Part shown: positions 1 through 64,000 of the stretch, piece by piece | Numbering within the stretch: position 1 is the first letter of the stretch | Layout: each line of letters opens with the position of its first letter | IMG/VR virus record: IMGVR_UViG_3300037294_000266 | Span: 202,647 to 266,646 of that record | Source of the DNA: a virus | Length of the DNA: 64,000 nt | Direction: 5' to 3' (one strand) | Notes under the pieces: model-generated | Seen by the model: the letters and a program-made list of their open reading frames with translations, nothing else | Database searches by the model: none | What the model was told of the DNA's origin: nothing | Position numbers and translations under genes: made by a program

Positions 1-1
1 A

Positions 2-3000
2 GACGAGGTTGCCAGTTTAGCAGGAATGCGCAAAGCATTGATGTTTGCTTTGCCTTCTGGCTATGGCCTCGCTGCAGACACTATCGAAGATGTGAGTTCC
101 GATGTACGATCACTATACGATAAGATCACTGGGGAGCAACCAGATCTTATTCGCGGTGGTAAAAGCTTTGGCCGAAAGGCTATGGCGACCATCGGCAATC
201 GTGCATTACCTAAGAAGTTAGCCGATCGTCTTAACAACGCATTTGAGAAAGATGACGACTATAAAGTCAAGTCGAGTGCGGATTATAAACGTGAGCAGGA
301 AGAGAGCGATCTCGCCGGCCTAGCTGAAATCTTCAAAGCTAAAGGCTCCGTTGATGAAGAACGGGCAAAACAAGATAGTGTAAACCGCCTCGAAGACCGT
401 GCATTAGAACAGGTTCGTTTCAAGACCAACGTTCAAGCCCTGACCTCTATCAACAAGAGCATGGCACGTCTTGTTGGTTATCAGGACAAGGTTACAGCAC
501 GTTATCAGCAGAAGATGTTGGAACTGACGTATCGGCATTATGCCACGACGCGTCAGATGAACGACATGATGACGGAGAGCATGTCGAAACATTCTCAGAT
601 CCTTGAGAAGATCCGACATAACACCGCGCTACCGGAAGCCGTTAAGATCCGTGGCAGTGAGATGTTCAAACAGATGGCTCATCAACGTCTGATGGGTTCT
701 GGTCTCAATACCGTTTCTAACTTCACACAGAACTATGGCAAGCAAGTCATTGGCAATGTGTCAGGTATGATTCAGGGCATTATAGACCCTCTGCGTGATG
801 CATCACAAGCCACCGACATGGAAGGCATTGACCGTGTCAACCTAGGCGGTCAAGCAGTAGGCTCGGCTATCGGATCCGGGATCCGGGATTATGCCGCTAT
901 CCACGCAGCGCCGTTCCTCGCTAGAAATAAAACCATTGCTCGTGGTGGTGAGAAACTTCGTAATGCATTCACCGGTCTTCCTCAGCGGGTGAATGAATAC
1001 GCACAGTCTGAAACAGAAGGGACTGGGTTCCGTTCTACCATGACGCAGATGTTCAAGCAGTTCTTGCCGAAGTATCAGCAGGACAACTCTACTGGCGTTA
1101 AAGCAGTCAGTAAGCTTGATGAAATTGCAACCTTTGATAGCATCGCTCGACGTTCACTGATTGAGATCATTCCAGGCTACCTCTCTGAGATTGCACACTG
1201 GTCTAAGATTGCAGTCACTGGCGAGAAGAATGCTGAGAAGCAGGTCTACAACGTTACTCGAGGCGGGTTTACTTCCGAGAAGGAAAACCTCAGTGACGTA
1301 GGTCGTCAAATCTTTACTCGTTCTGAACGTGAATCGCTGCGCAGTGCTGCTGAAGACTTCCTCAAGGAGATTGGTGGCGACACCATGTCCGGAAGAGCCC
1401 AGCGTGCCTTAAAGCAGAAGATCCTCGACGAACTCGCAAACGGTCTCGACCTGGTTCCTTCACGTCTAATCAAACGTGAGCAATATGTTAATGTTCCTGA
1501 ACCGGTTGTTGATGAGATTGTATCGCTGATTGGCGACACATTCAATATCGATGAAGACGGTCGATCAATGGATGACAGCACGGGCGCTAAAGAACGTTTC
1601 AACGGTATCCGTGAGAAGTTCCTCAACATGAGCAGTATGATCCCGGCTATCGGCGATCGTATTCGTATCTTTAGCGATGTTCTCGGTTTGGATTCGATGC
1701 GTAAACTCGGCTACGTCGAGCGCAATGCTAAATCCCGCCAGGACAACATCAATACAAACCGGGCATGGAGCGATATTCTCGATGAGGATGACGAAGACAG
1801 CGCTAAGCGAGATGAGGAAGGTCGGAAGGATGCTTCTGATAAGTCTACTCGGGCTGGGCGTCGTGGTAATAAGCGCGGCAAAGGTGATGGTGATCTTACC
1901 CGTCGTGCTGATCGAGCTGACCATATGGCTAGTAACCGGGTGGCGGAAACAAGCCGACTCGGAGGACTCGAAAAATACCTAGGTGACAAGAGTACACTCA
2001 TCACATTGGTACGCGAGTCTCGCGACTTCCATTCCGAAACAGTTGAGCTTCTTAAACAACTTACCAATTGCAGTTGCGATGGAGTGGGTGGTTCGAAGTC
2101 TGACATGGATTGGAAGAGCGCTAGCAAAGAAAGTCTTGTTAATCGTTTTGCCGGTGCCACCGAAGCCATTAATAAGCACGCCAAGAAATCCAGTGACAAA
2201 CTCGGTCAGTTTAAAGCAACGGCTCAGGACATCTGGATACAAGGTGACGATCATCCTGCGCTAGAAGAATGGCGGATGAAAGCTGGTCAGTACCGTGATA
2301 AAACTACCGGTGCTACTATCAAGAAGTGGGACGACATCAAAGGCGATGTGGTCGATGTCCGCAACAAGACAGTGGCACGCTATAACGACTTGATGGAAAA
2401 TGCTGTCGTTGTAAACGGTAAAGGTAACGTCGTCAAGAAGGCCAGTGAGTTATTCACTCGCTTCAAGATGTCTCAAGCTGGTGCTGCAACTCAAGCGGCC
2501 GCTACTCACGTCAGTGCTAAAGGGGCGGAACTGTCAAGCTTTGCCAGTAAGGAAGGCCGTAAGTTCAAGCCACGTGTCAAGAAGATGATGAAGTTCTTTA
2601 CCGGTGAGAAAGCTGGTGCTGACATTTCGTCTGAACTGACAGGCAACCATGAAGATGACATGCTGACCATTGCACTCAGGTCGGCGCAGCTTCAATACCA
2701 GACGCTCAAGGAAGTCACTCAGGAGAAAGTCCGTAAGGGTTCTTACAAGGACCTCTGGGCTCGCCGTAAAGAAATCGGTCAGGATGCCAAAGATAAAGTC
2801 GCAGGTAAGTTTGACAATATCAAAGGCCTCTTTGGTAAAGGCGGTGCTTTGGCCGGACTGCTTGGTGGGGCGGGCGGTGAAGAAGATGGCGAAGAAGGTG
2901 GTGGGATCATGGATTCCATCGGAGACTTCATTGGCGGTGGGCGTGACGGTAAAGACGGTCGCAGTGGACGAGGTGGCAGAACAGCACGGCGTCGTGCAGG

Positions 3001-6000
3001 ACGTACTGGGAAGCTAGGCAAGATTGCTAACTGGGGTGGTCGCCAACTTGACAAGATGGGCAAATTCGGTAAGGCTGTTAAGTTCGGGGCTAAAGCAACC
3101 AAAGGACTTGGTCAAGCTGCTTGGTGGTTAACCAAAAACACTGCTAAGTTAGGGTGGGGCGCTGCTAAGTTTGGCGGACGTATCCTGGGCAGTCAAGCGC
3201 TACGTACAGGTGCCATGTTCGCTGGGCGAATGGCTCTGGGTGCTCTAATGGGTGCTGCCGGTCTAGTGAGCGCTCCAGTACTGGCAGGCATTGCCGTAGT
3301 AGGTGGTGTGATTGCAGTTGGGTCGATCATCTACAACATGTCTAAGGATGAACTACCTCCACTGACTCGCTTACGGATGGCGCAGTACGGTATCAAGCCA
3401 GCGGCGGACTCTGAAAAGGTCAAACAACTCCTGGCGCTTGAGAAACTCTTTGCTCAAGGAACATCTGTCGATTCAGAGAACAAGGCTAAGTTGGATACTA
3501 ACTCCATCCCTCTTAACAAAATAGCCGAGATCTTTAAGATCGATATGGAAGTACCCATGGAAGAGAACGATGCCATGCGGCGGCTGTCGGAATACCTGAA
3601 AGGGCGGTTCTCGGCAGTGTTCTTGGCTCACGTGTCTAATTACTACGCTCTCACTAAGTCGCTCGATCTTGCAGCGGTGGACAGTAAGGTAACGGGTAAA
3701 GCCGCGTTAGAGTTCTTGGGCAAAGTAGCCATGAAGGATCAGACTGTCGTATTCGATGCGATGATCAGTCCGTTTGACGATGATGATTTGGACATGGACT
3801 CTGGCGACGTCGAGGATATTTACGACGAAGCTAAAGAACTTATCGAAGAAGCTATCGAGAAGGGTGGAGATACCGACTCTGCTGCTGAGAAACATGCAGA
3901 CGCAGTCAAGAAAGGTATCGTTGCAGGTACTTCCGTAGCTGTAGGGACGGGCGTAGCAGCGACAACCGCTAGTGCGGCTAAGAAGGCCGAGTTGGCCAGT
4001 AGTGGTAAGAACTTCACGGGTGGCGGTAAAGCTACTGCTGAAGGTGTTAGCGGGGCTGTTAAGGCATCTGCTATACTTGTAGGCGGTGCTGCTGGTGCAA
4101 CCGTGATGGTAGCTGCTGCTGCTAACATGCAAGCGCGTTCTACAGAGCTCGACGATGGCAAGTCTATCCGGTACCGTGCATACGGTCTAACGGATATGTC
4201 AGAGTCTAAAATCGGTCACTTGTCTCAGTTGGAAGGCTTTTGCTATCCGTTGGTTACGTACAGTGCCGAAGGACAAGCTAATCTCAAGGACGAAGCTCTT
4301 GCGTATGCTGAGGCTGAGAAGATCTTTTCTCCAGTGGGTGAGGAAGCTGAAAACGTATACGTCTGGTTCCACCGTCGTTTTCTACCGGTGTTCCTGACGT
4401 ACTGTACCGAAGTGAGAGCGCGTGCTAATATCGACGCTGCCGATGCTTCGAAACGGATGAAGCCATCTGACTTCCTTGAAGTTCTTCGTGCTACTGTACG
4501 GGCTCATGACAGCGCCGGCATTCCTGTCTGGGACATCGACAATTCGCCATGGAACGGCTACTACATGAACGACGAACCAGAGTCTGTCAACGATGCTCTG
4601 TATTCACTGTCACTTAAAATTAAGGATAAGACCGTAACCGAATCGACCGTTGCTAACAAAGGACGTACTCGAGGACCTGACGGAGAATACACGGACGAAG
4701 ATCCTAACCAAACCAACAAACCTGCTTCGGCGAGTAATTCATCGTCTGGTGCAAGTGGTGGCAGTGGGAATGAAAGTGGCAAGAAGGATGAACCAGGGAT
4801 CCTGGGTAATCTTTGGAATGGGTTCAAGTCTGCAATTGGGATTGAGAGTAAAACTCCTCAATCCCCATCGACCCAAACCGGAGGAGGAGGCGCTACAGGT
4901 CCTACTTCTATCTCAGGAGGCCTTCCTGTAAACCATCCAGGTGGTGGATCAGGCGGCAGTATCAATGACATCCCACAACCTACAGGTACGGATTGGCAGA
5001 GCAACGCTGCTACCATCATGGCAGCGGCCAATATGGTCGGTGTAGATCCTTCACTAGCAGCCAGTATCGCCGGTGTAGAATCTGGTTACAATCCGACTGC
5101 CAGACCTTGGTCGAAGAAAGAACAGCGGTATCTTTCATCAGCAGCAGGTTACTTCCAAGTCATTAATGACACCTGGAAAGAACTGATGGGTAAGTATGGT
5201 TCTAAGTACGGCATCGATCCTAACGCAACCCAGATGGATCCTCGCGCCAATGCTCTTTTAGGATTGGAATATATCCGAGAGAATACTGAAGCTATTGGAG
5301 GAGTCGTCAAACGTGGTGTGACGGACACCGATGTTTACCTAGGGCACTTCCTTGGGACAGGTGGGGCCAAGCGTTTCCTTGCAGCGCCGCAGGGCGATCC
5401 GGCCATCAATCATGTCGGTGCAGATCAAGCCAGTGCCAACAAAGCTATCTTCTACGATCGCGGTGGTCGTCCACGAACTGTGGCTGCTGTGTGGTCTGAC
5501 TTTGATGCCAAATTGAAGAAACACCGCCAGCCCGATGCCCCTCAAATTGCAGCAACTGCACGAGGGGCTCCGTTACCAGTAGAAGCAGTGAGTACTGAGA
5601 CACCCGCAGCCGTAGCAGCCGCCATACCAAGCGATACACCCTCGCTGGTTAAAGGCACTGATACTGCAAGCACCACAAGTGCAAATACTGTGGCAGAAGC
5701 CTCCGCTCCTTCAGTTGATCAGAATCTGGCTACTAAAGCAGACGAACGTCAGGTGAATAACTCCACTGCCACGCTTGCAGTGTCGGCTCGGATTGCAGAG
5801 GCTCAAAGTTCTAATCAGGCTAAGGCTTCGGCCGATACCTACGGCGGGATGGATAAGGGGATGAGTCAGCTACTTGGTGTGAACGAGGCTCAACTCGAGC
5901 AGCTTATCACACTGGTTACGTTGATGCGCGATGGTAACGTTACACTGCCGAATGCTTCGGGACCCGCTACTAATCTAGTGGCGTCTACCAAGACTACGCA

Positions 6001-6064
6001 GAACCCGTCCATCAATACCGCCCAACCCGCTAAAAAGAGCACCGTCTCAGTGGCTCGCGCGTAA
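2..6064 (+). CDS. Giant virion protein with lytic transglycosylase domain (5'-partial)
   Basis: A protein of more than 2,000 residues. The frame is open to the left edge: the codons before the ATG at 26 read DEVASLAG without a stop, and there is no ribosome binding site, so the gene probably starts outside the window. The N-terminal third is charged and helical. A Gly/Arg/Lys-rich stretch near 2860-3010 is followed by hydrophobic segments (about 3220-3330 and 4060-4130). A Gly/Ser/Pro linker (about 4730-4990) leads to an SLT-type transglycosylase domain at about 5010-5400. Its catalytic Glu is probably the codon at 5078-5080 in GVESGYNP, followed by the typical AAGYFQV segment. A long Ala/Thr/Ser-rich tail ends the protein. 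Domain order and size fit a tape-measure or tail-tip protein that cuts peptidoglycan during DNA entry, as in phiKZ gp181. The exact virion location is inferred. Confidence 0.8.
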   Translation, partial: DEVASLAGMRKALMFALPSGYGLAADTIEDVSSDVRSLYDKITGEQPDLIRGGKSFGRKAMATIGNRALPKKLADRLNNAFEKDDDYKVKSSADYKREQEESDLAGLAEIFKAKGSVDEERAKQDSVNRLEDRALEQVRFKTNVQALTSINKSMARLVGYQDKVTARYQQKMLELTYRHYATTRQMNDMMTESMSKHSQILEKIRHNTALPEAVKIRGSEMFKQMAHQRLMGSGLNTVSNFTQNYGKQVIGNVSGMIQGIIDPLRDASQATDMEGIDRVNLGGQAVGSAIGSGIRDYAAIHAAPFLARNKTIARGGEKLRNAFTGLPQRVNEYAQSETEGTGFRSTMTQMFKQFLPKYQQDNSTGVKAVSKLDEIATFDSIARRSLIEIIPGYLSEIAHWSKIAVTGEKNAEKQVYNVTRGGFTSEKENLSDVGRQIFTRSERESLRSAAEDFLKEIGGDTMSGRAQRALKQKILDELANGLDLVPSRLIKREQYVNVPEPVVDEIVSLIGDTFNIDEDGRSMDDSTGAKERFNGIREKFLNMSSMIPAIGDRIRIFSDVLGLDSMRKLGYVERNAKSRQDNINTNRAWSDILDEDDEDSAKRDEEGRKDASDKSTRAGRRGNKRGKGDGDLTRRADRADHMASNRVAETSRLGGLEKYLGDKSTLITLVRESRDFHSETVELLKQLTNCSCDGVGGSKSDMDWKSASKESLVNRFAGATEAINKHAKKSSDKLGQFKATAQDIWIQGDDHPALEEWRMKAGQYRDKTTGATIKKWDDIKGDVVDVRNKTVARYNDLMENAVVVNGKGNVVKKASELFTRFKMSQAGAATQAAATHVSAKGAELSSFASKEGRKFKPRVKKMMKFFTGEKAGADISSELTGNHEDDMLTIALRSAQLQYQTLKEVTQEKVRKGSYKDLWARRKEIGQDAKDKVAGKFDNIKGLFGKGGALAGLLGGAGGEEDGEEGGGIMDSIGDFIGGGRDGKDGRSGRGGRTARRRAGRTGKLGKIANWGGRQLDKMGKFGKAVKFGAKATKGLGQAAWWLTKNTAKLGWGAAKFGGRILGSQALRTGAMFAGRMALGALMGAAGLVSAPVLAGIAVVGGVIAVGSIIYNMSKDELPPLTRLRMAQYGIKPAADSEKVKQLLALEKLFAQGTSVDSENKAKLDTNSIPLNKIAEIFKIDMEVPMEENDAMRRLSEYLKGRFSAVFLAHVSNYYALTKSLDLAAVDSKVTGKAALEFLGKVAMKDQTVVFDAMISPFDDDDLDMDSGDVEDIYDEAKELIEEAIEKGGDTDSAAEKHADAVKKGIVAGTSVAVGTGVAATTASAAKKAELASSGKNFTGGGKATAEGVSGAVKASAILVGGAAGATVMVAAAANMQARSTELDDGKSIRYRAYGLTDMSESKIGHLSQLEGFCYPLVTYSAEGQANLKDEALAYAEAEKIFSPVGEEAENVYVWFHRRFLPVFLTYCTEVRARANIDAADASKRMKPSDFLEVLRATVRAHDSAGIPVWDIDNSPWNGYYMNDEPESVNDALYSLSLKIKDKTVTESTVANKGRTRGPDGEYTDEDPNQTNKPASASNSSSGASGGSGNESGKKDEPGILGNLWNGFKSAIGIESKTPQSPSTQTGGGGATGPTSISGGLPVNHPGGGSGGSINDIPQPTGTDWQSNAATIMAAANMVGVDPSLAASIAGVESGYNPTARPWSKKEQRYLSSAAGYFQVINDTWKELMGKYGSKYGIDPNATQMDPRANALLGLEYIRENTEAIGGVVKRGVTDTDVYLGHFLGTGGAKRFLAAPQGDPAINHVGADQASANKAIFYDRGGRPRTVAAVWSDFDAKLKKHRQPDAPQIAATARGAPLPVEAVSTETPAAVAAAIPSDTPSLVKGTDTASTTSANTVAEASAPSVDQNLATKADERQVNNSTATLAVSARIAEAQSSNQAKASADTYGGMDKGMSQLLGVNEAQLEQLITLVTLMRDGNVTLPNASGPATNLVASTKTTQNPSINTAQPAKKSTVSVARA

Positions 6065-6069
6065 CTCAT

Positions 6070-6102
6070 AGGTGAGAGGGGCGACCCTCTCACCTTTATT
6101 TT
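6070..6102 (+). terminator. Hairpin terminator after the transglycosylase gene
   Basis: An 11-bp perfect stem (AGGTGAGAGGG / CCCTCTCACCT) with loop GCGA starts six bases after the stop codon and is followed by TTATTTTCTT. The T-rich tail makes this one of the few hairpins here that look like a standard intrinsic terminator on the plus strand. Confidence 0.7.
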
Positions 6103-6117
6103 CTTCAGAGGTTAGGT

Positions 6118-8223
6118 ATGGACAACATTCTGGATGATACCTGGGTAAAGTCAGCGTTCTGGCTACCTACTGATCAGGTCGACGGTGGGAACAGTGCTAT
6201 CGTCAACCGTATCTATTCGACATCAATGCAGAAAGCTACTGACACAACACTCGGTGGTAATTTCGTAATCAATCCGCTTCCACAGTTCACTCGTTATGCC
6301 GACCTGAAACACAACATTTTCAGTAACGCCAATGGTCGAGGCAACACCACGTTAATTCCTAATGTGTCACGCTCTAATAAAACATCGAGCTCGTCATCTA
6401 ATGGCATGGGCCGTGTGTATTCTGAGAAGTACGACGACAACATGCAGGTGGTCCATTTCAGAATGGGGTTCCCGCAGTTCAACAGTCTTACTTCGTTCTA
6501 TGCGAACTACTATTCGATCCCTGCCGCTTCAATGGCACGGTCTGGCCGAGCCCCAGGGTTCTTCTATACCTTGGGGTACGCGGTAGGTTCGGTTGCAACC
6601 ATTCCAGCCATGCCATTCATCTTTGCTGGCAAGGTAATGAAGTTCTTCCTCCGTCGTCCGGCGAGTAAGTATTATTACCTCAAACACAGCATGCTTCCAT
6701 ACTGGAGCGCTGTGTCATCCATGACCAACGGCATTGCCGCTACTATGGGCATCATGCCACGTCCTCTGTATGAAGGTAACAAAGCGCTATACGAGAAAGA
6801 CACAGGCCTTGAAGACGGCGATATCGCCGGCTACCATAAACTGATCCCAAGCATCTATCGTAAGAACGGCGGTATCGACGTTTTTGCTGTGGCGCAGCGC
6901 GGACAGTTGCTGGTTAACATGCGCCGTGAACTCTTGAGCGAACAGTTAGACAAACAAACTACTCGTGAGGGTGTTCGTGAGACGTTCAAGAAGATCATGT
7001 ACGGCGACGACATGTCCAATGTCTACGCAGCTGCCACCAAAGCGTCTTCTACGTATGAAGACTACATGGAAGCTTGGCGCGGTAGTGAGTTACTAGGTAA
7101 GGTAGCCACGAAGGTCGATGCGGATACAGGCGAGATCACCATTGATGAAGGAGAGAGCGTCGGCCTTGAACAGGTAGGTCGTGTCGATGATGGGTTCTTC
7201 AATCGTCTTGGTGAAGCGTTTAAGTCTGAGCGACGCATGGGTTCTGACTTCTTGTCATTACGTGTAGATTTCACAGGCACTCAGACCGAGTCGTTTAACA
7301 ACTCGGCCAAAGAACCTTCCATTAGCGGACAGATCAACAGCATTTCAGCCTCGGCTCGTGAAACTCGATTCAGTATGTTTGATGGCAATATCGATGGAGC
7401 GGGAATCATTGGCGGGGCATTGGGGGCGTTCAAGGATCTAGCGAGCGGATTAGGTGAAGGATTCGGCGTGCAAGGACTTGCTCAGTTGGCTGGTAATGCC
7501 TTCGTCGATATCCCTAAGGTGTGGGATAGTTCTAGCTGTGACTTTAACAAGCTCACGTTGAACATCCCACTACGATCTCCATATGGAGATCCGTTGTCAC
7601 GGCTGCAGAACCTTATATTCCCAATGTGTTGTCTGTTTGCAATGTCAGTACCACTGGCAACAGGTAAGCAGTCTCACACCGCGCCATTCCTGATCGAGTA
7701 CTTCGCTCAAGGCCGAGCTCACTCGCGGCTGGCCATGGTTGAAAGCTTGACCATGACGCGGGGGGTTGGTGATATCGGTTGGAACAATACCGGTGGGTTC
7801 TTGGGAGTTGATGTTCAGTTAGGTCTACTTGATCTTACTAACGCTATCAACATGCCGATTAATCCTTCCATGGAATTGTCAGAACGTGTAATCCAAGCTG
7901 CTGGCTATGGTACAGGCGCTGCGATCTCTTGGTTCGGTGGCGGTAATGCTGGTTCTGGTGGAGAATCTGGCGCTGCGGTGGCCAGTGCTCTTCTCGGCTC
8001 CACTTACGATGATGACAACAACTATTCAGACTACCTGGCTATCTTAGCAGGAACGCCTCTAGAAGCTGAGATAAATGCGCTTCGTAAATGGGCAGTTCGA
8101 CTAGCAAGGCAACAGGCTGCATTCGATGATGCTCATTCTCCTGAGCGCATGGCAATGTGGGCAGGAGAGACGCTCGTTGGCGAAGTTGCCAAAGCGTTCT
8201 CCATGGCTACAGATCGACAATGA
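6118..8223 (+). CDS. Putative virion structural protein (701 aa)
   Basis: Start chosen at ATG 6118, preceded by AGAGG. No family is recognised. The protein has a hydrophobic, aromatic-rich stretch at about residues 145-225 (GFFYTLGYAVGSVATIPAMP and onward) and a Gly/Ala-rich area at about 420-470. The C-terminal part has further Gly-rich segments, including WFGGGNAGSGG. Size, position directly after the transglycosylase protein and the terminator on each side suggest a virion protein, perhaps of the tail or of an injected complex. This is inferred from context only. Confidence 0.55.
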   Translation: MDNILDDTWVKSAFWLPTDQVDGGNSAIVNRIYSTSMQKATDTTLGGNFVINPLPQFTRYADLKHNIFSNANGRGNTTLIPNVSRSNKTSSSSSNGMGRVYSEKYDDNMQVVHFRMGFPQFNSLTSFYANYYSIPAASMARSGRAPGFFYTLGYAVGSVATIPAMPFIFAGKVMKFFLRRPASKYYYLKHSMLPYWSAVSSMTNGIAATMGIMPRPLYEGNKALYEKDTGLEDGDIAGYHKLIPSIYRKNGGIDVFAVAQRGQLLVNMRRELLSEQLDKQTTREGVRETFKKIMYGDDMSNVYAAATKASSTYEDYMEAWRGSELLGKVATKVDADTGEITIDEGESVGLEQVGRVDDGFFNRLGEAFKSERRMGSDFLSLRVDFTGTQTESFNNSAKEPSISGQINSISASARETRFSMFDGNIDGAGIIGGALGAFKDLASGLGEGFGVQGLAQLAGNAFVDIPKVWDSSSCDFNKLTLNIPLRSPYGDPLSRLQNLIFPMCCLFAMSVPLATGKQSHTAPFLIEYFAQGRAHSRLAMVESLTMTRGVGDIGWNNTGGFLGVDVQLGLLDLTNAINMPINPSMELSERVIQAAGYGTGAAISWFGGGNAGSGGESGAAVASALLGSTYDDDNNYSDYLAILAGTPLEAEINALRKWAVRLARQQAAFDDAHSPERMAMWAGETLVGEVAKAFSMATDRQ

Positions 8224-8228
8224 CACGG

Positions 8229-8260
8229 CATACAGGGAGGGCGTTTGCCCTCCCTGTATG
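8229..8260. terminator. 14-bp hairpin between convergent genes
   Basis: Perfect stem CATACAGGGAGGGC / GCCCTCCCTGTATG with loop GTTT, lying between the ends of two converging genes. There is no U-tract on either side. It has the CATA...TATG flanks seen in several other intergenic hairpins of this window. Confidence 0.65.
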
Positions 8261-8263
8261 TTG

Positions 8264-9265
8264 TTATGCCACACTCACCATCAAAGGATATTGCTCACGT
8301 GTAATCTCTGCAATGGTTGCTTCTGGATAATGTCGGGCAAGTTGTACAGCATGACCTATTTCGTCATCAAGTTCCAGTAGTCGTTTGACATCGTCAGACA
8401 TCGTAGCGATGTACTTCATGTCGATAATGTCTGTACCATTCTGATCGTAGAGATACCACCGAGGGTCGAGTTCCTTCATTTTGCCAATGAGTTCCACGGA
8501 AGTATCTTCCATAGACTGACCTAGGTTACCAGGCAGTTTGAACCTTGACAAGAACGTAGGTATAAAATCAGGTTGACAGGCCATGATTTCATCTTTAGGT
8601 AGGTTATCGAACAGATGATTAAGCGATGTCATCTCACCAGCGTATGCTACTGTAGGTGTAATGAACCGAAGTGCCTGCTGATAAACTTCCACGTCAACGA
8701 AATCACGTACGATTCCAATGTATTCGCCAACGCCTTCTTCTACAGCAGTAGCTAACGTCCCAGCCCAAACCGCTGCTTCATAACCAATGTTGACGTACTC
8801 GGTTATATCAACATACTCGGTCAGCGAACCAATCAATCCAGTGAGTTCACTGTACGCCATGATATTGGTCGGGTCACCGTATTGGATCTGATACGCGACA
8901 TCACCAGCAGTGGTCTGTACTTTGGTGATGAACTCGGGACTTAGATCTAAGAACCCACCGGCTTTGTTAAGGATAGATTCGCTAGCAGACTTTAAGATAC
9001 CGGCCCCCGAACTACCGAACATCCCCATACCAGCTTCCAACAATTGACGCCCTGTTGCACCCGAACTCTTCAGGTTCATAATGGCAGCAACACTTCGAGC
9101 GATGTTATTTGCACCACCGCCACGATCAATTAATTTCTCACCCATGCCTTTAGCAGCATCGAAAAGTTTATTAATCGGTTTAGTATCGGTTATCTCATAC
9201 GCATCAGCAGATGTGAGTTCCTCAGACGCGTCTGTTTTGAAAAGTGGGGAGGCGATTAAGCTCAT
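8264..9265 (-). CDS. Hypothetical protein (333 aa)
   Basis: Start chosen at ATG 9265 (MSLIASPLF), preceded on the minus strand by CTGGAG six bases upstream. A longer reading from 9325 would run through a terminator hairpin and has no ribosome binding site. The N-terminal half is Gly/Ala-rich and partly hydrophobic (GATGRQLLEAGMGMFGSSGA), and the rest is acidic and helical. No family is recognised. The amphipathic, Gly-rich segments could suit a virion or membrane-associated protein, but nothing decides this. Confidence 0.55.
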   Translation of the reverse strand: MSLIASPLFKTDASEELTSADAYEITDTKPINKLFDAAKGMGEKLIDRGGGANNIARSVAAIMNLKSSGATGRQLLEAGMGMFGSSGAGILKSASESILNKAGGFLDLSPEFITKVQTTAGDVAYQIQYGDPTNIMAYSELTGLIGSLTEYVDITEYVNIGYEAAVWAGTLATAVEEGVGEYIGIVRDFVDVEVYQQALRFITPTVAYAGEMTSLNHLFDNLPKDEIMACQPDFIPTFLSRFKLPGNLGQSMEDTSVELIGKMKELDPRWYLYDQNGTDIIDMKYIATMSDDVKRLLELDDEIGHAVQLARHYPEATIAEITREQYPLMVSVA

Positions 9266-9304
9266 GTTGCACTCCAGACAAAGAAAAAAAGAAAGGAGAT
9301 GGAA

Positions 9305-9326
9305 GATGGGGGCCGGAGCCCCCATC
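9305..9326 (-). terminator. Intrinsic terminator, minus strand
   Basis: Nine-bp GC-rich stem GATGGGGGC / GCCCCCATC with a four-base loop. On the minus strand it is followed by a T-rich run (TTTCTTTTTTTCTTTG), giving a conventional intrinsic terminator after the NADAR-like gene and before the 333-aa gene. Confidence 0.65.
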
Positions 9327-9328
9327 TA

Positions 9329-9898
9329 TCACTTCGGTGCTTGATCGGTTTGACGATTCATCAAACCATCTGGACTGTTCAGATGAAACTCGATTTCATC
9401 GAGAATCTCTTTACGGATCACATTCAGATCGCCAGTGTTGATCAGCGCTGTACGTAACAACTGCCAGAAATCCAACTGCCACTGATGGTGAGTCAGGGGT
9501 TGGACACGGTCGCTGTATACGTAGTAGTGTGCCAGAGGCAGATCGTTTTCTTTTAACTGCTTTTGCAGTGTAGGATTCCGATCCAGCTTTTCCAACATGC
9601 CCAACTTAAACATCTTGTTGAACAGAGGATAGAGCTTACTTGGCATTTTCTTACCAAGTTCGCGGGCGCGCAGACCTTTGATGATTCGAAACGAATCATC
9701 AGCAAAGCCGGTCTTCATGTAATACCACAGTCCTTCCAAAGTACGGAAGTGGCCGAAGTACGGGTGTTCAATATTACAGTCGCTCAAATTACTCAAGCCA
9801 CGACCGAGGACAGTTGCCCCTCGGGTATAAACGTTGACATGACTCACTCCATCTTCCGACGGAATGAATTCTGATTTGGCTCGGGTGTCGGTAGACAT
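9329..9898 (-). CDS. NADAR/YbiA-like protein (189 aa)
   Basis: The central segment matches the pattern of the NADAR (YbiA, DUF1768) superfamily: RGLSNLSDC, then an aromatic stretch with a conserved Glu (RTLEGLWYYMKTG), then GLRARELGKKM where family members have an AKxxG motif, then an RNPTLQKQL segment and a Trp-rich helix near the C-terminus. NADAR enzymes cleave N-glycosidic bonds in riboflavin intermediates or in ADP-ribosylated substrates; some remove ADP-ribose from guanine in DarT-type systems. A phage copy could serve NAD or ADP-ribose metabolism or counter host defence, which is inference. The assignment rests on motif pattern only. Confidence 0.5.
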   Translation of the reverse strand: MSTDTRAKSEFIPSEDGVSHVNVYTRGATVLGRGLSNLSDCNIEHPYFGHFRTLEGLWYYMKTGFADDSFRIIKGLRARELGKKMPSKLYPLFNKMFKLGMLEKLDRNPTLQKQLKENDLPLAHYYVYSDRVQPLTHHQWQLDFWQLLRTALINTGDLNVIRKEILDEIEFHLNSPDGLMNRQTDQAPK

Positions 9899-9933
9899 GG
9901 CGGTTTCCCATTAGTTGTCTGACGGCGGGACGA

Positions 9934-10512
9934 TTAATCGTCGATGGAGTGAGTGTGCCGGATTGAGCGCGAAGCAATTTCAGCGCGCTTATCGTGACTG
10001 CTCATGCCATGATCAACAATCTGTCCAACCACTTCGGAAACATCCTCTGCGGTGATGTACTGGCCGTCTTCGTCATCGTCATAATCAATGATGTCTTGGT
10101 CAGAAGTCATCTTCCCACCAATCATGGCTTGCACAGAATCGATCTCAGTGTAGGGATTTTGGATTCTCCCTGAAGACACTTTAATCTTACGCCCGTCCCG
10201 AAGAATCAGTGTGGCATCCATAGAATACTCGAGAGGACCGAGTATCTGCACTGCCTTCTGAAATGTTTTCCAGGTGATTTCACGTTTAGCGATGGCCCGG
10301 TTGAAGTTATTTCGCTCCTGTCCGATGTCCTTTGCTGTCTTTCTGACTCGTGATAATCGACTCTTCAGGAAGAGGGTGAGACGACGGTTCCAGCGATCCG
10401 GTCCCATGTCAACCTCAACAAGAATCAGACGAAACAATTTGGTGAGAGGGTTGTCGGCCTCCTTCACTAATTTGTCTTTCGCAATCATCATGCGTACTTG
10501 TTCTTTGCTCAT
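9934..10512 (-). CDS. Hypothetical protein (192 aa)
   Basis: Basic N-terminal two-thirds with helices (NRRLTLFLKSRLSRVRKTAK), followed by an acidic tail (YDDDEDGQYITAEDV) and a His/Ser-rich end. It is the second gene in a minus-strand run whose members are separated by 20-40 bases. The basic-then-acidic layout would suit a nucleic-acid or replication-associated protein, but no motif supports a specific role. Confidence 0.55.
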   Translation of the reverse strand: MSKEQVRMMIAKDKLVKEADNPLTKLFRLILVEVDMGPDRWNRRLTLFLKSRLSRVRKTAKDIGQERNNFNRAIAKREITWKTFQKAVQILGPLEYSMDATLILRDGRKIKVSSGRIQNPYTEIDSVQAMIGGKMTSDQDIIDYDDDEDGQYITAEDVSEVVGQIVDHGMSSHDKRAEIASRSIRHTHSIDD

Positions 10513-10530
10513 TGGTAAGTACCTGGGTGA

Positions 10531-11007
10531 TTATCGTGTACATTCTCTTGAGGCTATAATCAGCGCAAGGATGTCTTCGATAACAAAGTTACATTTCCGT
10601 TGGTAGTAAACACTGTCTGATTCATCAAGCTTCATGAATGCATCCAGTAACTTTATGATGTAATGGCGGTGTTCACGTACCCAGTCTATAGGGTGTATCA
10701 CATGATCCCCATCGCTGATGAACGTCTCGAGCACGGTGCTTCTATAGACCAATGGATTGCTCCATGGACCAGAGAAGTGTCTTGCCTCACTGACTACCAC
10801 TGACGCGTCGATAAGACGTTCAGATAGCATGTCCAAATCATCGGACACTACAGACAGTTTGACAACTCGAGCTTTGGGTATTGAGAAGTGCTTTGTTGTT
10901 AATTCATCTACATCTCCTAGTTGGTTGATAAGACTTTCATAAATAGTTTCGCCTTGGATCGGCTCCGGATGACGTCTCCACAGCCATTTAAAAAATGATT
11001 TAAGCAT
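10531..11007 (-). CDS. Hypothetical protein (158 aa)
   Basis: First gene of the minus-strand run, divergent from the gene at 11067. It starts with a basic, Trp-rich amphipathic stretch (MLKSFFKWLWRRH), then a mixed helical body. No family recognised. Confidence 0.5.
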   Translation of the reverse strand: MLKSFFKWLWRRHPEPIQGETIYESLINQLGDVDELTTKHFSIPKARVVKLSVVSDDLDMLSERLIDASVVVSEARHFSGPWSNPLVYRSTVLETFISDGDHVIHPIDWVREHRHYIIKLLDAFMKLDESDSVYYQRKCNFVIEDILALIIASRECTR

Positions 11008-11028
11008 GATGGCCCCATGTATGTTAGC

Positions 11029-11042
11029 CGATCTTATGATAA
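11029..11042 (+). promoter_or_regulatory. Possible phage promoter, TATG-type motif
   Basis: CGATCTTATGATAA lies 29 bases (from the G of TATG) before the start at 11067. Very similar words occur before the genes at 36658, 47644 and 56053. phiKZ late promoters are reported to centre on TATG. Here the role is inferred from repetition and position. Confidence 0.35.
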
Positions 11043-11066
11043 GACTAACCTTTTCGGAGAGTTCCG

Positions 11067-11597
11067 ATGTCCAGTATCATTCCACTTGATGACGACCTAA
11101 TGCCGGTCGGCGACAACGAGTTCTTGGGTGAACCGCCCATGATCATTGACGAATCGGTTGACCCGTCGGCGGTGATCAAGACCACTCAAAGCATTCGTAT
11201 CGCCATGGCTAAGAAACACTTGCAAGCAGGTATTCCTACAGTCGGTGAAGAAACACGTGATTTCCTAATGCTTCTTCGAGACCTGGATGGTGCAGCACTG
11301 ACCACCCGTAAGATCGATGTTGAAGAACGAAGCATCGGTGAGTCTGAACGTCTCGCTCAGGCACAGAACGAATTGCTACGCATGCTTAACGGCAGCAACC
11401 CATTCGTATCTATCGACCTTCCAGGCAGTCCTTCATTGATCACAGTACATCGTGAATCGACTTCAGGGCTATTGCCTAAACCGGTTCTGGTGCCAGGACT
11501 TACTGCTCAAGGGACTCAGCCGGTAGATACCGACAAGTTCCTCAATGCTATTTCCGAAGCAGAAAACGCTGCTCAGGAAGACGCCGACTCCGATTGA
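11067..11597 (+). CDS. Hypothetical protein (176 aa)
   Basis: Start supported by CGGAGAG eight bases upstream. Acidic N-terminus rich in Asp and Pro (MSSIIPLDDDLMPVGDNEFLG), a central helical segment with Glu/Gln/Arg (ERSIGESERLAQAQNELLRML), and a Pro-rich C-terminal part. The size and shape would allow a small terminase or scaffold-like role, but no sequence motif supports either. Its 3' end overlaps the convergent gene at 11573 by 25 bases. Confidence 0.5.
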   Translation: MSSIIPLDDDLMPVGDNEFLGEPPMIIDESVDPSAVIKTTQSIRIAMAKKHLQAGIPTVGEETRDFLMLLRDLDGAALTTRKIDVEERSIGESERLAQAQNELLRMLNGSNPFVSIDLPGSPSLITVHRESTSGLLPKPVLVPGLTAQGTQPVDTDKFLNAISEAENAAQEDADSD

Positions 11598-12346
11598 AGC
11601 CCTACCTCATCAGGAAGGGAATAGGTGCCAGGGAGCAGAAAGCAGAAGTCGCACACTGGGATGTGTTCCAGGTGAATGTATTCTTCCATGATCATTTCAA
11701 ACTGACCATGGCGGTCTTCTGGTTTAAACGTCCCTTCATGCTCTTCGATCACTCTCTCCCCAGGCTCTTCAACAAAGAGCCTGGGGAGTATGACGGCTAG
11801 CCCATTGAGTCGCTTAATGAGCAACGTCGAATGATGCAGCTCTAACCAACTATGAAAGTCATAGGTGATCCAACCATTGTACCGGTATTCGATGTTATCG
11901 GGAGTCATGTTGGCAGGAGAAATACTAACGGTCTTCGTGACAACGTAAGGTGGGAGGAGGTTATCCAGACAGCCTCTGATTGTTTCTGCAATTGGGCCGG
12001 GAACAACGTAAGGCCATAGATTAAGATCAATCGAAATAGAGCTCACGTCCACGCCACGGAACAGCCGTTCTTTAAGGCCTTCTATGTAGTGCATGAGGAT
12101 AGGTACAATGCCTGTCGTTACACTCTTTGAGAGGGTCTCGATATTGCGCGCTTTGTATTTCTCGAGGTAGTCAACTTGCTTGATATGTCCTCCGGTTAAC
12201 TTCTCGAAATCATCCATCTTCCGATCACGGTAATCGTGGATAGGTAGATGCTTGGAGATGTTGTCGTCCAACATGATCAACGTCCCCATGCGGGTGTCAA
12301 ACAATGCATCGACATCCAGCAAAAGATTAAACGCACTGTCGTTCAT
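11573..12346 (-). CDS. Hypothetical protein (257 aa)
   Basis: Convergent with and overlapping the preceding plus-strand gene by 25 bases. Mixed alpha/beta composition. The C-terminal third contains HLEHIPVCDFCFLLPG with a CxxC pair. No family recognised. A perfect 14-bp inverted repeat (11756-11788) sits inside its coding sequence. Confidence 0.55.
   Translation of the reverse strand: MNDSAFNLLLDVDALFDTRMGTLIMLDDNISKHLPIHDYRDRKMDDFEKLTGGHIKQVDYLEKYKARNIETLSKSVTTGIVPILMHYIEGLKERLFRGVDVSSISIDLNLWPYVVPGPIAETIRGCLDNLLPPYVVTKTVSISPANMTPDNIEYRYNGWITYDFHSWLELHHSTLLIKRLNGLAVILPRLFVEEPGERVIEEHEGTFKPEDRHGQFEMIMEEYIHLEHIPVCDFCFLLPGTYSLPDEVGLQSESASS
11756..11788. terminator. Intragenic 14-bp perfect hairpin
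   Basis: CTCCCCAGGCTCTT / AAGAGCCTGGGGAG with a five-base loop, inside the 257-aa coding sequence and about 160 bases past the end of the converging 176-aa gene. It is followed on the plus strand by TATGACGG, as in the intergenic hairpins. It may terminate plus-strand transcripts that run into the opposing gene. Confidence 0.45.
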
Positions 12347-12369
12347 AGATCACCTTAGGTATTATCAAA

Positions 12370-12385
12370 TAGATAATGTATCGTT
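12370..12385 (-). promoter_or_regulatory. Possible minus-strand promoter motif
   Basis: Read on the minus strand: AACGATACATTATCTA, about 25 bases before the start at 12346. A nearly identical word (AACAATACATTATCTA) precedes the gene starting at 63753, and a related one (AACAATACATAGTA) precedes the gene starting at 45921. Role inferred from recurrence. Confidence 0.3.
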
Positions 12386-12392
12386 GTAATAA

Positions 12393-12881
12393 TTACTGTT
12401 CGATATCTGACATTGCCAGCAGAATGAGAAACACCATCCAGTAATTTGTTTTAAGTATTCCAGTAAACGTAGACGCTGGAGCGCTGTACTGCTTGTGGTC
12501 AACAGGTACCAGAATTGCGCGACTCGGCCATGTCAATGCACCAGCCAAGTGATCGATAAACGAGTTGTAGTCTGCCTCGCTCATCGGGTTGTGAAGCATC
12601 ATGTACGTGCAGCCTGTCATGACATAATCGAACATACTGGCTTTTACTTCAGTATCTTCAATATCACGATCCACATAACGGAGCCAGAGCTTTTCCAGCT
12701 CTGGCTCCGTATGTACAGAGAACCACCGAATACGACGAAGTTCCATTAGATCTTCGCGTAGAAAGCCGTCTCTCAGACCGAGGACAGTGCATGCCGGATC
12801 GTTCAGGAAGATGTCAGTCCACTTCTTAATCGAAGTAGTCAGGCCTTCAAGAGTTTTACGATCGCTATCGGCAAAAGCCAT
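12393..12881 (-). CDS. Hypothetical protein (162 aa)
   Basis: Starts two bases after the stop of the RNA polymerase-like gene, so the two are probably translated together. Helical, with a hydrophobic C-terminus (NYWMVFLILLAMSDIEQ) that could be a membrane or packing helix. No family recognised. A 13-bp inverted repeat of the CATA/TATG type (12674-12713) lies inside the coding region. Confidence 0.5.
   Translation of the reverse strand: MAFADSDRKTLEGLTTSIKKWTDIFLNDPACTVLGLRDGFLREDLMELRRIRWFSVHTEPELEKLWLRYVDRDIEDTEVKASMFDYVMTGCTYMMLHNPMSEADYNSFIDHLAGALTWPSRAILVPVDHKQYSAPASTFTGILKTNYWMVFLILLAMSDIEQ
12674..12713. terminator. Intragenic CATA-hairpin-ATG element
   Basis: ACGGAGCCAGAGC / GCTCTGGCTCCGT, a 13-bp perfect stem with a seven-base loop, flanked by CAT(A) and ATG just like the intergenic hairpins. 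It lies in frame inside the 162-aa gene, about 170 bases past the end of the upstream minus-strand gene, so it may act as an attenuator. Confidence 0.4.
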
Positions 12882-12883
12882 GT

Positions 12884-13585
12884 TTACACCTCGTCAATAT
12901 TGTTATCAATCAACATGCCACGATAAAGGATCGAGACGGTCGATGTAGCTTGGGTAACGCCACCATGACTGGTTACGTCTTCGATACTTACTTCCCCGTG
13001 TTCTATCAGCTGACGATCGAATTCGCCTTGAGACACACGATCACCCCCACGCACTTTAATCTCTTCAATGAGAGTGTGCTCGAGACCGTGTGACAACTGA
13101 GCCTGTACTTCAGGAAATGAAATCTTAGAGCCCTTAGACTTGCCGGTTACCTGGCCAGACATTTCATCCACATGACGCGCGTCTGCTGGGATGGAGGACT
13201 TCTTGGTCAGCATCTGTGCCTGACGACGAATCGTCATGTGTAAGGACAGGTACTTTTGAGGTGTTAGAAAAACAATCCCCGTGTGAGGATCGGTCAGCCA
13301 CAGTTGTTCGAAGAACTGATGTCCGATTTTGTCAGCCACCACCATGAGGTTATCCATCGTTACCCGTGGATCCTTCAAGTTCGGTGAAACAAACGGAAGG
13401 ATTTCTTGGTTGATTAGATCATCATCATTGGCAGGACGAGCGAGCGCTCGAATGTACGTATCGAAATCAGCGTCAGACATGGCATCAAGACGTTGCTTGG
13501 TCAGGTCGGCGTTGAAGCTATCACCTGGAATAATGCCTGAAACCGAATCGACGATGAAGGCGGTGACTTGTTGACGACTGGCCAT
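12884..13585 (-). CDS. RNA polymerase beta subunit C-terminal-like protein (233 aa)
   Basis: Start chosen at ATG 13585, seven bases after GAGGAA; a longer reading overlaps the upstream gene. Residues from about 105 to the end can be laid along the C-terminal part of bacterial RpoB. [15 protein letters not shown] stands for the segment before HAR. [18 protein letters not shown].A....G..HTL.EE..V...D matches [47 protein letters not shown] matches the final SFNVLLKEIRSLGINI. phiKZ-like phages encode such split beta fragments for their own RNA polymerases. The catalytic parts must then lie in other proteins; one candidate is the 549-aa gene at 60964. Identity is low. Confidence 0.45.
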   Translation of the reverse strand: [233 protein letters not shown]

Positions 13586-13595
13586 GACAGTTTCC

Positions 13596-13880
13596 TCAAG
13601 AAGCGGCTGGAAGACCATGTTGGATGATGGTTGGAAGAACCAGGTTTTTAAAGTGGCGCAACCAATCACGTGGTTCAATATCGTCTACCAGACAAGTGCG
13701 GGCAGAGATGGTTGAAGCGTGAAGCGCGGCTAACTGAGTGCGCCAGTAGCGATTGAGATCACTGATCTCATCTTTCTCATTGGCAGCCTTCGATTGGAAG
13801 TTACGCGTGAACCGAGTAGCAGCACTCGGGTTTTCCATGGCGATCATATCAACCACGGCAGTGACTATATTGTTAGTCAT
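13596..13880 (-). CDS. Small hypothetical protein (94 aa)
   Basis: Preceded on the minus strand by GGGAGGACC, a good ribosome binding site, and ending ten bases before the start of the polymerase-like gene. Basic N-terminal half and helical throughout. Its tight placement suggests co-expression with the polymerase-like protein. No family recognised. Confidence 0.5.
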   Translation of the reverse strand: MTNNIVTAVVDMIAMENPSAATRFTRNFQSKAANEKDEISDLNRYWRTQLAALHASTISARTCLVDDIEPRDWLRHFKNLVLPTIIQHGLPAAS

Positions 13881-13945
13881 GGGAGGTCCTCCCGTTTGAG
13901 TTAAGGAATGAGAGCTGACATGGAGTCACATCAGCCCTCAGATAA

Positions 13946-15505
13946 TTAGACTGCTTTAGCAGCCTGACGTTCAGCAATTGCTTTAATGAGATCTGCAGCG
14001 ATTACTGGTTTAGCAGCAGTACCAGCAGATGCTTCCGAGGCAGTGGCGATTGCAGCCGTTGCCTTAGCCTTAGCTTTAACAGCAGCGTCATACCAGTACG
14101 GACGATACGTACCCGCGCGCATGTTCAGCAGATCCATCGTGGACAGGAAAGGAATATCTGCGTAGACACCCTTCTCTTCCAGAGGCAGCCAGAAACCGCG
14201 TGTATCAAGCAGTAGTTCCCAGTCGTACCCTTTCTCTAACAGATCGGTGTAAAGCTCTTTAGGGTCGCACAGGAGGCCTGCTGGGAGCTCATGCCACAGA
14301 TTGCCCATCATGCAGAGTTCTGCGGTGACGTTCATGGCTCGTTTAAGGCGAGAATCTACCTCAAGCAACGTCCGGATTGATTTACGGGTCAGGTTGACTG
14401 ACGGGTGTAGGTCAAGGCGGAAGTTTGGTTTGCCCTTAGCCTTGTTACCGTCCTTGTCCGAGATACCGAAGTAGTCGAAACCTTTGCAGTAAACGAATTC
14501 AGTCAGTTCTGGCTTAAGGCCTTCAGATTGAGACACCACCACTTCAAACGGAACACCTGATGGACCTGACTTACCGCGCAGGTTAACCATGGTAATGCAG
14601 ATGAGGTCGGTATCGCCTTTCAGATCGTCTTCGTCGCTACGTGGGAACTCAGGAAGCTTATCGCCATCGAGCATCGGGGATAGCGAGACACAGTACCAGC
14701 AATTCGCTGTAAGGAAGCTGAAGTTCTCAGGTACCTTCTTAAGCTTCAGGTCGCCCTTAAGGAACTTAAGACGCTTGACGTTCGGCTTGTACATGTCCAA
14801 CTGGTATTCTTGACCAACGTGAGCGGTCATGAGAAGATGAAGACCCGAACCGCTGGTCACACCCGTTACCTGATCGATCAACTGGCTCTTAGCACCAGCG
14901 CCTTTCATGGCAACCATGTTCAATTCTTTACCACCAACCTGACCTTTCTCGTACATGTCCATAACACCTTCAGTCTGAAGACCGGAAAGGCTGTCAAGGA
15001 ATGCCAGAGTAGGGCTAGGGATCTTCACGAGCTCTTTAGACGTCTCATCGACGAATGGCGTGGTGATCATGATGCTTTTGTCAGCACGTCGCGCAGCGGC
15101 GTACTCACGCATCACTGTCCACCACTCGTTACCAGTATAGGTAGACGCATCGGTGAACAGTAGACGGCCGGCGTCGATCAGGTTGTTGCCAAATAGCTCA
15201 GGGAACTGACTGAACACGTTCTGAATACGACCTGGTGACAACGTATTCTCTGAGTCATGTGCCATCATAATGGCCAACGATACTCGGTTCATTACCGAAC
15301 CCAACTGAAACAGAGAGATAACGGTTTTAAACATGTTAGGCAGACCAGCTACCCCAGTGAAGTGGTTAAGACCACCACACAAGATCGACTCGCCATATTT
15401 GCCTTTGTAATACTTGCCGGTCTGGATATCAAAGAGAGCACCGATGTTCCACATTGGGCGAAGTGACGGTGCCTGCTTGAATATTGCAAATGGGTTGCTA
15501 GACAT
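13946..15505 (-). CDS. UvsX/RecA-like recombinase ATPase (519 aa)
   Basis: P-loop ATPase of the RecA family. A UvsX-style Walker A, GLPNMFKT, is at residues 54-61 (compare the GPSKSFKS type in T4 UvsX). A Walker B-like strand LAFLDSLSGL follows, then a GLHLLMTAHVGQ segment where RecA proteins carry their nucleotide-sensing motif. The C-terminal 50 residues are Ala/Lys-rich and probably flexible. RecA-like proteins coat single-stranded DNA and drive strand exchange in phage recombination and replication. phiKZ-like phages carry a comparable gene near their RNase H and polymerase subunits. A replicative-helicase-type ATPase is a less likely alternative. Confidence 0.7.
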   Translation of the reverse strand: MSSNPFAIFKQAPSLRPMWNIGALFDIQTGKYYKGKYGESILCGGLNHFTGVAGLPNMFKTVISLFQLGSVMNRVSLAIMMAHDSENTLSPGRIQNVFSQFPELFGNNLIDAGRLLFTDASTYTGNEWWTVMREYAAARRADKSIMITTPFVDETSKELVKIPSPTLAFLDSLSGLQTEGVMDMYEKGQVGGKELNMVAMKGAGAKSQLIDQVTGVTSGSGLHLLMTAHVGQEYQLDMYKPNVKRLKFLKGDLKLKKVPENFSFLTANCWYCVSLSPMLDGDKLPEFPRSDEDDLKGDTDLICITMVNLRGKSGPSGVPFEVVVSQSEGLKPELTEFVYCKGFDYFGISDKDGNKAKGKPNFRLDLHPSVNLTRKSIRTLLEVDSRLKRAMNVTAELCMMGNLWHELPAGLLCDPKELYTDLLEKGYDWELLLDTRGFWLPLEEKGVYADIPFLSTMDLLNMRAGTYRPYWYDAAVKAKAKATAAIATASEASAGTAAKPVIAADLIKAIAERQAAKAV

Positions 15506-15587
15506 GGTGTCGTTATTCCAATGGTTGAGTAGCAGTTATTGCGCAAACGATATGAAAAATTACTTTCTTTTAACACGGAGTCATTAG

Positions 15588-16418
15588 ATGAGCATCGACC
15601 TTTCCAGCAGCTTTGACACAGTCTCTTTTGAAGAACTGGAAAAGCTTGCACATGTGATTTCCATGGAGTCTGGTGTGCAGACCAGTCTGGCATTCGACCC
15701 TAAGCGTCGGTTTGACCAGTTCTTCACTCGCGCCAGTATCTTTTTCAAGAGCATTCAGATCCCTGTCTTGAATTCCATTAAGCTCATGTCCAATGACATG
15801 AACACCTTGGTATCACGAGTAGGTTTCGTGAACGCTACAGGTAAGGACGTCATCGTTCCTGAAGGCTTCATTGGCCAATGGCTGCCGTACAGTGCATCAC
15901 TTAAAGAGCAGATGAACAAAGCCAGCAAGGTTGAGTTCATGGTGCGTGCATTGAATGACACCCTCGGTCGTCTTCTTAATGACCCTGACCAGCTCAAGTC
16001 GCTTTCAGGCGTTGGCCATACTGGTCCTAGCTCACTCGGTCTTGATGAAGGCATGCGCGCCATTGCTTCCACTTACTTCGACGGTAAGAGCAATCACATC
16101 AACCGTTCATTCGGTTCTGTGATCGAACGTGCTGCCGACATCCCTGCTGTACACAACAACATTAACGATGCCACGGCAATGGACAAAGCCCATCCTGCTA
16201 AGAAAGCGTTGGTTGCAGTTGAACGTACCATGCAGTTGGCTGACAGTCTCATTCCGTATGTCTCAGGCGAGACAGGCGTGTCTAAGGCAGTCATGCAGGA
16301 ATTGATCGATCTGACTCTCCAGATCGCTCGTGAAATGGAAGCCTACGGCGTCCTGCTGTTCCGCATTCGTCAGTTTTCAGAAGCGCTTAAAGACAGCGTT
16401 AAAGAACTGAAAAAATAA
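15588..16418 (+). CDS. Hypothetical protein (276 aa)
   Basis: Divergent from the RecA-like gene, with CACGGAG nine bases before the start. Almost entirely helical, with long amphipathic stretches. No motif recognised. A role as an internal head or structural protein is possible but unsupported. An AACGATATG word about 40 bases upstream resembles the TATG motifs found before other plus-strand genes. Confidence 0.55.
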   Translation: MSIDLSSSFDTVSFEELEKLAHVISMESGVQTSLAFDPKRRFDQFFTRASIFFKSIQIPVLNSIKLMSNDMNTLVSRVGFVNATGKDVIVPEGFIGQWLPYSASLKEQMNKASKVEFMVRALNDTLGRLLNDPDQLKSLSGVGHTGPSSLGLDEGMRAIASTYFDGKSNHINRSFGSVIERAADIPAVHNNINDATAMDKAHPAKKALVAVERTMQLADSLIPYVSGETGVSKAVMQELIDLTLQIAREMEAYGVLLFRIRQFSEALKDSVKELKK

Positions 16419-16435
16419 GATGGCAGCATAAAATC

Positions 16436-16462
16436 GATGGGAGGGCACAAGTCCCTCCCATC
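16436..16462. terminator. 10-bp hairpin between convergent genes
   Basis: GATGGGAGGG / CCCTCCCATC with a seven-base loop, followed by TATGCCG. It lies between the ends of the 276-aa gene (plus) and the 126-aa gene (minus), so it can close both units. Confidence 0.6.
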
Positions 16463-16471
16463 TATGCCGCA

Positions 16472-16852
16472 TTATGCAAGTTGCTCGTGGTACTGGGTTT
16501 GGCGTAAGACCCGTTCCACGTCACGCAGCATTGTTTCACGGTCGATGTATCGAAGCCAACGAGGCATCTTTCCGTAGACAAGTTCAACCGCTTGTTTATA
16601 GTCACCATCTTCACAACACTTAACAACCTGATCAACCATTTTGTCTTTCCAGAGAACTGGGCAGACCATGGCTGGGAATGAAAGTGAGTTAGGATTGTTC
16701 ACCAGGTAAAACAACCTGTTGAATTCCGTGAGGATGGAGTCAGAGGGGTTGTAGTTCCGTATAAGCCGGAAGTAGAGGCTAGCCACGAACAACGTCCGTT
16801 TGAACGTAGCCCAGAACCCGTGTGATTGATTAATCGCAACAGACCGGTACAT
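16472..16852 (-). CDS. Hypothetical protein (126 aa)
   Basis: Basic, aromatic-rich small protein with the segment TFKRTLFVASLYFRLIRNYNP, then a helical C-terminal half containing two cysteines in succession (VVKCCEDGD). It follows the RNase H gene by ten bases and is likely cotranscribed. No family recognised. Confidence 0.5.
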   Translation of the reverse strand: MYRSVAINQSHGFWATFKRTLFVASLYFRLIRNYNPSDSILTEFNRLFYLVNNPNSLSFPAMVCPVLWKDKMVDQVVKCCEDGDYKQAVELVYGKMPRWLRYIDRETMLRDVERVLRQTQYHEQLA

Positions 16853-16862
16853 AAATGTCCCT

Positions 16863-18365
16863 TCAGTTCACGAGCTTGAAGTTGCCGAACGGACTGGCCC
16901 ATATCCCAACGTCTTCACCCACCTCTATCACAGTCGCATAGCGAATGACAGAAGACGATTCACGCCAGGTAATGACCACCACTCGCTTTACATCTTCAGC
17001 GAGAGCCGACAGCGCGTTTCTACCAATGATGTCAGAACCCACAATCAATCTGACTTTCGTCTTCTCAACTGGGACTTCTTCCATCGCCCTGAGTTCCCGT
17101 GCGAACGAGGTATTGTAGTTCACGCTCACGTCGAGGTGTTTAACCGCGTTCGTGACGTCCTTACGGAGCTTGCGTGATGCGATACCTTTCTTCTCGACGG
17201 TCTCATAGAGTAGGTCAGTAAGATCGGTTATAATAACCGACTTGTCCTGAGCAATATACATGTCCAGCGTTTCAGACATATTCTCCAAGTGATCGACGTT
17301 ATAGAAGTACAATCCTGTCGGCGTGGCGTGGTGAATCAGTGGCATCCGCTTGTCTGTCTGCAGACTCTGATTGGCCTTATTTCCCCGGAATACATTCAGG
17401 CCGAAACGCATGATGTCTTCAGTGGCTTTGGCATTCGTGATATTGCGCATGGCGCCTACATACAGACTGCCGACCTGCATCTTGTCGAGAGCGATGAAGT
17501 GATCACGAATCTTCTCAAGTACGTCAATAGGCGACTTGAGATAGAGTACTGCGTTGGAACTGTCAGACTGTGGCTTGGAGACGTCTTCGTCGTCGCCGTG
17601 CTGTCCTGTCCAATATACATGCCGACCGTCTTTAGACATCCGACGATCTGCTGCAATTGAACTGAAATACCACTTTGGCTGATCAAGGATGCGGTTGTAG
17701 TTCGGTGCAGACTTCCAATAACCCTCTGGCTTGTCTTCAAACTTGTAGGTGAGGTCGTAGCCACTCAGCCCAATGCAATTGCCCTTACCTGCCCATTGGT
17801 CAGCCATCTCGTTGCCATGGTGACCATTATGGCCTTTGATCCACGCAAGCTTGACTTCGCTCTTTGCAGTAGCGAGATCGTTGAGCAGTGCATCAACAGC
17901 CAACCAATCTTTCTTGTTCGATACTTCAGTTCCATTGCGGGTCATCCAGCCATTCTGCTTCCAGCGGGGAATGTACTGATTGATGCCCTTGACTACATAT
18001 TCCGAATCGGAATAAATCAGCGTGTGGTTCAACCCTTTCTCAAGGGCATAGGTCAACGCTTCCTTTGCAGCCAACAGTTCCGTGTGGTTATTGCTATTAG
18101 CATTGGGAACACCACCGAAACTGTCTACGTAATTCAAGATGCTGACAGCGTTCGTCTCATCCTTTGTATCCGAATAGCCTTCTGCAGTCGGTGTCGAGTT
18201 TGGAACACCGCTGCCCTTGGCTTTGTCTGGCATAGGACCTGGCGTAAACACGTAACCGTGTACACCCCAACCACCTGCCCGCTCACTGCTGTAGTAACCA
18301 CCATCGGCGTAAAGAATACCGTTATAGGTGATAGCACTTATTGTATCGTTAGAGTCAGACATCAT
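16863..18365 (-). CDS. RNase HI domain protein with large C-terminal extension (500 aa)
   Basis: Residues 14-195 form an RNase HI domain. The catalytic carboxylates are visible: Asp21 in LYADGG, Glu96 in HTELLAAKEAL, Asp120 in YSDSEYVVKG and Asp189 in GNEMADQWAGKG, with His182/183 nearby. The loop between the first two catalytic residues is enlarged by about 40 residues. RNase H removes RNA from RNA-DNA hybrids during phage replication. Residues 200-500 match nothing recognised and triple the usual size of about 155 aa. The start overlaps the end of the lipoprotein gene by four bases, so translation is probably coupled. phiKZ-like phages also encode an RNase H in this gene neighbourhood. Confidence 0.8.
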   Translation of the reverse strand: MMSDSNDTISAITYNGILYADGGYYSSERAGGWGVHGYVFTPGPMPDKAKGSGVPNSTPTAEGYSDTKDETNAVSILNYVDSFGGVPNANSNNHTELLAAKEALTYALEKGLNHTLIYSDSEYVVKGINQYIPRWKQNGWMTRNGTEVSNKKDWLAVDALLNDLATAKSEVKLAWIKGHNGHHGNEMADQWAGKGNCIGLSGYDLTYKFEDKPEGYWKSAPNYNRILDQPKWYFSSIAADRRMSKDGRHVYWTGQHGDDEDVSKPQSDSSNAVLYLKSPIDVLEKIRDHFIALDKMQVGSLYVGAMRNITNAKATEDIMRFGLNVFRGNKANQSLQTDKRMPLIHHATPTGLYFYNVDHLENMSETLDMYIAQDKSVIITDLTDLLYETVEKKGIASRKLRKDVTNAVKHLDVSVNYNTSFARELRAMEEVPVEKTKVRLIVGSDIIGRNALSALAEDVKRVVVITWRESSSVIRYATVIEVGEDVGIWASPFGNFKLVN

Positions 18366-18784
18366 GGTACCTTGGTCAATTGGCCTACGTCTCCTGTTCC
18401 CATGTTATACCCAAGATCCTTTTTCAAAAACTCAATCGAGTTAGACTGGCACTTGGAATTGTAACGCAGGATGTCTTCTTCGATGAATCTATCCTCTTGA
18501 TACATGTACGATTTGAGTTTCTCAGCGTACGTCAGGAGGACATCATTGACTTCAGAAGGACTCAGGTTGTGAAGATTGATCTTAGGGAACTGAGGCTTGG
18601 CATGACCAAGCCTAGGTGTCCTTACAAACTCCTCACATGTGGACGATTCTTGTTGAGCACCAAGGACAAAGAAGCTGGAGGTGCTGTTGTCGATGTGTTG
18701 AATGATAGAGCATGATCCGAGAGAGACAGATATCCAGAATGCTCCGAATATCCGCCCTCCTGAAAAGATGTCAGTAACTTTCAT
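18362..18784 (-). CDS. Small lipoprotein, possible outer-membrane spanin (140 aa)
   Basis: The N-terminus has a basic residue, a hydrophobic stretch and a lipobox ending in SLGSC, so Cys25 is the probable lipidated residue after signal peptidase II cleavage. The mature part is polar and helical (SPSEVNDVLLTYAEKLKSYM). It follows a gene for a single-pass membrane protein with a periplasmic coiled-coil by nine bases. That arrangement is typical of an inner-membrane spanin followed by an outer-membrane lipoprotein spanin, which together fuse the membranes at lysis. The pairing is inferred from topology and order; no spanin sequence family is recognised. Confidence 0.5.
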   Translation of the reverse strand: MKVTDIFSGGRIFGAFWISVSLGSCSIIQHIDNSTSSFFVLGAQQESSTCEEFVRTPRLGHAKPQFPKINLHNLSPSEVNDVLLTYAEKLKSYMYQEDRFIEEDILRYNSKCQSNSIEFLKKDLGYNMGTGDVGQLTKVP

Positions 18785-18793
18785 GGTTGAGAC

Positions 18794-19252
18794 CTATTCA
18801 CTAAGTCTCCTCCACCGCTCGGCTAATTCGTTCGATGGAGGACGTGTAGCTGCTGGTTTGTCACCCGGAGCTTTTGGGTTCGGCTGACGTGTTGGTCGGC
18901 TGCTAGGGCCTGGACTAACTTCTTTTGTAATTGCTGGTACTGGGTTACTCTTAAGTTCATAGTACCTTTCCTTATACCATGCAACTTGCTCGGTCAGGAG
19001 AGGTAATTTGTTGTCAAGCTCCAGTTGTAGACTAGCCTGTATACGAACGTGTTCCTCGATCCGCAGTTCCTGATCGCGTACGATCATATATAGATTACCG
19101 AACAGAAGCGTCATGCTCAGGAACCCAGTGTACGCGATAATCAGAGGTATGTTCTCGTTAACAAACTGTCGAAATGTCCTATCACGCAACCACATTTCCC
19201 TTAGGAAAAGTGCCAGCGCTTTCAGCACTTTGAACAGTGTAGTGAATCCCAT
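18794..19252 (-). CDS. Single-pass membrane protein, possible inner-membrane spanin (152 aa)
   Basis: Residues 35-58 form one clear membrane segment (IPLIIAYTGFLSMTLLFGNL). A charged helical region of about 50 residues follows, likely a coiled coil, and then a Pro/Lys/Arg-rich tail. The basic segment before the membrane helix favours an N-in, C-periplasm orientation. This is the layout of Rz-type inner-membrane spanins. The start is uncertain: ATG 19252 was chosen, but a GTG at 19267 would add five residues and has AGG at a better distance. Confidence 0.5.
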   Translation of the reverse strand: MGFTTLFKVLKALALFLREMWLRDRTFRQFVNENIPLIIAYTGFLSMTLLFGNLYMIVRDQELRIEEHVRIQASLQLELDNKLPLLTEQVAWYKERYYELKSNPVPAITKEVSPGPSSRPTRQPNPKAPGDKPAATRPPSNELAERWRRLSE

Positions 19253-19350
19253 ATCTTCTCGATACACCCTATTACCTAAAATGGTATGGACGTTTCTAGT
19301 TTTTATTAACGATTGTCATAAGGTACGTGGCATTCCTCCCGGAGACAAGC

Positions 19351-20700
19351 ATGTATAAATTAAAGGCTTTTGGTCAGATTGCAGCACTGATCGACAACAC
19401 CCGTACCATCGTGGCACCCGTAGGCGAACTCTCGCCAATGGCCCTCACTTACGCCCGTGAAAAGGAATACCTAAACTCTGCCGCAGCCCCTGGGCATACG
19501 CTGGTGGTGTTCTCTTCTACGCAAGATGGTGAGGTGGTTCAGGCAGACCCTGTCTTAGCCGCACGATTGTTGCTCATTAACAAATGGACTTACGAACAAG
19601 CATTGGGTGGGAGCTTTAATCCATCCACTGAATCGTTCCGTACAAAGTTCATCCAGCAGTTTGGTACGCAGTACGCGTTGTGGTCCATTGGTGCGATGGT
19701 TGAAGCAACCCCTAACGTCTATCTCCCAGGGGTAATCAACCTGCGCGATATCGCCAATGATGAGCTTCAGTACACCATCTGGTACGCCACTGAGATCTTC
19801 GAACAACAGTTTGACGAATATGAGATCAAGGTAGTTCCGCCGATCGATGAACTCGATGCGTTCTTCCTAGGGCGTACTGTTGTCAAGAGTGCTTTGGCTG
19901 CCCGCACGCCTGATGAAACCATGGACTTCATCCAACAGGCTAAGGAAGGGTATCCTGAAACGTATCTTCAAGCAGAAATGTTTGAATGGTTCGATCCGGT
20001 TAATCCAACCGATAAGTTATTGCGCATTCCTACTTACTGGAGTGTCGTCATTTACGGTCTCGCTGGCCGTAACGTCGATGCTATCAAAGAAGCGATCCGT
20101 GAACACATCCTGGACAACAGCGAACACACGAAAGAAGAATGGGCTGCTATCTTTCCTGAGATCTTCACATCGACCGAGTTCATCTTCGTTCCGATGTGGA
20201 AACTGTACGCCATTCCCAACCGTGAACTGGAAGCTGGCATGTACAGCTCTGTCGTCAATGCCTTCGCAGCCGTAGAGGAACTGAAACGTCTCGTACGTGG
20301 CGAAGGTTATACTGACGCATTCATTGAGGACAAGGCAGAGATCTTTGGTGCAGCTCACCGTGCGATCAGTGTGGCTGTAACAGGCGGACCTTACAACCGT
20401 GACGACATCACGAACTTCGTCCAACGTTATCCTGACTATATCAACGTAGATACGACAAGTGTCGACTTCATGCGCATGAGTCCGGAGACCCGACGGCTGG
20501 TTCTCACGTTAGGTGGGATGATGGTCGTGGCCGAATCGATGACACCCGATTCGGCAGTACCTATCCAATACACCCGACTTGTTCGTGAGGGCGTACTGTA
20601 CGTAGCTGCTACGCTGGATCGTTTCCAGTTGATCGTAGCCAGTAAGTACTCTGCTAACGACAACAGTTTACTAGAAGATTCTGGCGAGCCTGGGATCTGA
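19351..20700 (+). CDS. Putative virion protein (449 aa)
   Basis: Start chosen at ATG 19351 because CGGAGA lies seven bases upstream; the longer reading from 19327 lacks a ribosome binding site. Mixed alpha/beta protein with many aromatic residues (IWYATEIFEQQFDEYEIKV). No family recognised. Size and position among tail genes suggest a structural protein. Confidence 0.55.
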   Translation: MYKLKAFGQIAALIDNTRTIVAPVGELSPMALTYAREKEYLNSAAAPGHTLVVFSSTQDGEVVQADPVLAARLLLINKWTYEQALGGSFNPSTESFRTKFIQQFGTQYALWSIGAMVEATPNVYLPGVINLRDIANDELQYTIWYATEIFEQQFDEYEIKVVPPIDELDAFFLGRTVVKSALAARTPDETMDFIQQAKEGYPETYLQAEMFEWFDPVNPTDKLLRIPTYWSVVIYGLAGRNVDAIKEAIREHILDNSEHTKEEWAAIFPEIFTSTEFIFVPMWKLYAIPNRELEAGMYSSVVNAFAAVEELKRLVRGEGYTDAFIEDKAEIFGAAHRAISVAVTGGPYNRDDITNFVQRYPDYINVDTTSVDFMRMSPETRRLVLTLGGMMVVAESMTPDSAVPIQYTRLVREGVLYVAATLDRFQLIVASKYSANDNSLLEDSGEPGI

Positions 20701-20710
20701 AAGTAAGACA

Positions 20711-20728
20711 GTGGGGCATCCGCCCCAC
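20711..20728 (+). terminator. Short GC-rich hairpin
   Basis: GTGGGGC / GCCCCAC, a seven-bp stem with a four-base loop, 11 bases after the 449-aa gene and followed by TTAATCG. Probably a weak terminator or an RNA-processing site, since the next gene runs in the same direction. Confidence 0.45.
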
Positions 20729-20746
20729 TTAATCGATGAGGTAGTT

Positions 20747-21352
20747 ATGCGTATCCATCTTGCAGGTGCTGCTGGGTTTTTAAAGAGAGCCAGAGGTGTT
20801 ATTGGTGAGACCCTTACAGGAGGGAATCTGACACTTGGGTTCTATGGCGAGATCCCTGCTGCGAATTTCATCACAGGCGATCTATTAGCAACTAAGATCG
20901 GTATGGCTGCTGGCGCTGGCGCCAAGCGTTACAGTAATGAACCTTGGCTTAAATTTGCATATCAGGGTAAGACATTGTACGTCGCCAAGAAACATGTCCG
21001 CGTGGCGATAACCTGGGATAGCCTAAATGGCTTGGGTTCGGTGTTCGGGCAGAAGACAGTAGTCATCGGCGATAAGACTTATAAAGTTCGTATCCTTACT
21101 GGCAACGCTGGTTTTGAGTTCGACAAGTTATTTGAGCGAGTACATCGCAGCGGTACTGTAACTCCTAAGTTCGCTGACTATTTAGCGGAAGATCTTGACA
21201 TGGGACCTATCTACTCTCTATGTCAAGAAACTGTAACACTGTCGACATGGAGTGCGATCAGAAACAACATCCCAAGTGGTGTCAGCACCCAACCTAAAAA
21301 TACCACGGGTACAAACGTCGGATGGCGCCCAGTACTTGAATTAGTTGTCTGA
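20747..21352 (+). CDS. Putative virion/tail-associated protein (201 aa)
   Basis: Start chosen at ATG 20747 (MRIHLAG), preceded by GAGGTAG. A GTG 36 bases upstream lies within the hairpin and is unlikely. The protein has a beta-rich pattern with LKFAYQGKTLYVAKKHVRV, a WDSLN segment and TYKVRILTGN, and it ends in GWRPVLELVV. I recall this kind of domain and ending from tail-fibre or tail-tip proteins of other phages, but I cannot name a family. A role at the virion surface is inferred. Confidence 0.5.
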   Translation: MRIHLAGAAGFLKRARGVIGETLTGGNLTLGFYGEIPAANFITGDLLATKIGMAAGAGAKRYSNEPWLKFAYQGKTLYVAKKHVRVAITWDSLNGLGSVFGQKTVVIGDKTYKVRILTGNAGFEFDKLFERVHRSGTVTPKFADYLAEDLDMGPIYSLCQETVTLSTWSAIRNNIPSGVSTQPKNTTGTNVGWRPVLELVV

Positions 21353-21354
21353 CA

Positions 21355-21402
21355 ACATAGAGAGAGAGAGAGGAGCCGTGAGGCTCCTCTCTCTCTCTAT
21401 GT
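21355..21402. terminator. Long AG/CT hairpin between convergent genes
   Basis: ACATAGAGAGAGAGAG... then GGAGCC, loop GTGA, GGCTCC..., then ...CTCTCTATGT. The stem is about 21 bp and consists mostly of an (AG)n/(CT)n dinucleotide tract, with arms that may differ by one repeat unit. It carries the CATA/TATG flanks. Confidence 0.6.
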
Positions 21403-21409
21403 CACATCT

Positions 21410-23878
21410 TTAAATAATCGTAACGTGTTCGTTGTACACTCGGTTCAATGAGACATGCGAATCATCAATGACTGCGATCTGACTATTAGGGTAACTGTTC
21501 TGCCCCTCAAACGAGTGACTGATCAAGAACACCTGGGAGTAGACCTCATCGTCCATCAGTTCTTTCAAGGCCAGAGTCAGGTTAAGACGATGGACTTCAT
21601 CAAACGTACGACCGAGTTCATCAAGGTACAGTGGATAGCCTTGCAGATCAAGAAACTTGTAGACCACTAAACGAAACGCCTGGTTAACAATGTCAACCTG
21701 ACTGTCCGACCCGAACTCAATGTCTGGGATCTGGTTTTCGTTTGTATGGACATACATAGGGAACTTGTAATTCAACTCACCATCTTCGATGTCACATTTA
21801 TCCAAGGCCATGTTGTAGCCCCAGACTTTAGCGATGACATTGTTGATAGCTTCAATGAATGTGTTAATGAACACCATGATCTGTTCAGCAATGATCCCGT
21901 CACGAGGAGAAAGTAACTTCTCAAGCTCTATGAGAGCAGCTTCTTCACGCTTAGCCTCCTCCAACGACCGATTGAGATCGCCCACAATCCCCATCTGGAT
22001 CTCAGCTTCAGCCAGAGACTGTTCCAACATCCCTAATTGAGTCTGATGTCTCCTGACCTGAAGTTGGATCTCTTCAACCACTGTGAACTTAATCATCTCG
22101 TCGAGCAGACGGTCAATGCGGCCTTTGAACGAATATGCTTGCTCGGTGAAATCTGCTGCCATGATCAGTTTCTGATGGAATTCAAAGATTTCAGCACGCT
22201 GCTTACGCGCCTCCATCAAATGCTCCTTCAGATCCAACACACGACCGCCTAAGCTGTTCGCCACGGCACGAAGACTACCTGTGCTGTTCAACTGTGCCAA
22301 TTGCTCGAGCGTGTCTAACAGAGGCTTCTTCTCGCGTTCTACGGCAAGGCAGGCTAAATGGGTTTTCACATCACGAATGAAGCTTGTGCACTTAGGAATC
22401 AGAGTCCGACCCTTAGAGAACCCGCCAGCATTAGCAATGAGTGTCCACAGTTCACCGAGGTCAGGATTGCGATCACGAAGAACGTAGAGGTTGTTTAACA
22501 CCTCGTCATTTTCACGCGCCTGTCCTAACCATTCCTTCACGACATTGATCTTAGCGTCCATTGATGTCTTGAACGCTTGACCTTTCTCAAGGAGTTGTTT
22601 GATGTCAGCTTCTTCTGACTCGTTGACACCTTCTTTAAAGCCGTGATTGCAGTTAGGGCAATTGATGGTACGGCAATTACGGATGTGATTGAGCCGGTAT
22701 TCTAATTCACTGATCCGTGATGTGCCTCCCATGAGCTTATTCTGGAGTTCTGATAATTCATGTTGCTTGGCCGATATCTTACTCCTGTCAAAGAGAGATT
22801 CGTCCGAGGCAGCTACTCCATGAAGAAGCTCTATAACCTCCTGTACTGCATTCAAGCAGTAATCGTGGGAAGGCAGTCGCTCTTGGACCACATCGCCTGA
22901 CAATTGGCTCTGTAGGTCCTCGTACTGGTCAGTAAGGACTGTCAACGACTCATGAAGTTCTTTAGGATCGATCCCTTCCAACTCTCCAATGTCATAAAGC
23001 TGTTTGTCGACTTCCTGATACTGCGCTTCAACCTCATGCAGTGCCGCTTCCAACATCTTGACCCGCGCCTGAAGATTGTCAGATATCTCGGCTACAGTAG
23101 AAATGTCAGTCGTGTTAGCAAACACAGGCATCGGACAGCGATGAGAATCCATCGTCTGTATAAGAGCATCCAACTGAGCAGCGTACATGTGGTACTCTTG
23201 CTCATACTCGGTGAAACTATCTGCCAGGCCATCACGATTGGAATGCTGATGAAGCTTAATGAGGCGTTGATGAGTTTCTTCAGACTGCTTACGCATCGAT
23301 TTAAAGGAAGCGTCGTCAATCTTCTTGGCAGACTCGTTAACCAACCGCCCTGACAGGTGCTTAATGACTGCGGACGTATCACGAGCGGCTTTGCGGATAC
23401 GTGAATGGAACTTGATAACGTATTCAAAGTCTGCAGATGACAGTAACGTGATCCAGTCACGGCGTTCAACCGCACTCATTGAGGTGAACTTGTCCTGGCC
23501 TGTAAGAACATTGTTAATGGCATTGGTCATGCCGAAATGCTCACGGATCAATTCCATCTGAACAGCGCCAGTATGACCTACGTTCAGTTCTTCCTCATCA
23601 CAGATGAAACTATGAACAGGGTTCTTTGAAGAGAAGTCATTCCTTAACTCGTAGTGCCTTCCATTGTTGTGCAGGTGAATGAGTTTATACCCGCCCGAAT
23701 GAAAATCATTCTTAGAGGCAGGCATTACAGTAAACCCTACCTTCAACAGACTCGATTTCCCAGATCCGTTGGTGCCCAGAACAATCTGGGTCTTAGCCGA
23801 AGGACAGATCTCAAAAGTCTCAATGCCTTTTAAAACAAACCGCTTGCATTTATGCAAGACGCACTTACTAATAAACAT
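21410..23878 (-). CDS. SbcC/Rad50-like ATPase (822 aa)
   Basis: Structural-maintenance type ATPase. Walker A GTNGSGKS is at residues 35-42, followed by long charged helices. In the middle sits a CPNC motif (Cys407, Cys410), the position of the zinc hook of Rad50/SbcC. A second helical arm leads to the C-terminal nucleotide-binding part with Walker B-like YPLYLDELGRTFDEVHR and a FLISHS switch. SbcC/Rad50 works with the nuclease SbcD/Mre11 on DNA ends; T4 gp46 is the phage counterpart. No SbcD-like gene is visible next to it. It is flanked by convergent and divergent virion genes. Confidence 0.8.
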   Translation of the reverse strand: MFISKCVLHKCKRFVLKGIETFEICPSAKTQIVLGTNGSGKSSLLKVGFTVMPASKNDFHSGGYKLIHLHNNGRHYELRNDFSSKNPVHSFICDEEELNVGHTGAVQMELIREHFGMTNAINNVLTGQDKFTSMSAVERRDWITLLSSADFEYVIKFHSRIRKAARDTSAVIKHLSGRLVNESAKKIDDASFKSMRKQSEETHQRLIKLHQHSNRDGLADSFTEYEQEYHMYAAQLDALIQTMDSHRCPMPVFANTTDISTVAEISDNLQARVKMLEAALHEVEAQYQEVDKQLYDIGELEGIDPKELHESLTVLTDQYEDLQSQLSGDVVQERLPSHDYCLNAVQEVIELLHGVAASDESLFDRSKISAKQHELSELQNKLMGGTSRISELEYRLNHIRNCRTINCPNCNHGFKEGVNESEEADIKQLLEKGQAFKTSMDAKINVVKEWLGQARENDEVLNNLYVLRDRNPDLGELWTLIANAGGFSKGRTLIPKCTSFIRDVKTHLACLAVEREKKPLLDTLEQLAQLNSTGSLRAVANSLGGRVLDLKEHLMEARKQRAEIFEFHQKLIMAADFTEQAYSFKGRIDRLLDEMIKFTVVEEIQLQVRRHQTQLGMLEQSLAEAEIQMGIVGDLNRSLEEAKREEAALIELEKLLSPRDGIIAEQIMVFINTFIEAINNVIAKVWGYNMALDKCDIEDGELNYKFPMYVHTNENQIPDIEFGSDSQVDIVNQAFRLVVYKFLDLQGYPLYLDELGRTFDEVHRLNLTLALKELMDDEVYSQVFLISHSFEGQNSYPNSQIAVIDDSHVSLNRVYNEHVTII

Positions 23879-23940
23879 AGGTCGTACTCCCTAATCCTGT
23901 AGGATAGGTCATTTATGTTTAGTTTAACGATGAGGTCTTT

Positions 23941-24756
23941 ATGTTAGACAACTCAGCTAGTGTTTTCCGCTGTGTGGCGATGGGTACAGCGGCTGAAAAC
24001 AAGAAGCTCCGTGGTCCAGACGGAAACTTCTCAAAGAAACTATTGGTTACCGCTGTTGAGAAACTCCCATTCCTCGACGGGGAGCAAGTAGACCGTGTGG
24101 ATGCTGTCGAATATGAAGGTGTTGACGATCAAGGTAAGGCTCAGTCAGGTACCTCGTTTGTGTCAAATAACATCAACGCGTTCTGGCTACCTGAAACAAA
24201 CCGTCGAACACCACCGGACGTACAGCGTGGCGAGCGTATAGCCCTGTACCAGTACGCTAACAACGATAAGTACTACTGGCGTAGCATGGGCATGGACGAC
24301 AACCTACGGCGCTTAGAGACCGTCATTTTAGGTATCAATGCCAATCCGAATACAGGGACTGATGGCATCGATCCTGACAACATGTACTTCATTGAATTCA
24401 GCAGTCATACCAAGACGATCACCCTCAGTACCAGTCAGATGAACGGTGAGGTCTGTACATATGACTTCCAGTTTGACATGGCTACAGGTAAGGTAGTCCT
24501 TCAGGACAATTTGGGTAACTACGGTCTATTGAAGTCAACAGAATACTTCATAGAACTTAAGAATGGCCTGGGCACGTGGCTGCAGCTCAATAAACAAGAC
24601 ATCTTTGGCTTCGCTCCTCGTAACATTGATCTTACAGCTACCAATAACGTCGATGTCAAGGCCAAAAAGATTACCTTAAACGGAGGCGGTTCTATATTCA
24701 CTCTTCAGGCGTCTGGCACTACATTGAAGACTCCTAAATTCCAAGGGATGACGTAA
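23941..24756 (+). CDS. Baseplate spike shaft-like protein (271 aa)
   Basis: The N-terminal half is mixed and contains an OB-like stretch. The C-terminal 70 residues are a run of short alternating beta strands (NIDLTATNNVDVKAKKITLN, then GGGSIFTLQASGTTLKTPKF) typical of the triple beta-helix of phage central spikes. Its stop codon overlaps the start of the PAAR gene (TAATG), so the two are translated together. Spike shaft plus PAAR tip form the membrane-piercing needle of contractile tails. The family is inferred from strand pattern and partner gene. Confidence 0.65.
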   Translation: MLDNSASVFRCVAMGTAAENKKLRGPDGNFSKKLLVTAVEKLPFLDGEQVDRVDAVEYEGVDDQGKAQSGTSFVSNNINAFWLPETNRRTPPDVQRGERIALYQYANNDKYYWRSMGMDDNLRRLETVILGINANPNTGTDGIDPDNMYFIEFSSHTKTITLSTSQMNGEVCTYDFQFDMATGKVVLQDNLGNYGLLKSTEYFIELKNGLGTWLQLNKQDIFGFAPRNIDLTATNNVDVKAKKITLNGGGSIFTLQASGTTLKTPKFQGMT

Positions 24757-25019
24757 TGGGTATCGTGTCGCTAGTTAACGTTGACAGTGCGGGTGGTAAA
24801 ATAGCAGGTCCTGGCGCGCCTACTTGGACTTGGAATGGCATCGTCATTTCGTTATTAGGTGATGCCGTCGTTGGTCACGGACTACCTCCACATACCGCTC
24901 CTGTCATTGTCAGTGCAAGTGAATGGATGACAATCGATGGTGTTAAGGTAACACGGGTTGGAAGTATGGCTGGCTGCGGACATGGCGTAACCGGATCAAG
25001 TCAGATGGATATTCCATAA
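24756..25019 (+). CDS. PAAR-like spike tip protein (87 aa)
   Basis: Small protein with the PAAR pattern: GDAVVGHGLPPHTAPVIVSA, then VKVTRVGSMAGCGHGVTGSS. The three His residues and the Cys in the GHG, PPH and CGHG segments would bind the metal at the tip. PAAR proteins form a sharp cone on the trimeric spike of contractile tails and type VI secretion systems. Immediately downstream of, and overlapping, the spike shaft gene. Confidence 0.8.
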   Translation: MGIVSLVNVDSAGGKIAGPGAPTWTWNGIVISLLGDAVVGHGLPPHTAPVIVSASEWMTIDGVKVTRVGSMAGCGHGVTGSSQMDIP

Positions 25020-25022
25020 CGG

Positions 25023-25057
25023 CATAAGCGGAGGAGGGACATCCCTCCTCCGCTATG
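25023..25057. terminator. 12-bp hairpin between convergent genes
   Basis: AGCGGAGGAGGG / CCCTCCTCCGCT with loop ACAT, flanked by CATA and ATG. Lies between the PAAR gene and the convergent 420-aa gene. Confidence 0.65.
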
Positions 25058-25060
25058 TTG

Positions 25061-26323
25061 TCATTCCTTAACAACAGATAACTTACTGGTGCCCCATTTA
25101 ACAACATCTCCACGGGAGAATGTTTCAGGTTTGCCAGAGCTTCGTTTCTCATCCACCTTATCCTGCCAGCGGAAGTTACGATTGTTCATGGAACGGTGTT
25201 GTGACATGTTACTGTCAATGCGGATAACCCAAAGACCGTTTTCCTCCGCTGAAATAAACGAAGGAAGTAAGCCAAGTTCCGTCCGCAATGGGAACAGAGG
25301 ACGTTCATCAAAATAGAAACGTCCTGGAAGGAACGTCCGAGTGGTCTGATGGACTTTGGTTGTCAGATGATCGACTTCGATAGCTACGATGAATGACTGG
25401 CTCTGTGTAAGCAGTTCGACCATACATTCGTTACTGTAGAACTTTTGAAGATCATAGTCCGTTTCATTCTCTTCACTGATCTGATGGAAACGTTCCATCG
25501 AGGTCTGATCGAGTTTGTACCGAGACGTCATATACCGCTCCAGGAAAGGAATGCGGTCCATGAAGACTTTCATGGCATTGCTGCCAATTACTTTAAAGTC
25601 TTTGCTGGCAAGGTGTAAGAACCCGCCAATAACAATCCCCATCACTTTATTAGTCGTGTCAAACGGTACCTTGAGGTAGAACTGGTTGGAGTACAACGAT
25701 GACTCGTCAGGATTGTAAATCATGTCAGGTGTAATCGACGCGGTATGGACCTTACCAATGTTCAAGAAACTGATAAGACCTACGTGTGCTGCCTGAGACC
25801 GACGGAATGTGATAGCCCCGTCTTTGATGTACGCTCCATCACCATCTGAATCCAACCGATGAACGTAACCGTTTACAGTAGCGAGGCTGTGTTCTCTGAC
25901 CTCTTTGTAATCGGTGTTGTCCCGGCGTAACCAGATGTCTGTCTTGTCGTAATCGTTAGCATCATTGAAGGGGGAACCAGACGGCACACAGATGTCTACT
26001 GTAAACCCGGCCTGCCATGCATCACGAGCCATGACATAAGACGTTTCGACAACCGGCTCACCGTCTTCAGACGGAAGCGTCGTGTTGCCATTGGAAGTCA
26101 ACCAGTCAATAACGGTGGTGGCTTCTGGGAGGGTTACAAACAGAGTTTCATACTTGCGCATGTCAAGAGTTTGTTTGGAAGAAAGCACTGGATGAGTAAC
26201 GACCAGGTAGATGTTTTCGTACGTTCGTAGGAGGCTCTTAACAGACATTTGTCTGACGTCAAGGTCTTCAAAACGGACATCTGGCTTCCGGTGTTTTACA
26301 ATCGCTTTTTGATATTCGTACAT
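25061..26323 (-). CDS. Hypothetical protein, possibly virion-associated (420 aa)
   Basis: No family recognised. Mixed alpha/beta, with a charged C-terminal tail (NNRNFRWQDKVDEKRSSGKP) and several Asp/Asn-rich loops (SPFNDANDYDKTD). It lies between the spike and the tail-fibre genes but on the opposite strand. The 137 bases between its start and the fibre gene hold AT-rich sequence that could contain divergent promoters. Confidence 0.5.
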   Translation of the reverse strand: MYEYQKAIVKHRKPDVRFEDLDVRQMSVKSLLRTYENIYLVVTHPVLSSKQTLDMRKYETLFVTLPEATTVIDWLTSNGNTTLPSEDGEPVVETSYVMARDAWQAGFTVDICVPSGSPFNDANDYDKTDIWLRRDNTDYKEVREHSLATVNGYVHRLDSDGDGAYIKDGAITFRRSQAAHVGLISFLNIGKVHTASITPDMIYNPDESSLYSNQFYLKVPFDTTNKVMGIVIGGFLHLASKDFKVIGSNAMKVFMDRIPFLERYMTSRYKLDQTSMERFHQISEENETDYDLQKFYSNECMVELLTQSQSFIVAIEVDHLTTKVHQTTRTFLPGRFYFDERPLFPLRTELGLLPSFISAEENGLWVIRIDSNMSQHRSMNNRNFRWQDKVDEKRSSGKPETFSRGDVVKWGTSKLSVVKE

Positions 26324-26460
26324 TTATCGCCTTCTCCCACGATAATGGTATGCCAGTTGTTTGATATCTGTATTAAACACAGATTTGTTTAAAAAGAAAT
26401 GACTCAGATTCTAGGGCCAGGTTCGGCACCAGAACCGTGGAGATCCCAACGGAGACTGCA

Positions 26461-28854
26461 ATGAGCACTGTAATTCCAGATTATCCTTTTGATCCGACGG
26501 GTGTCGCTGAAACGAACTTGGTTGTTGAAACCCAGGCTATCGAATCACGCGGCACGTTCGACCATTACCATGTGGTCCCACGGGTCGCACCTTTCTTTGC
26601 TGAGAGTGTGAAACTCCGTCTTTACCCAATCGGCGCGAACGTCAATAACCCAGCTGGTGGAGAAGCTCTTGAAGAGGGCATCCACTACAACTTCGGTTAC
26701 CACTTCGCTTATGCATCGCATACCATTGGTAAGCCTGTATATAGCAGCATCACCTTCTATGACCGCACGTTGCGTGGTCAGTTGCGTATGGAATACCAGA
26801 CGCTGGGTGGTGAGTGGGTTCTCGATGAGCAGAAGTACAACGAACTTCTACTTAACGTATCTCGCAATCCTCGTATCGCCACCTGGGAACAGATGGTCGA
26901 ACTACCTCGGGAGTTTCCCGTTGTAGATCACGATTTCAACATCGACGATTTTGTCGGCATGACTGAAGTTGTGGACGAATTGGGTGACATCGAGCAAGCG
27001 ATCCTTCAATCAAACGAAGGTGGGTTGAACGACCATATTGAAAGTACTAATAATCCGCACTCAGTTACTAAAGACCAGGTAGGTCTTGGTCTGGTCGATA
27101 ACTTCCCTTCGGCAGCGCCGGGTGAAGCGACTGCTGGTGTGGCGAACAACCGCTTCATGACACCGCTTCGTACTAAGCAGGCCATTGATGCACTCATTCT
27201 GCCTCAATTGACGGCTCACATGGGCAACACAGCTAACCCTCACCAGGTTACCAAAGCCCAGGTAGGTCTTGGCAGTGTTCAGAACTTTGCATTGGCCACT
27301 CAAGCAGAAGCTGAGGCTGGTTCAAGCAATGCTCGGTACAGCACACCACTTCGTGTCCGTGAGGCTATTGAAGCTATTGTCGGTGTGACGCTCAATGCTC
27401 ACATGGCCGATCGTTCCAATCCCCATCAGGTTACGCGTGTACACGTCGGTCTCGGTAATGTTGAGAACATCGGCATTGCAACCGATGTGGCAGCGATCCA
27501 AGGTGCAGATGACAGTGGTGTAATCACTCCTCGTCTATTGTCACTCGTGCTTGCTGAAACGATTGGTGGTGGTGTTTCTGAGCACATTCAGGATTTCACC
27601 AATCCTCACGGTGTGACGAAGACTCAGGTTGGGTTGGGTTCGGTTGATAACTTCCCTTCTGCGTCTGAAGCTGAAGCCCGCGATGCCACGCTCAGCAACC
27701 GCTTCATGACTCCGCTGGCGGTTCGTCAGGCGATCAACGAACTGGTCGGTGACAGTTCCAACGCACACGTGACGGACTTCGACAACCCTCATCAGGTTAC
27801 AGCAGAACAGGTGGGTACTTATCCATCGGTAACTATCGATCAGCTACTGAGTGACAAGCTTGGTAATGACGAAGCGGCTGCTGACACCGAATTGGTGTAC
27901 GGACTGGATCAGACTGGGTTAGAAGCATGGATCGGCACCATCAAGTCTGGCGACTCTAGTCGTTTAGATGGCATGACTCGACCAGAACTGACGGCTGATA
28001 TCTTGTCAGGCACTGCTGCTAACTCGATTCTCTTTGGTGGGAAGACATACAGCGAAATCGTGAGCGAGATTGGCGACACTGTAGACGGAGCTTCTATTCA
28101 GTTCCGTGTACCGGCGATGCTGGAATTGCTTGATGAGTTTGATGTCGAGACAACAGCGCCTGAACACTGGATCAAGCTGGGTGACTTTGGCGGAACAATC
28201 AACGAACAGCCGGCTGACGTGACGTTGATGATTGCTGGTGGTCGCGACGACTCCTTGGGCGATGATCAAATCCAACAGACGATTCTTGTTCAGATTGCTG
28301 CGACGTACGATTACACCGATGGCGGTCCTCCATTTGCAATGCAATTGAAGAGCGCTGTGATTAAAGAAATCACTCCAGGACCAAAGCCGATCGAGATCGG
28401 TTATCGTTCAATTGGATCGGACGGTACTGCTAAGGTAGAAGTTTACCTGAAAAGTATCGGTACTCGTAACTCCTTGTCTGTCACCGAGCTGTCGTTCAAG
28501 CGATTCAATGCAGCAGCGCAGGTCCAGTACACCGAGGTTGCTCAACTGACCACCGTAGAGCCTGTAGGTATTATCTACCCACCACGCTTGAAGGAAGGTA
28601 CGGCTGAAATCCTCGAACTGTTGGATCACGCCGCTGACACGACCAATCCACATCAGACTACAAAAGATCAAGTAGGTCTTGGCAACGTCGACGATTACGC
28701 AACGGCCTCCCCGGCTGAGGCTGTAACAGGCACTGCGACCAATCGCTTCATGACACCCGCCACCACTACCTCTAAGGTAGATGATGCCATCGGTGTCCTC
28801 TGTGACGAACTGATCCTCGTTATCGATGATGCTTTGGATAACTTGTTTGTCTGA
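26461..28854 (+). CDS. Tail fibre protein with NPH...QVGLG repeats (797 aa)
   Basis: Start chosen at ATG 26461 with CGGAGAC upstream. After an N-terminal virion-attachment region of about 190 residues come repeats of roughly 65-70 residues. Each repeat has a core of the form NPHxVTKxQVGLGxVDNF followed by an EAxAG..NNRFMTPLRTKxAI segment. Five cores fall in the middle (the fifth degenerate) and one near the C-terminus, separated by a non-repeat domain of about 250 residues. Such repeats are widespread in phage tail fibres and form trimeric shafts. The next gene is a shorter paralogue. Confidence 0.85.
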   Translation: MSTVIPDYPFDPTGVAETNLVVETQAIESRGTFDHYHVVPRVAPFFAESVKLRLYPIGANVNNPAGGEALEEGIHYNFGYHFAYASHTIGKPVYSSITFYDRTLRGQLRMEYQTLGGEWVLDEQKYNELLLNVSRNPRIATWEQMVELPREFPVVDHDFNIDDFVGMTEVVDELGDIEQAILQSNEGGLNDHIESTNNPHSVTKDQVGLGLVDNFPSAAPGEATAGVANNRFMTPLRTKQAIDALILPQLTAHMGNTANPHQVTKAQVGLGSVQNFALATQAEAEAGSSNARYSTPLRVREAIEAIVGVTLNAHMADRSNPHQVTRVHVGLGNVENIGIATDVAAIQGADDSGVITPRLLSLVLAETIGGGVSEHIQDFTNPHGVTKTQVGLGSVDNFPSASEAEARDATLSNRFMTPLAVRQAINELVGDSSNAHVTDFDNPHQVTAEQVGTYPSVTIDQLLSDKLGNDEAAADTELVYGLDQTGLEAWIGTIKSGDSSRLDGMTRPELTADILSGTAANSILFGGKTYSEIVSEIGDTVDGASIQFRVPAMLELLDEFDVETTAPEHWIKLGDFGGTINEQPADVTLMIAGGRDDSLGDDQIQQTILVQIAATYDYTDGGPPFAMQLKSAVIKEITPGPKPIEIGYRSIGSDGTAKVEVYLKSIGTRNSLSVTELSFKRFNAAAQVQYTEVAQLTTVEPVGIIYPPRLKEGTAEILELLDHAADTTNPHQTTKDQVGLGNVDDYATASPAEAVTGTATNRFMTPATTTSKVDDAIGVLCDELILVIDDALDNLFV

Positions 28855-28860
28855 CCATTA

Positions 28861-28888
28861 ACACGCTACCTCGAAAGGGGTAGCGTGT
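28861..28888 (+). terminator. Hairpin between the two tail-fibre genes
   Basis: ACACGCTACC / GGTAGCGTGT, a 10-bp stem with an eight-base loop, then GTTATTCG. It starts seven bases after the first fibre gene. Confidence 0.55.
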
Positions 28889-28923
28889 GTTATTCGAACC
28901 CCTTTTCGTGATGGAGCCTCTTC

Positions 28924-30498
28924 ATGAGTGTACCACCCATTATCCAGTATCCGTTCGACAGTTCTGGCGAATCGCTAACGAACAAAGTCGAGAATGAGCG
29001 GAGAACGATTGCTCTTAATACCGAGCGAGCGTTCGTCCCTGAAGCGGGTCCGTTTTACACCAGTTCGTTTAAAATCTGGAACGATGAGACCAATGAAGAA
29101 CTTCGTCCTGTCGACGATTACATTCTGGCTCAGCCGTTTTCCCAGGCATCTATCCGGACAGCAAAAGATGTTCAGTGCGCAATCATTCTGAAAGTACAAG
29201 CGCCTATCAGCGTTCGTTATACGTATCAGGTGGTTGGCGGTGAGTATTCATGGAACCTTCAGGGTCTTGCTGATCTCATTGCTGAACTCGATCTCGATGA
29301 ACGTCCTGTTAAATGGGGCGCTGTCATTGGTCGTCCTAACGCCTATCCGCCAGCTCCGCACATCCATGACATTGGCGATTCGTTTGGCTGGGAATATGTG
29401 GTATGGCAGCTTGAGCGCATTACCAATGCTATCTTGGTTGGTGATGAAGCATCGCACGATGAACTGCGTCAGCAGATGCAGACTATCCGCGATCAGTTAC
29501 AGGCTAACATCGATGCATTGGAAGCCAAGGTTGATGAACACATCAACGACTTTGACAATCCGCACCAAACCACGAAGGCTCAAGTGGGCCTTGGCCTAGT
29601 TGATAACTTCCAGACAGCCTCTCCTGCTGAAGCTTTGGCTGGCGTTCTCGGCAATCGGTTCATGACGCCTTCGCTGTCGAATAGCCTGGCTACTCGCATT
29701 GCGACTGAAGAAGTGGCAGAGCACGAAGCCCGTAAAGATAATCCACATGAAGTCACCAAGGCTCAGACCGGGCTTGGCAATGTGGACAACTTCATTACTG
29801 CCACCCGTGCAGAGGCTGAAGCCGGTACTCTCAATACCCGGTTCATGACGCCGTTGCGGACGAAGGAGGCAATTGATTTCATCGCAGGTAACTTGCTTCA
29901 AGCGCACGTTAACGATACCAACAACCCACACATCACTACCAAGGCTCAAGTCGGGCTTGGTTTGGTTGATAACTTCCAGACAGCTACCAAAGCTGAATCG
30001 GAAGCAGGTATCCTCAACAACCGCTTCATGACTCCGTTGCGTACTAAAGAAGCGATCAACTTCATCGCTGGTAACTTGATCAATGCTCACTTGGCTGACT
30101 TTGGCAACCCTCACCAGGTAACGAAGACGCAGGTCGGCTTGAGTAACATCCCGAACGCCATCACTCGTTCCCGTACTGCTAATACCAGTGCTGAACTATT
30201 GGTAGCTGGTGCGATGTATGACCATATCCTGTCTGGCGATCACGATAGCCGTTATGTCAAGATCAACGTGGCTCAGAATACATCTTTGCGGATCGTAGGA
30301 TCAACATTGCAGGGTTATGTGTCAGGCGCTTGGCGTCAGATCTGGCCAGCGACATGGACTGGTTATGTAACGCCAGGTGCAGCAGATCCATACCCAGGTA
30401 ACGCTACCGAGATTACTCTGATGAACGCGGGCGGTATTCTGTTCGCTTCTGTCAACGGTACGTGGCGTCAGGTGTGGCCAGCTCTCTGGAACGACTAA
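28924..30498 (+). CDS. Second tail fibre protein with NPH repeats (524 aa)
   Basis: Paralogue of the preceding fibre. The N-terminal 190 residues resemble the partner's (both begin with a YPFD motif). Four NPH..T..Q.GL. repeats follow. The C-terminal 80 residues contain two similar Trp-rich units, GAWRQIWPATWTGY and GTWRQVWPALWND, the second being the very end of the protein. The gene stops 21 bases before the cupin gene that opens the modification island. That makes this fibre a candidate substrate as well as a receptor-binding protein. Confidence 0.85.
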   Translation: MSVPPIIQYPFDSSGESLTNKVENERRTIALNTERAFVPEAGPFYTSSFKIWNDETNEELRPVDDYILAQPFSQASIRTAKDVQCAIILKVQAPISVRYTYQVVGGEYSWNLQGLADLIAELDLDERPVKWGAVIGRPNAYPPAPHIHDIGDSFGWEYVVWQLERITNAILVGDEASHDELRQQMQTIRDQLQANIDALEAKVDEHINDFDNPHQTTKAQVGLGLVDNFQTASPAEALAGVLGNRFMTPSLSNSLATRIATEEVAEHEARKDNPHEVTKAQTGLGNVDNFITATRAEAEAGTLNTRFMTPLRTKEAIDFIAGNLLQAHVNDTNNPHITTKAQVGLGLVDNFQTATKAESEAGILNNRFMTPLRTKEAINFIAGNLINAHLADFGNPHQVTKTQVGLSNIPNAITRSRTANTSAELLVAGAMYDHILSGDHDSRYVKINVAQNTSLRIVGSTLQGYVSGAWRQIWPATWTGYVTPGAADPYPGNATEITLMNAGGILFASVNGTWRQVWPALWND

Positions 30499-30519
30499 TG
30501 TAAAATGAGGACTCGCAAT

Positions 30520-31032
30520 ATGTTTAAACACATTCAGGATTTTTCATTCGAAGGTGTTGACCTGTCAGCACTGAGGATAGATGATCTCCTGTCGAGTCCT
30601 CTTCCTTACGAACTCGGGCTGCCCAGGTATCTCGAGTACGGCGGTACACATTCGTTGTTTAACGCAGCTGAATACTTCGAACACAGTCAGACGAAACCCA
30701 TTAAAGTAGAGGGGATAGAGAGACTCAGTGAATTACTGTACTCGACATCCCTTCGACTAGGCAGACACTTTAACCACACAGGTCCTGTGTCTTGCCACAT
30801 GTTCATCTCGCCTGCACAATCACTTAGTTTCCCAATGCATTCTGATACAGACGACGTAATCATCTACATGGTCAGCGGCCGTAAGGTTTATGAAGGTGTG
30901 GATGGGTCGTTAGAAGTGCGCGCTGGGGACAGTATCTATATTCCGCGTGGTACTTTGCACTGCGCGGTTAACACTGACGATTCCGTCATGCTCAGCTTTG
31001 GGCTTGAACGCTACCTGGAAGATAAATTGTGA
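30520..31032 (+). CDS. Cupin / JmjC-like protein (170 aa)
   Basis: Start chosen at ATG 30520, eight bases after GAGGA. The second half has the double-stranded beta-helix signature with metal ligands His107 and Asp109 (PMHSDTDD) and His147 (RGTLHCAVN), plus the AGDSIYIPRG turn of cupins. HxD...H is the Fe(II) site of 2-oxoglutarate oxygenases, including JmjC-type protein hydroxylases, so a protein-modifying oxygenase is plausible. It overlaps the first radical SAM gene by four bases (GTGA) and so is translationally coupled to it. Confidence 0.65.
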   Translation: MFKHIQDFSFEGVDLSALRIDDLLSSPLPYELGLPRYLEYGGTHSLFNAAEYFEHSQTKPIKVEGIERLSELLYSTSLRLGRHFNHTGPVSCHMFISPAQSLSFPMHSDTDDVIIYMVSGRKVYEGVDGSLEVRAGDSIYIPRGTLHCAVNTDDSVMLSFGLERYLEDKL

Positions 31033-32072
31033 GTACTCACAAGACGATCTATGTCAAGACGACCGGGACATGCAACCTTAACTGCCAACACTGCTTCACG
31101 AATGGGAAGAACGGGGATAAAACTCAGTTTGTACCGGAGGTAGTAGCCGGATGGGTACATGATTACATGGCTCAGCATTCAGCCGATACCAGTTACCACA
31201 TGGAGTTCCATGGCGGTGAGCCGTTCATTGTTCCATTGGAGAAGCTGAAACAGTTTGCTGATCATTTTGTTGACATGGAGAACGTTTCCATGTGTGCAAA
31301 CAGCAATCTGACGTTTAAGCTGACCGATGAGTTAATCGCATTCATCAAAGACTATCTTGGTGGGTACGTCGGCACCAGTTGGGACTATTGGATACGTTGG
31401 GGAAATGCTAAGCAGTTTGATCTCTGGAAGAAGAATCTGGAGACCCTGCGTTCGCACGGAATCGGCATCGGTGTTAAAGCATCGGTGAGCCGTCAGCTCA
31501 TCGAGAAATCGCCAGACTGGTTCATTGATCAGATGGAAGCGCTGGCTATCGAAGAAGTGAGTCTTGAACGCCTCACCAATGATGGCAGTGCCGTAGATCA
31601 CTCTGGGATCTTTCCTGACAATGAGGCGCAGGATAACTGGTACCTTGCACTGTATCTCCGTTACAAAGAACGAAACCCTCGGGTAAAGATAAAGACCCTT
31701 GACATCATCGAACAGAAGCTCATCCAGAACATTGTCAAAGTAGATACCAATTGTCGAAACTGTGAGCAGAACCTTGTCACGATGAATTCAGATGGGTCTC
31801 TTTCAGGATGTCCTAACGCAGCAGCTAGTCTTCATCATGCTAGAATCGATGAAGGGGTTGAAACGTTCCTTTCTTCAGATGGGCGTATTGATCAGATTGC
31901 AAAGGAATTATCTTGGGGAGACACCTGCCTCAACTGTGACGTATTTGATCTTTGTGGCGGTGATTGTCATCGCTTACCGTGGCAAGAAGGTCGCTGCGGT
32001 GGGTTAAAGAACACGCTGCGACATCTTTCTGGCAGACAGCCACAGCAAAACAACCTGATTATAAAGGTGTGA
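31029..32072 (+). CDS. Radical SAM/SPASM protein 1 (347 aa)
   Basis: GTG start overlapping the cupin stop. Radical SAM cluster motif CxxxCxxC at Cys15, Cys19 and Cys22 (TCNLNCQHC), followed by an EFHGGEP stretch that binds the SAM amino group. The C-terminal part has many cysteines in SPASM-like spacing (CRNCEQ, LSGCP, TCLNCDVFDLCGGDCHR). Auxiliary iron-sulphur clusters of this kind occur in enzymes that modify peptides and proteins, such as sactipeptide and ranthipeptide maturases and anaerobic sulfatase-maturating enzymes. The next gene, one base downstream, encodes the protein with the Cys-His-Xaa-Ser tail, the first candidate substrate. Confidence 0.85.
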   Translation: MSTHKTIYVKTTGTCNLNCQHCFTNGKNGDKTQFVPEVVAGWVHDYMAQHSADTSYHMEFHGGEPFIVPLEKLKQFADHFVDMENVSMCANSNLTFKLTDELIAFIKDYLGGYVGTSWDYWIRWGNAKQFDLWKKNLETLRSHGIGIGVKASVSRQLIEKSPDWFIDQMEALAIEEVSLERLTNDGSAVDHSGIFPDNEAQDNWYLALYLRYKERNPRVKIKTLDIIEQKLIQNIVKVDTNCRNCEQNLVTMNSDGSLSGCPNAAASLHHARIDEGVETFLSSDGRIDQIAKELSWGDTCLNCDVFDLCGGDCHRLPWQEGRCGGLKNTLRHLSGRQPQQNNLIIKV

Positions 32073-32073
32073 C

Positions 32074-32607
32074 ATGACTGAAATAATTACACGTAACCGA
32101 ATGGCCGTGAATGCCAACTCGTTGATTACCAATCGATGTAAAGCGGGCATTTCCTGGGGGACGAACAACTACCCAGCGAACTCCGATCCTGCTTGGTTTG
32201 CGGGCACTAACGCAGGCCCTGACGCTGCATTTGGCGGCTATCAGTTTTCAGCCGGAGTTGCTAACGCACAGCAGGCGATCGACGTACTTAAATATGTCTC
32301 TAATCTATTTGCCAGTGTCCGAACCACTCGAATTGTAATTTACATGTCTCACTTCTCGCTGGGGCAGACTGTTGTTTCCGATAACACTGCAGTTGCTTGG
32401 ATCAATGCGCCTGCGGCTTTCAGTAATAACGTGGGAATGTGGTTTGCATCGGGATATGACATGGATCTTAACGCGTTTAATAACTCGTGTGAGGCTATCT
32501 ACAGTGCATATCTAGCAACGTGCCGTTATCAGACCGCTACGTTCACCCGAACCATTTGCCACACTAGCTGTCATAGCAGCTGTCATAGCAGCCGAGGCCG
32601 CCGATGA
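32074..32607 (+). CDS. Candidate modified protein with Cys-His-x-Ser tail (177 aa)
   Basis: No family is recognised for the 160-residue body, which is rich in Ala, Asn and aromatic residues. The C-terminus is striking: ICHTSCHSSCHSSRGRR, that is, three consecutive CxxS tetrapeptides with His after each Cys, then Arg-Gly-Arg-Arg. The last two units are encoded by a perfect 12-base tandem repeat (about 32565-32590). Radical SAM maturation systems with CXXX-repeat or Cys-rich precursor peptides are known, and this gene directly follows a SPASM-type radical SAM gene. It is therefore the best candidate substrate of the island. A metal-binding tail is the main alternative. Confidence 0.6.
   Translation: MTEIITRNRMAVNANSLITNRCKAGISWGTNNYPANSDPAWFAGTNAGPDAAFGGYQFSAGVANAQQAIDVLKYVSNLFASVRTTRIVIYMSHFSLGQTVVSDNTAVAWINAPAAFSNNVGMWFASGYDMDLNAFNNSCEAIYSAYLATCRYQTATFTRTICHTSCHSSCHSSRGRR
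32564..32592 (+). repeat. Tandem 12-base repeat encoding Cys-His-Ser-Ser
   Basis: Two exact copies of a 12-base unit (TGTCATAGCAGC) preceded by a diverged third copy with synonymous and one non-synonymous change. It encodes the CxxS tail of the 177-aa protein. Recent repeat expansion in a short core region is common in modified precursor peptides. Confidence 0.7.
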
Positions 32608-32657
32608 CATGTCATGTAAGTGCCATCAAACGGTCTAGAGAAGCAACTGGAGAACCC

Positions 32658-33440
32658 ATGGAACAGACTACTGAAGAAACCAAACCAGGCGGGGCGGTCA
32701 TCGACGGGCCGGTGATTGTCATTGAAACCACAGCCAATATTCCAATGGACTTACTTAAACGTAAGTTCAAAGAGAATATTGAGTTTGTCATCGATGTGGA
32801 CAACAGTCGTCTTAAAGGCGACATGCTGCTCACCTATCTGTCAAACCTCAAGCTTAACTGCAAGCTAAAGTTTGGTAGTCTCGAATCGTCTCTCGAACTC
32901 CTGTCGTCGTATTTAAAGATGTCTACGGTCATGTCGATTCCAGAATTGGAAGACCTGGCCATGAACATCATGCTGGCAGCGTATGGTAAAGATCATTACT
33001 GTCAATTCGATCCGACTGAGTTCATTCGTGACAACTCAGACATGATCGACGTGTGGCTCCGGCGGATGTGTGCACTCCCTTTGTTTGCATTACACTGTCA
33101 TCCAACGACCAAGGATTTTGTTTCTCAATTCCCAGTCGATGAAGACCATGAGCTGCACGGTATCAACTACGTGCAACTGATCAAGCACGAACTGTTCCCA
33201 GAATTCATCAATGACTTCAATCAAGAAGACATGTCGTACAACAGGTTATTGTTCAACGAATACTGTTTTGCAGGGCTGAACCTGTTTAACTATTTCGCGA
33301 TCCCCAATAACCCGTTGTTTGTGGGACTGATGGTACTCGACAAACCAGAACACCTCGAAGTGCTCATGGCTGCTGCTCATACGACTTACGTGACTGCTGA
33401 AACGATCATGAAGGAGCTCGAACATGTACCATCTGTGTAA
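32658..33440 (+). CDS. Hypothetical island protein (260 aa)
   Basis: Start chosen at ATG 32658 because GGAGAACCC precedes it. An upstream in-frame ATG at 32604 overlaps the previous stop (ATGA) and could give an 18-residue extension. Acidic N-terminus, then a helical body with several Cys/His (FALHCHP). No family recognised. It sits between the candidate substrate and a second unknown protein, and its 3' end overlaps the next gene by 17 bases, so it belongs to the same translational unit. Confidence 0.55.
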   Translation: MEQTTEETKPGGAVIDGPVIVIETTANIPMDLLKRKFKENIEFVIDVDNSRLKGDMLLTYLSNLKLNCKLKFGSLESSLELLSSYLKMSTVMSIPELEDLAMNIMLAAYGKDHYCQFDPTEFIRDNSDMIDVWLRRMCALPLFALHCHPTTKDFVSQFPVDEDHELHGINYVQLIKHELFPEFINDFNQEDMSYNRLLFNEYCFAGLNLFNYFAIPNNPLFVGLMVLDKPEHLEVLMAAAHTTYVTAETIMKELEHVPSV

Positions 33441-34470
33441 ATCGATTTACGTCGATAGCGAACACCGCATCGACCGTAATAAAGATGTGATCACAATCTC
33501 TCCAAAGATCGGGTTTGAACACATCGCTGAAGAGAAAGGTGTGCAGATCGGTTATGCTACAAGTCTGGATGAGTTGTCTCCTGAAGCGTTAGAGGCGATG
33601 CTCAACAAAGGTCTTGCTGCCGATGACCGTGTGACCGTCTATTGTGACGGTAAGACGTACTTGCGTCTTTACACCATGTTGATAAAGGCTGTATTGCCGA
33701 ACTTAACACTGGATCTGTTCCGATGGATCATGCTGTGTAAGAAGGCTACTTTCAATACGACTATCGTTGCAGGCGGCGAGCCTAACGTGGATGTGTTGGC
33801 CAGTATCCAGATCAATAACAAGGTCTGTCACGAGCTCTTCATGGAAGCCAGTACTCTGCAACCAGTGATCGATGCACTGGTCAATGAGAACCCAGACTTC
33901 CTTTCGCTGGAATGGCGCTTGATTCGTCTGCGTACTGAAGGTCGTGTCGGTAAGATCCCAGGTGTACTCAACAACATCCTGCGTCGCATTGCTCTGAGCA
34001 ATGCTCATGATGCCATGGACGTCTGGGGTCGTCATCTGACCCGCGAGAAGAACTGGGACATCGCTGGCGCTGATCTCGATACGCTTCTGAACGCACCCAC
34101 TGTGTTCGAAGGGTGTTTGAACATGCCGCACTTGGCGAGTCAACAACTCCTGCGTCCTGGTCTGTATGATTTCTCACCGACCAAGCCCTGGATCATCGGC
34201 ATGCTGCGTGAGGCCGTAGGTCTGATGGAAGTCCTTGAGGACGAGTCATCTGCTAAACGCGCTGCTCACATTCTTGAGCTGTTTAGTTCACCTGTCAATT
34301 TACGTGAGTCTGATGCATGCTTGCAGCGTGTTGTTGATATGTTTGCAGGTGAGATGCGCATTGCACTGGCTTTCAAGGATACTGGCAAATACGACGAGAA
34401 CTTGATTCGGTTCATTCTCGAATCAGATATCGAAGTGCTCAAAACTTCTCTTGAAGGGGCTGAATGGTAA
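33424..34470 (+). CDS. Hypothetical island protein (348 aa)
   Basis: Overlaps the previous gene by 17 bases and the next radical SAM gene by seven, so it is part of the coupled block. The N-terminal 90 residues look alpha/beta and the remainder helical. No catalytic motif seen. It could be a scaffold or substrate-recognition partner for the modification enzymes, which is inference from position. Confidence 0.55.
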   Translation: MYHLCKSIYVDSEHRIDRNKDVITISPKIGFEHIAEEKGVQIGYATSLDELSPEALEAMLNKGLAADDRVTVYCDGKTYLRLYTMLIKAVLPNLTLDLFRWIMLCKKATFNTTIVAGGEPNVDVLASIQINNKVCHELFMEASTLQPVIDALVNENPDFLSLEWRLIRLRTEGRVGKIPGVLNNILRRIALSNAHDAMDVWGRHLTREKNWDIAGADLDTLLNAPTVFEGCLNMPHLASQQLLRPGLYDFSPTKPWIIGMLREAVGLMEVLEDESSAKRAAHILELFSSPVNLRESDACLQRVVDMFAGEMRIALAFKDTGKYDENLIRFILESDIEVLKTSLEGAEW

Positions 34471-35462
34471 TGGACTTAATTCCCGTATTGAACATACTCG
34501 AGCAAAAGAAAGGTAAGTTGAAAGAAGCTCACCTCATTCTGTTCGAGTACTGTAATTTACGGTGTTCGTTCTGCCACCAGGACCACGAATCCAGAATCGG
34601 CATCAATACGATCCAGCAGAAAGTAGACACACTCATTGCCAACTCAAACCCACGTGATGCCTACGTGTTGAATTTGACTGGCGGTGAGTTATTTCTTGAT
34701 GAGTTCAGCGATGGGCTCTTTGAGGAATACTACGAAGCCGGTAAACGTCTCTTAGAACACTTCGACGATGCGTTGCTGGTGCTGGGTACCAATCTGATCT
34801 ATCACAATGTAGCGCGGGTCATCAAGCTGGTCAATCGCTTAAAGCGATATGGTCGTGTGCAACTTGCCACGTCTTACGATCCAGCAGGACGATTCAACGC
34901 AGAACAACGGACACTGTTCTTCAAGAACCTTATCCATGTTCGTGACCTTGTACGCACGGTCAATGTGGTTATCACCAAGCAGAACATCCAGTCGTTTCTG
35001 GATGGACATGAAGGTGCCGAGTTCAAGTGGATGTGCGAACACTTTGACGTGTACTTCGATCATTACATCCCAAGTCAGATGTACGAGTATATCCAGCCGG
35101 ATGAAGACCTAATCAGTCAGCTCTACATGCACCTGAACAAACACTACCCAGACTCGTATCCGATCAAGGACTGGAAGAACAATGTGGAGAATACCACCAC
35201 TTGTCGATCCACTAAGATCATCAATAAGGATAATGTCGTGACCACCTGTTGGTCAGAAGCTGGGAAAGACTCTATCTTGGACGAGCAAGAAGGTTTGCTA
35301 GCCAAGGATGAGGCCGAGTTGCGGTTCCTTGAGAAATACGACTGCTTTGCCTGTGAGTTCTACTCGCGATGCGGGATGCGATGTTTCTTGCATCATTCGT
35401 TTGTGGATGATGGACTTGACAATGTCTGTCAGATAAAAACGATGTTCAGAGCCATCCTGTAA
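34464..35462 (+). CDS. Radical SAM protein 2 (332 aa)
   Basis: CxxxCxxC at Cys30, Cys34 and Cys37 (EYCNLRCSFC), then NLTGGELFLDEF, the usual SAM-binding glycine stretch. The C-terminal region has SPASM-like cysteines (TTCRST, TTCWSEAG, CFACEFYSRCGMRC). An in-frame ATG at 34470 is an alternative start with better spacing to AGGGG. Last gene of the first plus-strand part of the island, followed by a strong hairpin. Confidence 0.8.
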   Translation: MVMDLIPVLNILEQKKGKLKEAHLILFEYCNLRCSFCHQDHESRIGINTIQQKVDTLIANSNPRDAYVLNLTGGELFLDEFSDGLFEEYYEAGKRLLEHFDDALLVLGTNLIYHNVARVIKLVNRLKRYGRVQLATSYDPAGRFNAEQRTLFFKNLIHVRDLVRTVNVVITKQNIQSFLDGHEGAEFKWMCEHFDVYFDHYIPSQMYEYIQPDEDLISQLYMHLNKHYPDSYPIKDWKNNVENTTTCRSTKIINKDNVVTTCWSEAGKDSILDEQEGLLAKDEAELRFLEKYDCFACEFYSRCGMRCFLHHSFVDDGLDNVCQIKTMFRAIL

Positions 35463-35467
35463 TACGT

Positions 35468-35499
35468 CATAGAGACCGGGCTGATGCCCGGTCTCTATG
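35468..35499. terminator. 14-bp hairpin between convergent island genes
   Basis: CATAGAGACCGGGC / GCCCGGTCTCTATG with loop TGAT, between the second radical SAM gene and the convergent ATP-grasp gene. Perfect stem with CATA/TATG ends and no U-tract. Confidence 0.65.
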
Positions 35500-35507
35500 T
35501 TGAGTCG

Positions 35508-36566
35508 CTAGGTCACTGCAGCGCACAGATCTTTTACACCCGATGGTGTCAGGTAACGTTCGGTTCCGAAGAGGTCATTGATGATGTTAGAGATGAACTG
35601 TTTGTGTAGGTTAGCGACTGTATTTGCTGGAACGCCTTTTATGCCGAATTGATTACAGTATTCGAACACCCCCCATTTCTTATCTTTGGTTACGAATAGA
35701 TCCAAAGAACTGAGAGGACCTATCACGTCCCGCGCCAATGCGCTTAAATCGTGAATTTGTTTAGAGGACAGCACCGACTCGATGGAAACAATGTCTTCAC
35801 CAAGGATACTGTTTGTGTTCGATCCTGATGCTTGGGGAAACCCATCGGCATTGTAGACATTACGTTTCTGGACGTAAGCGATCTCGCTCTGCGCGCCAGT
35901 GATTATACGGTACTCAGATTCAATATTGTCAACAAACGATTGAATCGAATAACCTTGGGTTTTTAGACCAGACAGGCCTTCATCGACGTGATGTTCGCCG
36001 CGTGTAGAATAAGCCATATCCGGATCGTACTTATTCAGCTCTTCAAACAGTTCTTTGCTGGTAGACATGCCCTTGATGTACTTATCAAGAGCTTCAATCA
36101 TTACAGCAAATGGAATCTTATCAGTATCGACAAGAAACTGTCCTATTCCACGAGCTCCGTCGTTAGGCTTGATGACTACCTTACCACTCGGGTTGACAAG
36201 ACTACTGAGTCCCAGTGCTTGGGAGTGCACCCATGATTTAATTTTGACGAAGTCGTCATCGTTAAACTGTAACCGCCCAGCAGTGCGCTTGACATAGTTG
36301 TTGATCCGCATTGCCTGTTCGGTTTTACTATACCGGCGATTTACGAACACCATATGTGGTGGCAGTATGCGCTCAGCAGCGATCTCATTGATCTTTAAAG
36401 TGCCGTCACTGATCATGAAATCAAAGTTGAAATGCTCCTCTCCATCAATGACGCTAAGTTGAGGGTCGTTGTGGAAGAATATTTGTTTATTGTTAATGAC
36501 AATGCCTTGATGCAGCACCCAGAAATTGTTCATGAACTTACTAACAACGATATATACACGTTCCAT
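35508..36566 (-). CDS. ATP-grasp-like ligase (352 aa)
   Basis: Start chosen at ATG 36566, six bases after AGGAG; the longer reading from 36626 lacks a site. ATP-grasp features are visible: VVIKPNDGARGIGQFLV with the phosphate-loop lysine at residue 133, a later FVDNIESEYRII segment, and a metal-binding end of the form DLFVTKDKKWGVFEYCNQFGIKG. ATP-grasp enzymes join a carboxylate to an amine or hydroxyl through an acyl-phosphate. Related enzymes make ester and amide crosslinks in graspetides or add amino acids to proteins (RimK). It is the only minus-strand gene inside the modification island. Substrate unknown. Confidence 0.65.
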   Translation of the reverse strand: MERVYIVVSKFMNNFWVLHQGIVINNKQIFFHNDPQLSVIDGEEHFNFDFMISDGTLKINEIAAERILPPHMVFVNRRYSKTEQAMRINNYVKRTAGRLQFNDDDFVKIKSWVHSQALGLSSLVNPSGKVVIKPNDGARGIGQFLVDTDKIPFAVMIEALDKYIKGMSTSKELFEELNKYDPDMAYSTRGEHHVDEGLSGLKTQGYSIQSFVDNIESEYRIITGAQSEIAYVQKRNVYNADGFPQASGSNTNSILGEDIVSIESVLSSKQIHDLSALARDVIGPLSSLDLFVTKDKKWGVFEYCNQFGIKGVPANTVANLHKQFISNIINDLFGTERYLTPSGVKDLCAAVT

Positions 36567-36624
36567 CGGAGACTCCTGATGTTTAGACCATATAAGACCA
36601 CAGGTAAGTAAAACATAACGATAC

Positions 36625-36637
36625 AATCCCTATGTAA
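36625..36637 (+). promoter_or_regulatory. Possible phage promoter, TATG-type motif
   Basis: AATCCCTATGTAA, 24 bases from the G of TATG to the start at 36658. Matches the AATCCTATGTA word before the gene at 56053. It would drive the second plus-strand part of the modification island. Confidence 0.4.
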
Positions 36638-36657
36638 TCTTTAATGCTGAGGTCGAC

Positions 36658-36906
36658 ATGGCAGTCTTTAAAGTAGGGCAAACTGTTTGGGCTGGTAAAA
36701 TACTCTCCACAGATGCATGCGGTGACCATCCTGCATTTCTACATGCACGAAAGGGCGACGAGTTAATTGTAATAGCTCACGACGATGATCGCGTTTATCC
36801 CTACAGCGTAGCGGATAATCCAGAAGGTAAAGAATCTTTCCGTGCTGCGGCATCTGATCTGATGGGTCAGAAACCATTCAAGCATAACATCGAACAAGGC
36901 TGGTGA
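36658..36906 (+). CDS. Small protein, SH3-like strand pattern (82 aa)
   Basis: Preceded by GAGG. Starts with FKVGQTVWAGKI and continues KGDELIVIAHDDDRVYPYSV, a strand order seen in small SH3-like barrels. One Cys (STDACGDHP). First gene after a possible promoter and upstream of four consecutive radical SAM genes. It could be a recognition or carrier protein for them, or a substrate. No family is certain. Confidence 0.5.
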   Translation: MAVFKVGQTVWAGKILSTDACGDHPAFLHARKGDELIVIAHDDDRVYPYSVADNPEGKESFRAAASDLMGQKPFKHNIEQGW

Positions 36907-36910
36907 GTCC

Positions 36911-37078
36911 ATGACAACTATCTTCGACACGCAAGACAAACCTTTCAAGCCACTTGAGAAAGATGACGAGTGGCTGTACCAGAAGATGAAGGAGCAGCAA
37001 GCGTCTGGTGATGTACGTCGAGATTTCCACAATGAATGGCTTGCACAGCCACCTGTTATCGAAACATCTGAGGACTGA
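36911..37078 (+). CDS. Small protein upstream of radical SAM genes (55 aa)
   Basis: ATG at 36911, four bases after the previous stop, ending three bases before the GTG of the third radical SAM gene. Sequence begins MTTIFDTQDKPFKPLEKDDE; it is highly charged, without Cys, and its C-terminal part (about NEWLAQPPVIETSED) looks unstructured. Its length, position and charged leader-like composition would suit a precursor peptide, but there is no core motif. A GAGGA near its end serves as the ribosome binding site of the next gene. Confidence 0.5.
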   Translation: MTTIFDTQDKPFKPLEKDDEWLYQKMKEQQASGDVRRDFHNEWLAQPPVIETSED

Positions 37079-37081
37079 TCT

Positions 37082-38170
37082 GTGGATGTTATAGTTAAAC
37101 CGACCGTTGCTTGTAATTTTAAGTGTACATTCTGTTCGAGTACTCATTTATCAGAAAACCCAACAGATATCGTAGAGCTCTCTACGCTTAAGCAGTTTAT
37201 CCAGCGCTTCCCAGAAACCAATACCGTGATCGTCAATGGTGGAGACCCGCTCATGATGCCTCCTGAGTATTACTGGGAGATGATTAAGATGCTGGATGAA
37301 CTTGATAGTCATGCGAGCATCAGTTTCACCAGTAACCTCTGGCCTTTCTACAAGAAGCCTGAGATATGGGAAGAGTTATTCAAACATGATCGCCTAGGTA
37401 TCACGACTTCTTTCCAATACGGTGACAAGCGCCTCAAAGGCGACAAGTCAGTCTTCACAGAAGAAGACTTCAGGAATGTCAGTGACATGTTCCTTGAACG
37501 CATTGGTTACCGTCCTAGCTTCATTGCCGTCATTGACAAGGACAACGAGCACACTGTCTTGGACACGGTTCGTCTGGCTAAGGAAATGGGTGTTGAAGCC
37601 AAGATCAACCACGTTGTTGCTTCAGGACCCGAAGTGGATAATCGTGGCATCATCATGGGCAGTCAGAATAACTTCTTCACTCAGGCGGATATCTACCGTC
37701 ATTATGTCCAGATCTACGATGCCGGTCTGATGGAGTGGGAATACAACACCAAACAGATGGCTAAGAAGCTTAAGGGATTGGCCACTACCTGTCCGTTAGC
37801 ACGGAACTGCGACAGTGGTATTCGAGCATTGCAGCCTGGCGGTGGTTATTATTCATGTGGGTCGTTTGGTGATGATGGCGAACATCCCATTGACTTCGAA
37901 GCAGAGATGGCCGGCGAGTTCTTCACCCCACTGCAATACGAAGCCGACTTAGACTCGATGAAAGAGTCGTGCTACACATGCCCTATGTTCAGTATTTGTA
38001 ATGGCTGTCGTAAAACCATTGCAGACACCAAGCGAATGGGACTTGTAGAACATCATTGCAAAACCATGAAAGAGATTGCTCCACGGATCATCGATATCAA
38101 CGGACTGACCGGTAAGGTATTTCCAACGCCATACGTTGACGAATCAGTGCAGCTCATTGCTAAGGCATAA
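37082..38170 (+). CDS. Radical SAM protein 3 (362 aa)
   Basis: GTG start after GAGGACTGATCT. CxxxCxxC at Cys11, Cys15 and Cys18 (ACNFKCTFC) and VIVNGGDPLMMPPE for SAM binding. The C-terminal region has further cysteines in SPASM-like order (CPLARNCDSG, YYSCGSFG, CYTCPMFSICNGCR). One of four radical SAM genes in a row, each within a few bases of the next. Confidence 0.85.
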   Translation: MDVIVKPTVACNFKCTFCSSTHLSENPTDIVELSTLKQFIQRFPETNTVIVNGGDPLMMPPEYYWEMIKMLDELDSHASISFTSNLWPFYKKPEIWEELFKHDRLGITTSFQYGDKRLKGDKSVFTEEDFRNVSDMFLERIGYRPSFIAVIDKDNEHTVLDTVRLAKEMGVEAKINHVVASGPEVDNRGIIMGSQNNFFTQADIYRHYVQIYDAGLMEWEYNTKQMAKKLKGLATTCPLARNCDSGIRALQPGGGYYSCGSFGDDGEHPIDFEAEMAGEFFTPLQYEADLDSMKESCYTCPMFSICNGCRKTIADTKRMGLVEHHCKTMKEIAPRIIDINGLTGKVFPTPYVDESVQLIAKA

Positions 38171-38173
38171 TTC

Positions 38174-39100
38174 ATGACAAAGCCTAAAATAAATATCAGT
38201 ATCAACCCGTGGTATTTCTGTAATTTTAAATGTGACTTCTGCTACTTGACTCCTGAGCAATTAGGGGATCGAAAGCGTCTTGACCTCGAGACACTCGAAC
38301 AACGGCTCGATGAACTCCTGCAACATTACGTTATCGGACACATCGATCTATATGGTGGTGAAGTATTACTACTGCCTGAAGAATACATCAATGCTATCCG
38401 TGACATGTTACACGTCCGAGGTATTGATGACTTGGTTCTGGTTACTAACCTGTCTCATCTCCACCCAGTCGTTCACGAGAAGGATTGGGAAATATCGGTC
38501 TCGTATGACTTTGATGCTCGTGAGAAACATGAACATGTGTTACAGAACATGCTTCTCATGACACAACCTTTCAGTATCTTGTCTCTGGCAGGGCGCCAGT
38601 TTCTCGATAAGGTTACTCCAGACATCTACGTCGACACGATGAATATGTTTGGTAATCTGAAAGGTTGTGAGATCAAACCTTACAGTAGTAACCAAGCCAA
38701 CGACCAGCCTGTGACGTACCGAGAATACGAAGAGTTTGTCTGGGCAGTGATTGATCATCCGGCTCGTAACTTCTACTTTGAGAACGCCACTCAGGTTGAA
38801 GAAGCATTTGAAGGCACTCGTAATTCATTCAGCGATGACCACATCTACATCACACCTGAAGGTAAGTTTGCAGTACTGGAGTTCGATGACAATGATCATG
38901 AATTCTTTATGCCACTGGAATCGATTGCAGAGTACCAACAGTGGTGTGTAATCGAGAAGAGCCGTGTTAATGTCAATCCGATCTGTTCGGCATGTCCTTA
39001 CAACGGATCTTGTCTCTCTGAACACCTTCGTAATGTAACGTCCCTCGATAATTCCTGTAATGGGTTCCGAGGACTCATTGATAAATGGGGTGCATCGTGA
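38174..39100 (+). CDS. Radical SAM protein 4 (308 aa)
   Basis: CxxxCxxC at Cys16, Cys20 and Cys23 (FCNFKCDFC), followed by DLYGGEVLLLPE. The C-terminal cysteines (ICSACPYNGSC, NSCNG) suggest a shortened auxiliary-cluster domain. Starts four bases after protein 3 and overlaps the start of protein 5. Its N-terminal motif and layout resemble protein 3, so the two may be paralogues. Confidence 0.8.
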   Translation: MTKPKINISINPWYFCNFKCDFCYLTPEQLGDRKRLDLETLEQRLDELLQHYVIGHIDLYGGEVLLLPEEYINAIRDMLHVRGIDDLVLVTNLSHLHPVVHEKDWEISVSYDFDAREKHEHVLQNMLLMTQPFSILSLAGRQFLDKVTPDIYVDTMNMFGNLKGCEIKPYSSNQANDQPVTYREYEEFVWAVIDHPARNFYFENATQVEEAFEGTRNSFSDDHIYITPEGKFAVLEFDDNDHEFFMPLESIAEYQQWCVIEKSRVNVNPICSACPYNGSCLSEHLRNVTSLDNSCNGFRGLIDKWGAS

Positions 39101-40149
39101 AAGCTCAACATCTTGAAGTAGAACACAGGCAGCGCCTGGAGATCACTCTCGACATCTTTCGAGGGTGTGGTCATAGCTGCTCAGGCTGCATGATCAATAC
39201 GTCGCTGGGTGGGGATGTCAACGACATTCCTGAACTCCATGCACTGATCAGTGAAATGGTTGACGTTGGGTATGTGGCGTTTGATCTCGGTGTAGGTCCT
39301 ACTGATTACATGTCTGCAGACAACACCGCCGAGGTCATGGACCATCCGGTCTTTCAAGAGATGGCGCAGAAATTCCATCAGGTTACGTTCAACGCAGCGT
39401 TCCTTGAGAAAGACATGGAGAAGTATAGGTCGATGTGCGAAGACATTGACCTGGCACTCCCTGGTAAATCTATACGCTTCTTAATTCCGGCAGCGCCTCC
39501 ATTTTTCAAGACACACAAGTTTGGCGACATGATTGAATCCAAACTTGAGTTCGTGAAGGATAATCTACATAGCGCTTACCTGAATGAAGCTGGCTTTGTG
39601 GTTAACTGCACGGCAGACACTGTGGGTGATGACTTTGAGGCCATGATGAATAATGGCTTTGATATTGAATTCCCTGTTGATAAGGATGATATCTTGAATA
39701 TCCCTTACGGTCGAGCGCCTGTAAAGGATCTGATGACGGCACAGCACATCAAGCGGATGTCTCATCGCATCACTCAGTTCTATTCAACACTGAATGGTAC
39801 AGATGAGCGTCGTCGCAATCCTGATCTCTGCTACCACACCGGTACCATGGTCAATCTCCTGTACACCGGCGGTAAGCTTTACTGGGTGCCTTTCCTTAAA
39901 GACGACTGCGCGTTCCTTGAAGATGCTTTCTCTGTGTCGAAGCCCTGGTCTATGGATAATCTCCTAAAGACTCGTCAGGCGGCTCTAGAGAGCGCTCTAG
40001 ACTACCTTAAGGACACGCCGTGCATGACCTGTCCTTATCTGAGCAGTTGTTCAGAGAAAGGTATCATTAACATCATGGAACACATGCAGATCCGTGATTG
40101 TCTAGTTGGGTTAGAACATGTTAAATCAACCGCAGAGTCCAGCGTTTAA
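39097..40149 (+). CDS. Radical SAM protein 5 (350 aa)
   Basis: Start chosen at GTG 39097, which overlaps the previous stop (GTGA) and follows GGGG. An ATG at 39085 is the alternative. CxxxCxxC at Cys24, Cys28 and Cys31 (GCGHSCSGC) with ITLDIFRG before it. The usual GGE motif is not obvious; FDLGVGPTDYMS stands in its place, shared in form with protein 6 (FTIGPVDVISS). C-terminal CMTCPYLSSCSEKG. Proteins 5 and 6 form a distinct pair within the island. Overlaps protein 6 by 32 bases. Confidence 0.75.
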   Translation: MKAQHLEVEHRQRLEITLDIFRGCGHSCSGCMINTSLGGDVNDIPELHALISEMVDVGYVAFDLGVGPTDYMSADNTAEVMDHPVFQEMAQKFHQVTFNAAFLEKDMEKYRSMCEDIDLALPGKSIRFLIPAAPPFFKTHKFGDMIESKLEFVKDNLHSAYLNEAGFVVNCTADTVGDDFEAMMNNGFDIEFPVDKDDILNIPYGRAPVKDLMTAQHIKRMSHRITQFYSTLNGTDERRRNPDLCYHTGTMVNLLYTGGKLYWVPFLKDDCAFLEDAFSVSKPWSMDNLLKTRQAALESALDYLKDTPCMTCPYLSSCSEKGIINIMEHMQIRDCLVGLEHVKSTAESSV

Positions 40150-41098
40150 TCTGACCCTTGAGATTCTACAGGGGTGTAAGTACAACTGCGTAGGCTGTAT
40201 GGTCGATAAAGACTACGAGCCTCTTATTCCATTTGACCAGGACACGGATAAGATCCTTGAAATGGTCGATGCGATGAAAGCTGAAGGGTATCGGACTCGA
40301 GAGTTTACAATCGGGCCAGTGGATGTCATCAGCTCGAAGACAGGGGATTCGATATTCGATCATCGCTTGATTAAGGGGCTGGCTGAGCGGTTTGAATCTG
40401 TCGTCATTCCGTTAGCACTGATGAAAGGGAAGTCGTTTACACTGGCCACTCCTTTCCAGCTAAAGAGTACTGACAACCCTAAACACGTCGATCTAATAAA
40501 GCGTCGTGTGATGTTCATCCAAGCGTCATTGCCTGACGTTAAATTTGAGCTACTGTACATTACCGTTAACATGATTGGCGATGCAGTAGATGCATTTGAT
40601 GTTGCATTAAACCGAAGACTCCATGATATTGATTTTGGTGTCAGACGACTCATTGAGTTTGTATTCCCTCACCCTAGAAAGGGGTTGGATAATTTACTCA
40701 TGCAGAACTTGTTTAAGCGCAACTTCGGACATTTCTGTGACGTCATTAAACAGTGTAAGAACACTGATCTAAATCGTCATCTCATTAAACCAGCTGATGA
40801 TAGCTACGAAACAACCTATCGTGATGGCAGACTGTATTACACACCGACACTGATCGAGAAGTTTCCTATATTCGATCCGATGTTTGAAATAACGTCTCCA
40901 TGGACTCTCGAGAAGATAGAGCTGTTCAAGATGGATCTCTATCTAGACAGTCTGGTTAAATATTCAGTGAGCGGACCGTGCAGTAAGTGTTGTAATTTAA
41001 GTAAGTGTGCTGAGGGCGATGTTCACTCCATCATGACTCATTTGAATGACTCGACTTGTCTGGTATCTCTTTATAACGACTGGAGTGTGATAACGTGA
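40118..41098 (+). CDS. Radical SAM protein 6 (326 aa)
   Basis: CxxxCxxC at Cys20, Cys24 and Cys27 (GCKYNCVGC) after LTLEILQ, then FTIGPVDVISS in the SAM-binding position. The C-terminal CSKCCNLSKCAEGDVHSIMTHL matches protein 5 in layout (CMTCPYLSSC...INIMEHM). Clearly paralogous to protein 5. The stop overlaps the start of the oxygenase-like gene (GTGA). Confidence 0.75.
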   Translation: MLNQPQSPAFNLTLEILQGCKYNCVGCMVDKDYEPLIPFDQDTDKILEMVDAMKAEGYRTREFTIGPVDVISSKTGDSIFDHRLIKGLAERFESVVIPLALMKGKSFTLATPFQLKSTDNPKHVDLIKRRVMFIQASLPDVKFELLYITVNMIGDAVDAFDVALNRRLHDIDFGVRRLIEFVFPHPRKGLDNLLMQNLFKRNFGHFCDVIKQCKNTDLNRHLIKPADDSYETTYRDGRLYYTPTLIEKFPIFDPMFEITSPWTLEKIELFKMDLYLDSLVKYSVSGPCSKCCNLSKCAEGDVHSIMTHLNDSTCLVSLYNDWSVIT

Positions 41099-41532
41099 GT
41101 AAGGAAGAACAGCTTACTTTTATTCAGTTAGAACAGATGCCTTTTCCAGATTGGCTGATAGACGCTGTCCTTTGTGAACCTAACAAAGCGTTCATTGAGA
41201 CAGCGTCTATCAACGACTACGTCAACAGCATCATACTGCCAATTGTTGCTGATGAACTCAACTGGCCAGACAATCTGCAAGTGACAGCAAACCATGTCCA
41301 TTGTAGCAGTGACGGACTCGAGCCACACGACCATCTCCCTCACGAATACACTTCAGTACTCTATCTCATTGATGCCGAAGGTGATCTGATTGTTCATGAC
41401 GATGGCGAACACCGTGTCACGCCAGCAGAAGGTCGGTTTGTTCTGATGGACGCTCGTCTTAAACACAGTGTTGAACCATCCAACTGCATGCGTATTTCTC
41501 TGGTGACCAACTATGCAACCACCTGCCTATAA
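41095..41532 (+). CDS. Fe(II)/2-oxoglutarate oxygenase-like protein (145 aa)
   Basis: GTG start overlapping the previous stop. The second half shows the strand pattern of prolyl-hydroxylase-like oxygenases: HDHLPHEYTSVLYLIDAEGD (first metal ligands), then EGRFVLMDARLKHSVEP (distal His) and MRISLVTNY, with an Arg in the 2-oxoglutarate position. Short for the family, so possibly a minimal domain. Overlaps the next gene by 20 bases. Confidence 0.6.
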   Translation: MSKEEQLTFIQLEQMPFPDWLIDAVLCEPNKAFIETASINDYVNSIILPIVADELNWPDNLQVTANHVHCSSDGLEPHDHLPHEYTSVLYLIDAEGDLIVHDDGEHRVTPAEGRFVLMDARLKHSVEPSNCMRISLVTNYATTCL

Positions 41533-41947
41533 AGACTATCAACTGCTCTACGATGAATATGTCCAAGAGCATGCTGACGATTTTGCTAACATGGAAATCG
41601 TTGAGGATCCTGAACTTGTGGAAAACGCGCTCCATTACTTCAAGGAAGCGTCTTTCCCGCTCATCTATCCGGCTAAGAGTTATGCGGTGGCTATCATTTA
41701 CGCCACTAAGATTCATGAACTCTACGATATCCCAGTCAAGACGACCTTGAATGATCCCGATCTATTCTTAGGACATGACCGGTACTTCGTTCCGTATGAG
41801 CTAGATCCCCACACCTACGACGCTATCTTGGCTCGCTTAGAGACTATTCCTAATTGGATGGAATCTGGCTGGGCTCCGCAGTCGGTGAAGTACTGTCTTT
41901 TAGAATGTACTGAAGACGGTGTCAACTCGGTATTGAGCGGAGAGTGA
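41513..41947 (+). CDS. Hypothetical island protein (144 aa)
   Basis: Lies between oxygenase-like genes with overlaps or contact on both sides, so it is part of the same unit. Acidic, Tyr-rich, with one segment LIYPAKSYAVAIIYATKIHELY. No family recognised. Possibly an accessory or substrate protein. Confidence 0.5.
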   Translation: MQPPAYKDYQLLYDEYVQEHADDFANMEIVEDPELVENALHYFKEASFPLIYPAKSYAVAIIYATKIHELYDIPVKTTLNDPDLFLGHDRYFVPYELDPHTYDAILARLETIPNWMESGWAPQSVKYCLLECTEDGVNSVLSGE

Positions 41948-41949
41948 CC

Positions 41950-42507
41950 ATGAACTATCTAGAGCCGTGGAAGACTGAGATCGGGCATTTCAACGTGGCT
42001 GATCAGTTTGACATGACGGCCTTTGGTGAAGAGATATTTACGTTATTTGCCATGACCAATGGAGAGGACGAAAGTCAACGTAAGATTGACCCTTCGACGT
42101 TTCCTGTCCTTCTGAAGATGCGTGATGAAACAATAACGCCAGCGGTCATTGAATATACGAAACGTTGTTTCAACTACGACATGGATAAGTTCTATGTTGA
42201 AAGTAATGGTAAGTGGATTGCAGAAGGTGAGGGACTGTATCCACATTGGCATCCTGGCTCAGTCATCTCGGTCATCTGCTATCCAGTAGATTCTGCAAAT
42301 GGTTTGAACATGTTCGATCCTAAGGGGAACGCCATTCGGGGTTATCCTAAAGAGATGCGATGGGGACATTTTGCCAACTTGAACATCTCGCCTAAAGCAG
42401 GTGACATCTTCATATTCCCCAGTTACCTCCAACACAGCGTAAGTCATGTGACAGAAGAGGTGCGGTTGTCTCTGCTCCACGAGTATTATGTCACCCACAA
42501 TTTATAG
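41950..42507 (+). CDS. Fe(II)/2-oxoglutarate oxygenase-like protein A (185 aa)
   Basis: Start chosen at ATG 41950 after GGAGAG. Contains LYPHWHPGSVISVICYP, FDPKG, ISPKAGDIFIFPSYLQHSV and VRLSLLHEY. This is the order seen in a family of putative 2OG-Fe(II) oxygenases in which HxHPxS...YY is followed by FPSWxxHxVxP and RIS. Predicted to hydroxylate a protein or small molecule. Tandem paralogue of the next gene; both begin with (I/E)xPWKxEI. Confidence 0.65.
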   Translation: MNYLEPWKTEIGHFNVADQFDMTAFGEEIFTLFAMTNGEDESQRKIDPSTFPVLLKMRDETITPAVIEYTKRCFNYDMDKFYVESNGKWIAEGEGLYPHWHPGSVISVICYPVDSANGLNMFDPKGNAIRGYPKEMRWGHFANLNISPKAGDIFIFPSYLQHSVSHVTEEVRLSLLHEYYVTHNL

Positions 42508-42519
42508 GAAGTACGTACA

Positions 42520-43071
42520 ATGAAAATCATTCAGCCGTGGAAGATAGAGATCGCCCAGTACAATCTTCTCGAACAGGTGGATAACAGTGCCATCACCGAA
42601 GAAGTCCACATGCTTCACTGCCTATCTCCACGTGACTCTCTGACACCTCTGGTAGTGACTCCAGAGCAATTCCCAGCGTTGTGTCACTTCCGTGACAAGA
42701 TTGTTCACGGACTGGTGGTTGATTACATTCGCCGAGTGTTCGGTGTTGAGCCATTCGATATTGCTACCGATACGTTTGGCAAGGTGTTCGACAAGCAACA
42801 AGGACTTGGCAGTCACTTGCATGGCAACTCGTGCCTGACGAGCGTGTACTATCCTAGCGATTCTGATGCAGGGATGTCTCTGGCAGACCCGCGCTTCAAT
42901 GCATCTCGTGGATATCCGCGTTCGATACGTGATAACCACTTTGGCGAGTTCTATGTGGCGCCTAAGGCAGGTGATCTCTGGATCATGCCTAGCTATATCC
43001 AGCACAGTGTTGCTCCAAGTACAGAAGAGATGCGTCTCTCTCTAATCAATGACTTTCATTTCAAGGCATAA
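42520..43071 (+). CDS. Fe(II)/2-oxoglutarate oxygenase-like protein B (183 aa)
   Basis: Start at ATG 42520 after AGGAAG. Same layout as protein A: GSHLHGNSCLTSVYYPSDSD, LADPR, VAPKAGDLWIMPSYIQHSVAP and EMRLSLINDF. The two arose by tandem duplication and have diverged, so they may act on different residues. Last enzyme-like gene of the modification island. Confidence 0.65.
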   Translation: MKIIQPWKIEIAQYNLLEQVDNSAITEEVHMLHCLSPRDSLTPLVVTPEQFPALCHFRDKIVHGLVVDYIRRVFGVEPFDIATDTFGKVFDKQQGLGSHLHGNSCLTSVYYPSDSDAGMSLADPRFNASRGYPRSIRDNHFGEFYVAPKAGDLWIMPSYIQHSVAPSTEEMRLSLINDFHFKA

Positions 43072-43073
43072 TC

Positions 43074-43733
43074 ATGACTGATGAAGAGAATGGCTTGTAT
43101 CCAGGTGTAGACCGTGGCATGTTCCGGGTCATGCGTCTTCTAGATAACTCAGGTGTCCAATTGAAAGCACAGGTACGGATCAAGAATCTGTCTGTCTTCA
43201 ACTTCCTGAGCGATCTCCAATATGCTGTAATTGGCTATGGTCTCGAATGGTGGCGTGATGGTGAACCAGGTCCTCATGAGGCCGGTGAAGCAAATCCGTA
43301 CATCCCACGCGGCCGTCCTAACATCAGTCGGTTGTACTTCAGGGGTAAGACCAGTATTACTCCAAAGATGTTGCACTTAGAGGATGCGGTCATCAATGAC
43401 TTCATCAACTCTAAAGCTCTGGCTGATCCGATGACATACTCGACGTATGCATTGGAAGCCGCTGAACAAACCAGCAGTGCGGCTGTATGGCGTGATCTGG
43501 GTAAAACAGCATTCCAGTATGCCAACGCAGTTCATATTACCAAGTTAGAAGCTTCCTCCACCACCCCTCTTGAAATTGTGGTTGAGGGTCTGCGCTTCGA
43601 GTACCGTCGTAAAGCGTCTCCAGATATTGTGAAGACTGCAGACATTAAACCGTACAAGTTCACCAAACTTCGTGATTGTTACGAAGCCATGCAAACATTT
43701 ATCGAAAATGAGGTTACCAATGGCGATTTCTAA
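43074..43733 (+). CDS. Hypothetical protein (219 aa)
   Basis: Starts two bases after the second oxygenase and overlaps the endolysin by 14 bases, linking the island to lysis genes. Mixed alpha/beta with GLEWWRDGEPGPHEAGEANP. No family recognised. Could be a further island member or a virion protein. Confidence 0.5.
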   Translation: MTDEENGLYPGVDRGMFRVMRLLDNSGVQLKAQVRIKNLSVFNFLSDLQYAVIGYGLEWWRDGEPGPHEAGEANPYIPRGRPNISRLYFRGKTSITPKMLHLEDAVINDFINSKALADPMTYSTYALEAAEQTSSAAVWRDLGKTAFQYANAVHITKLEASSTTPLEIVVEGLRFEYRRKASPDIVKTADIKPYKFTKLRDCYEAMQTFIENEVTNGDF

Positions 43734-44439
43734 GAATCGACTCATGGATCTACAGCGTGACATGAAAGCACTGGGTGTTTACTTCGGTGGTATCGATGGT
43801 GCATGGGGTCAGTTGTCCCACGGTGCATTTGTAAATGCTCGTCGAATGGCCAGTAAGAACAAGACAACCGCGCCTGAAGGCATGAGCGAATTATTGTTCA
43901 CATACTGTAAAGCCCACGCATGGTCTGACAAAGTCAGTGACGAGTTCATTCTCGAGACCAAACGTATTGCCACTGATCTTGGCATGACGTTCCAAGGTAC
44001 TGACGAATTATTGTCCTGCATGGCCTTCGAAACCGGTGAGACCTTCTCACCGACAATCAAGAACGGTGCCGGTGCTCCGTACTACGGCATTATCCAGTTT
44101 GGCGCAGCGGCTGCCAAAGATGCAGGCACGTCTATTCCTGCATTGTTGAAGATGACCAACGTAGAACAGCTTCAGTATGTCTACAACTTCTTCAAGCCTT
44201 ACAAAGGCAAGTTGAATGATTTGTCTGACTGTTACATGCGCATACTCTGGCCTGCCGCAGTCGGTAAACCTTCTGATTACGTGCTGTTCGACAAGATGAA
44301 TGCCAAGTCTAAAGCGTATGTTCAGAACAAAGGTCTGGACATCGACAAGGACGGGAAGATTACAAAAGCTGAAGCGGCTGCTAAAGTGATGCAGAAGCTT
44401 GTAGCTGGCTTACATCCAGGTAACCTGCGTGTAGCTTAA
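43720..44439 (+). CDS. Endolysin: peptidoglycan-binding plus lysozyme-like domain with EF-hand (239 aa)
   Basis: Start chosen at ATG 43720 after GAGG. Residues 5-40 resemble a small peptidoglycan-binding domain (LQRDMKALGVYFGGIDGAWG). Residues 95-200 are a transglycosylase/lysozyme-like domain with probable catalytic Glu104 (CMAFETGETFSP), then YYGIIQFG and the FFKPYKGKLNDLSDCYMRIL segment. Residues about 208-219 form an EF-hand loop, DIDKDGKITKAE, suggesting calcium binding. No signal peptide is seen, so export would need a holin; none is identified with certainty, though several small membrane proteins lie next door. Confidence 0.8.
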   Translation: MAISKNRLMDLQRDMKALGVYFGGIDGAWGQLSHGAFVNARRMASKNKTTAPEGMSELLFTYCKAHAWSDKVSDEFILETKRIATDLGMTFQGTDELLSCMAFETGETFSPTIKNGAGAPYYGIIQFGAAAAKDAGTSIPALLKMTNVEQLQYVYNFFKPYKGKLNDLSDCYMRILWPAAVGKPSDYVLFDKMNAKSKAYVQNKGLDIDKDGKITKAEAAAKVMQKLVAGLHPGNLRVA

Positions 44440-44460
44440 CAAAGAAAAAAAAGAAAGCTA

Positions 44461-44482
44461 GAGGGAGCCCTGGGGCTCCCTC
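44461..44482. terminator. Hairpin between endolysin and minus-strand small-gene cluster
   Basis: GAGGGAGCC / GGCTCCCTC with loop CTGG. On the minus strand it is followed by TAGC and a long T-rich run (from the A-rich 44440-44458), so it is a good intrinsic terminator for the minus-strand cluster. On the plus strand it is followed by TTATGCCG. Confidence 0.7.
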
Positions 44483-44492
44483 TTATGCCGTC

Positions 44493-44630
44493 TTACTTGG
44501 CACGACGCGTGGCACGAATGCCACAGAACGTGAATGTATCCGGAAGGCGCTTTACCAACACCTTGCCACCGATGTAGCCAATTGCAGCACCAACTACACC
44601 AGCACCTACAATAATAATTAATTTGTTCAT
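44493..44630 (-). CDS. Tiny membrane protein (45 aa)
   Basis: ATG at 44630 with a strong CAGGAGAA site. MNKLIIIVGAGVVGAAIGYI is a Gly-rich membrane helix, followed by a basic tail ending GIRATRRAK. Last gene of a run of small minus-strand genes next to the endolysin. Could be a holin-like or virion-membrane peptide; no family recognised. Confidence 0.6.
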   Translation of the reverse strand: MNKLIIIVGAGVVGAAIGYIGGKVLVKRLPDTFTFCGIRATRRAK

Positions 44631-44660
44631 GATCTTCTCCTGGACGACAGTTAGGTTATA

Positions 44661-45080
44661 TTAAGCAACTTCTTTCAATACGAAGTTAAAGTACTGGCCT
44701 GGAACCAGTACTGGGAATTGTTCAACACGGTCCCAAGCAATACTTTCGATGATGCCTTCGACATCAGCTTTAGGATCATTGGTTGCTTCGAAGACGGTAC
44801 CGGCACAGTTGTCACGAGTGACAACTACCTCACCACCCTTACGGACAGTGATTCGGTTTAAGCAGTAGTACGACGAGAAAGAACCGTTAAATAGTGCTAC
44901 AACTTCTTGGCGATCATCACGCTGGTAAACGACGACGCCTGCCAAAGACAGAGTACGTTCGCCTTTGCTATCATGTTCATCTTTTAGGATGAAGTTGGCA
45001 GCTTTAACGGCTTCAATGATTGCGGCATTCTCAGCGGTAAGTGTTGGAACAGGTTGAGCGAGATATTGTTGCTTGTTCAT
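44661..45080 (-). CDS. Hypothetical protein (139 aa)
   Basis: Good ribosome binding site (AAGGAGAACACC) before the ATG. Mixed alpha/beta with a strand-rich middle (VVALFNGSFSSYYCLNRITV). The only larger soluble protein in the small-gene cluster. No family recognised. Confidence 0.55.
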   Translation of the reverse strand: MNKQQYLAQPVPTLTAENAAIIEAVKAANFILKDEHDSKGERTLSLAGVVVYQRDDRQEVVALFNGSFSSYYCLNRITVRKGGEVVVTRDNCAGTVFEATNDPKADVEGIIESIAWDRVEQFPVLVPGQYFNFVLKEVA

Positions 45081-45111
45081 GGTGTTCTCCTTAGAACTGG
45101 GTTATGGTGCC

Positions 45112-45333
45112 TTAAGCGGCGATTGTGAAATCCACACTGTGCTTGGATGCACAGGTGTTATAGCAGATGACTACTTTATCATCGGCGATACGGATATCGC
45201 TGAACGACAAAGCATTGTGTTTACTGACTATCAAGGCAGCCAGAGTAGATTCGACACCTGCTGAAAGTAGCATGGTGAAGTTCTTGGCCACCCGGAGGCG
45301 TGTAGCGATGATCTTTGCGTTAATACTGCTCAT
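45112..45333 (-). CDS. Small hypothetical protein (73 aa)
   Basis: AAGGAG seven bases before the ATG. Contains a moderately hydrophobic segment (NFTMLLSAGVESTLAALIV) and two Cys near the end. No family recognised. Member of the small-gene cluster. Confidence 0.5.
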   Translation of the reverse strand: MSSINAKIIATRLRVAKNFTMLLSAGVESTLAALIVSKHNALSFSDIRIADDKVVICYNTCASKHSVDFTIAA

Positions 45334-45397
45334 GGCTGCTCTCCTTATCGAGTGGCCTTATGTTTAGGGTTCTTATCTAGAATCTAGATAAGATGTA

Positions 45398-45559
45398 TTA
45401 CTTCTTAGTAGCAGCTGCGATTTCAATTGTTGCTGCCTGCATTGCACTGATTTGACGGCGAGCCAACATCCGAGCACGTACTTTAGATGTCAAGTAGACA
45501 TCTGTGAGAAATGCAGCAGTGATCGAGATAACGGCGGAGATGATGATTTTCTCTTTCAT
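45398..45559 (-). CDS. Tiny membrane protein (53 aa)
   Basis: ATG 45559 overlaps the stop of the upstream 76-aa gene (ATGA) and follows AAGGAAC. One membrane helix near the N-terminus (IIISAVISITAAFLTDVY), then a basic helix rich in Arg and Ala. Likely coupled to the upstream membrane protein. Confidence 0.6.
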   Translation of the reverse strand: MKEKIIISAVISITAAFLTDVYLTSKVRARMLARRQISAMQAATIEIAAATKK

Positions 45560-45786
45560 GATAATGTTCCTTCTACTTCATCGATATTAAGGGATTCGGC
45601 TAATTTACGTTCAGCTTCTAAAAGCTCGTAGGTAGCGTGCGTCACGCCGTATTTAATCGAAGCTTCTGTATAGCGCTTGGCGATGAGTTTATCGATCTTG
45701 CCTTGCACTGGCGTGATGCGTTTAATACCTTCGTACAGAAAGGTACCAACGATACTCGCAGTCATGAGACATAACAACTCTTTCAT
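45556..45786 (-). CDS. Small membrane protein (76 aa)
   Basis: Preceded by AGGGAGAG. N-terminal hydrophobic segment (LCLMTASIVGTFLYEGIK), then a charged, probably coiled helix. Coupled to the 53-aa gene by a four-base overlap. Confidence 0.55.
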   Translation of the reverse strand: MKELLCLMTASIVGTFLYEGIKRITPVQGKIDKLIAKRYTEASIKYGVTHATYELLEAERKLAESLNIDEVEGTLS

Positions 45787-45813
45787 GGTACTCTCCCTGA
45801 ATCAGTTATCGGA

Positions 45814-45921
45814 TTAACCGCGTGCTGCTTTCTTCGCAGCAAGGCGCTTCATGAGCAGTTGATACTGATCAATGACGATGTAGGTGCCAGCCAGTACAGC
45901 AATGGAGGATAGAATCTTCAT
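45814..45921 (-). CDS. Tiny membrane peptide (35 aa)
   Basis: ATG 45921 with CAGGAGTAACACC upstream. MKILSSIAVLAGTYIVIDQY is hydrophobic, followed by a basic end (MKRLAAKKAARG). First gene of the small cluster; a promoter-like word lies about 55 bases upstream. Confidence 0.5.
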   Translation of the reverse strand: MKILSSIAVLAGTYIVIDQYQLLMKRLAAKKAARG

Positions 45922-45973
45922 GGTGTTACTCCTGAGTAGAGGTTATGACAGGATCGTTTGTCCTTATCACCTG

Positions 45974-45987
45974 TACTATGTATTGTT
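45974..45987 (-). promoter_or_regulatory. Possible minus-strand promoter motif
   Basis: Minus-strand reading AACAATACATAGTA, 53 bases before the 35-aa gene and the whole small-gene cluster. Shares AACAATACAT with the word before the 374-aa gene at 63753. Confidence 0.3.
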
Positions 45988-46009
45988 GAAATAAATTCGA
46001 ATCGTATAA

Positions 46010-46040
46010 ATAAACAAAAAGAAAAGAGGGCTTGAGCCCC
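46010..46040 (-). terminator. Intrinsic terminator, minus strand
   Basis: GGGCT / AGCCC with a short loop, followed on the minus strand by TCTTTTCTTTTTGTTTATTT. It lies about 260 bases past the nearest upstream minus-strand gene end, so it closes a transcript that is mostly non-coding. Confidence 0.6.
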
Positions 46041-46175
46041 CAGTGATTATCACGGCAAATCGGCATAAAGACAGCCAGGGGCGGAGGCACTGTTGGCCTG
46101 TCCGCTTACCTGTAACTGTCCGGGGATGTTGGTACCTGTCCCCTACATCATAAAGGAGAGTTGTTTTTATTTACC
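46028..46175 (-). ncRNA. Possible structured non-coding RNA
   Basis: The stretch between the small-gene cluster and the 91-aa gene has no convincing ORF. On the minus strand it is GC-rich compared with its AT-rich borders and can fold: GGGGA(12)TCCCC, then GCGGA-AGGC(7)GCC-CCGC, and finally a proper intrinsic terminator. No tRNA features (no GTTCRA arm, no CCA end) are seen. It may be a phage small RNA or simply a structured 3' untranslated region. Confidence 0.3.
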
Positions 46176-46274
46176 ATAAAGGGTTTCATTCTCAAACATA
46201 CTGGAGTAGTGAATCACTTCGTGTTAATGATGTATGGTTACTTTTAGTTTCAATCAAATAAAGAATCCGGCATA

Positions 46275-46298
46275 GAGGAGGAGCAACTGCTCCTCCTC
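46275..46298. terminator. 10-bp hairpin after the 91-aa gene
   Basis: GAGGAGGAGC / GCTCCTCCTC with loop AACT, flanked by CATA and AT. No T-run on the minus strand, so read-through to the terminator at 46010 is possible. Confidence 0.5.
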
Positions 46299-46301
46299 AT
46301 A

Positions 46302-46577
46302 TCACGTCTGCTTACCGACAGGTACCCATTCACGGTCCATCCACTGCCCTGTGTCGACAGATACACCCATCAGGTCACTGCGAGACTCAATCCACTCGTA
46401 GCATTCTTCTCTCGAATGTTTAGCCTCAAGTAAACGACTGAGTTCATCACCAGGTTGGGACTCATAATCGTTCTTGTGCCAACGACGCTGCTCCAAGTAT
46501 GTCCCTGCATCAGTTTCCGTCTTAATGATAAAGACAGTCTTCTGCAGATCCTCAAAGTAAACGGCTGCTTTACGCAT
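46302..46577 (-). CDS. Hypothetical protein (91 aa)
   Basis: Start chosen at ATG 46577, which has a very strong AGGAGGGG site; a longer reading from 46625 overlaps the neighbouring gene. Charged and Trp-rich (EWIESRSDLMGVSVDTGQWM). No family recognised. Confidence 0.5.
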   Translation of the reverse strand: MRKAAVYFEDLQKTVFIIKTETDAGTYLEQRRWHKNDYESQPGDELSRLLEAKHSREECYEWIESRSDLMGVSVDTGQWMDREWVPVGKQT

Positions 46578-46621
46578 GACCCCTCCTGTCAGGAATCTAG
46601 GATACAGTGCATCGAATGGTT

Positions 46622-46825
46622 TCATGGTAGTACGAACCTAAGATGCTTACTGGCCAGTGTCCAAATAAGGAGTCCGATGACAATGAGTTCAATAAGGATG
46701 CAGGCTCTTACTGCATACCGATCATTCCTCACATACGACACCGTATGTTTACCGTAAAGACTGATCAGCAGCACCAGTGATAGCGTACACAGTACAAGCA
46801 TGATGATAAGAACACTCGAAGGCAT
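46622..46825 (-). CDS. Small two-helix membrane protein (67 aa)
   Basis: Two membrane segments, residues about 4-24 (SVLIIMLVLCTLSLVLLISL) and 41-60 (ACILIELIVIGLLIWTLA), joined by a short basic loop. This is a holin-like topology in a region next to the endolysin, but holin function is not shown by sequence. Begins three bases after the P-loop gene. Confidence 0.55.
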   Translation of the reverse strand: MPSSVLIIMLVLCTLSLVLLISLYGKHTVSYVRNDRYAVRACILIELIVIGLLIWTLASKHLRFVLP

Positions 46826-46828
46826 GAT

Positions 46829-47359
46829 TTATCCCATCTTAATAACAACGATCTCTTTAGTGAACAACCCATTACAGGCCTTCGCCAATTGCATAGAATT
46901 GATCGCGTTATTGTGAGAGGCGTCATTGAAGATGACGTGAGTCGCATCATTCAAGAAGGATAACTTACCCGGATCATTGGCCCTAGAGATCGATACGATG
47001 TCCGTGACAGTGAAGACTCGTGTACGAACGAAGCCAGTGCCTCTCCATGACTCAATGAAGATATCCCGTAAGGCTGCATTGCATTCTACCACGATCGCCT
47101 TAGGATGAGCCTCTAGGAAGCTCTTGACCCATTTGGTCTTGCAGTTCTGCCTACCACCACCCATGTTAACGGTTCGTAGTTCACATAATGCTCTCCACGA
47201 CGGAGTACCGTCTGGATAAAGATACCCGGCTGCTTTCCATACCTCAGGAGGTGTAGGGTCTATCATAGACAATGATAGGTCGTATATAGATTGCCAGTTC
47301 GATACCGCATCTTCAGTTGTCATCATTAGCTCCAGTGGTGAGTAAGGTCTGTCATTCAT
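46829..47359 (-). CDS. P-loop-like protein with altered Walker A (176 aa)
   Basis: NMGGGRQNCKTKWVKSFLEAHP resembles a Walker A of the GxRQxGKT kind, but the conserved Gly before Lys is Cys. Later VIFNDASHNNAIN could be a Walker B strand. Size is small for an ATPase. It may be a divergent or inactive NTPase. No family recognised. Confidence 0.45.
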   Translation of the reverse strand: MNDRPYSPLELMMTTEDAVSNWQSIYDLSLSMIDPTPPEVWKAAGYLYPDGTPSWRALCELRTVNMGGGRQNCKTKWVKSFLEAHPKAIVVECNAALRDIFIESWRGTGFVRTRVFTVTDIVSISRANDPGKLSFLNDATHVIFNDASHNNAINSMQLAKACNGLFTKEIVVIKMG

Positions 47360-47384
47360 GTATCACCATCCAATGAATGATTGT

Positions 47385-47462
47385 TCAGATCCAACCTTGT
47401 AGATAAGCTAACCCAAGAAAGCCTACCAGTAGAAATACAATGAATGCACCGGCGATAACCAT
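47385..47462 (-). CDS. Possible membrane micropeptide (25 aa)
   Basis: ATG 47462 preceded by CGGAG five bases upstream; reads MVIAGAFIVFLLVGFLGLAY and ends LQGWI. Entirely a membrane helix. It lies 26 bases upstream of the P-loop-like gene. Short ORFs arise by chance, but the ribosome binding site and the neighbouring tiny membrane genes favour a real gene. The rest of 47463-47600 shows no gene. Confidence 0.35.
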   Translation of the reverse strand: MVIAGAFIVFLLVGFLGLAYLQGWI

Positions 47463-47603
47463 ACGAACTCCGTTCACTATAAAGAATAGAAGAAGTCGTC
47501 GCTTCGCTCCTCCGCTTGCGCATTGTCTCCGTTCCACTTCAACAATGCTTTTTATAGCATTTTGAAATTATTCAGAGGATTATCCAAATACGTATTAAAT
47601 TAC

Positions 47604-47616
47604 CGAATCCTATGAT
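47604..47616 (+). promoter_or_regulatory. Possible phage promoter, TATG-type motif
   Basis: CGAATCCTATGAT, 30 bases from the G of TATG to the start at 47644, within a non-coding AT-rich stretch. Nearly identical to CGAATCCTATGTA at 56006. Confidence 0.4.
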
Positions 47617-47643
47617 CACGTACTAAACAATCAGGTGTGTCCA

Positions 47644-48363
47644 ATGCGCAATATATTAATGGCAGCAGCCGGTCGTAACGACTGGAGAAAGCATGTCAAG
47701 ATAGATCTCGATATTCGAGCTAGTAGCGTAGTCAACAAAGTCAATGGATTGGCTGCTACATTACCAAGTGGGATTACTTTTAGTGACACTCCCGAAGGTA
47801 AAGTAGTGGTGTTCACCTCAGCCGTGTTTGGGGGCCTTAGCTTCCCTCATGCAGCCGAGTATGCTCCTGGCACTGGTGACTTCACTATGGAATCCATCAT
47901 CGACGTAGATGGGGTTCATCTACAGACCGTTGGAAACAGTGAGATCGTTCCTATTGCATCGTGGGGTACTTGGGCAGCACCGGGCAATACCTTGAACATG
48001 GACTTCTTCTACAACCACTTGAATGGCGGTGCGCTGCGGCTAGGTAATTACAATGTTAGCGGAGTGTCTAACTTTGTCGGTAAAGATGGCATTGGTCTCA
48101 TTGACCAGACAAAATACATCCACACTGTAGTGCAGCGTCGTAAAGGGATCGTCTACTTCTACCAGAACGGTGTATTGGTAGATACAGTGCCATACGCAAT
48201 TAACTTAAACGCTGCCATCTCCGGCCCGTTCCGGATCATGTCACGTCGAGGTGGTGGTGATGGATCCGTCTGGTGGCGCTTCCAGGGTAAGTTACGTGGA
48301 TTCCGATTCACGCATGCTGCCATTTACAACGGCGCTTCATTCACGCCAGTGGTAAAGTTCTAA
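47644..48363 (+). CDS. LamG/concanavalin-like domain protein (239 aa)
   Basis: Start chosen at ATG 47644 after AGGTG. Beta-rich throughout, with the layout of a LamG/concanavalin-type jelly roll: GDFTMESIIDVDG, then IASWGTWAAPGNTLNMDFFY, HTVVQRRKGIVYFYQNGVLV, and a C-terminal LRGFRFTHAAIYNGASFTP. Such domains bind sugars or decorate capsids and tails. Single gene with its own possible promoter and terminator. Fold assignment from pattern only. Confidence 0.55.
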   Translation: MRNILMAAAGRNDWRKHVKIDLDIRASSVVNKVNGLAATLPSGITFSDTPEGKVVVFTSAVFGGLSFPHAAEYAPGTGDFTMESIIDVDGVHLQTVGNSEIVPIASWGTWAAPGNTLNMDFFYNHLNGGALRLGNYNVSGVSNFVGKDGIGLIDQTKYIHTVVQRRKGIVYFYQNGVLVDTVPYAINLNAAISGPFRIMSRRGGGDGSVWWRFQGKLRGFRFTHAAIYNGASFTPVVKF

Positions 48364-48371
48364 GTGACATA

Positions 48372-48401
48372 ATACAGGGAGGCCCGAAGGCCTCCCTGTA
48401 T
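48372..48401. terminator. 13-bp hairpin between convergent genes
   Basis: ATACAGGGAGGCC / GGCCTCCCTGTAT with loop CGAA, with GACATA upstream and TATGCCG at the right end. Lies between the LamG-like and portal-like genes. Confidence 0.65.
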
Positions 48402-48407
48402 GCCGTT

Positions 48408-51350
48408 TTACACTTTAGGTGGAGTTAGATCACCAAGGTCAAGTTCTTCGTCTTCAGGGTTAGCGTCAGGGTCTTCAAGAGTCTCCTCTTCTTCCTCTGG
48501 CACTTCCTCCTCTTCAGGAGCCTCTTCCTCTTCTACACCTTCTTCTGGCGGCGTATCGTCCAATGACGGTTCATCTGGTGTGTCGAGACTTAAATCATCT
48601 CCACCATCTAAACTGCCCTCGTCAGTACCTCCTCCCAGATCATCGCTTCCAACAGCACTGTCTAAATCATCACCACCACCCATCCCACCGACTTCATCTT
48701 TAAGAGCCTGAAGCTTAGCCTTCTCATCAGCGATAGACTGAAGGACCTTAGCACGTTTATTAGCCGCTTTGATGACCTTCTTGGTGTATGTAGCGATGGA
48801 ACCGTTTATACCGTCAAGATGATCACCTACGGAGTCCAGGAGTACGAATGCAGGAGCACCCTCTTCCTCTTCTACCGTATTGAACACATCCAGCTCAGAC
48901 ATGATGTTGTACTTGCGCAACCACCGACGCTGGAATTCTGCTTTGACCACAGCCTTGATGTTTGGAATAAGTTCTTCCATCCCAATGGTCGTGTCCGTAG
49001 CAAACATTTCTTCGTTGAGGTATGCGTCCAAACACTTATCCAAGGCTTCGGTGTAAGCGTCGTAGCTGTCCATCGACTTCTTGATGTCGCCCACTTCAGG
49101 AGAAGGTAGGGTAACGTCAATACAGTTGATGAAGTCAAACATGAACTGATCGACATGCTCTTCTTCAGACAGCGTCTTATCAGCAGTAATGTAATCGGGA
49201 AGGTATTTCTTATTCTCCCGAATCACAGCCCGCATCTCGTCCATGAAGATACCTGAGTTGAGCATGTATCGCCGCACAAAGTCAGTCAGGAATGGTTCAA
49301 ACTTCTCCTGGTTCTGAATCACGCGCTTCAATAGCATCAGGTTGTTCTGAACGACCGTTGTAGCAAAGTCAGTCTGATTCAACCCTTCCATCATTTCAGG
49401 ACTCAGTCCGAACTGTTGGATGTGACGATTACGCATTGTGGTCTCGAACTCAGCATCGATAGGAGTGTTCACCCCTTGACGCTGACTGACCTCAAACTTG
49501 GTATCTGGGTAACGAGTGTTACCACTGACCGCTACGTTAACGCCGTGGTTTTGAATCTGATCAGCAAGACCCAGTGGATGGGTCGAGCCTATCATTCGAC
49601 TAAAGCCCTGTGAGTTTACCTTAGCGTATTCGCTGAGCATGAACTCAACGGTTTCGGCTGGGTTCTCATCATCCGGATCCAGTTCGATGTTAATGGTCTT
49701 ACCGCCGACAGCGTTATTGATCGTCGCCAGTGTGTTCGACAGCATGATTGCAGCCCGGATGGCACCCAGGATCTTACCGTCTTCCAACACAGACTTACCA
49801 ACACCGTATTCGTTATAATCGAACGCAGCGTAGGTCATGAGCTCTGCTGGAACATAGAGCATCATGGTCTTCTGACCTTTCATGTGACGAGCAAACATCA
49901 AGCGGTTCACGTTCTGAGTCTTACCCAGTTCATAATTGCCTGACATTGCACCGGAACGCAAGCGAGACAATAGATCAGCCTCGACGGTCTCAGAATAAAT
50001 CTTACTGAGTTCGTCAATGATCTCGTTGTTAATCCCACCCATCCCTTCAAACCCACGTCGCGCCTGCTGAATAAGCTGACTGGCCTGGCTATCAACGTTA
50101 TTCATTTGTGACCGGATGTCGTCAAGATATGACATCTGATCAGCAACACTGATGGGATTGCCATCGATGTCAAGCATGACGTAATAACCGATATGCTCGG
50201 CAGGGTTACCTGGAACGTGGATCGGGATCACCGACTCTGACGGAAGATGGAGTACCAGTGGATGGCCATAGGTGTCCATGTTGGTCTGAGCATGCGTCAT
50301 GATCGGTTGCACTGGGATGTGCTGATACCGGCGCTTGGTGTACATGCTCTTTTCAACAGCCGCAAGGCTACGCTTGGCATCAAGATCGCCTGCGCCCGCT
50401 TTTGATTCCAACGAAGCAGTAGAGTGTAACCGCCCGCCGTAGATACGGCGCACTGCTAGTTTACGACGCGTATCAATGACCATTGGACGTTTCAGGATGT
50501 TCAGGTTGTCACTCACCATTACGGTGTTGCCAAGACTTTCCATCGACGTGTTCGCGACCTTACTGAACTCTGTCAACTTGACACGCAGATCTCGGTTCTC
50601 GTCAACGTCTGGAACGAACGACTCGAATGATACTTTGAATCCTTCTGCCTTAACTTCATGGTCGTAAGCAGCATCGACCTTCAATGCTTCAAATGACACA
50701 CCAGTATAGCCATCGACAGATCCAGCTGTTCGTTTAGCAGCAGTGCCCACCGTACCTGGACCTAACACACCCCATGAGTTGTAAACACCACTGCCGTTCG
50801 TCTCGCCATTAATATGTCCGTCAAGCATCTGAATGGCAGATTCCATTGACGTGCCAGAATAGTTGTTGGCGTTGATAATGCGATCAATGGATGATTCCGG
50901 CATAATGAGGAGCGGATAAGATCCGGTCTCGAACATGATGTCGTTAAGCATAGGGTGTAGCAGAGTCCTAATTCTATAGGAATCGTCGAAGAACTCCTGG
51001 GCGCTCCGCAGTAGTGGCCCGGTAAGGTTGCTATCCAGCGAGTCATCACTGATGCTGTAAAGTACCTTACTGTCTGTCAAGTCCCCTGGCGAGATCGTTG
51101 CTGAAATTAGAATCTGACGTGCATAATCCATATCCGGAAGGATCTGGAATAGGTTGCGTGCATCGCGGATATTACCGATGGTCGTATTGGCAATGTGCGC
51201 CATTACTCGACCGTCGGGCAGCCTGACGTTTTGTCGTGGCGTGTTATTTCCGTGAGGGTCAGCGCCCAGTTTACCGATAGCCGCTCGTACTTCAGCAGGA
51301 ATACTCCGCTGAGAAGCTAGCTTTGGCAACCGACGAGTGATATCATTCAT
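48408..51350 (-). CDS. Portal-like protein (980 aa)
   Basis: Large protein with the general features of a giant-phage portal: an N-terminal domain (MNDITRRLPKL...), a central region with MLYVPAELMTYAAFDYNEYG and long helices, and a segment LSPEMMEGLNQTDFATTVVQ followed by an amphipathic helix LLKRVIQNQEKFEPFLTDFV, as in portal stems. The last 100 residues are Gly/Asp-rich, then extremely Glu-rich. The size is close to the portal of phiKZ-like phages (about 890 aa). It would form the dodecameric DNA entry channel. Divergent from the structural gene block at 51386. Inferred from layout, not from a catalytic motif. Confidence 0.55.
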   Translation of the reverse strand: MNDITRRLPKLASQRSIPAEVRAAIGKLGADPHGNNTPRQNVRLPDGRVMAHIANTTIGNIRDARNLFQILPDMDYARQILISATISPGDLTDSKVLYSISDDSLDSNLTGPLLRSAQEFFDDSYRIRTLLHPMLNDIMFETGSYPLLIMPESSIDRIINANNYSGTSMESAIQMLDGHINGETNGSGVYNSWGVLGPGTVGTAAKRTAGSVDGYTGVSFEALKVDAAYDHEVKAEGFKVSFESFVPDVDENRDLRVKLTEFSKVANTSMESLGNTVMVSDNLNILKRPMVIDTRRKLAVRRIYGGRLHSTASLESKAGAGDLDAKRSLAAVEKSMYTKRRYQHIPVQPIMTHAQTNMDTYGHPLVLHLPSESVIPIHVPGNPAEHIGYYVMLDIDGNPISVADQMSYLDDIRSQMNNVDSQASQLIQQARRGFEGMGGINNEIIDELSKIYSETVEADLLSRLRSGAMSGNYELGKTQNVNRLMFARHMKGQKTMMLYVPAELMTYAAFDYNEYGVGKSVLEDGKILGAIRAAIMLSNTLATINNAVGGKTINIELDPDDENPAETVEFMLSEYAKVNSQGFSRMIGSTHPLGLADQIQNHGVNVAVSGNTRYPDTKFEVSQRQGVNTPIDAEFETTMRNRHIQQFGLSPEMMEGLNQTDFATTVVQNNLMLLKRVIQNQEKFEPFLTDFVRRYMLNSGIFMDEMRAVIRENKKYLPDYITADKTLSEEEHVDQFMFDFINCIDVTLPSPEVGDIKKSMDSYDAYTEALDKCLDAYLNEEMFATDTTIGMEELIPNIKAVVKAEFQRRWLRKYNIMSELDVFNTVEEEEGAPAFVLLDSVGDHLDGINGSIATYTKKVIKAANKRAKVLQSIADEKAKLQALKDEVGGMGGGDDLDSAVGSDDLGGGTDEGSLDGGDDLSLDTPDEPSLDDTPPEEGVEEEEAPEEEEVPEEEEETLEDPDANPEDEELDLGDLTPPKV

Positions 51351-51385
51351 GGTTTACCTCTTTATTCCATCTGGAAACTAAAACG

Positions 51386-53575
51386 ATGAGCAATCTTTAT
51401 CAGATCTACCGCGAGTCTGTTGAGAAGCTAGCAGCCACGTTGGTGGTGAAAGATGAGGCGACTTGCGACATCATCAACAGTCGCCTTACGGTGATGGGCG
51501 TAGAGGTATTGGCTACTGCTCCAGAAACCTGGAAGTATTACCTCAACATCTCCGGCCAGTACCACCCAACAGATACTCGAATGAAAGTTGTGTCCATGGA
51601 TACCCATGAGGAGATTGACTTCACTCGTGAGAATATGGACATTCACAGGGCTACATGGCGTGCGTACCAGTACGGGTCGCGTTACTACGCAGAACTACTG
51701 ACCAAGTACCCGTCACAGGACTCCCTGATCTTCGGTATATTGAACCCAGTGAATATTGCCACGGCAGTCGCTGCGGCTGATCATAGTATTCTCTATTTCG
51801 ACAGTTCTTTAATAGAAGGACGTGAAACCAATCTTATTCCTAGGCTTCAGGCCTGGATCAACGCTCAGTTTACACGTTGGGCGATGGAAGATTTCCGGAT
51901 CAACAACAGCTTGTTCATTGCAGCTCGTCTGATGATCCTCTTCCAAGCCATGATTGATGAGATCGAGAACATCCGCTCTGATAACTGCCGTACTAACATG
52001 GTGCACAGTTATCATATCCGCCGTTACCTTGCCTCGTTCGGTCCATTGGACCAGTATTACAACGAGATGAATGAATTCCAACGGCTTTATTTCTACCGGA
52101 ATATCCGTCACATCATGCGGAACAACGGTAAGGATGAAGTCTTCCAAGAACTCATTTCCAATGTGATGACAGAGCGCCGTTTCCCGTTGGCAGAATATCG
52201 GATGCAGCATCTTGATGCCGATATCGAGACGACGCTGGAACCTGTTGTACAATACCTTCGTTCTTCGGTTAATGGTATTCCGGCGGCGTTGGGTGAGGAC
52301 ATCCGAGACACCGATAGCTTGCTAGAGTTGCAAAATCCACTTGCCCGTAATAACTTCGAAGAAAGCACTTATGCATCGGATTATGTCCCTAAAGCCATGG
52401 TACGTAGCCTGACCTCTGAAGTGAAGACGAAGTCGTTCGAGTCTAACGTACTCGATCTGGCTGAATCCGAACCTTATACGTTGGCAGAGATTCTTCTGAA
52501 TCAATGGATCTATCTGTCAGATCTAGGACGCTATCGTTCAGTCATGACACTCACAATGCCTAACGGTGGTGAGAGCTTTAAACTGAACACGAAAGAAGCG
52601 TTCATTGTTTACCAGTACCTCTATATGCTCAGAGCAGGAATCGATCTACCTGTAATTCCACGGATCATGGCCAAGCGCGTTCGGCGCATGCCCATTCCGA
52701 CGTTTAATGAACTCCGGTCCATTACGACAAAGGCAGTCACGTCTGATGCGTTTATTCGAGAAGCACTGCGTGACAACCTGAACATCAGTAGTTATGTCTC
52801 AGTAGACTCGTTCCTGGAACTCTGTATCACTATACAGAAACGTATGTTGCTTCACCGCGACCTCTATGTATTCCGTGAAGACTTGTTTGCGTACGCTGAG
52901 ATCCAATTGATGGTGAACCGTTTCTATGCTGACATCCCAGTCGACATGGACAACGGTCAGGTCTACGCAGAATGGCTACGCGATCGCGGACTCAGTTTCG
53001 AAAACTACTCGATGTCTGAGTTGGACGAGATCATGGTCGGTATCCTTAATACGGTAACCGGATATGAACTTAGAACGTCGTTGAGCGTGAGCGATATCCA
53101 GAAGGCCATGTTGTCAATTATGTCCCAACTGTCTAGTTACAGCGTTCAATTCATCCAGCAGATCAACGAAGAGTCTGTGGTGATGTTGGACTGGGGGCAT
53201 GTACGCTGGCATTATCTGGGAGGTACCGCTAAGCACACGATCAGGTTAGCCCCTCCGTTAGCAATTCCGCTATCGTTGAATGCGAAAGCTAAATTACGGA
53301 GTGTCATTGACCTCTCTGTGGTGGCTATTCGTGCATTCGATCAGAAATCATCAGATGAGTTTGATCTGGCGATCGGTGTTGAAATGGAACTCTCTGGTCT
53401 GAATCAATACATCAACAAAGGTATGGTGATCGGCGCTCTTGCAGGGACGTTGAGTCAACCTATAGTCGACCTGTCTTCTCTGGAGGGTTCGACTGTGACA
53501 ATTCCATCCCTCCTGAGTCAGCCCCTTGCTGACCTATTTGACAGGACTGAAACTGATGCCTTTGCAAATCCTTAA
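51386..53575 (+). CDS. Putative virion structural protein (729 aa)
   Basis: First of five consecutive plus-strand genes that touch or overlap, next to the portal. Predominantly helical with Tyr/Arg-rich segments (RLYFYRNIRHIMRNNGKDEV) and a beta-rich C-terminus. No family recognised. Order and size suggest a baseplate or head-tail structural protein. Confidence 0.6.
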   Translation: MSNLYQIYRESVEKLAATLVVKDEATCDIINSRLTVMGVEVLATAPETWKYYLNISGQYHPTDTRMKVVSMDTHEEIDFTRENMDIHRATWRAYQYGSRYYAELLTKYPSQDSLIFGILNPVNIATAVAAADHSILYFDSSLIEGRETNLIPRLQAWINAQFTRWAMEDFRINNSLFIAARLMILFQAMIDEIENIRSDNCRTNMVHSYHIRRYLASFGPLDQYYNEMNEFQRLYFYRNIRHIMRNNGKDEVFQELISNVMTERRFPLAEYRMQHLDADIETTLEPVVQYLRSSVNGIPAALGEDIRDTDSLLELQNPLARNNFEESTYASDYVPKAMVRSLTSEVKTKSFESNVLDLAESEPYTLAEILLNQWIYLSDLGRYRSVMTLTMPNGGESFKLNTKEAFIVYQYLYMLRAGIDLPVIPRIMAKRVRRMPIPTFNELRSITTKAVTSDAFIREALRDNLNISSYVSVDSFLELCITIQKRMLLHRDLYVFREDLFAYAEIQLMVNRFYADIPVDMDNGQVYAEWLRDRGLSFENYSMSELDEIMVGILNTVTGYELRTSLSVSDIQKAMLSIMSQLSSYSVQFIQQINEESVVMLDWGHVRWHYLGGTAKHTIRLAPPLAIPLSLNAKAKLRSVIDLSVVAIRAFDQKSSDEFDLAIGVEMELSGLNQYINKGMVIGALAGTLSQPIVDLSSLEGSTVTIPSLLSQPLADLFDRTETDAFANP

Positions 53576-54542
53576 TAGCCGGCAGGTAACCCAGCTGGCT
53601 CTCCAAGAGTCTGATGAGGAGGCGTTCAAACGCCTCCTTGGATTCCTCTTACGTACAGGCGTCGACCCATCGGCATTTAAATACGCCGATGTAACTGGCG
53701 ACGTAATCGACCTCGATGTGACAACTGCTAAAGTGTCTGTCGATAGACGTAAGGCGAACATTGGACTCTGGACACGCCAAGACGATGTTGAGATCAAGTA
53801 TCGTCGTACATCACTGGAAGCGTTAAAGACGTCATTCGGTAATGTTATCCGCGCAGACCTACCTGCTTCAAAGAAAGAACTTATGTCCATTTACCTGAAC
53901 GCCAACGGCCTTTATGACCGTAGCGAACAAGTAATTGATGGTCCGGTCGTAGAGTTGGGCAATGTCGCGTTGGAAATGAATGAGGGCGAGTTCCTCATCT
54001 ATGGTTCGAGTACATTCGTCTTGAAGCCGTTCCAACGTCAATTGGCCGAAGTGGTTAACTTTACGACTCTTCCAGGTTTCCGGGTTAATGCCGACTTTGA
54101 CCTGACTGCGACAGAAGAACTGTTTGCTCAATTAAATAGGCATAACGCTGCGACAATGCCTTATCCATTGGAACCAGAACTGCTTGAGTATTCGGTGCCC
54201 ACGAAACTTACTGGCTACCGTTACGATAACACCTCAATAGAGGTCAAGGCGTTTGGTGACGGTTATTATCTCGGCACGGTGACAGTGATATACAGTCGTT
54301 ATGACTTCGGCTGGATTAACATCGGTTCTCAATACTTGGTAGACGGTCCGCTTACTCCAACCACCCAGTTTATGATCGATGCCATCTCAGCGCAGACAGG
54401 TCTGCCGTTATCACTGAGCGATGTTGTAATCGAGTCTTATGACGCAATGGACTCTGGTGACGTACAGACACTTACCATCTTCTTTAAAGAAGACAGTTAC
54501 CGTTACACTGGCGAACTGACAATTGATTACAGGGCTACTTGA
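53556..54542 (+). CDS. Putative virion structural protein (328 aa)
   Basis: Start chosen at ATG 53556 after AGGA, overlapping the previous gene by 20 bases. A beta-rich middle and C-terminal half (YYLGTVTVIYSRYDFGWINI) suggests a virion protein. A perfect 10-bp inverted repeat (53617-53638) lies at the start of its coding region. Confidence 0.55.
   Translation: MPLQILNSRQVTQLALQESDEEAFKRLLGFLLRTGVDPSAFKYADVTGDVIDLDVTTAKVSVDRRKANIGLWTRQDDVEIKYRRTSLEALKTSFGNVIRADLPASKKELMSIYLNANGLYDRSEQVIDGPVVELGNVALEMNEGEFLIYGSSTFVLKPFQRQLAEVVNFTTLPGFRVNADFDLTATEELFAQLNRHNAATMPYPLEPELLEYSVPTKLTGYRYDNTSIEVKAFGDGYYLGTVTVIYSRYDFGWINIGSQYLVDGPLTPTTQFMIDAISAQTGLPLSLSDVVIESYDAMDSGDVQTLTIFFKEDSYRYTGELTIDYRAT
53617..53638. 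terminator. Intragenic 10-bp hairpin near gene start
   Basis: AGGAGGCGTT / AACGCCTCCT with a two-base loop, 42 bases past the end of the 729-aa gene and inside the next coding region. Could attenuate transcription or mark an RNA-processing point between the two structural genes. Confidence 0.35.
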
Positions 54543-54544
54543 TC

Positions 54545-54988
54545 ATGAGTAACTTCACCCTCACTCAACTGTTACAAATGCCACCACTTGATGCCTTGTT
54601 GGTGGCATACAACGATGTTCACGGTACCCAATTGAATCCACGGTTTGTTGAAGTGGAGCAAATAGGTCCTTCAGTCGGGCCTGACCTGACGGTGCGAATC
54701 AGTGCCAGACCAGGACTTTCTAATCGAGAGTTCCAACGGTTTACTGGCACCGGAACGTTTACAGTCACTCGCCTTAATTTAGCAGATCTATTCACAGCTC
54801 CGGTAATCATTCCGTTCAGTGAAGCGATTGCCAGTCCAGACGTCGGCCGGAACATTACCCAGATAACCGGGATTGTTTTTGACGATAACGATTTTATCAA
54901 AGACGTCATCACCTCTGAAAACACGGTCGTCAGGGCACATCCCGACTCACTGCGTTGGTACGGCGAGATGTCTGTCGAGAAAGCATAA
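54545..54988 (+). CDS. Putative virion protein (147 aa)
   Basis: Start taken at ATG 54545, two bases after the previous stop. Short helical N-terminus (LTQLLQMPPLDALLVAYND), then beta-rich (TFTVTRLNLADLF). Part of the structural block. No family recognised. Confidence 0.55.
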   Translation: MSNFTLTQLLQMPPLDALLVAYNDVHGTQLNPRFVEVEQIGPSVGPDLTVRISARPGLSNREFQRFTGTGTFTVTRLNLADLFTAPVIIPFSEAIASPDVGRNITQITGIVFDDNDFIKDVITSENTVVRAHPDSLRWYGEMSVEKA

Positions 54989-54997
54989 GAGGTAGCT

Positions 54998-56005
54998 ATG
55001 TACGTTCGCCCTTTACGTTATAACCAGCCAGCAGCAGCACTGATCCTCGATATCTTCAACTTTACTAACAAGACACAGATGGAGCCTTGGCAAGTAAGTT
55101 TTGGTAATCCTGTTGAAGTGCCTGATGACAAGCCAAATATCGTTCCTGTTCACATGAACGATTACGACTTACGCCGTCCAGCTAACAGTACTCTGACGGA
55201 AATCATCCTAACGCCATCGGCCGAGTCTGGTTGGACAGGCTTCCAGCGGATGGTTTATCGCCGTGAAGTCATCCAAGATCATTTCGTAAGTGTGCCATTT
55301 GTTGTCTACGCTGTTGAAACATCTGACCAAGTAATTTTGGATGCTTTGCTACAACAGTATGGATTGTATCTTGATGCGCATCTTGTCGATATTGAATTCC
55401 GGCCGATCGATCTGAATGAAGTACTGTTCTTAGATCACATGGGGTCGATCCTTGACGGCGGTAATTGCGACTACCAGCCCCCAGTATCTCATAACGTAAT
55501 CATCACCATGAAAGCAGACCATCCTGTTTACATTGGTGCCATTAACGTCTATGTTCGTGAAGCAGTCCGCTTCCTCGATCGTGATATTAAGACGACGCTT
55601 GAAGTTCATCGGTACCTTGGCCCCGGCGACCATTCGAAACTGCCTGCGGAAATGATCCTCCCTAACAACCGCTTTGTGGATGATAATTTCACCATGCGTG
55701 GCATGAAGGTTGACGATCTCGTTGGACAGTGGATTGTTGAGAAAGCCAAAGCGATTACGGGCGATAACTGGGTCTTCACTCAGGAACAGAACGTCTTCAA
55801 CCTTTATGGTTCGAAGGTGATCTACAATGGGTTGAATACTGGTTCGATTTACATCGATGACCCAAAAGTATCGAACGCAATGATCATTCAGTTCTCCGAT
55901 GAACACTGCTCGAACATCCGTGGACAATGGATTATCGGTTACTACAACTCTGAAGTCTGGAAGCGCCGTACACGCATTGACGCGTTGCCAATCCAAGACC
56001 AGTAA
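54998..56005 (+). CDS. Putative virion structural protein (335 aa)
   Basis: GAGGTAG before the ATG at 54998. Beta-rich with several Asn/Asp loops and the segment GQWIIGYYNSEVWKRRTRID at the C-terminus. Part of the structural block next to the portal. No family recognised. Confidence 0.55.
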   Translation: MYVRPLRYNQPAAALILDIFNFTNKTQMEPWQVSFGNPVEVPDDKPNIVPVHMNDYDLRRPANSTLTEIILTPSAESGWTGFQRMVYRREVIQDHFVSVPFVVYAVETSDQVILDALLQQYGLYLDAHLVDIEFRPIDLNEVLFLDHMGSILDGGNCDYQPPVSHNVIITMKADHPVYIGAINVYVREAVRFLDRDIKTTLEVHRYLGPGDHSKLPAEMILPNNRFVDDNFTMRGMKVDDLVGQWIVEKAKAITGDNWVFTQEQNVFNLYGSKVIYNGLNTGSIYIDDPKVSNAMIIQFSDEHCSNIRGQWIIGYYNSEVWKRRTRIDALPIQDQ

Positions 56006-56018
56006 CGAATCCTATGTA
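56006..56018 (+). promoter_or_regulatory. Possible phage promoter, TATG-type motif
   Basis: CGAATCCTATGTA directly after the stop of the 335-aa gene, 37 bases from the G of TATG to the start at 56053. It shares 11 of 13 bases with the word at 47604. Confidence 0.4.
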
Positions 56019-56052
56019 CCCTATTCTTTTTTGACCTTAAAGGCCTCCAGTC

Positions 56053-56928
56053 ATGCAAAAGATCGTCCCGTCCCAGTTGTCGAATTATCTCCAGGTTTCT
56101 AACTTCCTGGGGACGGCATTCGTTAAAGAACTCAACACGACGTTGAACCAGAAGTTCGACATTCAGGCTAACGCCATTCTCCAGCCGAATGCTCGTCCTA
56201 CATTGAAGTTCTACACCATCGGCATTGGCGGTCATGCGTACACCATGGGTGCTAACAACATCCCGTTGTCCGATACCATCGACCACAGCTCAGGCGATGC
56301 CGGTCTGTACGCACACCTACCGTTCATCATTCGCGATGTCAATGACGACCTGACCAGCGGTCAGCGTGCCAAGTACTGCCTGCGTAAAACCATTACTGTC
56401 GAGGGTGTAAACAAGATTGCTTATTACGGCAAGCGCTTGAATATGTCTGGTGTGATTCCAAAGATGACCAAGCGCACTATCGTTGATGACCAAGTCATCG
56501 TCGAAGCGTATACATACACCGAAGCCAACCTCAGCCCGACGCCACCAGAGATTCCAAACACTGGCGCTGTCACTACCAGTAACGAATACCTGGCCACCAC
56601 GGCTATCGTCGGCATGCCGTTCACAGAAGAAGACGTAGCTGAGATGTACAACGTAGCTGAGACGCTTTACGGCGACCGTCGTTTCGCAATCATCAGTGAG
56701 TTTGGCTTCTGCACTGCAGTCGATGCTGACGTGTCAATTAACACGCCTGCTGGCGCTGTGAACTTCACCGAAGTAATTGGCGCTCAGATCGCAGCACACA
56801 TCAGCGGTCACTATGAACTGATGTTCAACAGCAAAGGCTTCGATTTCAACCTCGAAGTAGGAGCGGTGCAACCGCTCCTAGCCACCAATCAGATCCCGAC
56901 AGTCACCATGCAATTGCTAAACCCATAA
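56053..56928 (+). CDS. Putative virion structural protein (291 aa)
   Basis: Has its own upstream TATG-type motif. Beta-rich, with conserved-looking turns (FYTIGIGGHAYTMGANNIPL, FGFCTAVDADVSINTPAGAV). Possibly a major structural component of tail or neck, in line with its own promoter-like motif. A 10-bp perfect inverted repeat (56858-56880) lies near its 3' end. Confidence 0.55.
   Translation: MQKIVPSQLSNYLQVSNFLGTAFVKELNTTLNQKFDIQANAILQPNARPTLKFYTIGIGGHAYTMGANNIPLSDTIDHSSGDAGLYAHLPFIIRDVNDDLTSGQRAKYCLRKTITVEGVNKIAYYGKRLNMSGVIPKMTKRTIVDDQVIVEAYTYTEANLSPTPPEIPNTGAVTTSNEYLATTAIVGMPFTEEDVAEMYNVAETLYGDRRFAIISEFGFCTAVDADVSINTPAGAVNFTEVIGAQIAAHISGHYELMFNSKGFDFNLEVGAVQPLLATNQIPTVTMQLLNP
56858..56880. 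terminator. Intragenic 10-bp hairpin near gene end
   Basis: TAGGAGCGGT / ACCGCTCCTA with a three-base loop, about 50 bases before the stop of the 291-aa gene. Function uncertain; possible attenuator before the resolvase gene. Confidence 0.3.
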
Positions 56929-56951
56929 GGGAATAGCTAAGGTAAAGGTCC

Positions 56952-57539
56952 ATGAAGTTTACAGACGAGTCATTCATCTACCGTATCATGGGGATCGACA
57001 ATGGTTCATCCCTATTGGGGATGGTGATCATGGATCTTGACCTCAGGTCGGGCTGTTACACATTTATCGATCGCGATACGTTTGTAGCAGAAAAGATATT
57101 AGGTAACCACCGTGGGTCTGCCATCAGTCACGGTGCCCGCTGGGCGCGTCAGAATGCGTTGCAAGAATCAGTAGCCTTGAGCTTACGGTTTCATAATCCG
57201 CATAGCGTCGCAGTGGAAACACCTTTCTTCATGCCACGAAGAGTACAAAGCTTCGAAACACTGACTGAGATGATGATATTTATCAGGCAGGCAGTGGCCG
57301 CGCACAACCCGATGAGCGATATCATTCGGGTGTCGCCAGGTGAAGCTAAACGTGCCGTACAGCAGAAGAACTTCACCATGAAAAAGGCAGTCATTAAGGA
57401 TTGTGTTCTGGCACTTACGTCTATTGTCTACCCTGAAGAGGTTGATGCGACCAAGTTCACAGAACATGAATATGACGCAATTGCCGTAATCATTGCTCAC
57501 GGAGAACAAGTCCGAAAACGGATGGGTTTCGTGAAGTGA
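56952..57539 (+). CDS. RuvC-like Holliday junction resolvase (195 aa)
   Basis: RNase H-fold resolvase pattern. The first catalytic Asp16 is in MGIDNGSSLLGMVIMDLD (compare GIDPGS in RuvC). Glu89 is in SVAVETPFF. A VSPGEAKRAVQ.KNFTMKKAVI helix follows, then the C-terminal acidic pair in HEYDAIAVIIAH (Glu173, Asp175, with His183). It would cut branched recombination or replication intermediates before packaging. Placed after structural genes and near the portal, as in other large phages. Confidence 0.75.
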   Translation: MKFTDESFIYRIMGIDNGSSLLGMVIMDLDLRSGCYTFIDRDTFVAEKILGNHRGSAISHGARWARQNALQESVALSLRFHNPHSVAVETPFFMPRRVQSFETLTEMMIFIRQAVAAHNPMSDIIRVSPGEAKRAVQQKNFTMKKAVIKDCVLALTSIVYPEEVDATKFTEHEYDAIAVIIAHGEQVRKRMGFVK

Positions 57540-57559
57540 TGTAAGTGAGGTAGAACGTC

Positions 57560-58030
57560 ATGATGAAAATTACTGACGTTATAAAGGTGATGGGTAGTAC
57601 ACCGCTAGGTATGTTTCCTTGGGGGTGCACTGTTCGCGATACCGTGAACTTGTTCCTTGATCCTAAGGTCATCCAGCTGACAGATAAATCGACGGGGGTC
57701 GATATTCAGTCTGCACTTGACTCATTGCCTAATGACGTGCGACAGCTTATCCTCATCGCTAATCTCGATCCGTCTCGCCACTGCATCACAACGCCTATGG
57801 GCGGCGGAATGGTGGTCGAGCATACAGAGGGAGATGTTGTAGTTGAAAACCCCGTAGAGGGGCTTAAGAACGCACTCACACGCCCGCTTTCAGTGGCCAC
57901 TACTGGTGTGGTGGTAGCTGTCGTGTTAGTGGCCGTTTTTCTAGCGAGTGGTCTTTCTGCCAATAAGGATTTTGATTGGAAAGGCCTCTTCCGAGCCGCG
58001 TTTGAGATGTTAGGTCTCACAGCTGGATAA
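57560..58030 (+). CDS. Membrane-anchored hypothetical protein (156 aa)
   Basis: GAGGTAG before the ATG. One membrane segment at residues about 112-132 (TTGVVVAVVLVAVFLASGL), with an N-terminal soluble domain of about 100 residues. No family recognised. Paired with another small membrane protein seven bases downstream. Confidence 0.55.
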   Translation: MMKITDVIKVMGSTPLGMFPWGCTVRDTVNLFLDPKVIQLTDKSTGVDIQSALDSLPNDVRQLILIANLDPSRHCITTPMGGGMVVEHTEGDVVVENPVEGLKNALTRPLSVATTGVVVAVVLVAVFLASGLSANKDFDWKGLFRAAFEMLGLTAG

Positions 58031-58036
58031 TACATA

Positions 58037-58249
58037 ATGGAAAACGAAGAAACAAAAGTTGTGACACCTCCCGCTAAGTCAGGGATGTCCACTTACATCA
58101 TAACTGCTGTCATTGGTCTGGTGGTGCTATCTTTCTTAGTAGAGGTATACGGCGCTTTTAATGAGGGGCGTCCTCTCAATCTTGAAATGATAAACAAACT
58201 TCTTGACACGTTAACAGGTTTACTGGGCCCGCCCCCCAATGCCGACTGA
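58037..58249 (+). CDS. Small membrane protein (70 aa)
   Basis: One membrane segment (residues about 20-41, YIITAVIGLVVLSFLVEVYG) between polar ends; Pro-rich C-terminus (GLLGPPPNAD). Probably cotranscribed with the 156-aa membrane protein. Function unknown. Confidence 0.55.
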   Translation: MENEETKVVTPPAKSGMSTYIITAVIGLVVLSFLVEVYGAFNEGRPLNLEMINKLLDTLTGLLGPPPNAD

Positions 58250-58254
58250 GTAAC

Positions 58255-58303
58255 GACATAAACCTCCTCCAGCTCCGATAAAGGGCTGGAGGAGGTTTAT
58301 GTC
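58255..58303. terminator. 19-bp perfect hairpin between convergent genes
   Basis: GACATAAACCTCCTCCAGC pairs perfectly with its reverse complement, with an 11-base loop. It is the longest clean example of the GACATA...TATGTC hairpins. No U-tract. Confidence 0.7.
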
Positions 58304-58308
58304 GGATG

Positions 58309-58941
58309 TTACTTGGAGTAGTACGGGTTTGAAGACTCATAGTGCTTGGAGAACAGCGTACGTACGTAGTCTGCATCCTCAGAGGACTTCTTACCGGGCT
58401 TAATAGCACGAACGTCCGTTAGGGTGAACGGAAGTACCACTTTGTCAACTTCGACGCCCTGAGGGACTTCTAGGTCGATCTTGACTTTCATGCACTGTAC
58501 GCCTTCCAGATCTTGGAACACGTCGACTTCAAGAACCAGTTCGCTATCGGGCATCGGGAAGAAGTAACGAGTTTTCAGAAGACCCATTGGAACGAGTTTC
58601 TTGAAGAGGTCGAATGTAGGCTGAGCAATCTCAATCTCATTCTCCTCATTGCCTTCCTCTTCCTTAACCTTGATGGTCTGGGTGAAAGTAGGGTCTTCTT
58701 CAGCCTTTGTGGTCTTACGAACCCGCACACTGCCAAAGATACCGAACTCCGCACCTTCGTTACAGGCCAATCCCCATTGTTCTTGGAACTCGGTGCCTGA
58801 ATGGCCTGCAAGGACACTGATGTCTGCAATGGTACCGTAGATCTCGTACTCGCGTTCGAGCACTGTATCGCCTGTAGGCAATGCTTCTAACGACACCGTG
58901 AATGTTGGATCAAATGCGCGTTTCAATATTTCTTTGGACAT
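58309..58941 (-). CDS. CYTH-like domain protein (210 aa)
   Basis: Start taken at ATG 58941 (MSKEILKRAFDP). The layout is that of the CYTH superfamily (triphosphate tunnel enzymes): EYEIYGT..., GSVRVRKTTK, an acidic TIKVKEEEGNEENEIEIA strand, LLKTRYFF, LVLEVDVFQDLEG and MKVKIDLEVP. CYTH enzymes hydrolyse or bind triphosphates and inorganic polyphosphate; class IV adenylate cyclases belong here too. The typical N-terminal ExExK is not clearly present, so activity is doubtful. Confidence 0.5.
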   Translation of the reverse strand: MSKEILKRAFDPTFTVSLEALPTGDTVLEREYEIYGTIADISVLAGHSGTEFQEQWGLACNEGAEFGIFGSVRVRKTTKAEEDPTFTQTIKVKEEEGNEENEIEIAQPTFDLFKKLVPMGLLKTRYFFPMPDSELVLEVDVFQDLEGVQCMKVKIDLEVPQGVEVDKVVLPFTLTDVRAIKPGKKSSEDADYVRTLFSKHYESSNPYYSK

Positions 58942-58986
58942 GATTAGTCTCACACTAAACAAAAAAAGATAAGAACTCTGTCATAA

Positions 58987-59010
58987 GGATGGGGACCGAA
59001 GTCCCCATCC
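58987..59010 (-). terminator. 10-bp hairpin after the RG-rich protein gene
   Basis: GGATGGGGAC / GTCCCCATCC with a CGAA loop; on the minus strand it is followed by TTATGACAG. It separates the 636-aa gene from the CYTH-like gene. Confidence 0.6.
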
Positions 59011-59030
59011 CCATACATAGCGCTTACCTG

Positions 59031-60941
59031 TTAAACCAAGCGAAGACCGACGATGTCACGAGCGCCGCTGGCTGCTACCAGTTCGACACACATGTTGTCT
59101 GCTGTCACCATGTAGATACGCCCACCGCCCGCCGTCTTACGCCCAATGGCGTAAAGATTGCGAAGCAGATCAGCCATGGCTGGGTCAGCACCTTGACCAG
59201 TACGCTGAGGAACACGCATTTCACCAGACACCATACCGAACAGATCGAGGTTTGCCTTGACATGCAGGTACGACGCCGGTTTGAACAGAACAACAACATT
59301 CTCACGGAACTTGGTATAGTCTTCCGCATCGTCATCGCTCTTGGTCAGCAGATCGCCACAGTCCAGGAACTCCATACGTTCGCCAGCGTCAGTCATGTAC
59401 CAGAGACTAGCCATGATGATCTTGGTGCGAGCCAAGAACTGAGAGGAGTACGACGCACCCAGTTTCTTGAACGCAGAACAGTTGACAAGATCTTCGAAGT
59501 CTTCAGTGAAGCTGTCGATAGACAATGTACCCAGACCGAACTGATCACGCAGAGCCGAGTTTACCTCAGTGGTATAGTGACGATCGATGTGAGTCATGAC
59601 GTTCTCAGTCACAACACCACGCAACGACTTCAAGCGCTGCTGGACGACCAGCAAGTCGCTATCGGAAGGACTGATTGCCCCCAACGATTCCAAACCGCTC
59701 ACGGTGGCCGGATCGGCCGCCATCATGGTACCTTGGATGGCATTGGTAGCAACTACGTCATTGGAATGCTTAGCGCCTAGGCCAGCAGCAGACAGAATAC
59801 CTTCTTCAACACTGCCAATGTACGCAGCCTTCTCACGGATGAACGGGTTGCTAACATCCACTTCACCCAAGAACTCACGCACGGCGCAGCGATACGTGTT
59901 TTCAGCAGCATCAAGATCAATGGCATCGATATCTTCGCCAGGCATTACAACATCGCCTTCGAAACGATCCAAGGTATTGCGTGGGCGGTTAGGCCGGGTG
60001 CTGCTACGGATAACGTGAGATTCTTCTGTGAGATCTTCAGTCATTGCGATGAACTCCTCGCGGATAGTGCCATCGACACCCTTGACAAGGAAGCGGACTT
60101 CTTGCTCTGGGTTGTACGAACGGCGGGTCTGTTGTTTTGCAGAGCAGCTCCAAACGAACTTGGACAGATGAGCAAGCTGCCAAGTCTCCCCATTTGAAAT
60201 GAAGCTGTCATACGGACGTGCCAAGTCCATGTTAGGACCGTCTCCCTCTACTTGCTCAGGAGTATCACGTAACGGCTGGCGGTCGGTACGTGGTTGTACA
60301 GGTGCTGGTGCATTGGTTCCGCGCTGAGAACTGAATCGTGCTGCAACTGGAGCGTTGTCAGCAGGTTCATCGAACACACGACTGGTACGTACATTAGGCA
60401 TCCCGCCACCACCGAATGTACCATTGCCAGCAGGGCGACCGCCTTCATCACGACTGTTAGTGTCGAAGATGCTGCGGCGTTGCCCAACAGGCTCCTGGCC
60501 AGCAAATACACTGCGACGACCAGGGCCGTTGTCACGAGAACGATAGTCTTGGCCACGACCGCGTCCGCGACCACCGCCTTTTAACTGGTTCAGGATGTCT
60601 TCCCACACACCAGCTGCCTTCTTCAGCGAGTGATACACACCGTCATCGACAGAGTCCATCAGCTTGCGGTCAGACATGGCTACATAGCCAGCATGCGCAT
60701 CAACGACATTCACGACAGCACTGTTGATGATGTTGGTTTCTTCGCGGTCATTGCGAGCACCGCGAATTTCGTCAGTGACAGCTGTCACGACAACATCAAC
60801 TACATTGCCCATTTCCTGGTTGTTCCAGTTACTGCTCGACATGTAGCTTGCATAGTCGTAACGGATCTGGTTGTCATTCGCACGGTTTTCGATGTAGTCG
60901 ATTACACGGTCGTAGACGAAGTCAGCGAGGTTGTTGCTCAT
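59031..60941 (-). CDS. Protein with RG-rich disordered region (636 aa)
   Basis: N-terminal helical domain of about 120 residues, then a Gly/Arg-rich region (GGGRGRGRGQDYRSRDNGPG) and a long Pro/Gly/Asp-rich linker up to about residue 240. A large folded C-terminal part follows. RG-rich stretches often bind RNA or single-stranded DNA or drive condensate formation. No family recognised for the folded parts. It lies between the possible RNA polymerase beta fragment (60964) and the CYTH-like gene, so a role in transcription or genome organisation is a guess. Confidence 0.5.
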   Translation of the reverse strand: MSNNLADFVYDRVIDYIENRANDNQIRYDYASYMSSSNWNNQEMGNVVDVVVTAVTDEIRGARNDREETNIINSAVVNVVDAHAGYVAMSDRKLMDSVDDGVYHSLKKAAGVWEDILNQLKGGGRGRGRGQDYRSRDNGPGRRSVFAGQEPVGQRRSIFDTNSRDEGGRPAGNGTFGGGGMPNVRTSRVFDEPADNAPVAARFSSQRGTNAPAPVQPRTDRQPLRDTPEQVEGDGPNMDLARPYDSFISNGETWQLAHLSKFVWSCSAKQQTRRSYNPEQEVRFLVKGVDGTIREEFIAMTEDLTEESHVIRSSTRPNRPRNTLDRFEGDVVMPGEDIDAIDLDAAENTYRCAVREFLGEVDVSNPFIREKAAYIGSVEEGILSAAGLGAKHSNDVVATNAIQGTMMAADPATVSGLESLGAISPSDSDLLVVQQRLKSLRGVVTENVMTHIDRHYTTEVNSALRDQFGLGTLSIDSFTEDFEDLVNCSAFKKLGASYSSQFLARTKIIMASLWYMTDAGERMEFLDCGDLLTKSDDDAEDYTKFRENVVVLFKPASYLHVKANLDLFGMVSGEMRVPQRTGQGADPAMADLLRNLYAIGRKTAGGGRIYMVTADNMCVELVAASGARDIVGLRLV

Positions 60942-60963
60942 TTCTTGTTTCTCCAGCTGGATG

Positions 60964-62613
60964 TTAGACGCGTTGGATCAAACGTTGTACACCGTTCAGT
61001 AGATCCGCGAATTCAGGATTCTCTTCAGTCTGATGGTCATCACTTAACGTAATGCACGGATTGAAGGTATTGTTACCATAAGGCGCTGATTTACGCAGCA
61101 CGCCAAATCCGGAGACGGCGGCATACGAAGCGTCGAGGTACATGGTAGGGCCGATTGGCTTGGCATCCTGTCCCTTACCACGCCCGTGCGTATCATTCTG
61201 TTGAATGATCGTCGAGGTGATCTTAAAGAACATGTTGTCACTCGGGTTGGATACCGAGGAGACTTCTGGATGCTCAGCTGCAGAGCTGATGCCGTGAATC
61301 AACCATGGATTGAAATGCTTACGGAGTGTATCTTCAAACTCCCTGTCCGTAAGTATCTTCCTACTGTTACCACTGATCTTGAAGAGGAATTCGAACATGC
61401 TGTTATTGATGTTACGAAGCAAGTAGCGCAACACTTCGAGACGCTTATTGTACAAGCAGGCCTCACGACCTCGATTCTTGTCCAACATGTTTTGCATCTC
61501 GCGCATGATGTAAGCCATCAGGTCGTACAAATCTCGGCAGCTCACTTGCACACTCTGGAGAGTCTTGATCGTTTCTTGATCGACATACCCATCCAGCGAA
61601 TTCAAATGTATTTCGACGTCATCTACAAGTCGACCATAATTGTTGTTCTCACCCCAGAGAATGAAAGCCATCCAGACTTTCCAATGGTAGGTGAGACCCA
61701 TGAGTTCATTCAGATCTTCCGGGACGTGATCCGGGAAATGGTCGATCACATAGAAGAACCCAGTTGCGAAGCTTTTAGCCAGATCGCTCCATGAACCTCG
61801 GTCAACCAACAAGACAAGATCGGTAGCGATCATCTCATAGTTGCGACGTGGGTTTATTCCCGGCGGTGCTTTACGCATCGACGTGACTTTCACCCAATGG
61901 TCGGTTGGATATTTTGCTTCATCATAGTCCTCAGCATGCATTACGATTGGCCGTGTGCCTGTGTATTTCTCAAAGGCACCTTGCAAACCGTACTTACAGA
62001 AGAGGTAATGTGGCAACGAACTGAACACATGACCTATACGAATCAGGTCACTGCGATTTCGCGATTTCTTACCACCCTTGTTGTGCAACAGCGAATGTAC
62101 CACATCGCCTTTTACACGCACGTCATCCACCAAGATCGTGTAGTTCTCACGGTTGAAGGAGATCGGTGCACGTGGGATGCGGATAAAGACGCCGTTCTCT
62201 TCGACTTCGAATGCAATGTCACCCATGACAGGCGATACTGCAAACTGTTTGCCGGAGATGTCGAGCATACCGGCCTGACGGACATAGGGCAGGTACATGT
62301 ACATCGGCGCAAGATCGCGCCCTTCATTGCGGAAGAGATACTTCACGAGATACACACTGCTTTGCGCAATGTCAAACGTCCGGGTGTTACCTGAACGAGG
62401 TCGTGTGATTACATTGTACACTTCCAAAGGAGTGCAGCGTTCGCTTCGTACATATTCAAACCCAGCCGGGTACTGCGACTCACCACAACGAATGATGTTG
62501 TCGATATATTCCTTGGCATATGGCACGTCTTTACATGCGATGCCCCGCACTACATCCTTGTTGAAAACAGGTGAGTGACGGTCGTGGCTGAATTTGAATA
62601 ATTTATGGTTCAT
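60964..62613 (-). CDS. Possible RNA polymerase beta N-terminal-like protein (549 aa)
   Basis: Several segments recall the N-terminal part of multisubunit RNA polymerase beta in phiKZ-type phages. MYMYLPYVRQAGMLDISGKQ with VSPVMGDIAFEVEENGVFIR resembles the beta entry region. NKRLEVLRYLLRNINNSM falls where bacterial beta has NRRxxSVGELL. YLDASYAAVSGFGVLRKSAP then YGNNTFNPCITL falls where beta has the DVHPTHYGRVCP...EGPNIGL region. No Walker or metal-binding motif argues against it. With the beta C-terminal-like gene at 12884, the phage may have a split beta subunit. Resemblance is weak and must be tested by profile search. Confidence 0.35.
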   Translation of the reverse strand: MNHKLFKFSHDRHSPVFNKDVVRGIACKDVPYAKEYIDNIIRCGESQYPAGFEYVRSERCTPLEVYNVITRPRSGNTRTFDIAQSSVYLVKYLFRNEGRDLAPMYMYLPYVRQAGMLDISGKQFAVSPVMGDIAFEVEENGVFIRIPRAPISFNRENYTILVDDVRVKGDVVHSLLHNKGGKKSRNRSDLIRIGHVFSSLPHYLFCKYGLQGAFEKYTGTRPIVMHAEDYDEAKYPTDHWVKVTSMRKAPPGINPRRNYEMIATDLVLLVDRGSWSDLAKSFATGFFYVIDHFPDHVPEDLNELMGLTYHWKVWMAFILWGENNNYGRLVDDVEIHLNSLDGYVDQETIKTLQSVQVSCRDLYDLMAYIMREMQNMLDKNRGREACLYNKRLEVLRYLLRNINNSMFEFLFKISGNSRKILTDREFEDTLRKHFNPWLIHGISSAAEHPEVSSVSNPSDNMFFKITSTIIQQNDTHGRGKGQDAKPIGPTMYLDASYAAVSGFGVLRKSAPYGNNTFNPCITLSDDHQTEENPEFADLLNGVQRLIQRV

Positions 62614-62628
62614 AGAACGCCTTCTATT

Positions 62629-63753
62629 TCAGGACTTCAACTTCGACAATATCCCGTAGATGGTTATTGCCGCCCCAAGTAACGCAACTCCTGTCTTGGC
62701 CCATTCAACATAGTTCCGCCTTGCAGCAGACTCCCTGTCCTGTTGAGCTTTCGATAATGCACCGTCATTACGCAACCGTTGGAGCTCGGTGTCAGCATCC
62801 AGCTGCTCTGTGCGTAACATGGCTTCCCCCACTTTCCGTGCAGTTGTCTCTCGCTCAATGATACTCTTGGCGACGACTTCTAATGGACCGCCATTAATGG
62901 CATCCTCGACTGTACGGTGAAGATTAAACTTCACATCGGCTTCTTCGAATGTATAGTGACGAGTCACCACATCCGATATCATCTCACCGTCCTTAATCGG
63001 AGCGCGTGAAACAACATGTACGCCTGTGTTATATCCTGAATCACGCTCAATCGGAATGGCATGTATCTCGCCCCCGATGTTAACATAGCGATGCGCGCGC
63101 TGTACCACAGAAGCGTTATCTACAGCCTTTATCATTAAGACAAAGGTACTCTCTGCCACACCTGGGACAATCGAACAGACCATGGATTCATCACGTTTGA
63201 CTTTATCAAACGGATGTACAGCACCACGATCAGTAATCCACTCTACGAGCAGATCGACATCCGGCATATAGCAACGCCCGCTGGCGTTAATGAGGTCATT
63301 GTAGTAGATAACATATTCTACACTGGCTTGCAATACTTGGTTGTGCTTATCAGCATAAAGAACTGCGTCGTAGGCACGAATCCAATTATAGCACTCTCGG
63401 TCTTCTGGACATGCCCGTGCTCTAAGAACACTCACGGCGTTTTCCATTGACTCTCGAGACATCTGATGCGTAACGCACACAATGAACTCATCACAATTAA
63501 CCCTGCCAATCGGCGGAGCTGTTATAGATGAGCCATCGCGAGTCGTCAAAATGACGTCACGGTCAGTGTAGTTGTAATAAGCTACTGTGGTAATAGGTCC
63601 GCCACGAACACCTGCCTCGTGCTTGGGACTAGCTACTCTCAGGCGTGATGCACTTTTCTGCTGGTAAGGGAATGGCTCCCTCTCTTGGTTTCGACGGGTA
63701 CTCGGTCTTGCTGCCTGATGTTGGCTGGTCTCAGAACGTGAGGTCTTTACCAT
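62629..63753 (-). CDS. Hypothetical protein with C-terminal membrane anchor (374 aa)
   Basis: Basic, probably disordered N-terminus (about 50 residues), then a mixed alpha/beta domain, a charged coiled-coil-like helix (TELQRLRNDGALSKAQQDRE) and a final membrane segment (GVALLGAAITIYGILSKL). A tail-anchored protein of unknown function. Ends 15 bases before the start of the 549-aa gene, suggesting cotranscription. Confidence 0.5.
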   Translation of the reverse strand: MVKTSRSETSQHQAARPSTRRNQEREPFPYQQKSASRLRVASPKHEAGVRGGPITTVAYYNYTDRDVILTTRDGSSITAPPIGRVNCDEFIVCVTHQMSRESMENAVSVLRARACPEDRECYNWIRAYDAVLYADKHNQVLQASVEYVIYYNDLINASGRCYMPDVDLLVEWITDRGAVHPFDKVKRDESMVCSIVPGVAESTFVLMIKAVDNASVVQRAHRYVNIGGEIHAIPIERDSGYNTGVHVVSRAPIKDGEMISDVVTRHYTFEEADVKFNLHRTVEDAINGGPLEVVAKSIIERETTARKVGEAMLRTEQLDADTELQRLRNDGALSKAQQDRESAARRNYVEWAKTGVALLGAAITIYGILSKLKS

Positions 63754-63815
63754 ATTAGAATGGCCCTTATTTTTTAAATAACTGGCTTATTTTATTACTT
63801 GCTATTACCTTCTGT

Positions 63816-63831
63816 TAGATAATGTATTGTT
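63816..63831 (-). promoter_or_regulatory. Possible minus-strand promoter motif
   Basis: Minus-strand reading AACAATACATTATCTA in an AT-rich gap, about 63 bases before the start at 63753. Identical at 15 of 16 positions to the word before the gene starting at 12346. Confidence 0.35.
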
Positions 63832-63862
63832 TAAAACGATTAGAGTGGATTCCTGACTGACG

Positions 63863-63897
63863 ACATAAAGCGGAGCCGAAGCCCCGCTTTATGTTTT
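63863..63897. terminator. Hairpin at right end, with T-run on plus strand
   Basis: CATAAAGCGG / CCGCTTTATG with an internal mismatch and a short inner stem, followed on the plus strand by TTTTT. Lies just past the end of a minus-strand gene entering from the right. Confidence 0.65.
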
Positions 63898-63911
63898 TGT
63901 CGTTTTAACCC

Positions 63912-64000
63912 TTACGGATTAAGGTCGACTACTAGCGCTGGAATCACTGGGGGTACCAGGTCTGCCAGATCAAGGGGCACCTGAGGTGTCACCGGGAAAT
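63912..64000 (-). CDS. C-terminal end of a gene extending beyond the window
   Basis: Minus-strand open frame from the right edge to a TAA at 63912, encoding ...FPVTPQVPLDLADLVPPVIP and ending ALVVDLNP. Hydrophobic and Pro-rich, followed directly by a terminator hairpin. Other frames are interrupted. Product unknown. Confidence 0.5.
   Translation of the reverse strand, partial: FPVTPQVPLDLADLVPPVIPALVVDLNP

Follow-up and report, generated by a model that had tools for sequence, protein, structure and literature searches.

A radical SAM cassette of jumbo phages probably modifies the C-terminal tail of a fibre-associated phage protein

We find that a 64,000-nucleotide stretch of viral DNA (the window; positions 202,647 to 266,646 of IMG/VR record IMGVR_UViG_3300037294_000266) carries an island of enzyme genes that probably forms a RiPP-like maturation line acting on the phage's own fibre-associated structural protein. 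We infer the modification, the division of labor among the enzymes and, in this phage, the virion location. The island holds all of the Pfam-detectable radical SAM genes in the 266-kb viral record. A preliminary description of this DNA proposed that the island modifies either one of the phage's own proteins or a host target. Comparison with related loci favors the first of these, and the island itself encodes a specific candidate substrate. The evidence does not favor a host target; the most likely target is a fibre-associated virion protein whose C-terminus repeats CHxS. The missing substrate is likely the product of the gene directly after rSAM1 (32074-32607), which the earlier description overlooked, and it is probable that phages with this cassette chemically remodel the tail of this one protein. 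The predicted features are as follows.

28924-30498, plus strand: tail-fibre protein containing NPHxTTKAQVGLG repeats, immediately upstream of the island; orthologue of FLC6 gp68
30505-31032, plus strand: cupin/JmjC_2-like Fe(II) enzyme (PF07883 40.5 bits, PF08007 37.2 bits); conserved core gene
31029-32072, plus strand: rSAM1, radical SAM/SPASM enzyme, always adjoining the CHxS protein; own clade (100/99)
32074-32607, plus strand: proposed substrate, 177 aa, with a folded body of about residues 1-160 and a flexible tail, ICHTSCHSSCHSSRGRR
32557-32604, plus strand: (CHxS)3-RGRR tail, where modification is proposed; low model confidence
32604-33440, plus strand: U278, conserved partner from a family without a name (phrog_20767)
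33424-34470, plus strand: U348, conserved partner with a faint rhodanese-like stretch (E 0.083)
34464-35462, plus strand: rSAM2, radical SAM/SPASM enzyme; own clade (100/99)
35508-36626, minus strand: ATP-grasp-like protein (E 0.025); accessory
36658-36906, plus strand: small open reading frame, rarely conserved (the gene survey gave three members of its family)
37082-38170, plus strand: rSAM3, radical SAM/SPASM enzyme (PF04055 44.3 bits); own clade (100/99)
38174-39100, plus strand: rSAM4, radical SAM enzyme (PF04055 36.8 bits); own clade (93/94)
39085-40149, plus strand: rSAM5, divergent radical SAM-like enzyme (CxxxCxxC at 28/32/35; family-level Pfam matches)
40118-41098, plus strand: rSAM6, divergent radical SAM enzyme paralogous to rSAM5
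41095-41532, plus strand: 2OG-Fe(II) oxygenase-like protein, borderline (PF13640 26.4 versus 27 bits)
41513-41947, plus strand: U144, small conserved partner (phrog_20737)
41944-42507, plus strand: 2OG-Fe(II) oxygenase (PF13759 41.8 bits; phrog_81)
42520-43071, plus strand: 2OG-Fe(II) oxygenase (PF13759 42.7 bits); paralogue of the 41944-42507 gene

All six proteins earlier described as radical SAM enzymes contain a CxxxCxxC motif in their N-terminal third. The cysteine positions were as first given in five of the six (15/19/22, 30/34/37, 11/15/18, 16/20/23 and 20/24/27 in rSAM1-4 and rSAM6), and the motif at 28/32/35 in the longest open reading frame of rSAM5 is the same as the earlier 24/28/31 with a start four codons later. 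Each of the six also has a CX2CX5C...C set near the C-terminus, in agreement with the SPASM-like cysteines noted before. The curated cut-off for Pfam Radical_SAM was passed by rSAM3 and rSAM4 only; rSAM1 (25.3 bits), rSAM2 (24.1 bits) and rSAM6 (19.9 bits) matched below it. The rSAM5 of the window had no Pfam Radical_SAM match, but 5 of 23 members of its family do. Across the rSAM1-6 families the CxxxCxxC motif is kept in 101/102, 80/80, 58/61, 52/52, 86/86 and 47/47 members, respectively. With the SPASM domain model, rSAM1 scored 26.4 bits against a cut-off of 27 and rSAM3 scored 18.2, and 15 of 18 rSAM1 relatives matched at E 1e-5. rSAM1-4 represent four orthologous clades. The nearest models and structures to rSAM1 are mostly peptide or protein maturases; PDB sequence searches with rSAM5, rSAM6 and U348 gave nothing solid. 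The cupin and the oxygenases at 41944 and 42520 scored above their Pfam cut-offs, with the third oxygenase-like protein (41095) borderline. Profile searches and the motif check upheld the radical SAM, cupin and oxygenase assignments, and cofactor pathways gave no match above cut-off. The ATP-grasp assignment is weak; the gene is on the opposite strand and occurs in only 4 of 25 close relatives, and we dropped it as a core member.

The 177-aa CHxS protein is predicted to be folded with a flexible C-terminus ending in ...CHTSCHSSCHSSRGRR. This tail is the sole long low-confidence part of the structure model (pLDDT 52-67). The body of the protein diverges among relatives (28% mean column identity) and the tail is nearly invariant, with codons free to vary synonymously. 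In 89 distinct tails the Cys, the His, the RGRR and a third CH that the search pattern did not demand were invariant, and the residue two after each His was restricted to Ser, Asn or Ala. Two loci (L015 and L022) have expanded arrays, and the CHxS protein of a third (L028) is fused to the fibre chaperone domain S74. Fold searches with the substrate body and U278 found no match among solved structures in the PDB, U278 had no Pfam or NCBIfam match, and a BFVD fold search returned only relatives of unknown function. In the named phages, tblastn gave no match with either the bare 25-aa tail, a low-complexity query, or a short CHxS protein of 127 aa. A different, rSAM5-like enzyme set accompanies the paired short CHxS variant, which could not be placed at a fibre in every locus.

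The association between the enzymes and the motif was found from both directions. When loci were retrieved with rSAM1 only, the next gene ended in a CHxx repeat in all 27 loci where that gene was complete. When they were retrieved with the DNA pattern of the repeat only, 109 of 116 viral loci had radical SAM genes within the fetched stretch. When Cys and His were exchanged in a control pattern, it had 0 matches in the same collection; this, together with the invariant third CH, led us to reject a chance origin of the motif. In cellular genomes, radical SAM genes lay beside 15/15 true C-terminal motifs and 0/8 stray pattern matches.

The preliminary description considered so large a block unusual within a phage structural region. 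Neighborhood comparison revealed instead a conserved cassette in more than 100 viral contigs. Its recurring core consists of the cupin, rSAM1, the substrate, two uncharacterized proteins and rSAM2-4, often with oxygenases, and it is carried by jumbo phages, many smaller viral contigs and predatory bacteria. The pairing of CHxS and radical SAM genes recurs in more than 100 phage contigs other than this one and is kept in the copies in Bdellovibrionota genomes. The cupin is present in 23/25 close relatives and 12/14 complete loci, U144 in 21/25 close relatives and U278 in 99/116 pattern-found loci. The CHxS protein is a constant neighbor across phages that differ in their other gene content. Pseudomonas phage pPa_SNUABM_DT01 (gp52-gp67; MW735835) has nearly the same gene order with 45-77% identity per gene, lacking the ATP-grasp gene and one oxygenase at the corresponding place. 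The DT01 authors placed the six radical SAM genes in DNA repair and host metabolism and did not recognize a modification system (PMC8541153).

A fibre-type gene is located upstream of the cassette in 25/25 close relatives, and a tail-fibre gene adjoins the CHxS gene in most of the more distant loci examined. On Bdellovibrionota chromosomes, CHxS clusters adjoin genes for fibre chaperones with an S74 domain. The CHxS orthologue in phage Atu_ph07 is gp170, which is the first, boundary gene of a virion-protein cluster (CDS 170-215) supported by mass spectrometry (PMC6102473); on this one cluster boundary, the CHxS protein is a candidate virion component.

In the mechanism we propose, the folded body of the 177-aa protein would serve as a built-in leader and anchor, and the flexible (CHxS)3-RGRR tail would be modified. 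Within the repeat, Cys, His and Ser/Asn would be the targets of rSAM1-4, joined in this lineage by the divergent rSAM5 and rSAM6; hydroxylation or further oxidation would be the work of the cupin and 2OG oxygenases. The likely role of U278 and U348 is recognition or scaffolding, with U278 possibly recognizing the substrate. The finished protein would most likely join the neighboring tail fibre, forming a tip or a distal part of adhesin type; a tail locked chemically could aid binding or penetration there.

All of the island's radical SAM enzymes score far below the curated cut-offs of characterized maturases, so no reaction can be transferred to them. A known RiPP class was rejected because every curated cut-off was missed. 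The His-Xaa-Ser (HxsABCD) system, reportedly described by Haft and Basu, likewise encodes, next to its radical SAM enzymes, a substrate with H-x-S repeats. Its models matched the island poorly (HxsB 27.9/370 bits with rSAM1; HxsC 24.7/267.9 bits with rSAM3; no HxsD match), and the island repeat differs in being C-H-x-S followed by RGRR. The substrate of the CXXX-repeat system (TIGR04115) likewise has Cys at every fourth residue, but in the island each Cys precedes a His, in a substrate that is a folded protein of the phage; 3/18 rSAM1 members gave weak TIGR04115 matches and the window rSAM1 gave none at E 1e-5. The nearest models of rSAM1 are the cyclophane SPASM maturases AmcB, YhhB and FxsB, with DynA; its scores reached at most about one eighth of the cut-offs (AmcB 53.6/425, YhhB 46/445, FxsB 41.8/370 bits). 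Cyclophane substrates follow an aromatic-x-polar rule, and the H-x-[S/N] found in most CHxS repeats, with Ala in some, would suit it, although the island substrate is not a short peptide. Our leading guess for the tail chemistry, and the least certain part of the proposal, is side-chain cross-linking through a His-x-Ser/Asn cyclophane or Cys thioether; an epimer or a hydroxylated residue would be other candidate products.

Formylglycine formation is a real alternative for this chemistry. Over its full length, rSAM1 has anaerobic sulfatase maturases among its best matches, with TIGR03942 matching all 18 members and 4k36/4k37 being the top PDB matches. The particular version in which rSAM1 is such a maturase, converting repeat Cys or Ser to an aldehyde that anchors the tail to a receptor or fibre, is unlikely. 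rSAM1 reaches 50.5 of the 349 bits set as cut-off, the sulfatase motif C/S-x-P/A-x-R is absent from the repeat, a Pfam search found no sulfatase in the island, and several further radical SAM enzymes would need a role.

It is quite unlikely that the system makes a released phage RiPP, in which the modified repeat is cut from the 160-aa body and acts as a toxin against competitors or as a signal. As with RiPPs, the precursor is encoded beside its maturation enzymes, these adjoin a repeated C-terminal core, and the arrays of L015 and L022 are expanded. Against this, RiPP precursors are short (<~10 kDa, leader plus core), whereas here 177 aa include a 160-aa body that is conserved and confidently folded in the model. 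No leader peptidase or exporter was recognized in the island, and the gene adjoins fibre genes, its orthologue heading the cluster of virion proteins in Atu_ph07.

Some phage spikes are known to bind iron at their tips via histidines, and the Cys-His spacing of the CHxS tail is regular. The tail could be a metal-binding tip (Zn or Fe held by Cys/His, for instance in a trimer) that is not covalently modified, with the radical SAM enzymes acting elsewhere or assembling the metal site. We regard this as very unlikely; with radical SAM pairing strict in both search directions, simple metal binding is not expected, and the residue two places past each His is likewise limited to Ser, Asn or Ala. Another reading, in which the enzymes belong to a metabolic or cofactor pathway or act on host proteins and the CHxS protein is a passenger or carrier, agrees with the roles assigned in DT01 but is highly improbable, given that no cofactor-pathway model matched above cut-off, for which we rejected a metabolic or cofactor operon, and that the CHxS pairing persists across phages of differing gene content and in Bdellovibrionota.

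Returning to maturation of a fibre-associated protein, we tentatively suggest, at somewhat less than even odds, a wider reading. Phages and predatory Bdellovibrionota would share an undescribed class of protein maturation, with several radical SAM enzymes and iron oxygenases giving a fibre protein that binds cell surfaces a C-terminal tip of densely cross-linked (CHxS)n. Such an attachment chemistry, to host or prey, would have no known counterpart in any virus. The mosaic adhesive trimer (MAT) fibres of Bdellovibrio are phage-like and many have S74 chaperones, as do the neighbors of CHxS clusters, but the part of the MAT paper available to us describes no radical SAM modification (PMC10769870). 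None of our tests identified CHxS proteins as MATs.

Secreted peptides and a few bacterial enzymes are known to be matured by radical SAM enzymes, and to our knowledge no virion protein is made in this way. In the open-license literature we found no description of the CHxS motif or of radical SAM modification of phage fibres; until now the genes of the cassette have been labeled hypothetical or assigned to DNA repair. The cassette presents a defined substrate motif and four conserved enzymes whose reaction is uncharacterized. If the proposal is correct, it raises the question of whether phages chemically modify their receptor-binding parts. The culturable phages DT01, FLC6, SURPRISE13, Atu_ph07 and Phosso carry the cassette and allow a direct test. 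Separately, FLC6 gp68, the orthologue of the upstream fibre gene, is annotated as a virion structural protein.

The window covers positions 202647-266646 of a 266,646-bp viral record. The island and its borders have the following features, in window coordinates:

28924-30498, tail-fibre gene, upstream border of the island
31029-41098 (+), six radical SAM genes, rSAM1 to rSAM6 in gene order
32074-32607 (+), the 177-aa CHxS protein, proposed substrate
32604-33440, 33424-34470 and 41513-41947, the conserved partner proteins U278, U348 and U144
43720-44439, transglycosylase-like gene, downstream border of the island

The preliminary description had proposed six radical SAM enzymes here, and the window sequence bears out the six CxxxCxxC motifs with SPASM-like cysteines. 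Pfam accepted two of the six proteins outright, gave sub-threshold matches to three and left rSAM5 unmatched; it matched 5 of 23 members of the rSAM5 family, though it missed rSAM5 of the window itself. The proposed cupin had a Pfam match above the cut-off, as did two of the three proposed oxygenases, the third being borderline. The supposed ATP-grasp ligase had a weak Pfam match, and its gene occurs in only 4 of 25 close relatives. The fibre genes at 26437-28854 and 28924-30498 are paralogous, and each also matches the other's orthologue in Pseudomonas phage pPa_SNUABM_DT01. The U348 family contains a faint rhodanese-like stretch (E 0.083), which may point to the handling of sulphur or persulphide.

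Directly downstream of rSAM1 is a gene overlooked in that description, encoding the CHxS protein, which ends in ICHTSCHSSCHSSRGRR. The same block was found in phage DT01 with nearly identical gene order; the counterpart there is 49% identical overall, yet its C-terminus is ICHTSCHTSCHSARGRR. Using rSAM1 as a query against 2.9 million viral contigs we found 28 loci, and a CHxx repeat ends the next gene in every locus where that gene is complete. Three units are usual; L021 has two, L027 and L028 have four, and L015 and L022 have 13-14. Some CH units of the long arrays (L015:11037-11720, L022:11036-11740) are separated by NVPV or NVV spacers, and the L027 protein has a Gly-rich tail at its end.

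We also searched in reverse with the DNA pattern for CHxxCHxxRGRR-stop, which matched at least 119 stretches in the viral collection; a control pattern that carried the same information but had Cys and His swapped gave no matches there. All 89 distinct tails among the matches listed contain a third CH, although the pattern did not require one. Radical SAM genes were present in 109 of 116 pattern-found loci among the matches listed, a set not fully independent of the rSAM1-found set because some loci derive from the same contigs. Of the seven loci without them, five are stretches of at most 4.1 kb and one stops immediately downstream of the motif gene. Run against cellular genomes totalling 257 billion bases, the same pattern matched 23 stretches: 15 are true motifs at a C-terminus, each with radical SAM genes close by, and eight are stray matches, none with such genes nearby. 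CHxS genes accompanied by radical SAM genes also occur on four contigs binned as Euryarchaeota or Rhodobacteraceae (L150, L160, L164, L171), which are probably phage sequences assigned to the wrong bin.

The 48-nt tail has 128 distinct nucleotide versions among the matches listed, with synonymous variation of C, H, R and G codons at every invariant residue. Outside the tail the protein diverges, mean column identity being 28% over the whole alignment. AlphaFold gave the body a mean pLDDT of 91 and the tail 52-67, predicting a folded domain with a flexible C-terminal appendage. The body matched no PDB fold, and its viral fold matches are relatives without assigned function.

Among 25 close loci that extend 8.5 kb or more downstream, the fibre gene, rSAM1, U278, U348 and rSAM3 were present in all, an oxygenase in 24, the cupin, rSAM2, rSAM4 and rSAM6 in 23, rSAM5 in 22 and U144 in 21. 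Fourteen pattern-found loci with adequate flanks (among the matches listed) all contained rSAM1, U278 and rSAM2; U348, rSAM3, rSAM4 and the cupin were found in 12 and an oxygenase in nine. In a tree, rSAM1, rSAM2, rSAM3 and rSAM4 each fall in a clade of their own (support 93/94 for rSAM4 and 100/99 for the other three) and are therefore four conserved enzymes, not recent copies. A second cassette variant has two short CHxS proteins, several rSAM5-like enzymes and U278. Two Burkholderia phage cassettes have two dihydrofolate-reductase-like genes flanked by radical SAM genes (L192:18319-19532, L195:18406-19583).

We consider the CHxS tail very probably the target of the island enzymes. The nearest characterised relatives of rSAM1, always matched far below the cut-off, act mostly on peptides or proteins; they are cyclophane formers and ranthipeptide and sulfatase maturases. 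Within the repeat, thioether or formylglycine chemistry could draw on Cys, and a cyclophane could form at H-x-S/N. That four enzymes are conserved, alongside oxygenases, points to more than a single modification; cross-linking is tentatively proposed as the principal chemistry. In its logic the system follows radical SAM peptide maturation. Six radical SAM genes were remarked on in the DT01 paper, whose authors suggested a part in DNA repair or host metabolism (PMC8541153), and the FLC6 and SURPRISE13 papers list radical SAM genes without function (PMC8066314, PMC11898562). Our search of open-licence papers found no description of the CHxS motif or system.

A fibre-associated role in the virion appears likely for the CHxS protein. 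A tail-fibre gene, often with a chaperone-like C-terminal domain, precedes the cassette in nearly all loci examined; one upstream fibre had a Peptidase_G2 match below the cut-off (E 0.0004). At L028:11053-12000 the CHxS protein and a Peptidase_S74 fibre chaperone domain form a single fusion, with the chaperone domain at the C-terminus and RGRR replaced. The Agrobacterium phage Atu_ph07 orthologue, FDI40_gp170, ends in CHSSCHASCHNSRSRR. According to the Atu_ph07 paper, three clusters hold most MS-identified virion proteins, one being CDS 170-215 (PMC6102473); record and paper numbering agree for gp181, gp198 and gp204. From its place at this cluster's boundary, gp170 itself may have been among the proteins detected.

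The cassette also occurs in several MAGs of the predatory Bdellovibrionota, where it lies on long contigs alongside housekeeping genes; those in L196 include a gene that by eye resembles rpsT and one for 3-hydroxyacyl-CoA dehydrogenase. Its distribution in one order is patchy, the exact pattern being present in 5 of 129 genomes, and these cassettes, known from MAG contigs, may be of prophage origin. Phage-like S74 fibres are known to serve prey recognition in Bdellovibrio (PMC10769870). Cassette neighbours in Bdellovibrionota include Peptidase_S74 proteins, one with a prepilin methylation motif. Three of the MAG loci L196-L201 have adjoining S74-domain proteins and a conserved protein of about 200 aa ending in GRHWVxVK.

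Follow-up and report, generated by a model that had tools for sequence, protein, structure and literature searches.

The closest described systems are the triceptide or cyclophane-forming rSAM-SPASM systems (HaaB, YhhB, ScaB, MscB/FxsB and AmcB), in which a SPASM radical SAM (rSAM) enzyme stands beside a substrate with a His/aromatic-x-acceptor triplet, and known links between residues i and i+2 are His-C-beta(Ala), His-C-beta(Arg) and Phe-C-beta(Ser) (PMC11002830). The locus described here resembles them in that arrangement but differs in that the candidate substrate is phage-encoded and a folded protein of fibre type instead of a short leader-core peptide, that an invariant Cys stands ahead of each His, and that its enzyme, rSAM1, scores far below all family cut-offs. 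With the ranthi- and sactipeptides, CXXX-repeat and SCIFF peptides (PapB and relatives) it has in common the four-residue spacing of Cys next to a SPASM rSAM, whereas here the RGRR end is fixed, the acceptor residues are other ones and the Cys-bearing part is not a free peptide; none of the NCBIfam precursor models for ranthi- and sactipeptides matched the tail proteins above cut-off. The His-Xaa-Ser system (HxsA/B/C/D) likewise combines H-x-S triplets with radical SAM enzymes, but here the period is four with Cys and the Hxs models are unmatched, the HxsA model giving no match to the tail proteins. A precedent for rSAM thioethers in a functional protein, not a released peptide, is found in QhpC/QhpD of quinohemoprotein amine dehydrogenase (PMC11002830), although that substrate is an enzyme subunit and not a virion or adhesion fibre. 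The S74 phage fibres and the MAT fibres of Bdellovibrio resemble the present family in their S74-type fibre surroundings (seen in L200 and close to the copies in Bdellovibrionota), whereas most members of the tail family lack S74.

The window, meaning the whole stretch of 64,000 nucleotides analysed, covers the final 64 kb of a virus record of 266,646 bp. Its relevant features are given below by coordinates, strand and description.

23941-24756, plus strand: baseplate assembly/spike protein, upstream of the tail gene
24756-25019, plus strand: PAAR tip protein, upstream of the tail gene
26437..30498, plus strand: two tail-fibre/virion structural proteins (805 aa, 524 aa), encoded immediately before the modification genes
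30505..31032, plus strand: putative 2OG-Fe(II) oxygenase of JmjC/cupin type, usually the gene immediately before rSAM1
31029..32072, plus strand: rSAM1, SPASM radical SAM enzyme and proposed tail maturase, with CX3CX2C, CX2CX5CX3C and further conserved Cys
32074..32607, plus strand: CHxS-tailed putative fibre-tip protein of 177 aa, with a folded body and an invariant C-terminal tail
32557..32604, plus strand: the tail, CHTS-CHSS-CHSS-RGRR, proposed radical-SAM modification site, disordered in the model
32557-32568, 32569-32580 and 32581-32592, plus strand: tail units 1, 2 and 3
32593-32604, plus strand: RGRR codons, followed by the stop at 32605-32607
32604..33440, plus strand: h278, conserved partner protein, no fold assigned
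33424..34470, plus strand: h348, conserved uncharacterised island protein
34464..35462, plus strand: rSAM2, radical SAM enzyme
35508-36626, minus strand: ATP-grasp-like gene lying between rSAM2 and rSAM3; its Pfam matches are all weak
37082..41098, plus strand: rSAM3-rSAM6, four more radical SAM-type genes
41095-41532, plus strand: 2OG-Fe(II) oxygenase, slightly below the Pfam cut-off
41513-41947, plus strand: gene without assigned family between the oxygenases
41944-42507 and 42520-43071, plus strand: Pfam-supported 2OG-Fe(II) oxygenases

The start ATG of ORF 32074-32607 lies 2 bases past the final base of the stop codon of the SPASM rSAM gene (31029-32072), and the ORF ends in ICHTSCHSSCHSSRGRR, in agreement with the initial annotation, which had described a 177-aa protein with three Cys-His-x-Ser units after that gene. 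The C-terminal peptide expected from digestion with Glu-C/Asp-N and trypsin is ...TICHTSCHSSCHSSR. Units 2 and 3 form the exact 12-bp tandem duplication that had also been pointed out (tgtcatagcagc twice), and the 18-base CHxxCH pattern has two forward-strand matches in the whole 266,646-bp record, both within this ORF. Megablast of the region against named phages gave no match and tblastn of the 177-aa protein gave DT01 as its sole match, and relatives were therefore sought via rSAM1 and DNA patterns.

The set defined by body homology comprised 11 IMG/VR contigs (L002-L012, mostly large or fragments) and Pseudomonas phage pPa_SNUABM_DT01 (L001, 265,520 bp), with 39-60% identity over the alignment. 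All 12 aligned proteins ended (V/I)CHTSCHxxCHxxRGRR. Among these 12, invariant columns made up 12 of the last 16 as against 21 of the 171 others (Fisher p = 1.5e-7), and mean pair identity was 0.83 in the tail versus 0.50 in the body; at the level of sequence, conservation of the tail is far beyond chance. A second set was obtained with an rSAM1 profile built from a 16-sequence alignment in which the tail was not used, and the best 80 of 371 relatives were kept. Here 65 of 68 distinct proteins ended [C-H-x-(S/N/A/Q)]x3-R-(G/S)-R-R. In these 65 standard tails from the best 80 of 371, Cys was kept at 195/195 positions and His at 194/195 (one H to N), the residue two past His was Ser in 146, Asn in 30, Ala in 17 and Gln in 2 cases, and Val or Ile preceded the first Cys in 63/65. 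Codons were mixed among the units of the same best-80-of-371 tails and an exact 12-bp repeat between neighbouring units occurred in 0/65, so that the motif is kept by protein-level selection and not by slippage. Recent slippage was also rejected as the origin of the repeat in the window, since none of the 65 relatives keeps it, and by this comparison the 12-bp DNA repeat of ORF 32074-32607 is incidental.

An alignment of homologues had been proposed to see whether the number of repeats varies under constant spacing. The number of units was fixed at three in most tails, with L193 (two units), L199 (four, without RGRR), L200 (four, then another domain), L028 and L029 as exceptions. In the latter two, L028:7832-8515 and L029:7956-8660, long CHSSCHSN arrays with VPV/VV spacers run to the usual RGRR end. 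One His was lost in L230, and the tails of Atu_ph07 and Phosso end RSRR. In L138:2261-3629, L233, L237, L239 and L241 a body-like start (MAISNPVSTQGIVDRFEDLV) and the tail lie in two consecutive ORFs, for which a split gene, a frameshift or an intervening gene are options.

The spread of the family was investigated with pattern scans. Scanning IMG/VR for CHxxCHxxCHxxRGRR-stop gave 31 stretches, many on 220-277-kb contigs, and at least 119 when R-(G/S)-R-R and AGR codons were allowed, and 15 stretches with the tail pattern came from bacterial/archaeal genome contigs. Named phages included, 165 distinct tail proteins were obtained among the matches listed (the longest of 364 aa, some truncated where their contigs end). 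Single linkage of the bodies at E<1e-4 joined 152 of these 165 listed proteins in one cluster, and the other 13, in seven groups, were unlinkable by body sequence. Body similarity thus fades below sequence detection while the tail is nearly constant. The 165 proteins, mostly fetched by pattern, have C, H and R in common as a consequence of how they were selected and were for that reason left out of the conservation measures, the claims on conservation being based only on the body-homology and rSAM1 sets. An NCBIfam search with nine tail proteins gave none above cut-off. In PHROG, phrog_35144 includes the FLC6/RSF1-type tail protein (4.7e-129) under the annotation 'unknown function', without a link to the wider tail family or to rSAM. 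The tail strings were not found in the literature searched, nor was a paper describing the pairing of tail and rSAM1, and a comparative review of jumbo phages does not mention radical SAM. The 177-aa protein is a member of a widespread family of small, probable surface-fibre proteins of phages that also occurs in some predatory bacteria, and the family and its pairing with rSAM1 are apparently new to the literature.

The initial annotation had taken the protein as a candidate substrate of the adjacent rSAM. A CHxx-tailed gene was found at 77/77 rSAM1 loci with at least 700 bp downstream (best 80 of 371 relatives), directly 3' of rSAM1 in 72 and one ORF further in five (L201, L233, L237, L239 and L241). 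Intact rSAM genes beside homologues without the tail, named at the outset as evidence to the contrary, were looked for and found at 0/77 of these best-80-of-371 loci, and the proposal stands. Six named phages had an rSAM1 match; in all five whose neighbour was read (DT01, FLC6, SURPRISE13, Atu_ph07 and Phosso) the tail gene was directly 3' and annotated 'hypothetical protein'. Inversely, 148 distinct tail genes preceded by 300 bp or more of sequence were counted among the matches listed: rSAM1 alone adjoined 91 upstream, an rSAM in another arrangement adjoined 25 more, and 32 had no direct rSAM neighbour, 27 of the latter being tail genes that occur two in tandem. At such paired loci an rSAM5-like enzyme usually adjoins the tail genes, and rSAM1 lies a few kb away in contigs of sufficient length (L095, L117 and L132). 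L051, L053, L058, L066 and others encode two tail proteins of about 125-140 aa in tandem; an rSAM5-like gene comes next, and then often h278 and several more rSAM5-like genes. For the tail genes of L152 and L085 no rSAM was found within the fetched stretch, and each lies directly 3' of a large structural-type gene. From gene order, rSAM1 and the tail protein form a real, strong and near-obligate pairing of enzyme and candidate substrate; neighbouring genes need not be enzyme and substrate, and it is from the pairing that we infer an action of rSAM1 on the tail.

The same linkage bears on the reading that a fibre, probably a trimer, binds Fe or Zn at its tip through the Cys/His tail in the manner of T4 gp37 and related fibres, with the rSAMs acting elsewhere. 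Each chain offers three Cys and three His, and HxH iron sites are known experimentally in T4 gp37 and predicted in alterophage fibres (PMC11705849), but the CHxx units contain no HxH motif, and neither the 77/77 linkage to one SPASM enzyme (best 80 of 371) nor the constant RGRR end is explained, making a metal-binding tip unlikely.

The body of the protein was modelled with AlphaFold2 on 60 sequences, giving a mean pLDDT of 91.1 for residues 1-160, mostly above 90; pTM was 0.84, and the tail came out disordered, with block means of 53-66. A classical RiPP precursor is short, with a disordered leader and a cleavable core; the body here, by contrast, has some 160 residues with a confidently predicted fold (mean pLDDT 91), and on this model the leader-peptide role, one of two that had been suggested, is rejected. 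With Foldseek the model matched the DT01 homologue and further phage proteins, among them the 296-aa protein of Atu_ph07 (E 2.5e-4, TM 0.50). Foldseek/VIA of the body monomer against the PDB gave no convincing match, which does not imply a novel fold.

The other suggested role, a virion protein with a modified tail, is probably correct in view of the S74 fusion and the fibre and baseplate context. L200 carries past its CHxS array a Peptidase_S74 domain (Pfam 1.5e-11), an autoproteolytic chaperone of tail fibres and spikes, together with tail-fibre PHROG matches, and is the single S74 fusion seen. In the window, the baseplate, PAAR and fibre genes listed above precede the tail gene. The 524-aa fibre protein ends at 30300-30498 in two Trp-rich repeats (GAWRQIWPATW ... 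GTWRQVWPALWND), which are kept in the L003 relative; this end could be another substrate of the island rSAMs. The tail homologue of Atu_ph07 is gp170 and its major head protein gp215, the numbering of the record agreeing with the paper, an ESI-MS/MS virion study that named 'CDS 170-215' as a virion-protein cluster (PMC6102473). Being the first gene of that cluster, gp170 lies at its boundary, and this position suggests that it was detected in the virion. Release of the tail by cleavage as a small bioactive peptide, with the body as an unusual leader, would agree with the SPASM maturase linkage and with the tandem paired substrates at some loci, but it is highly improbable given the folded body, the position of the gene among fibre genes, the S74 fusion, and the fact that no RiPP-type peptidase or exporter was noticed among the genes examined, a subset of all genes.

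The gene order cupin-rSAM1-tail-h278-h348-rSAM2 is conserved in many loci, and an h278-type gene occurs within 1.5 kb 3' in 126/178 tail-gene entries among the matches listed, some contigs being counted repeatedly. The true start of h278 is probably the ATG at 32659, the first 29 residues having very low model confidence, and Foldseek/VIA of its model against the PDB found no fold, novelty not being implied. The assignment of rSAM5 is based only on similarity to an annotated radical SAM gene of DT01 and the CX3CX2C motif. Relatives of the ATP-grasp-like gene occupy the corresponding position in L002, L003 and L006. Six rSAMs and several oxygenases exceed the obvious needs of three short units, as would be expected if the rSAM genes made a small molecule or modified other fibre proteins, the tail protein being a structural neighbour with a tail conserved for assembly. 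We regard this as quite unlikely, however, since the constant part beside rSAM1 is the tail and not the body, and adjacency persists across bodies that are unlinkable by sequence and in bacteria.

Of the 15 genome-contig matches, eight bore labels of the Bdellovibrionaceae, the Bacteriovoracaceae or closely related groups, and one more, L057, deposited as 'bacterium', had a locus plan as in Bdellovibrionota; the sources are metagenome bins, and organism names are thus given as deposited. In a Halobacteriovoraceae MAG (L054/L255; 382-kb contig) the module is flanked by MutL, MiaA and acyl-CoA dehydrogenase genes and has in its vicinity a gene whose product starts like a pseudopilin and carries Peptidase_S74, and a comparable gene with both N_methyl and S74 matches was found in a Bacteriovorax contig. 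Misbinned phage contigs were considered as the source of all bacterial copies, and this was ruled out for L054/L255 by the chromosomal flanking genes. The Rhodobacteraceae-bin copies look phage-derived, contigs C48 and C116 also having terminases; a PF03237 terminase search of the Bdellovibrionota bins found none. A small conserved protein with a VDGRHWVKVK-like end and no Pfam match was seen beside the S74 pseudopilin genes (L255:10698-11324, L258:7154-7705 and L259:2930-3526). Prey recognition by Bdellovibrio uses S74 'MAT' fibres, which are adhesins, and no radical SAM or Cys-His tail was reported for these (PMC10769870). With the Bdellovibrionota module lying beside S74 pseudopilin genes, evidence of a second kind places the tail on the adhesion fibres of bacterium-attacking agents.

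The nature of the modification was approached through rSAM1 and the tail together. In rSAM1 the cluster motif C15-X3-C19-X2-C22 was invariant among the 16 homologues aligned, as were the SPASM cysteines CX2CX5CX3C at 300-313 and C245, C261 and C323; the domain matches to Radical_SAM (2e-5) and SPASM (7e-6) were both slightly below curated cut-offs. Scored against NCBIfam families, rSAM1 reached no characterised cyclophane-forming family. The best match was the cyclophane maturase AmcB (1.7e-14, 53.6 bits vs a cut-off of 425), followed by the ranthipeptide maturase PapB (1.4e-13, 50.8 bits vs 340), and FxsB gave 41.8 and HxsB 27.9 bits (cut-off 370 for each); the near families, anaerobic sulfatase maturase and other cyclophane enzymes included, were all far under their cut-offs. 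A thioether joining each Cys sulfur to the carbon of a nearby residue, as in sacti- and ranthipeptides, with His as base or ligand and a knotted Cys tail as the result, is a possibility we hold tentatively. It agrees with the invariant Cys in all units of the 65 standard tails (best 80 of 371), with PapB among the best matches (E 1.4e-13) and with Cys as donor in rSAM thioether peptides (PMC11002830). On the other hand, i+3 holds Ser, Asn or Ala and the reported ranthipeptide acceptors (Asp, Glu, Thr and Asn) are mostly absent there, the invariance of His equals that of Cys, and the PapB score is far under cut-off (50.8 vs 340 bits). Each unit of the 65 standard tails (best 80 of 371), save the one with H to N, presents a triplet H-x-S/N/A(/Q), a His/aromatic-x-acceptor triplet beside a SPASM rSAM. 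Because H-x-(S/N/A) fits the triceptide spacing and acceptors, a three-residue cyclophane from His C2 to C-beta of residue i+2 is slightly favoured, the Cys thioether being a close second; since Cys is as invariant as His, Cys may be involved too, as thioether, disulfide or metal ligand.

We consider it probable that the gene 32074-32607 encodes a jumbo-phage fibre-tip protein and that the adjacent rSAM1 modifies the tail of this protein. In the proposed mechanism a small tail-fibre-tip (distal fibre) protein with a self-folding body would offer a flexible tail, three C-H-x-(S/N/A) units and an R-G-R-R cap, to rSAM1, which would crosslink the units while the virion is being assembled or beforehand, and the stiffer tip would then contact the host surface. 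The rSAM2-6 enzymes, the 2OG oxygenases, h278 and h348 may help in this step or carry out modifications of nearby fibre proteins. The wider claim, given about an even chance, is that [C-H-x-(S/N/A)]3-R-G-R-R is a portable, rSAM-crosslinked tag of fibre tips contacting Gram-negative bacteria in jumbo phages and predatory Bdellovibrionota, made by the enzymes of a dedicated island, namely 2OG oxygenases and rSAMs (six or more of the latter at most).

These results suggest that large phages chemically modify the fibre tips that touch the host. If true, the receptor-binding machinery of phages would undergo a post-translational modification of a new kind, with phage-borne radical SAM chemistry hardening or arming the fibre tip. 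It would give a role to the unexplained clusters of radical SAM and 2OG-oxygenase genes in jumbo phages (Chiangmaivirus, Atu_ph07-like and DT01) and a substrate to their enzymes, directly testable in cultured phages. The peptide chemistry of rSAM enzymes would then extend beyond small natural products to the structural proteins of fibres, those of predatory bacteria included.
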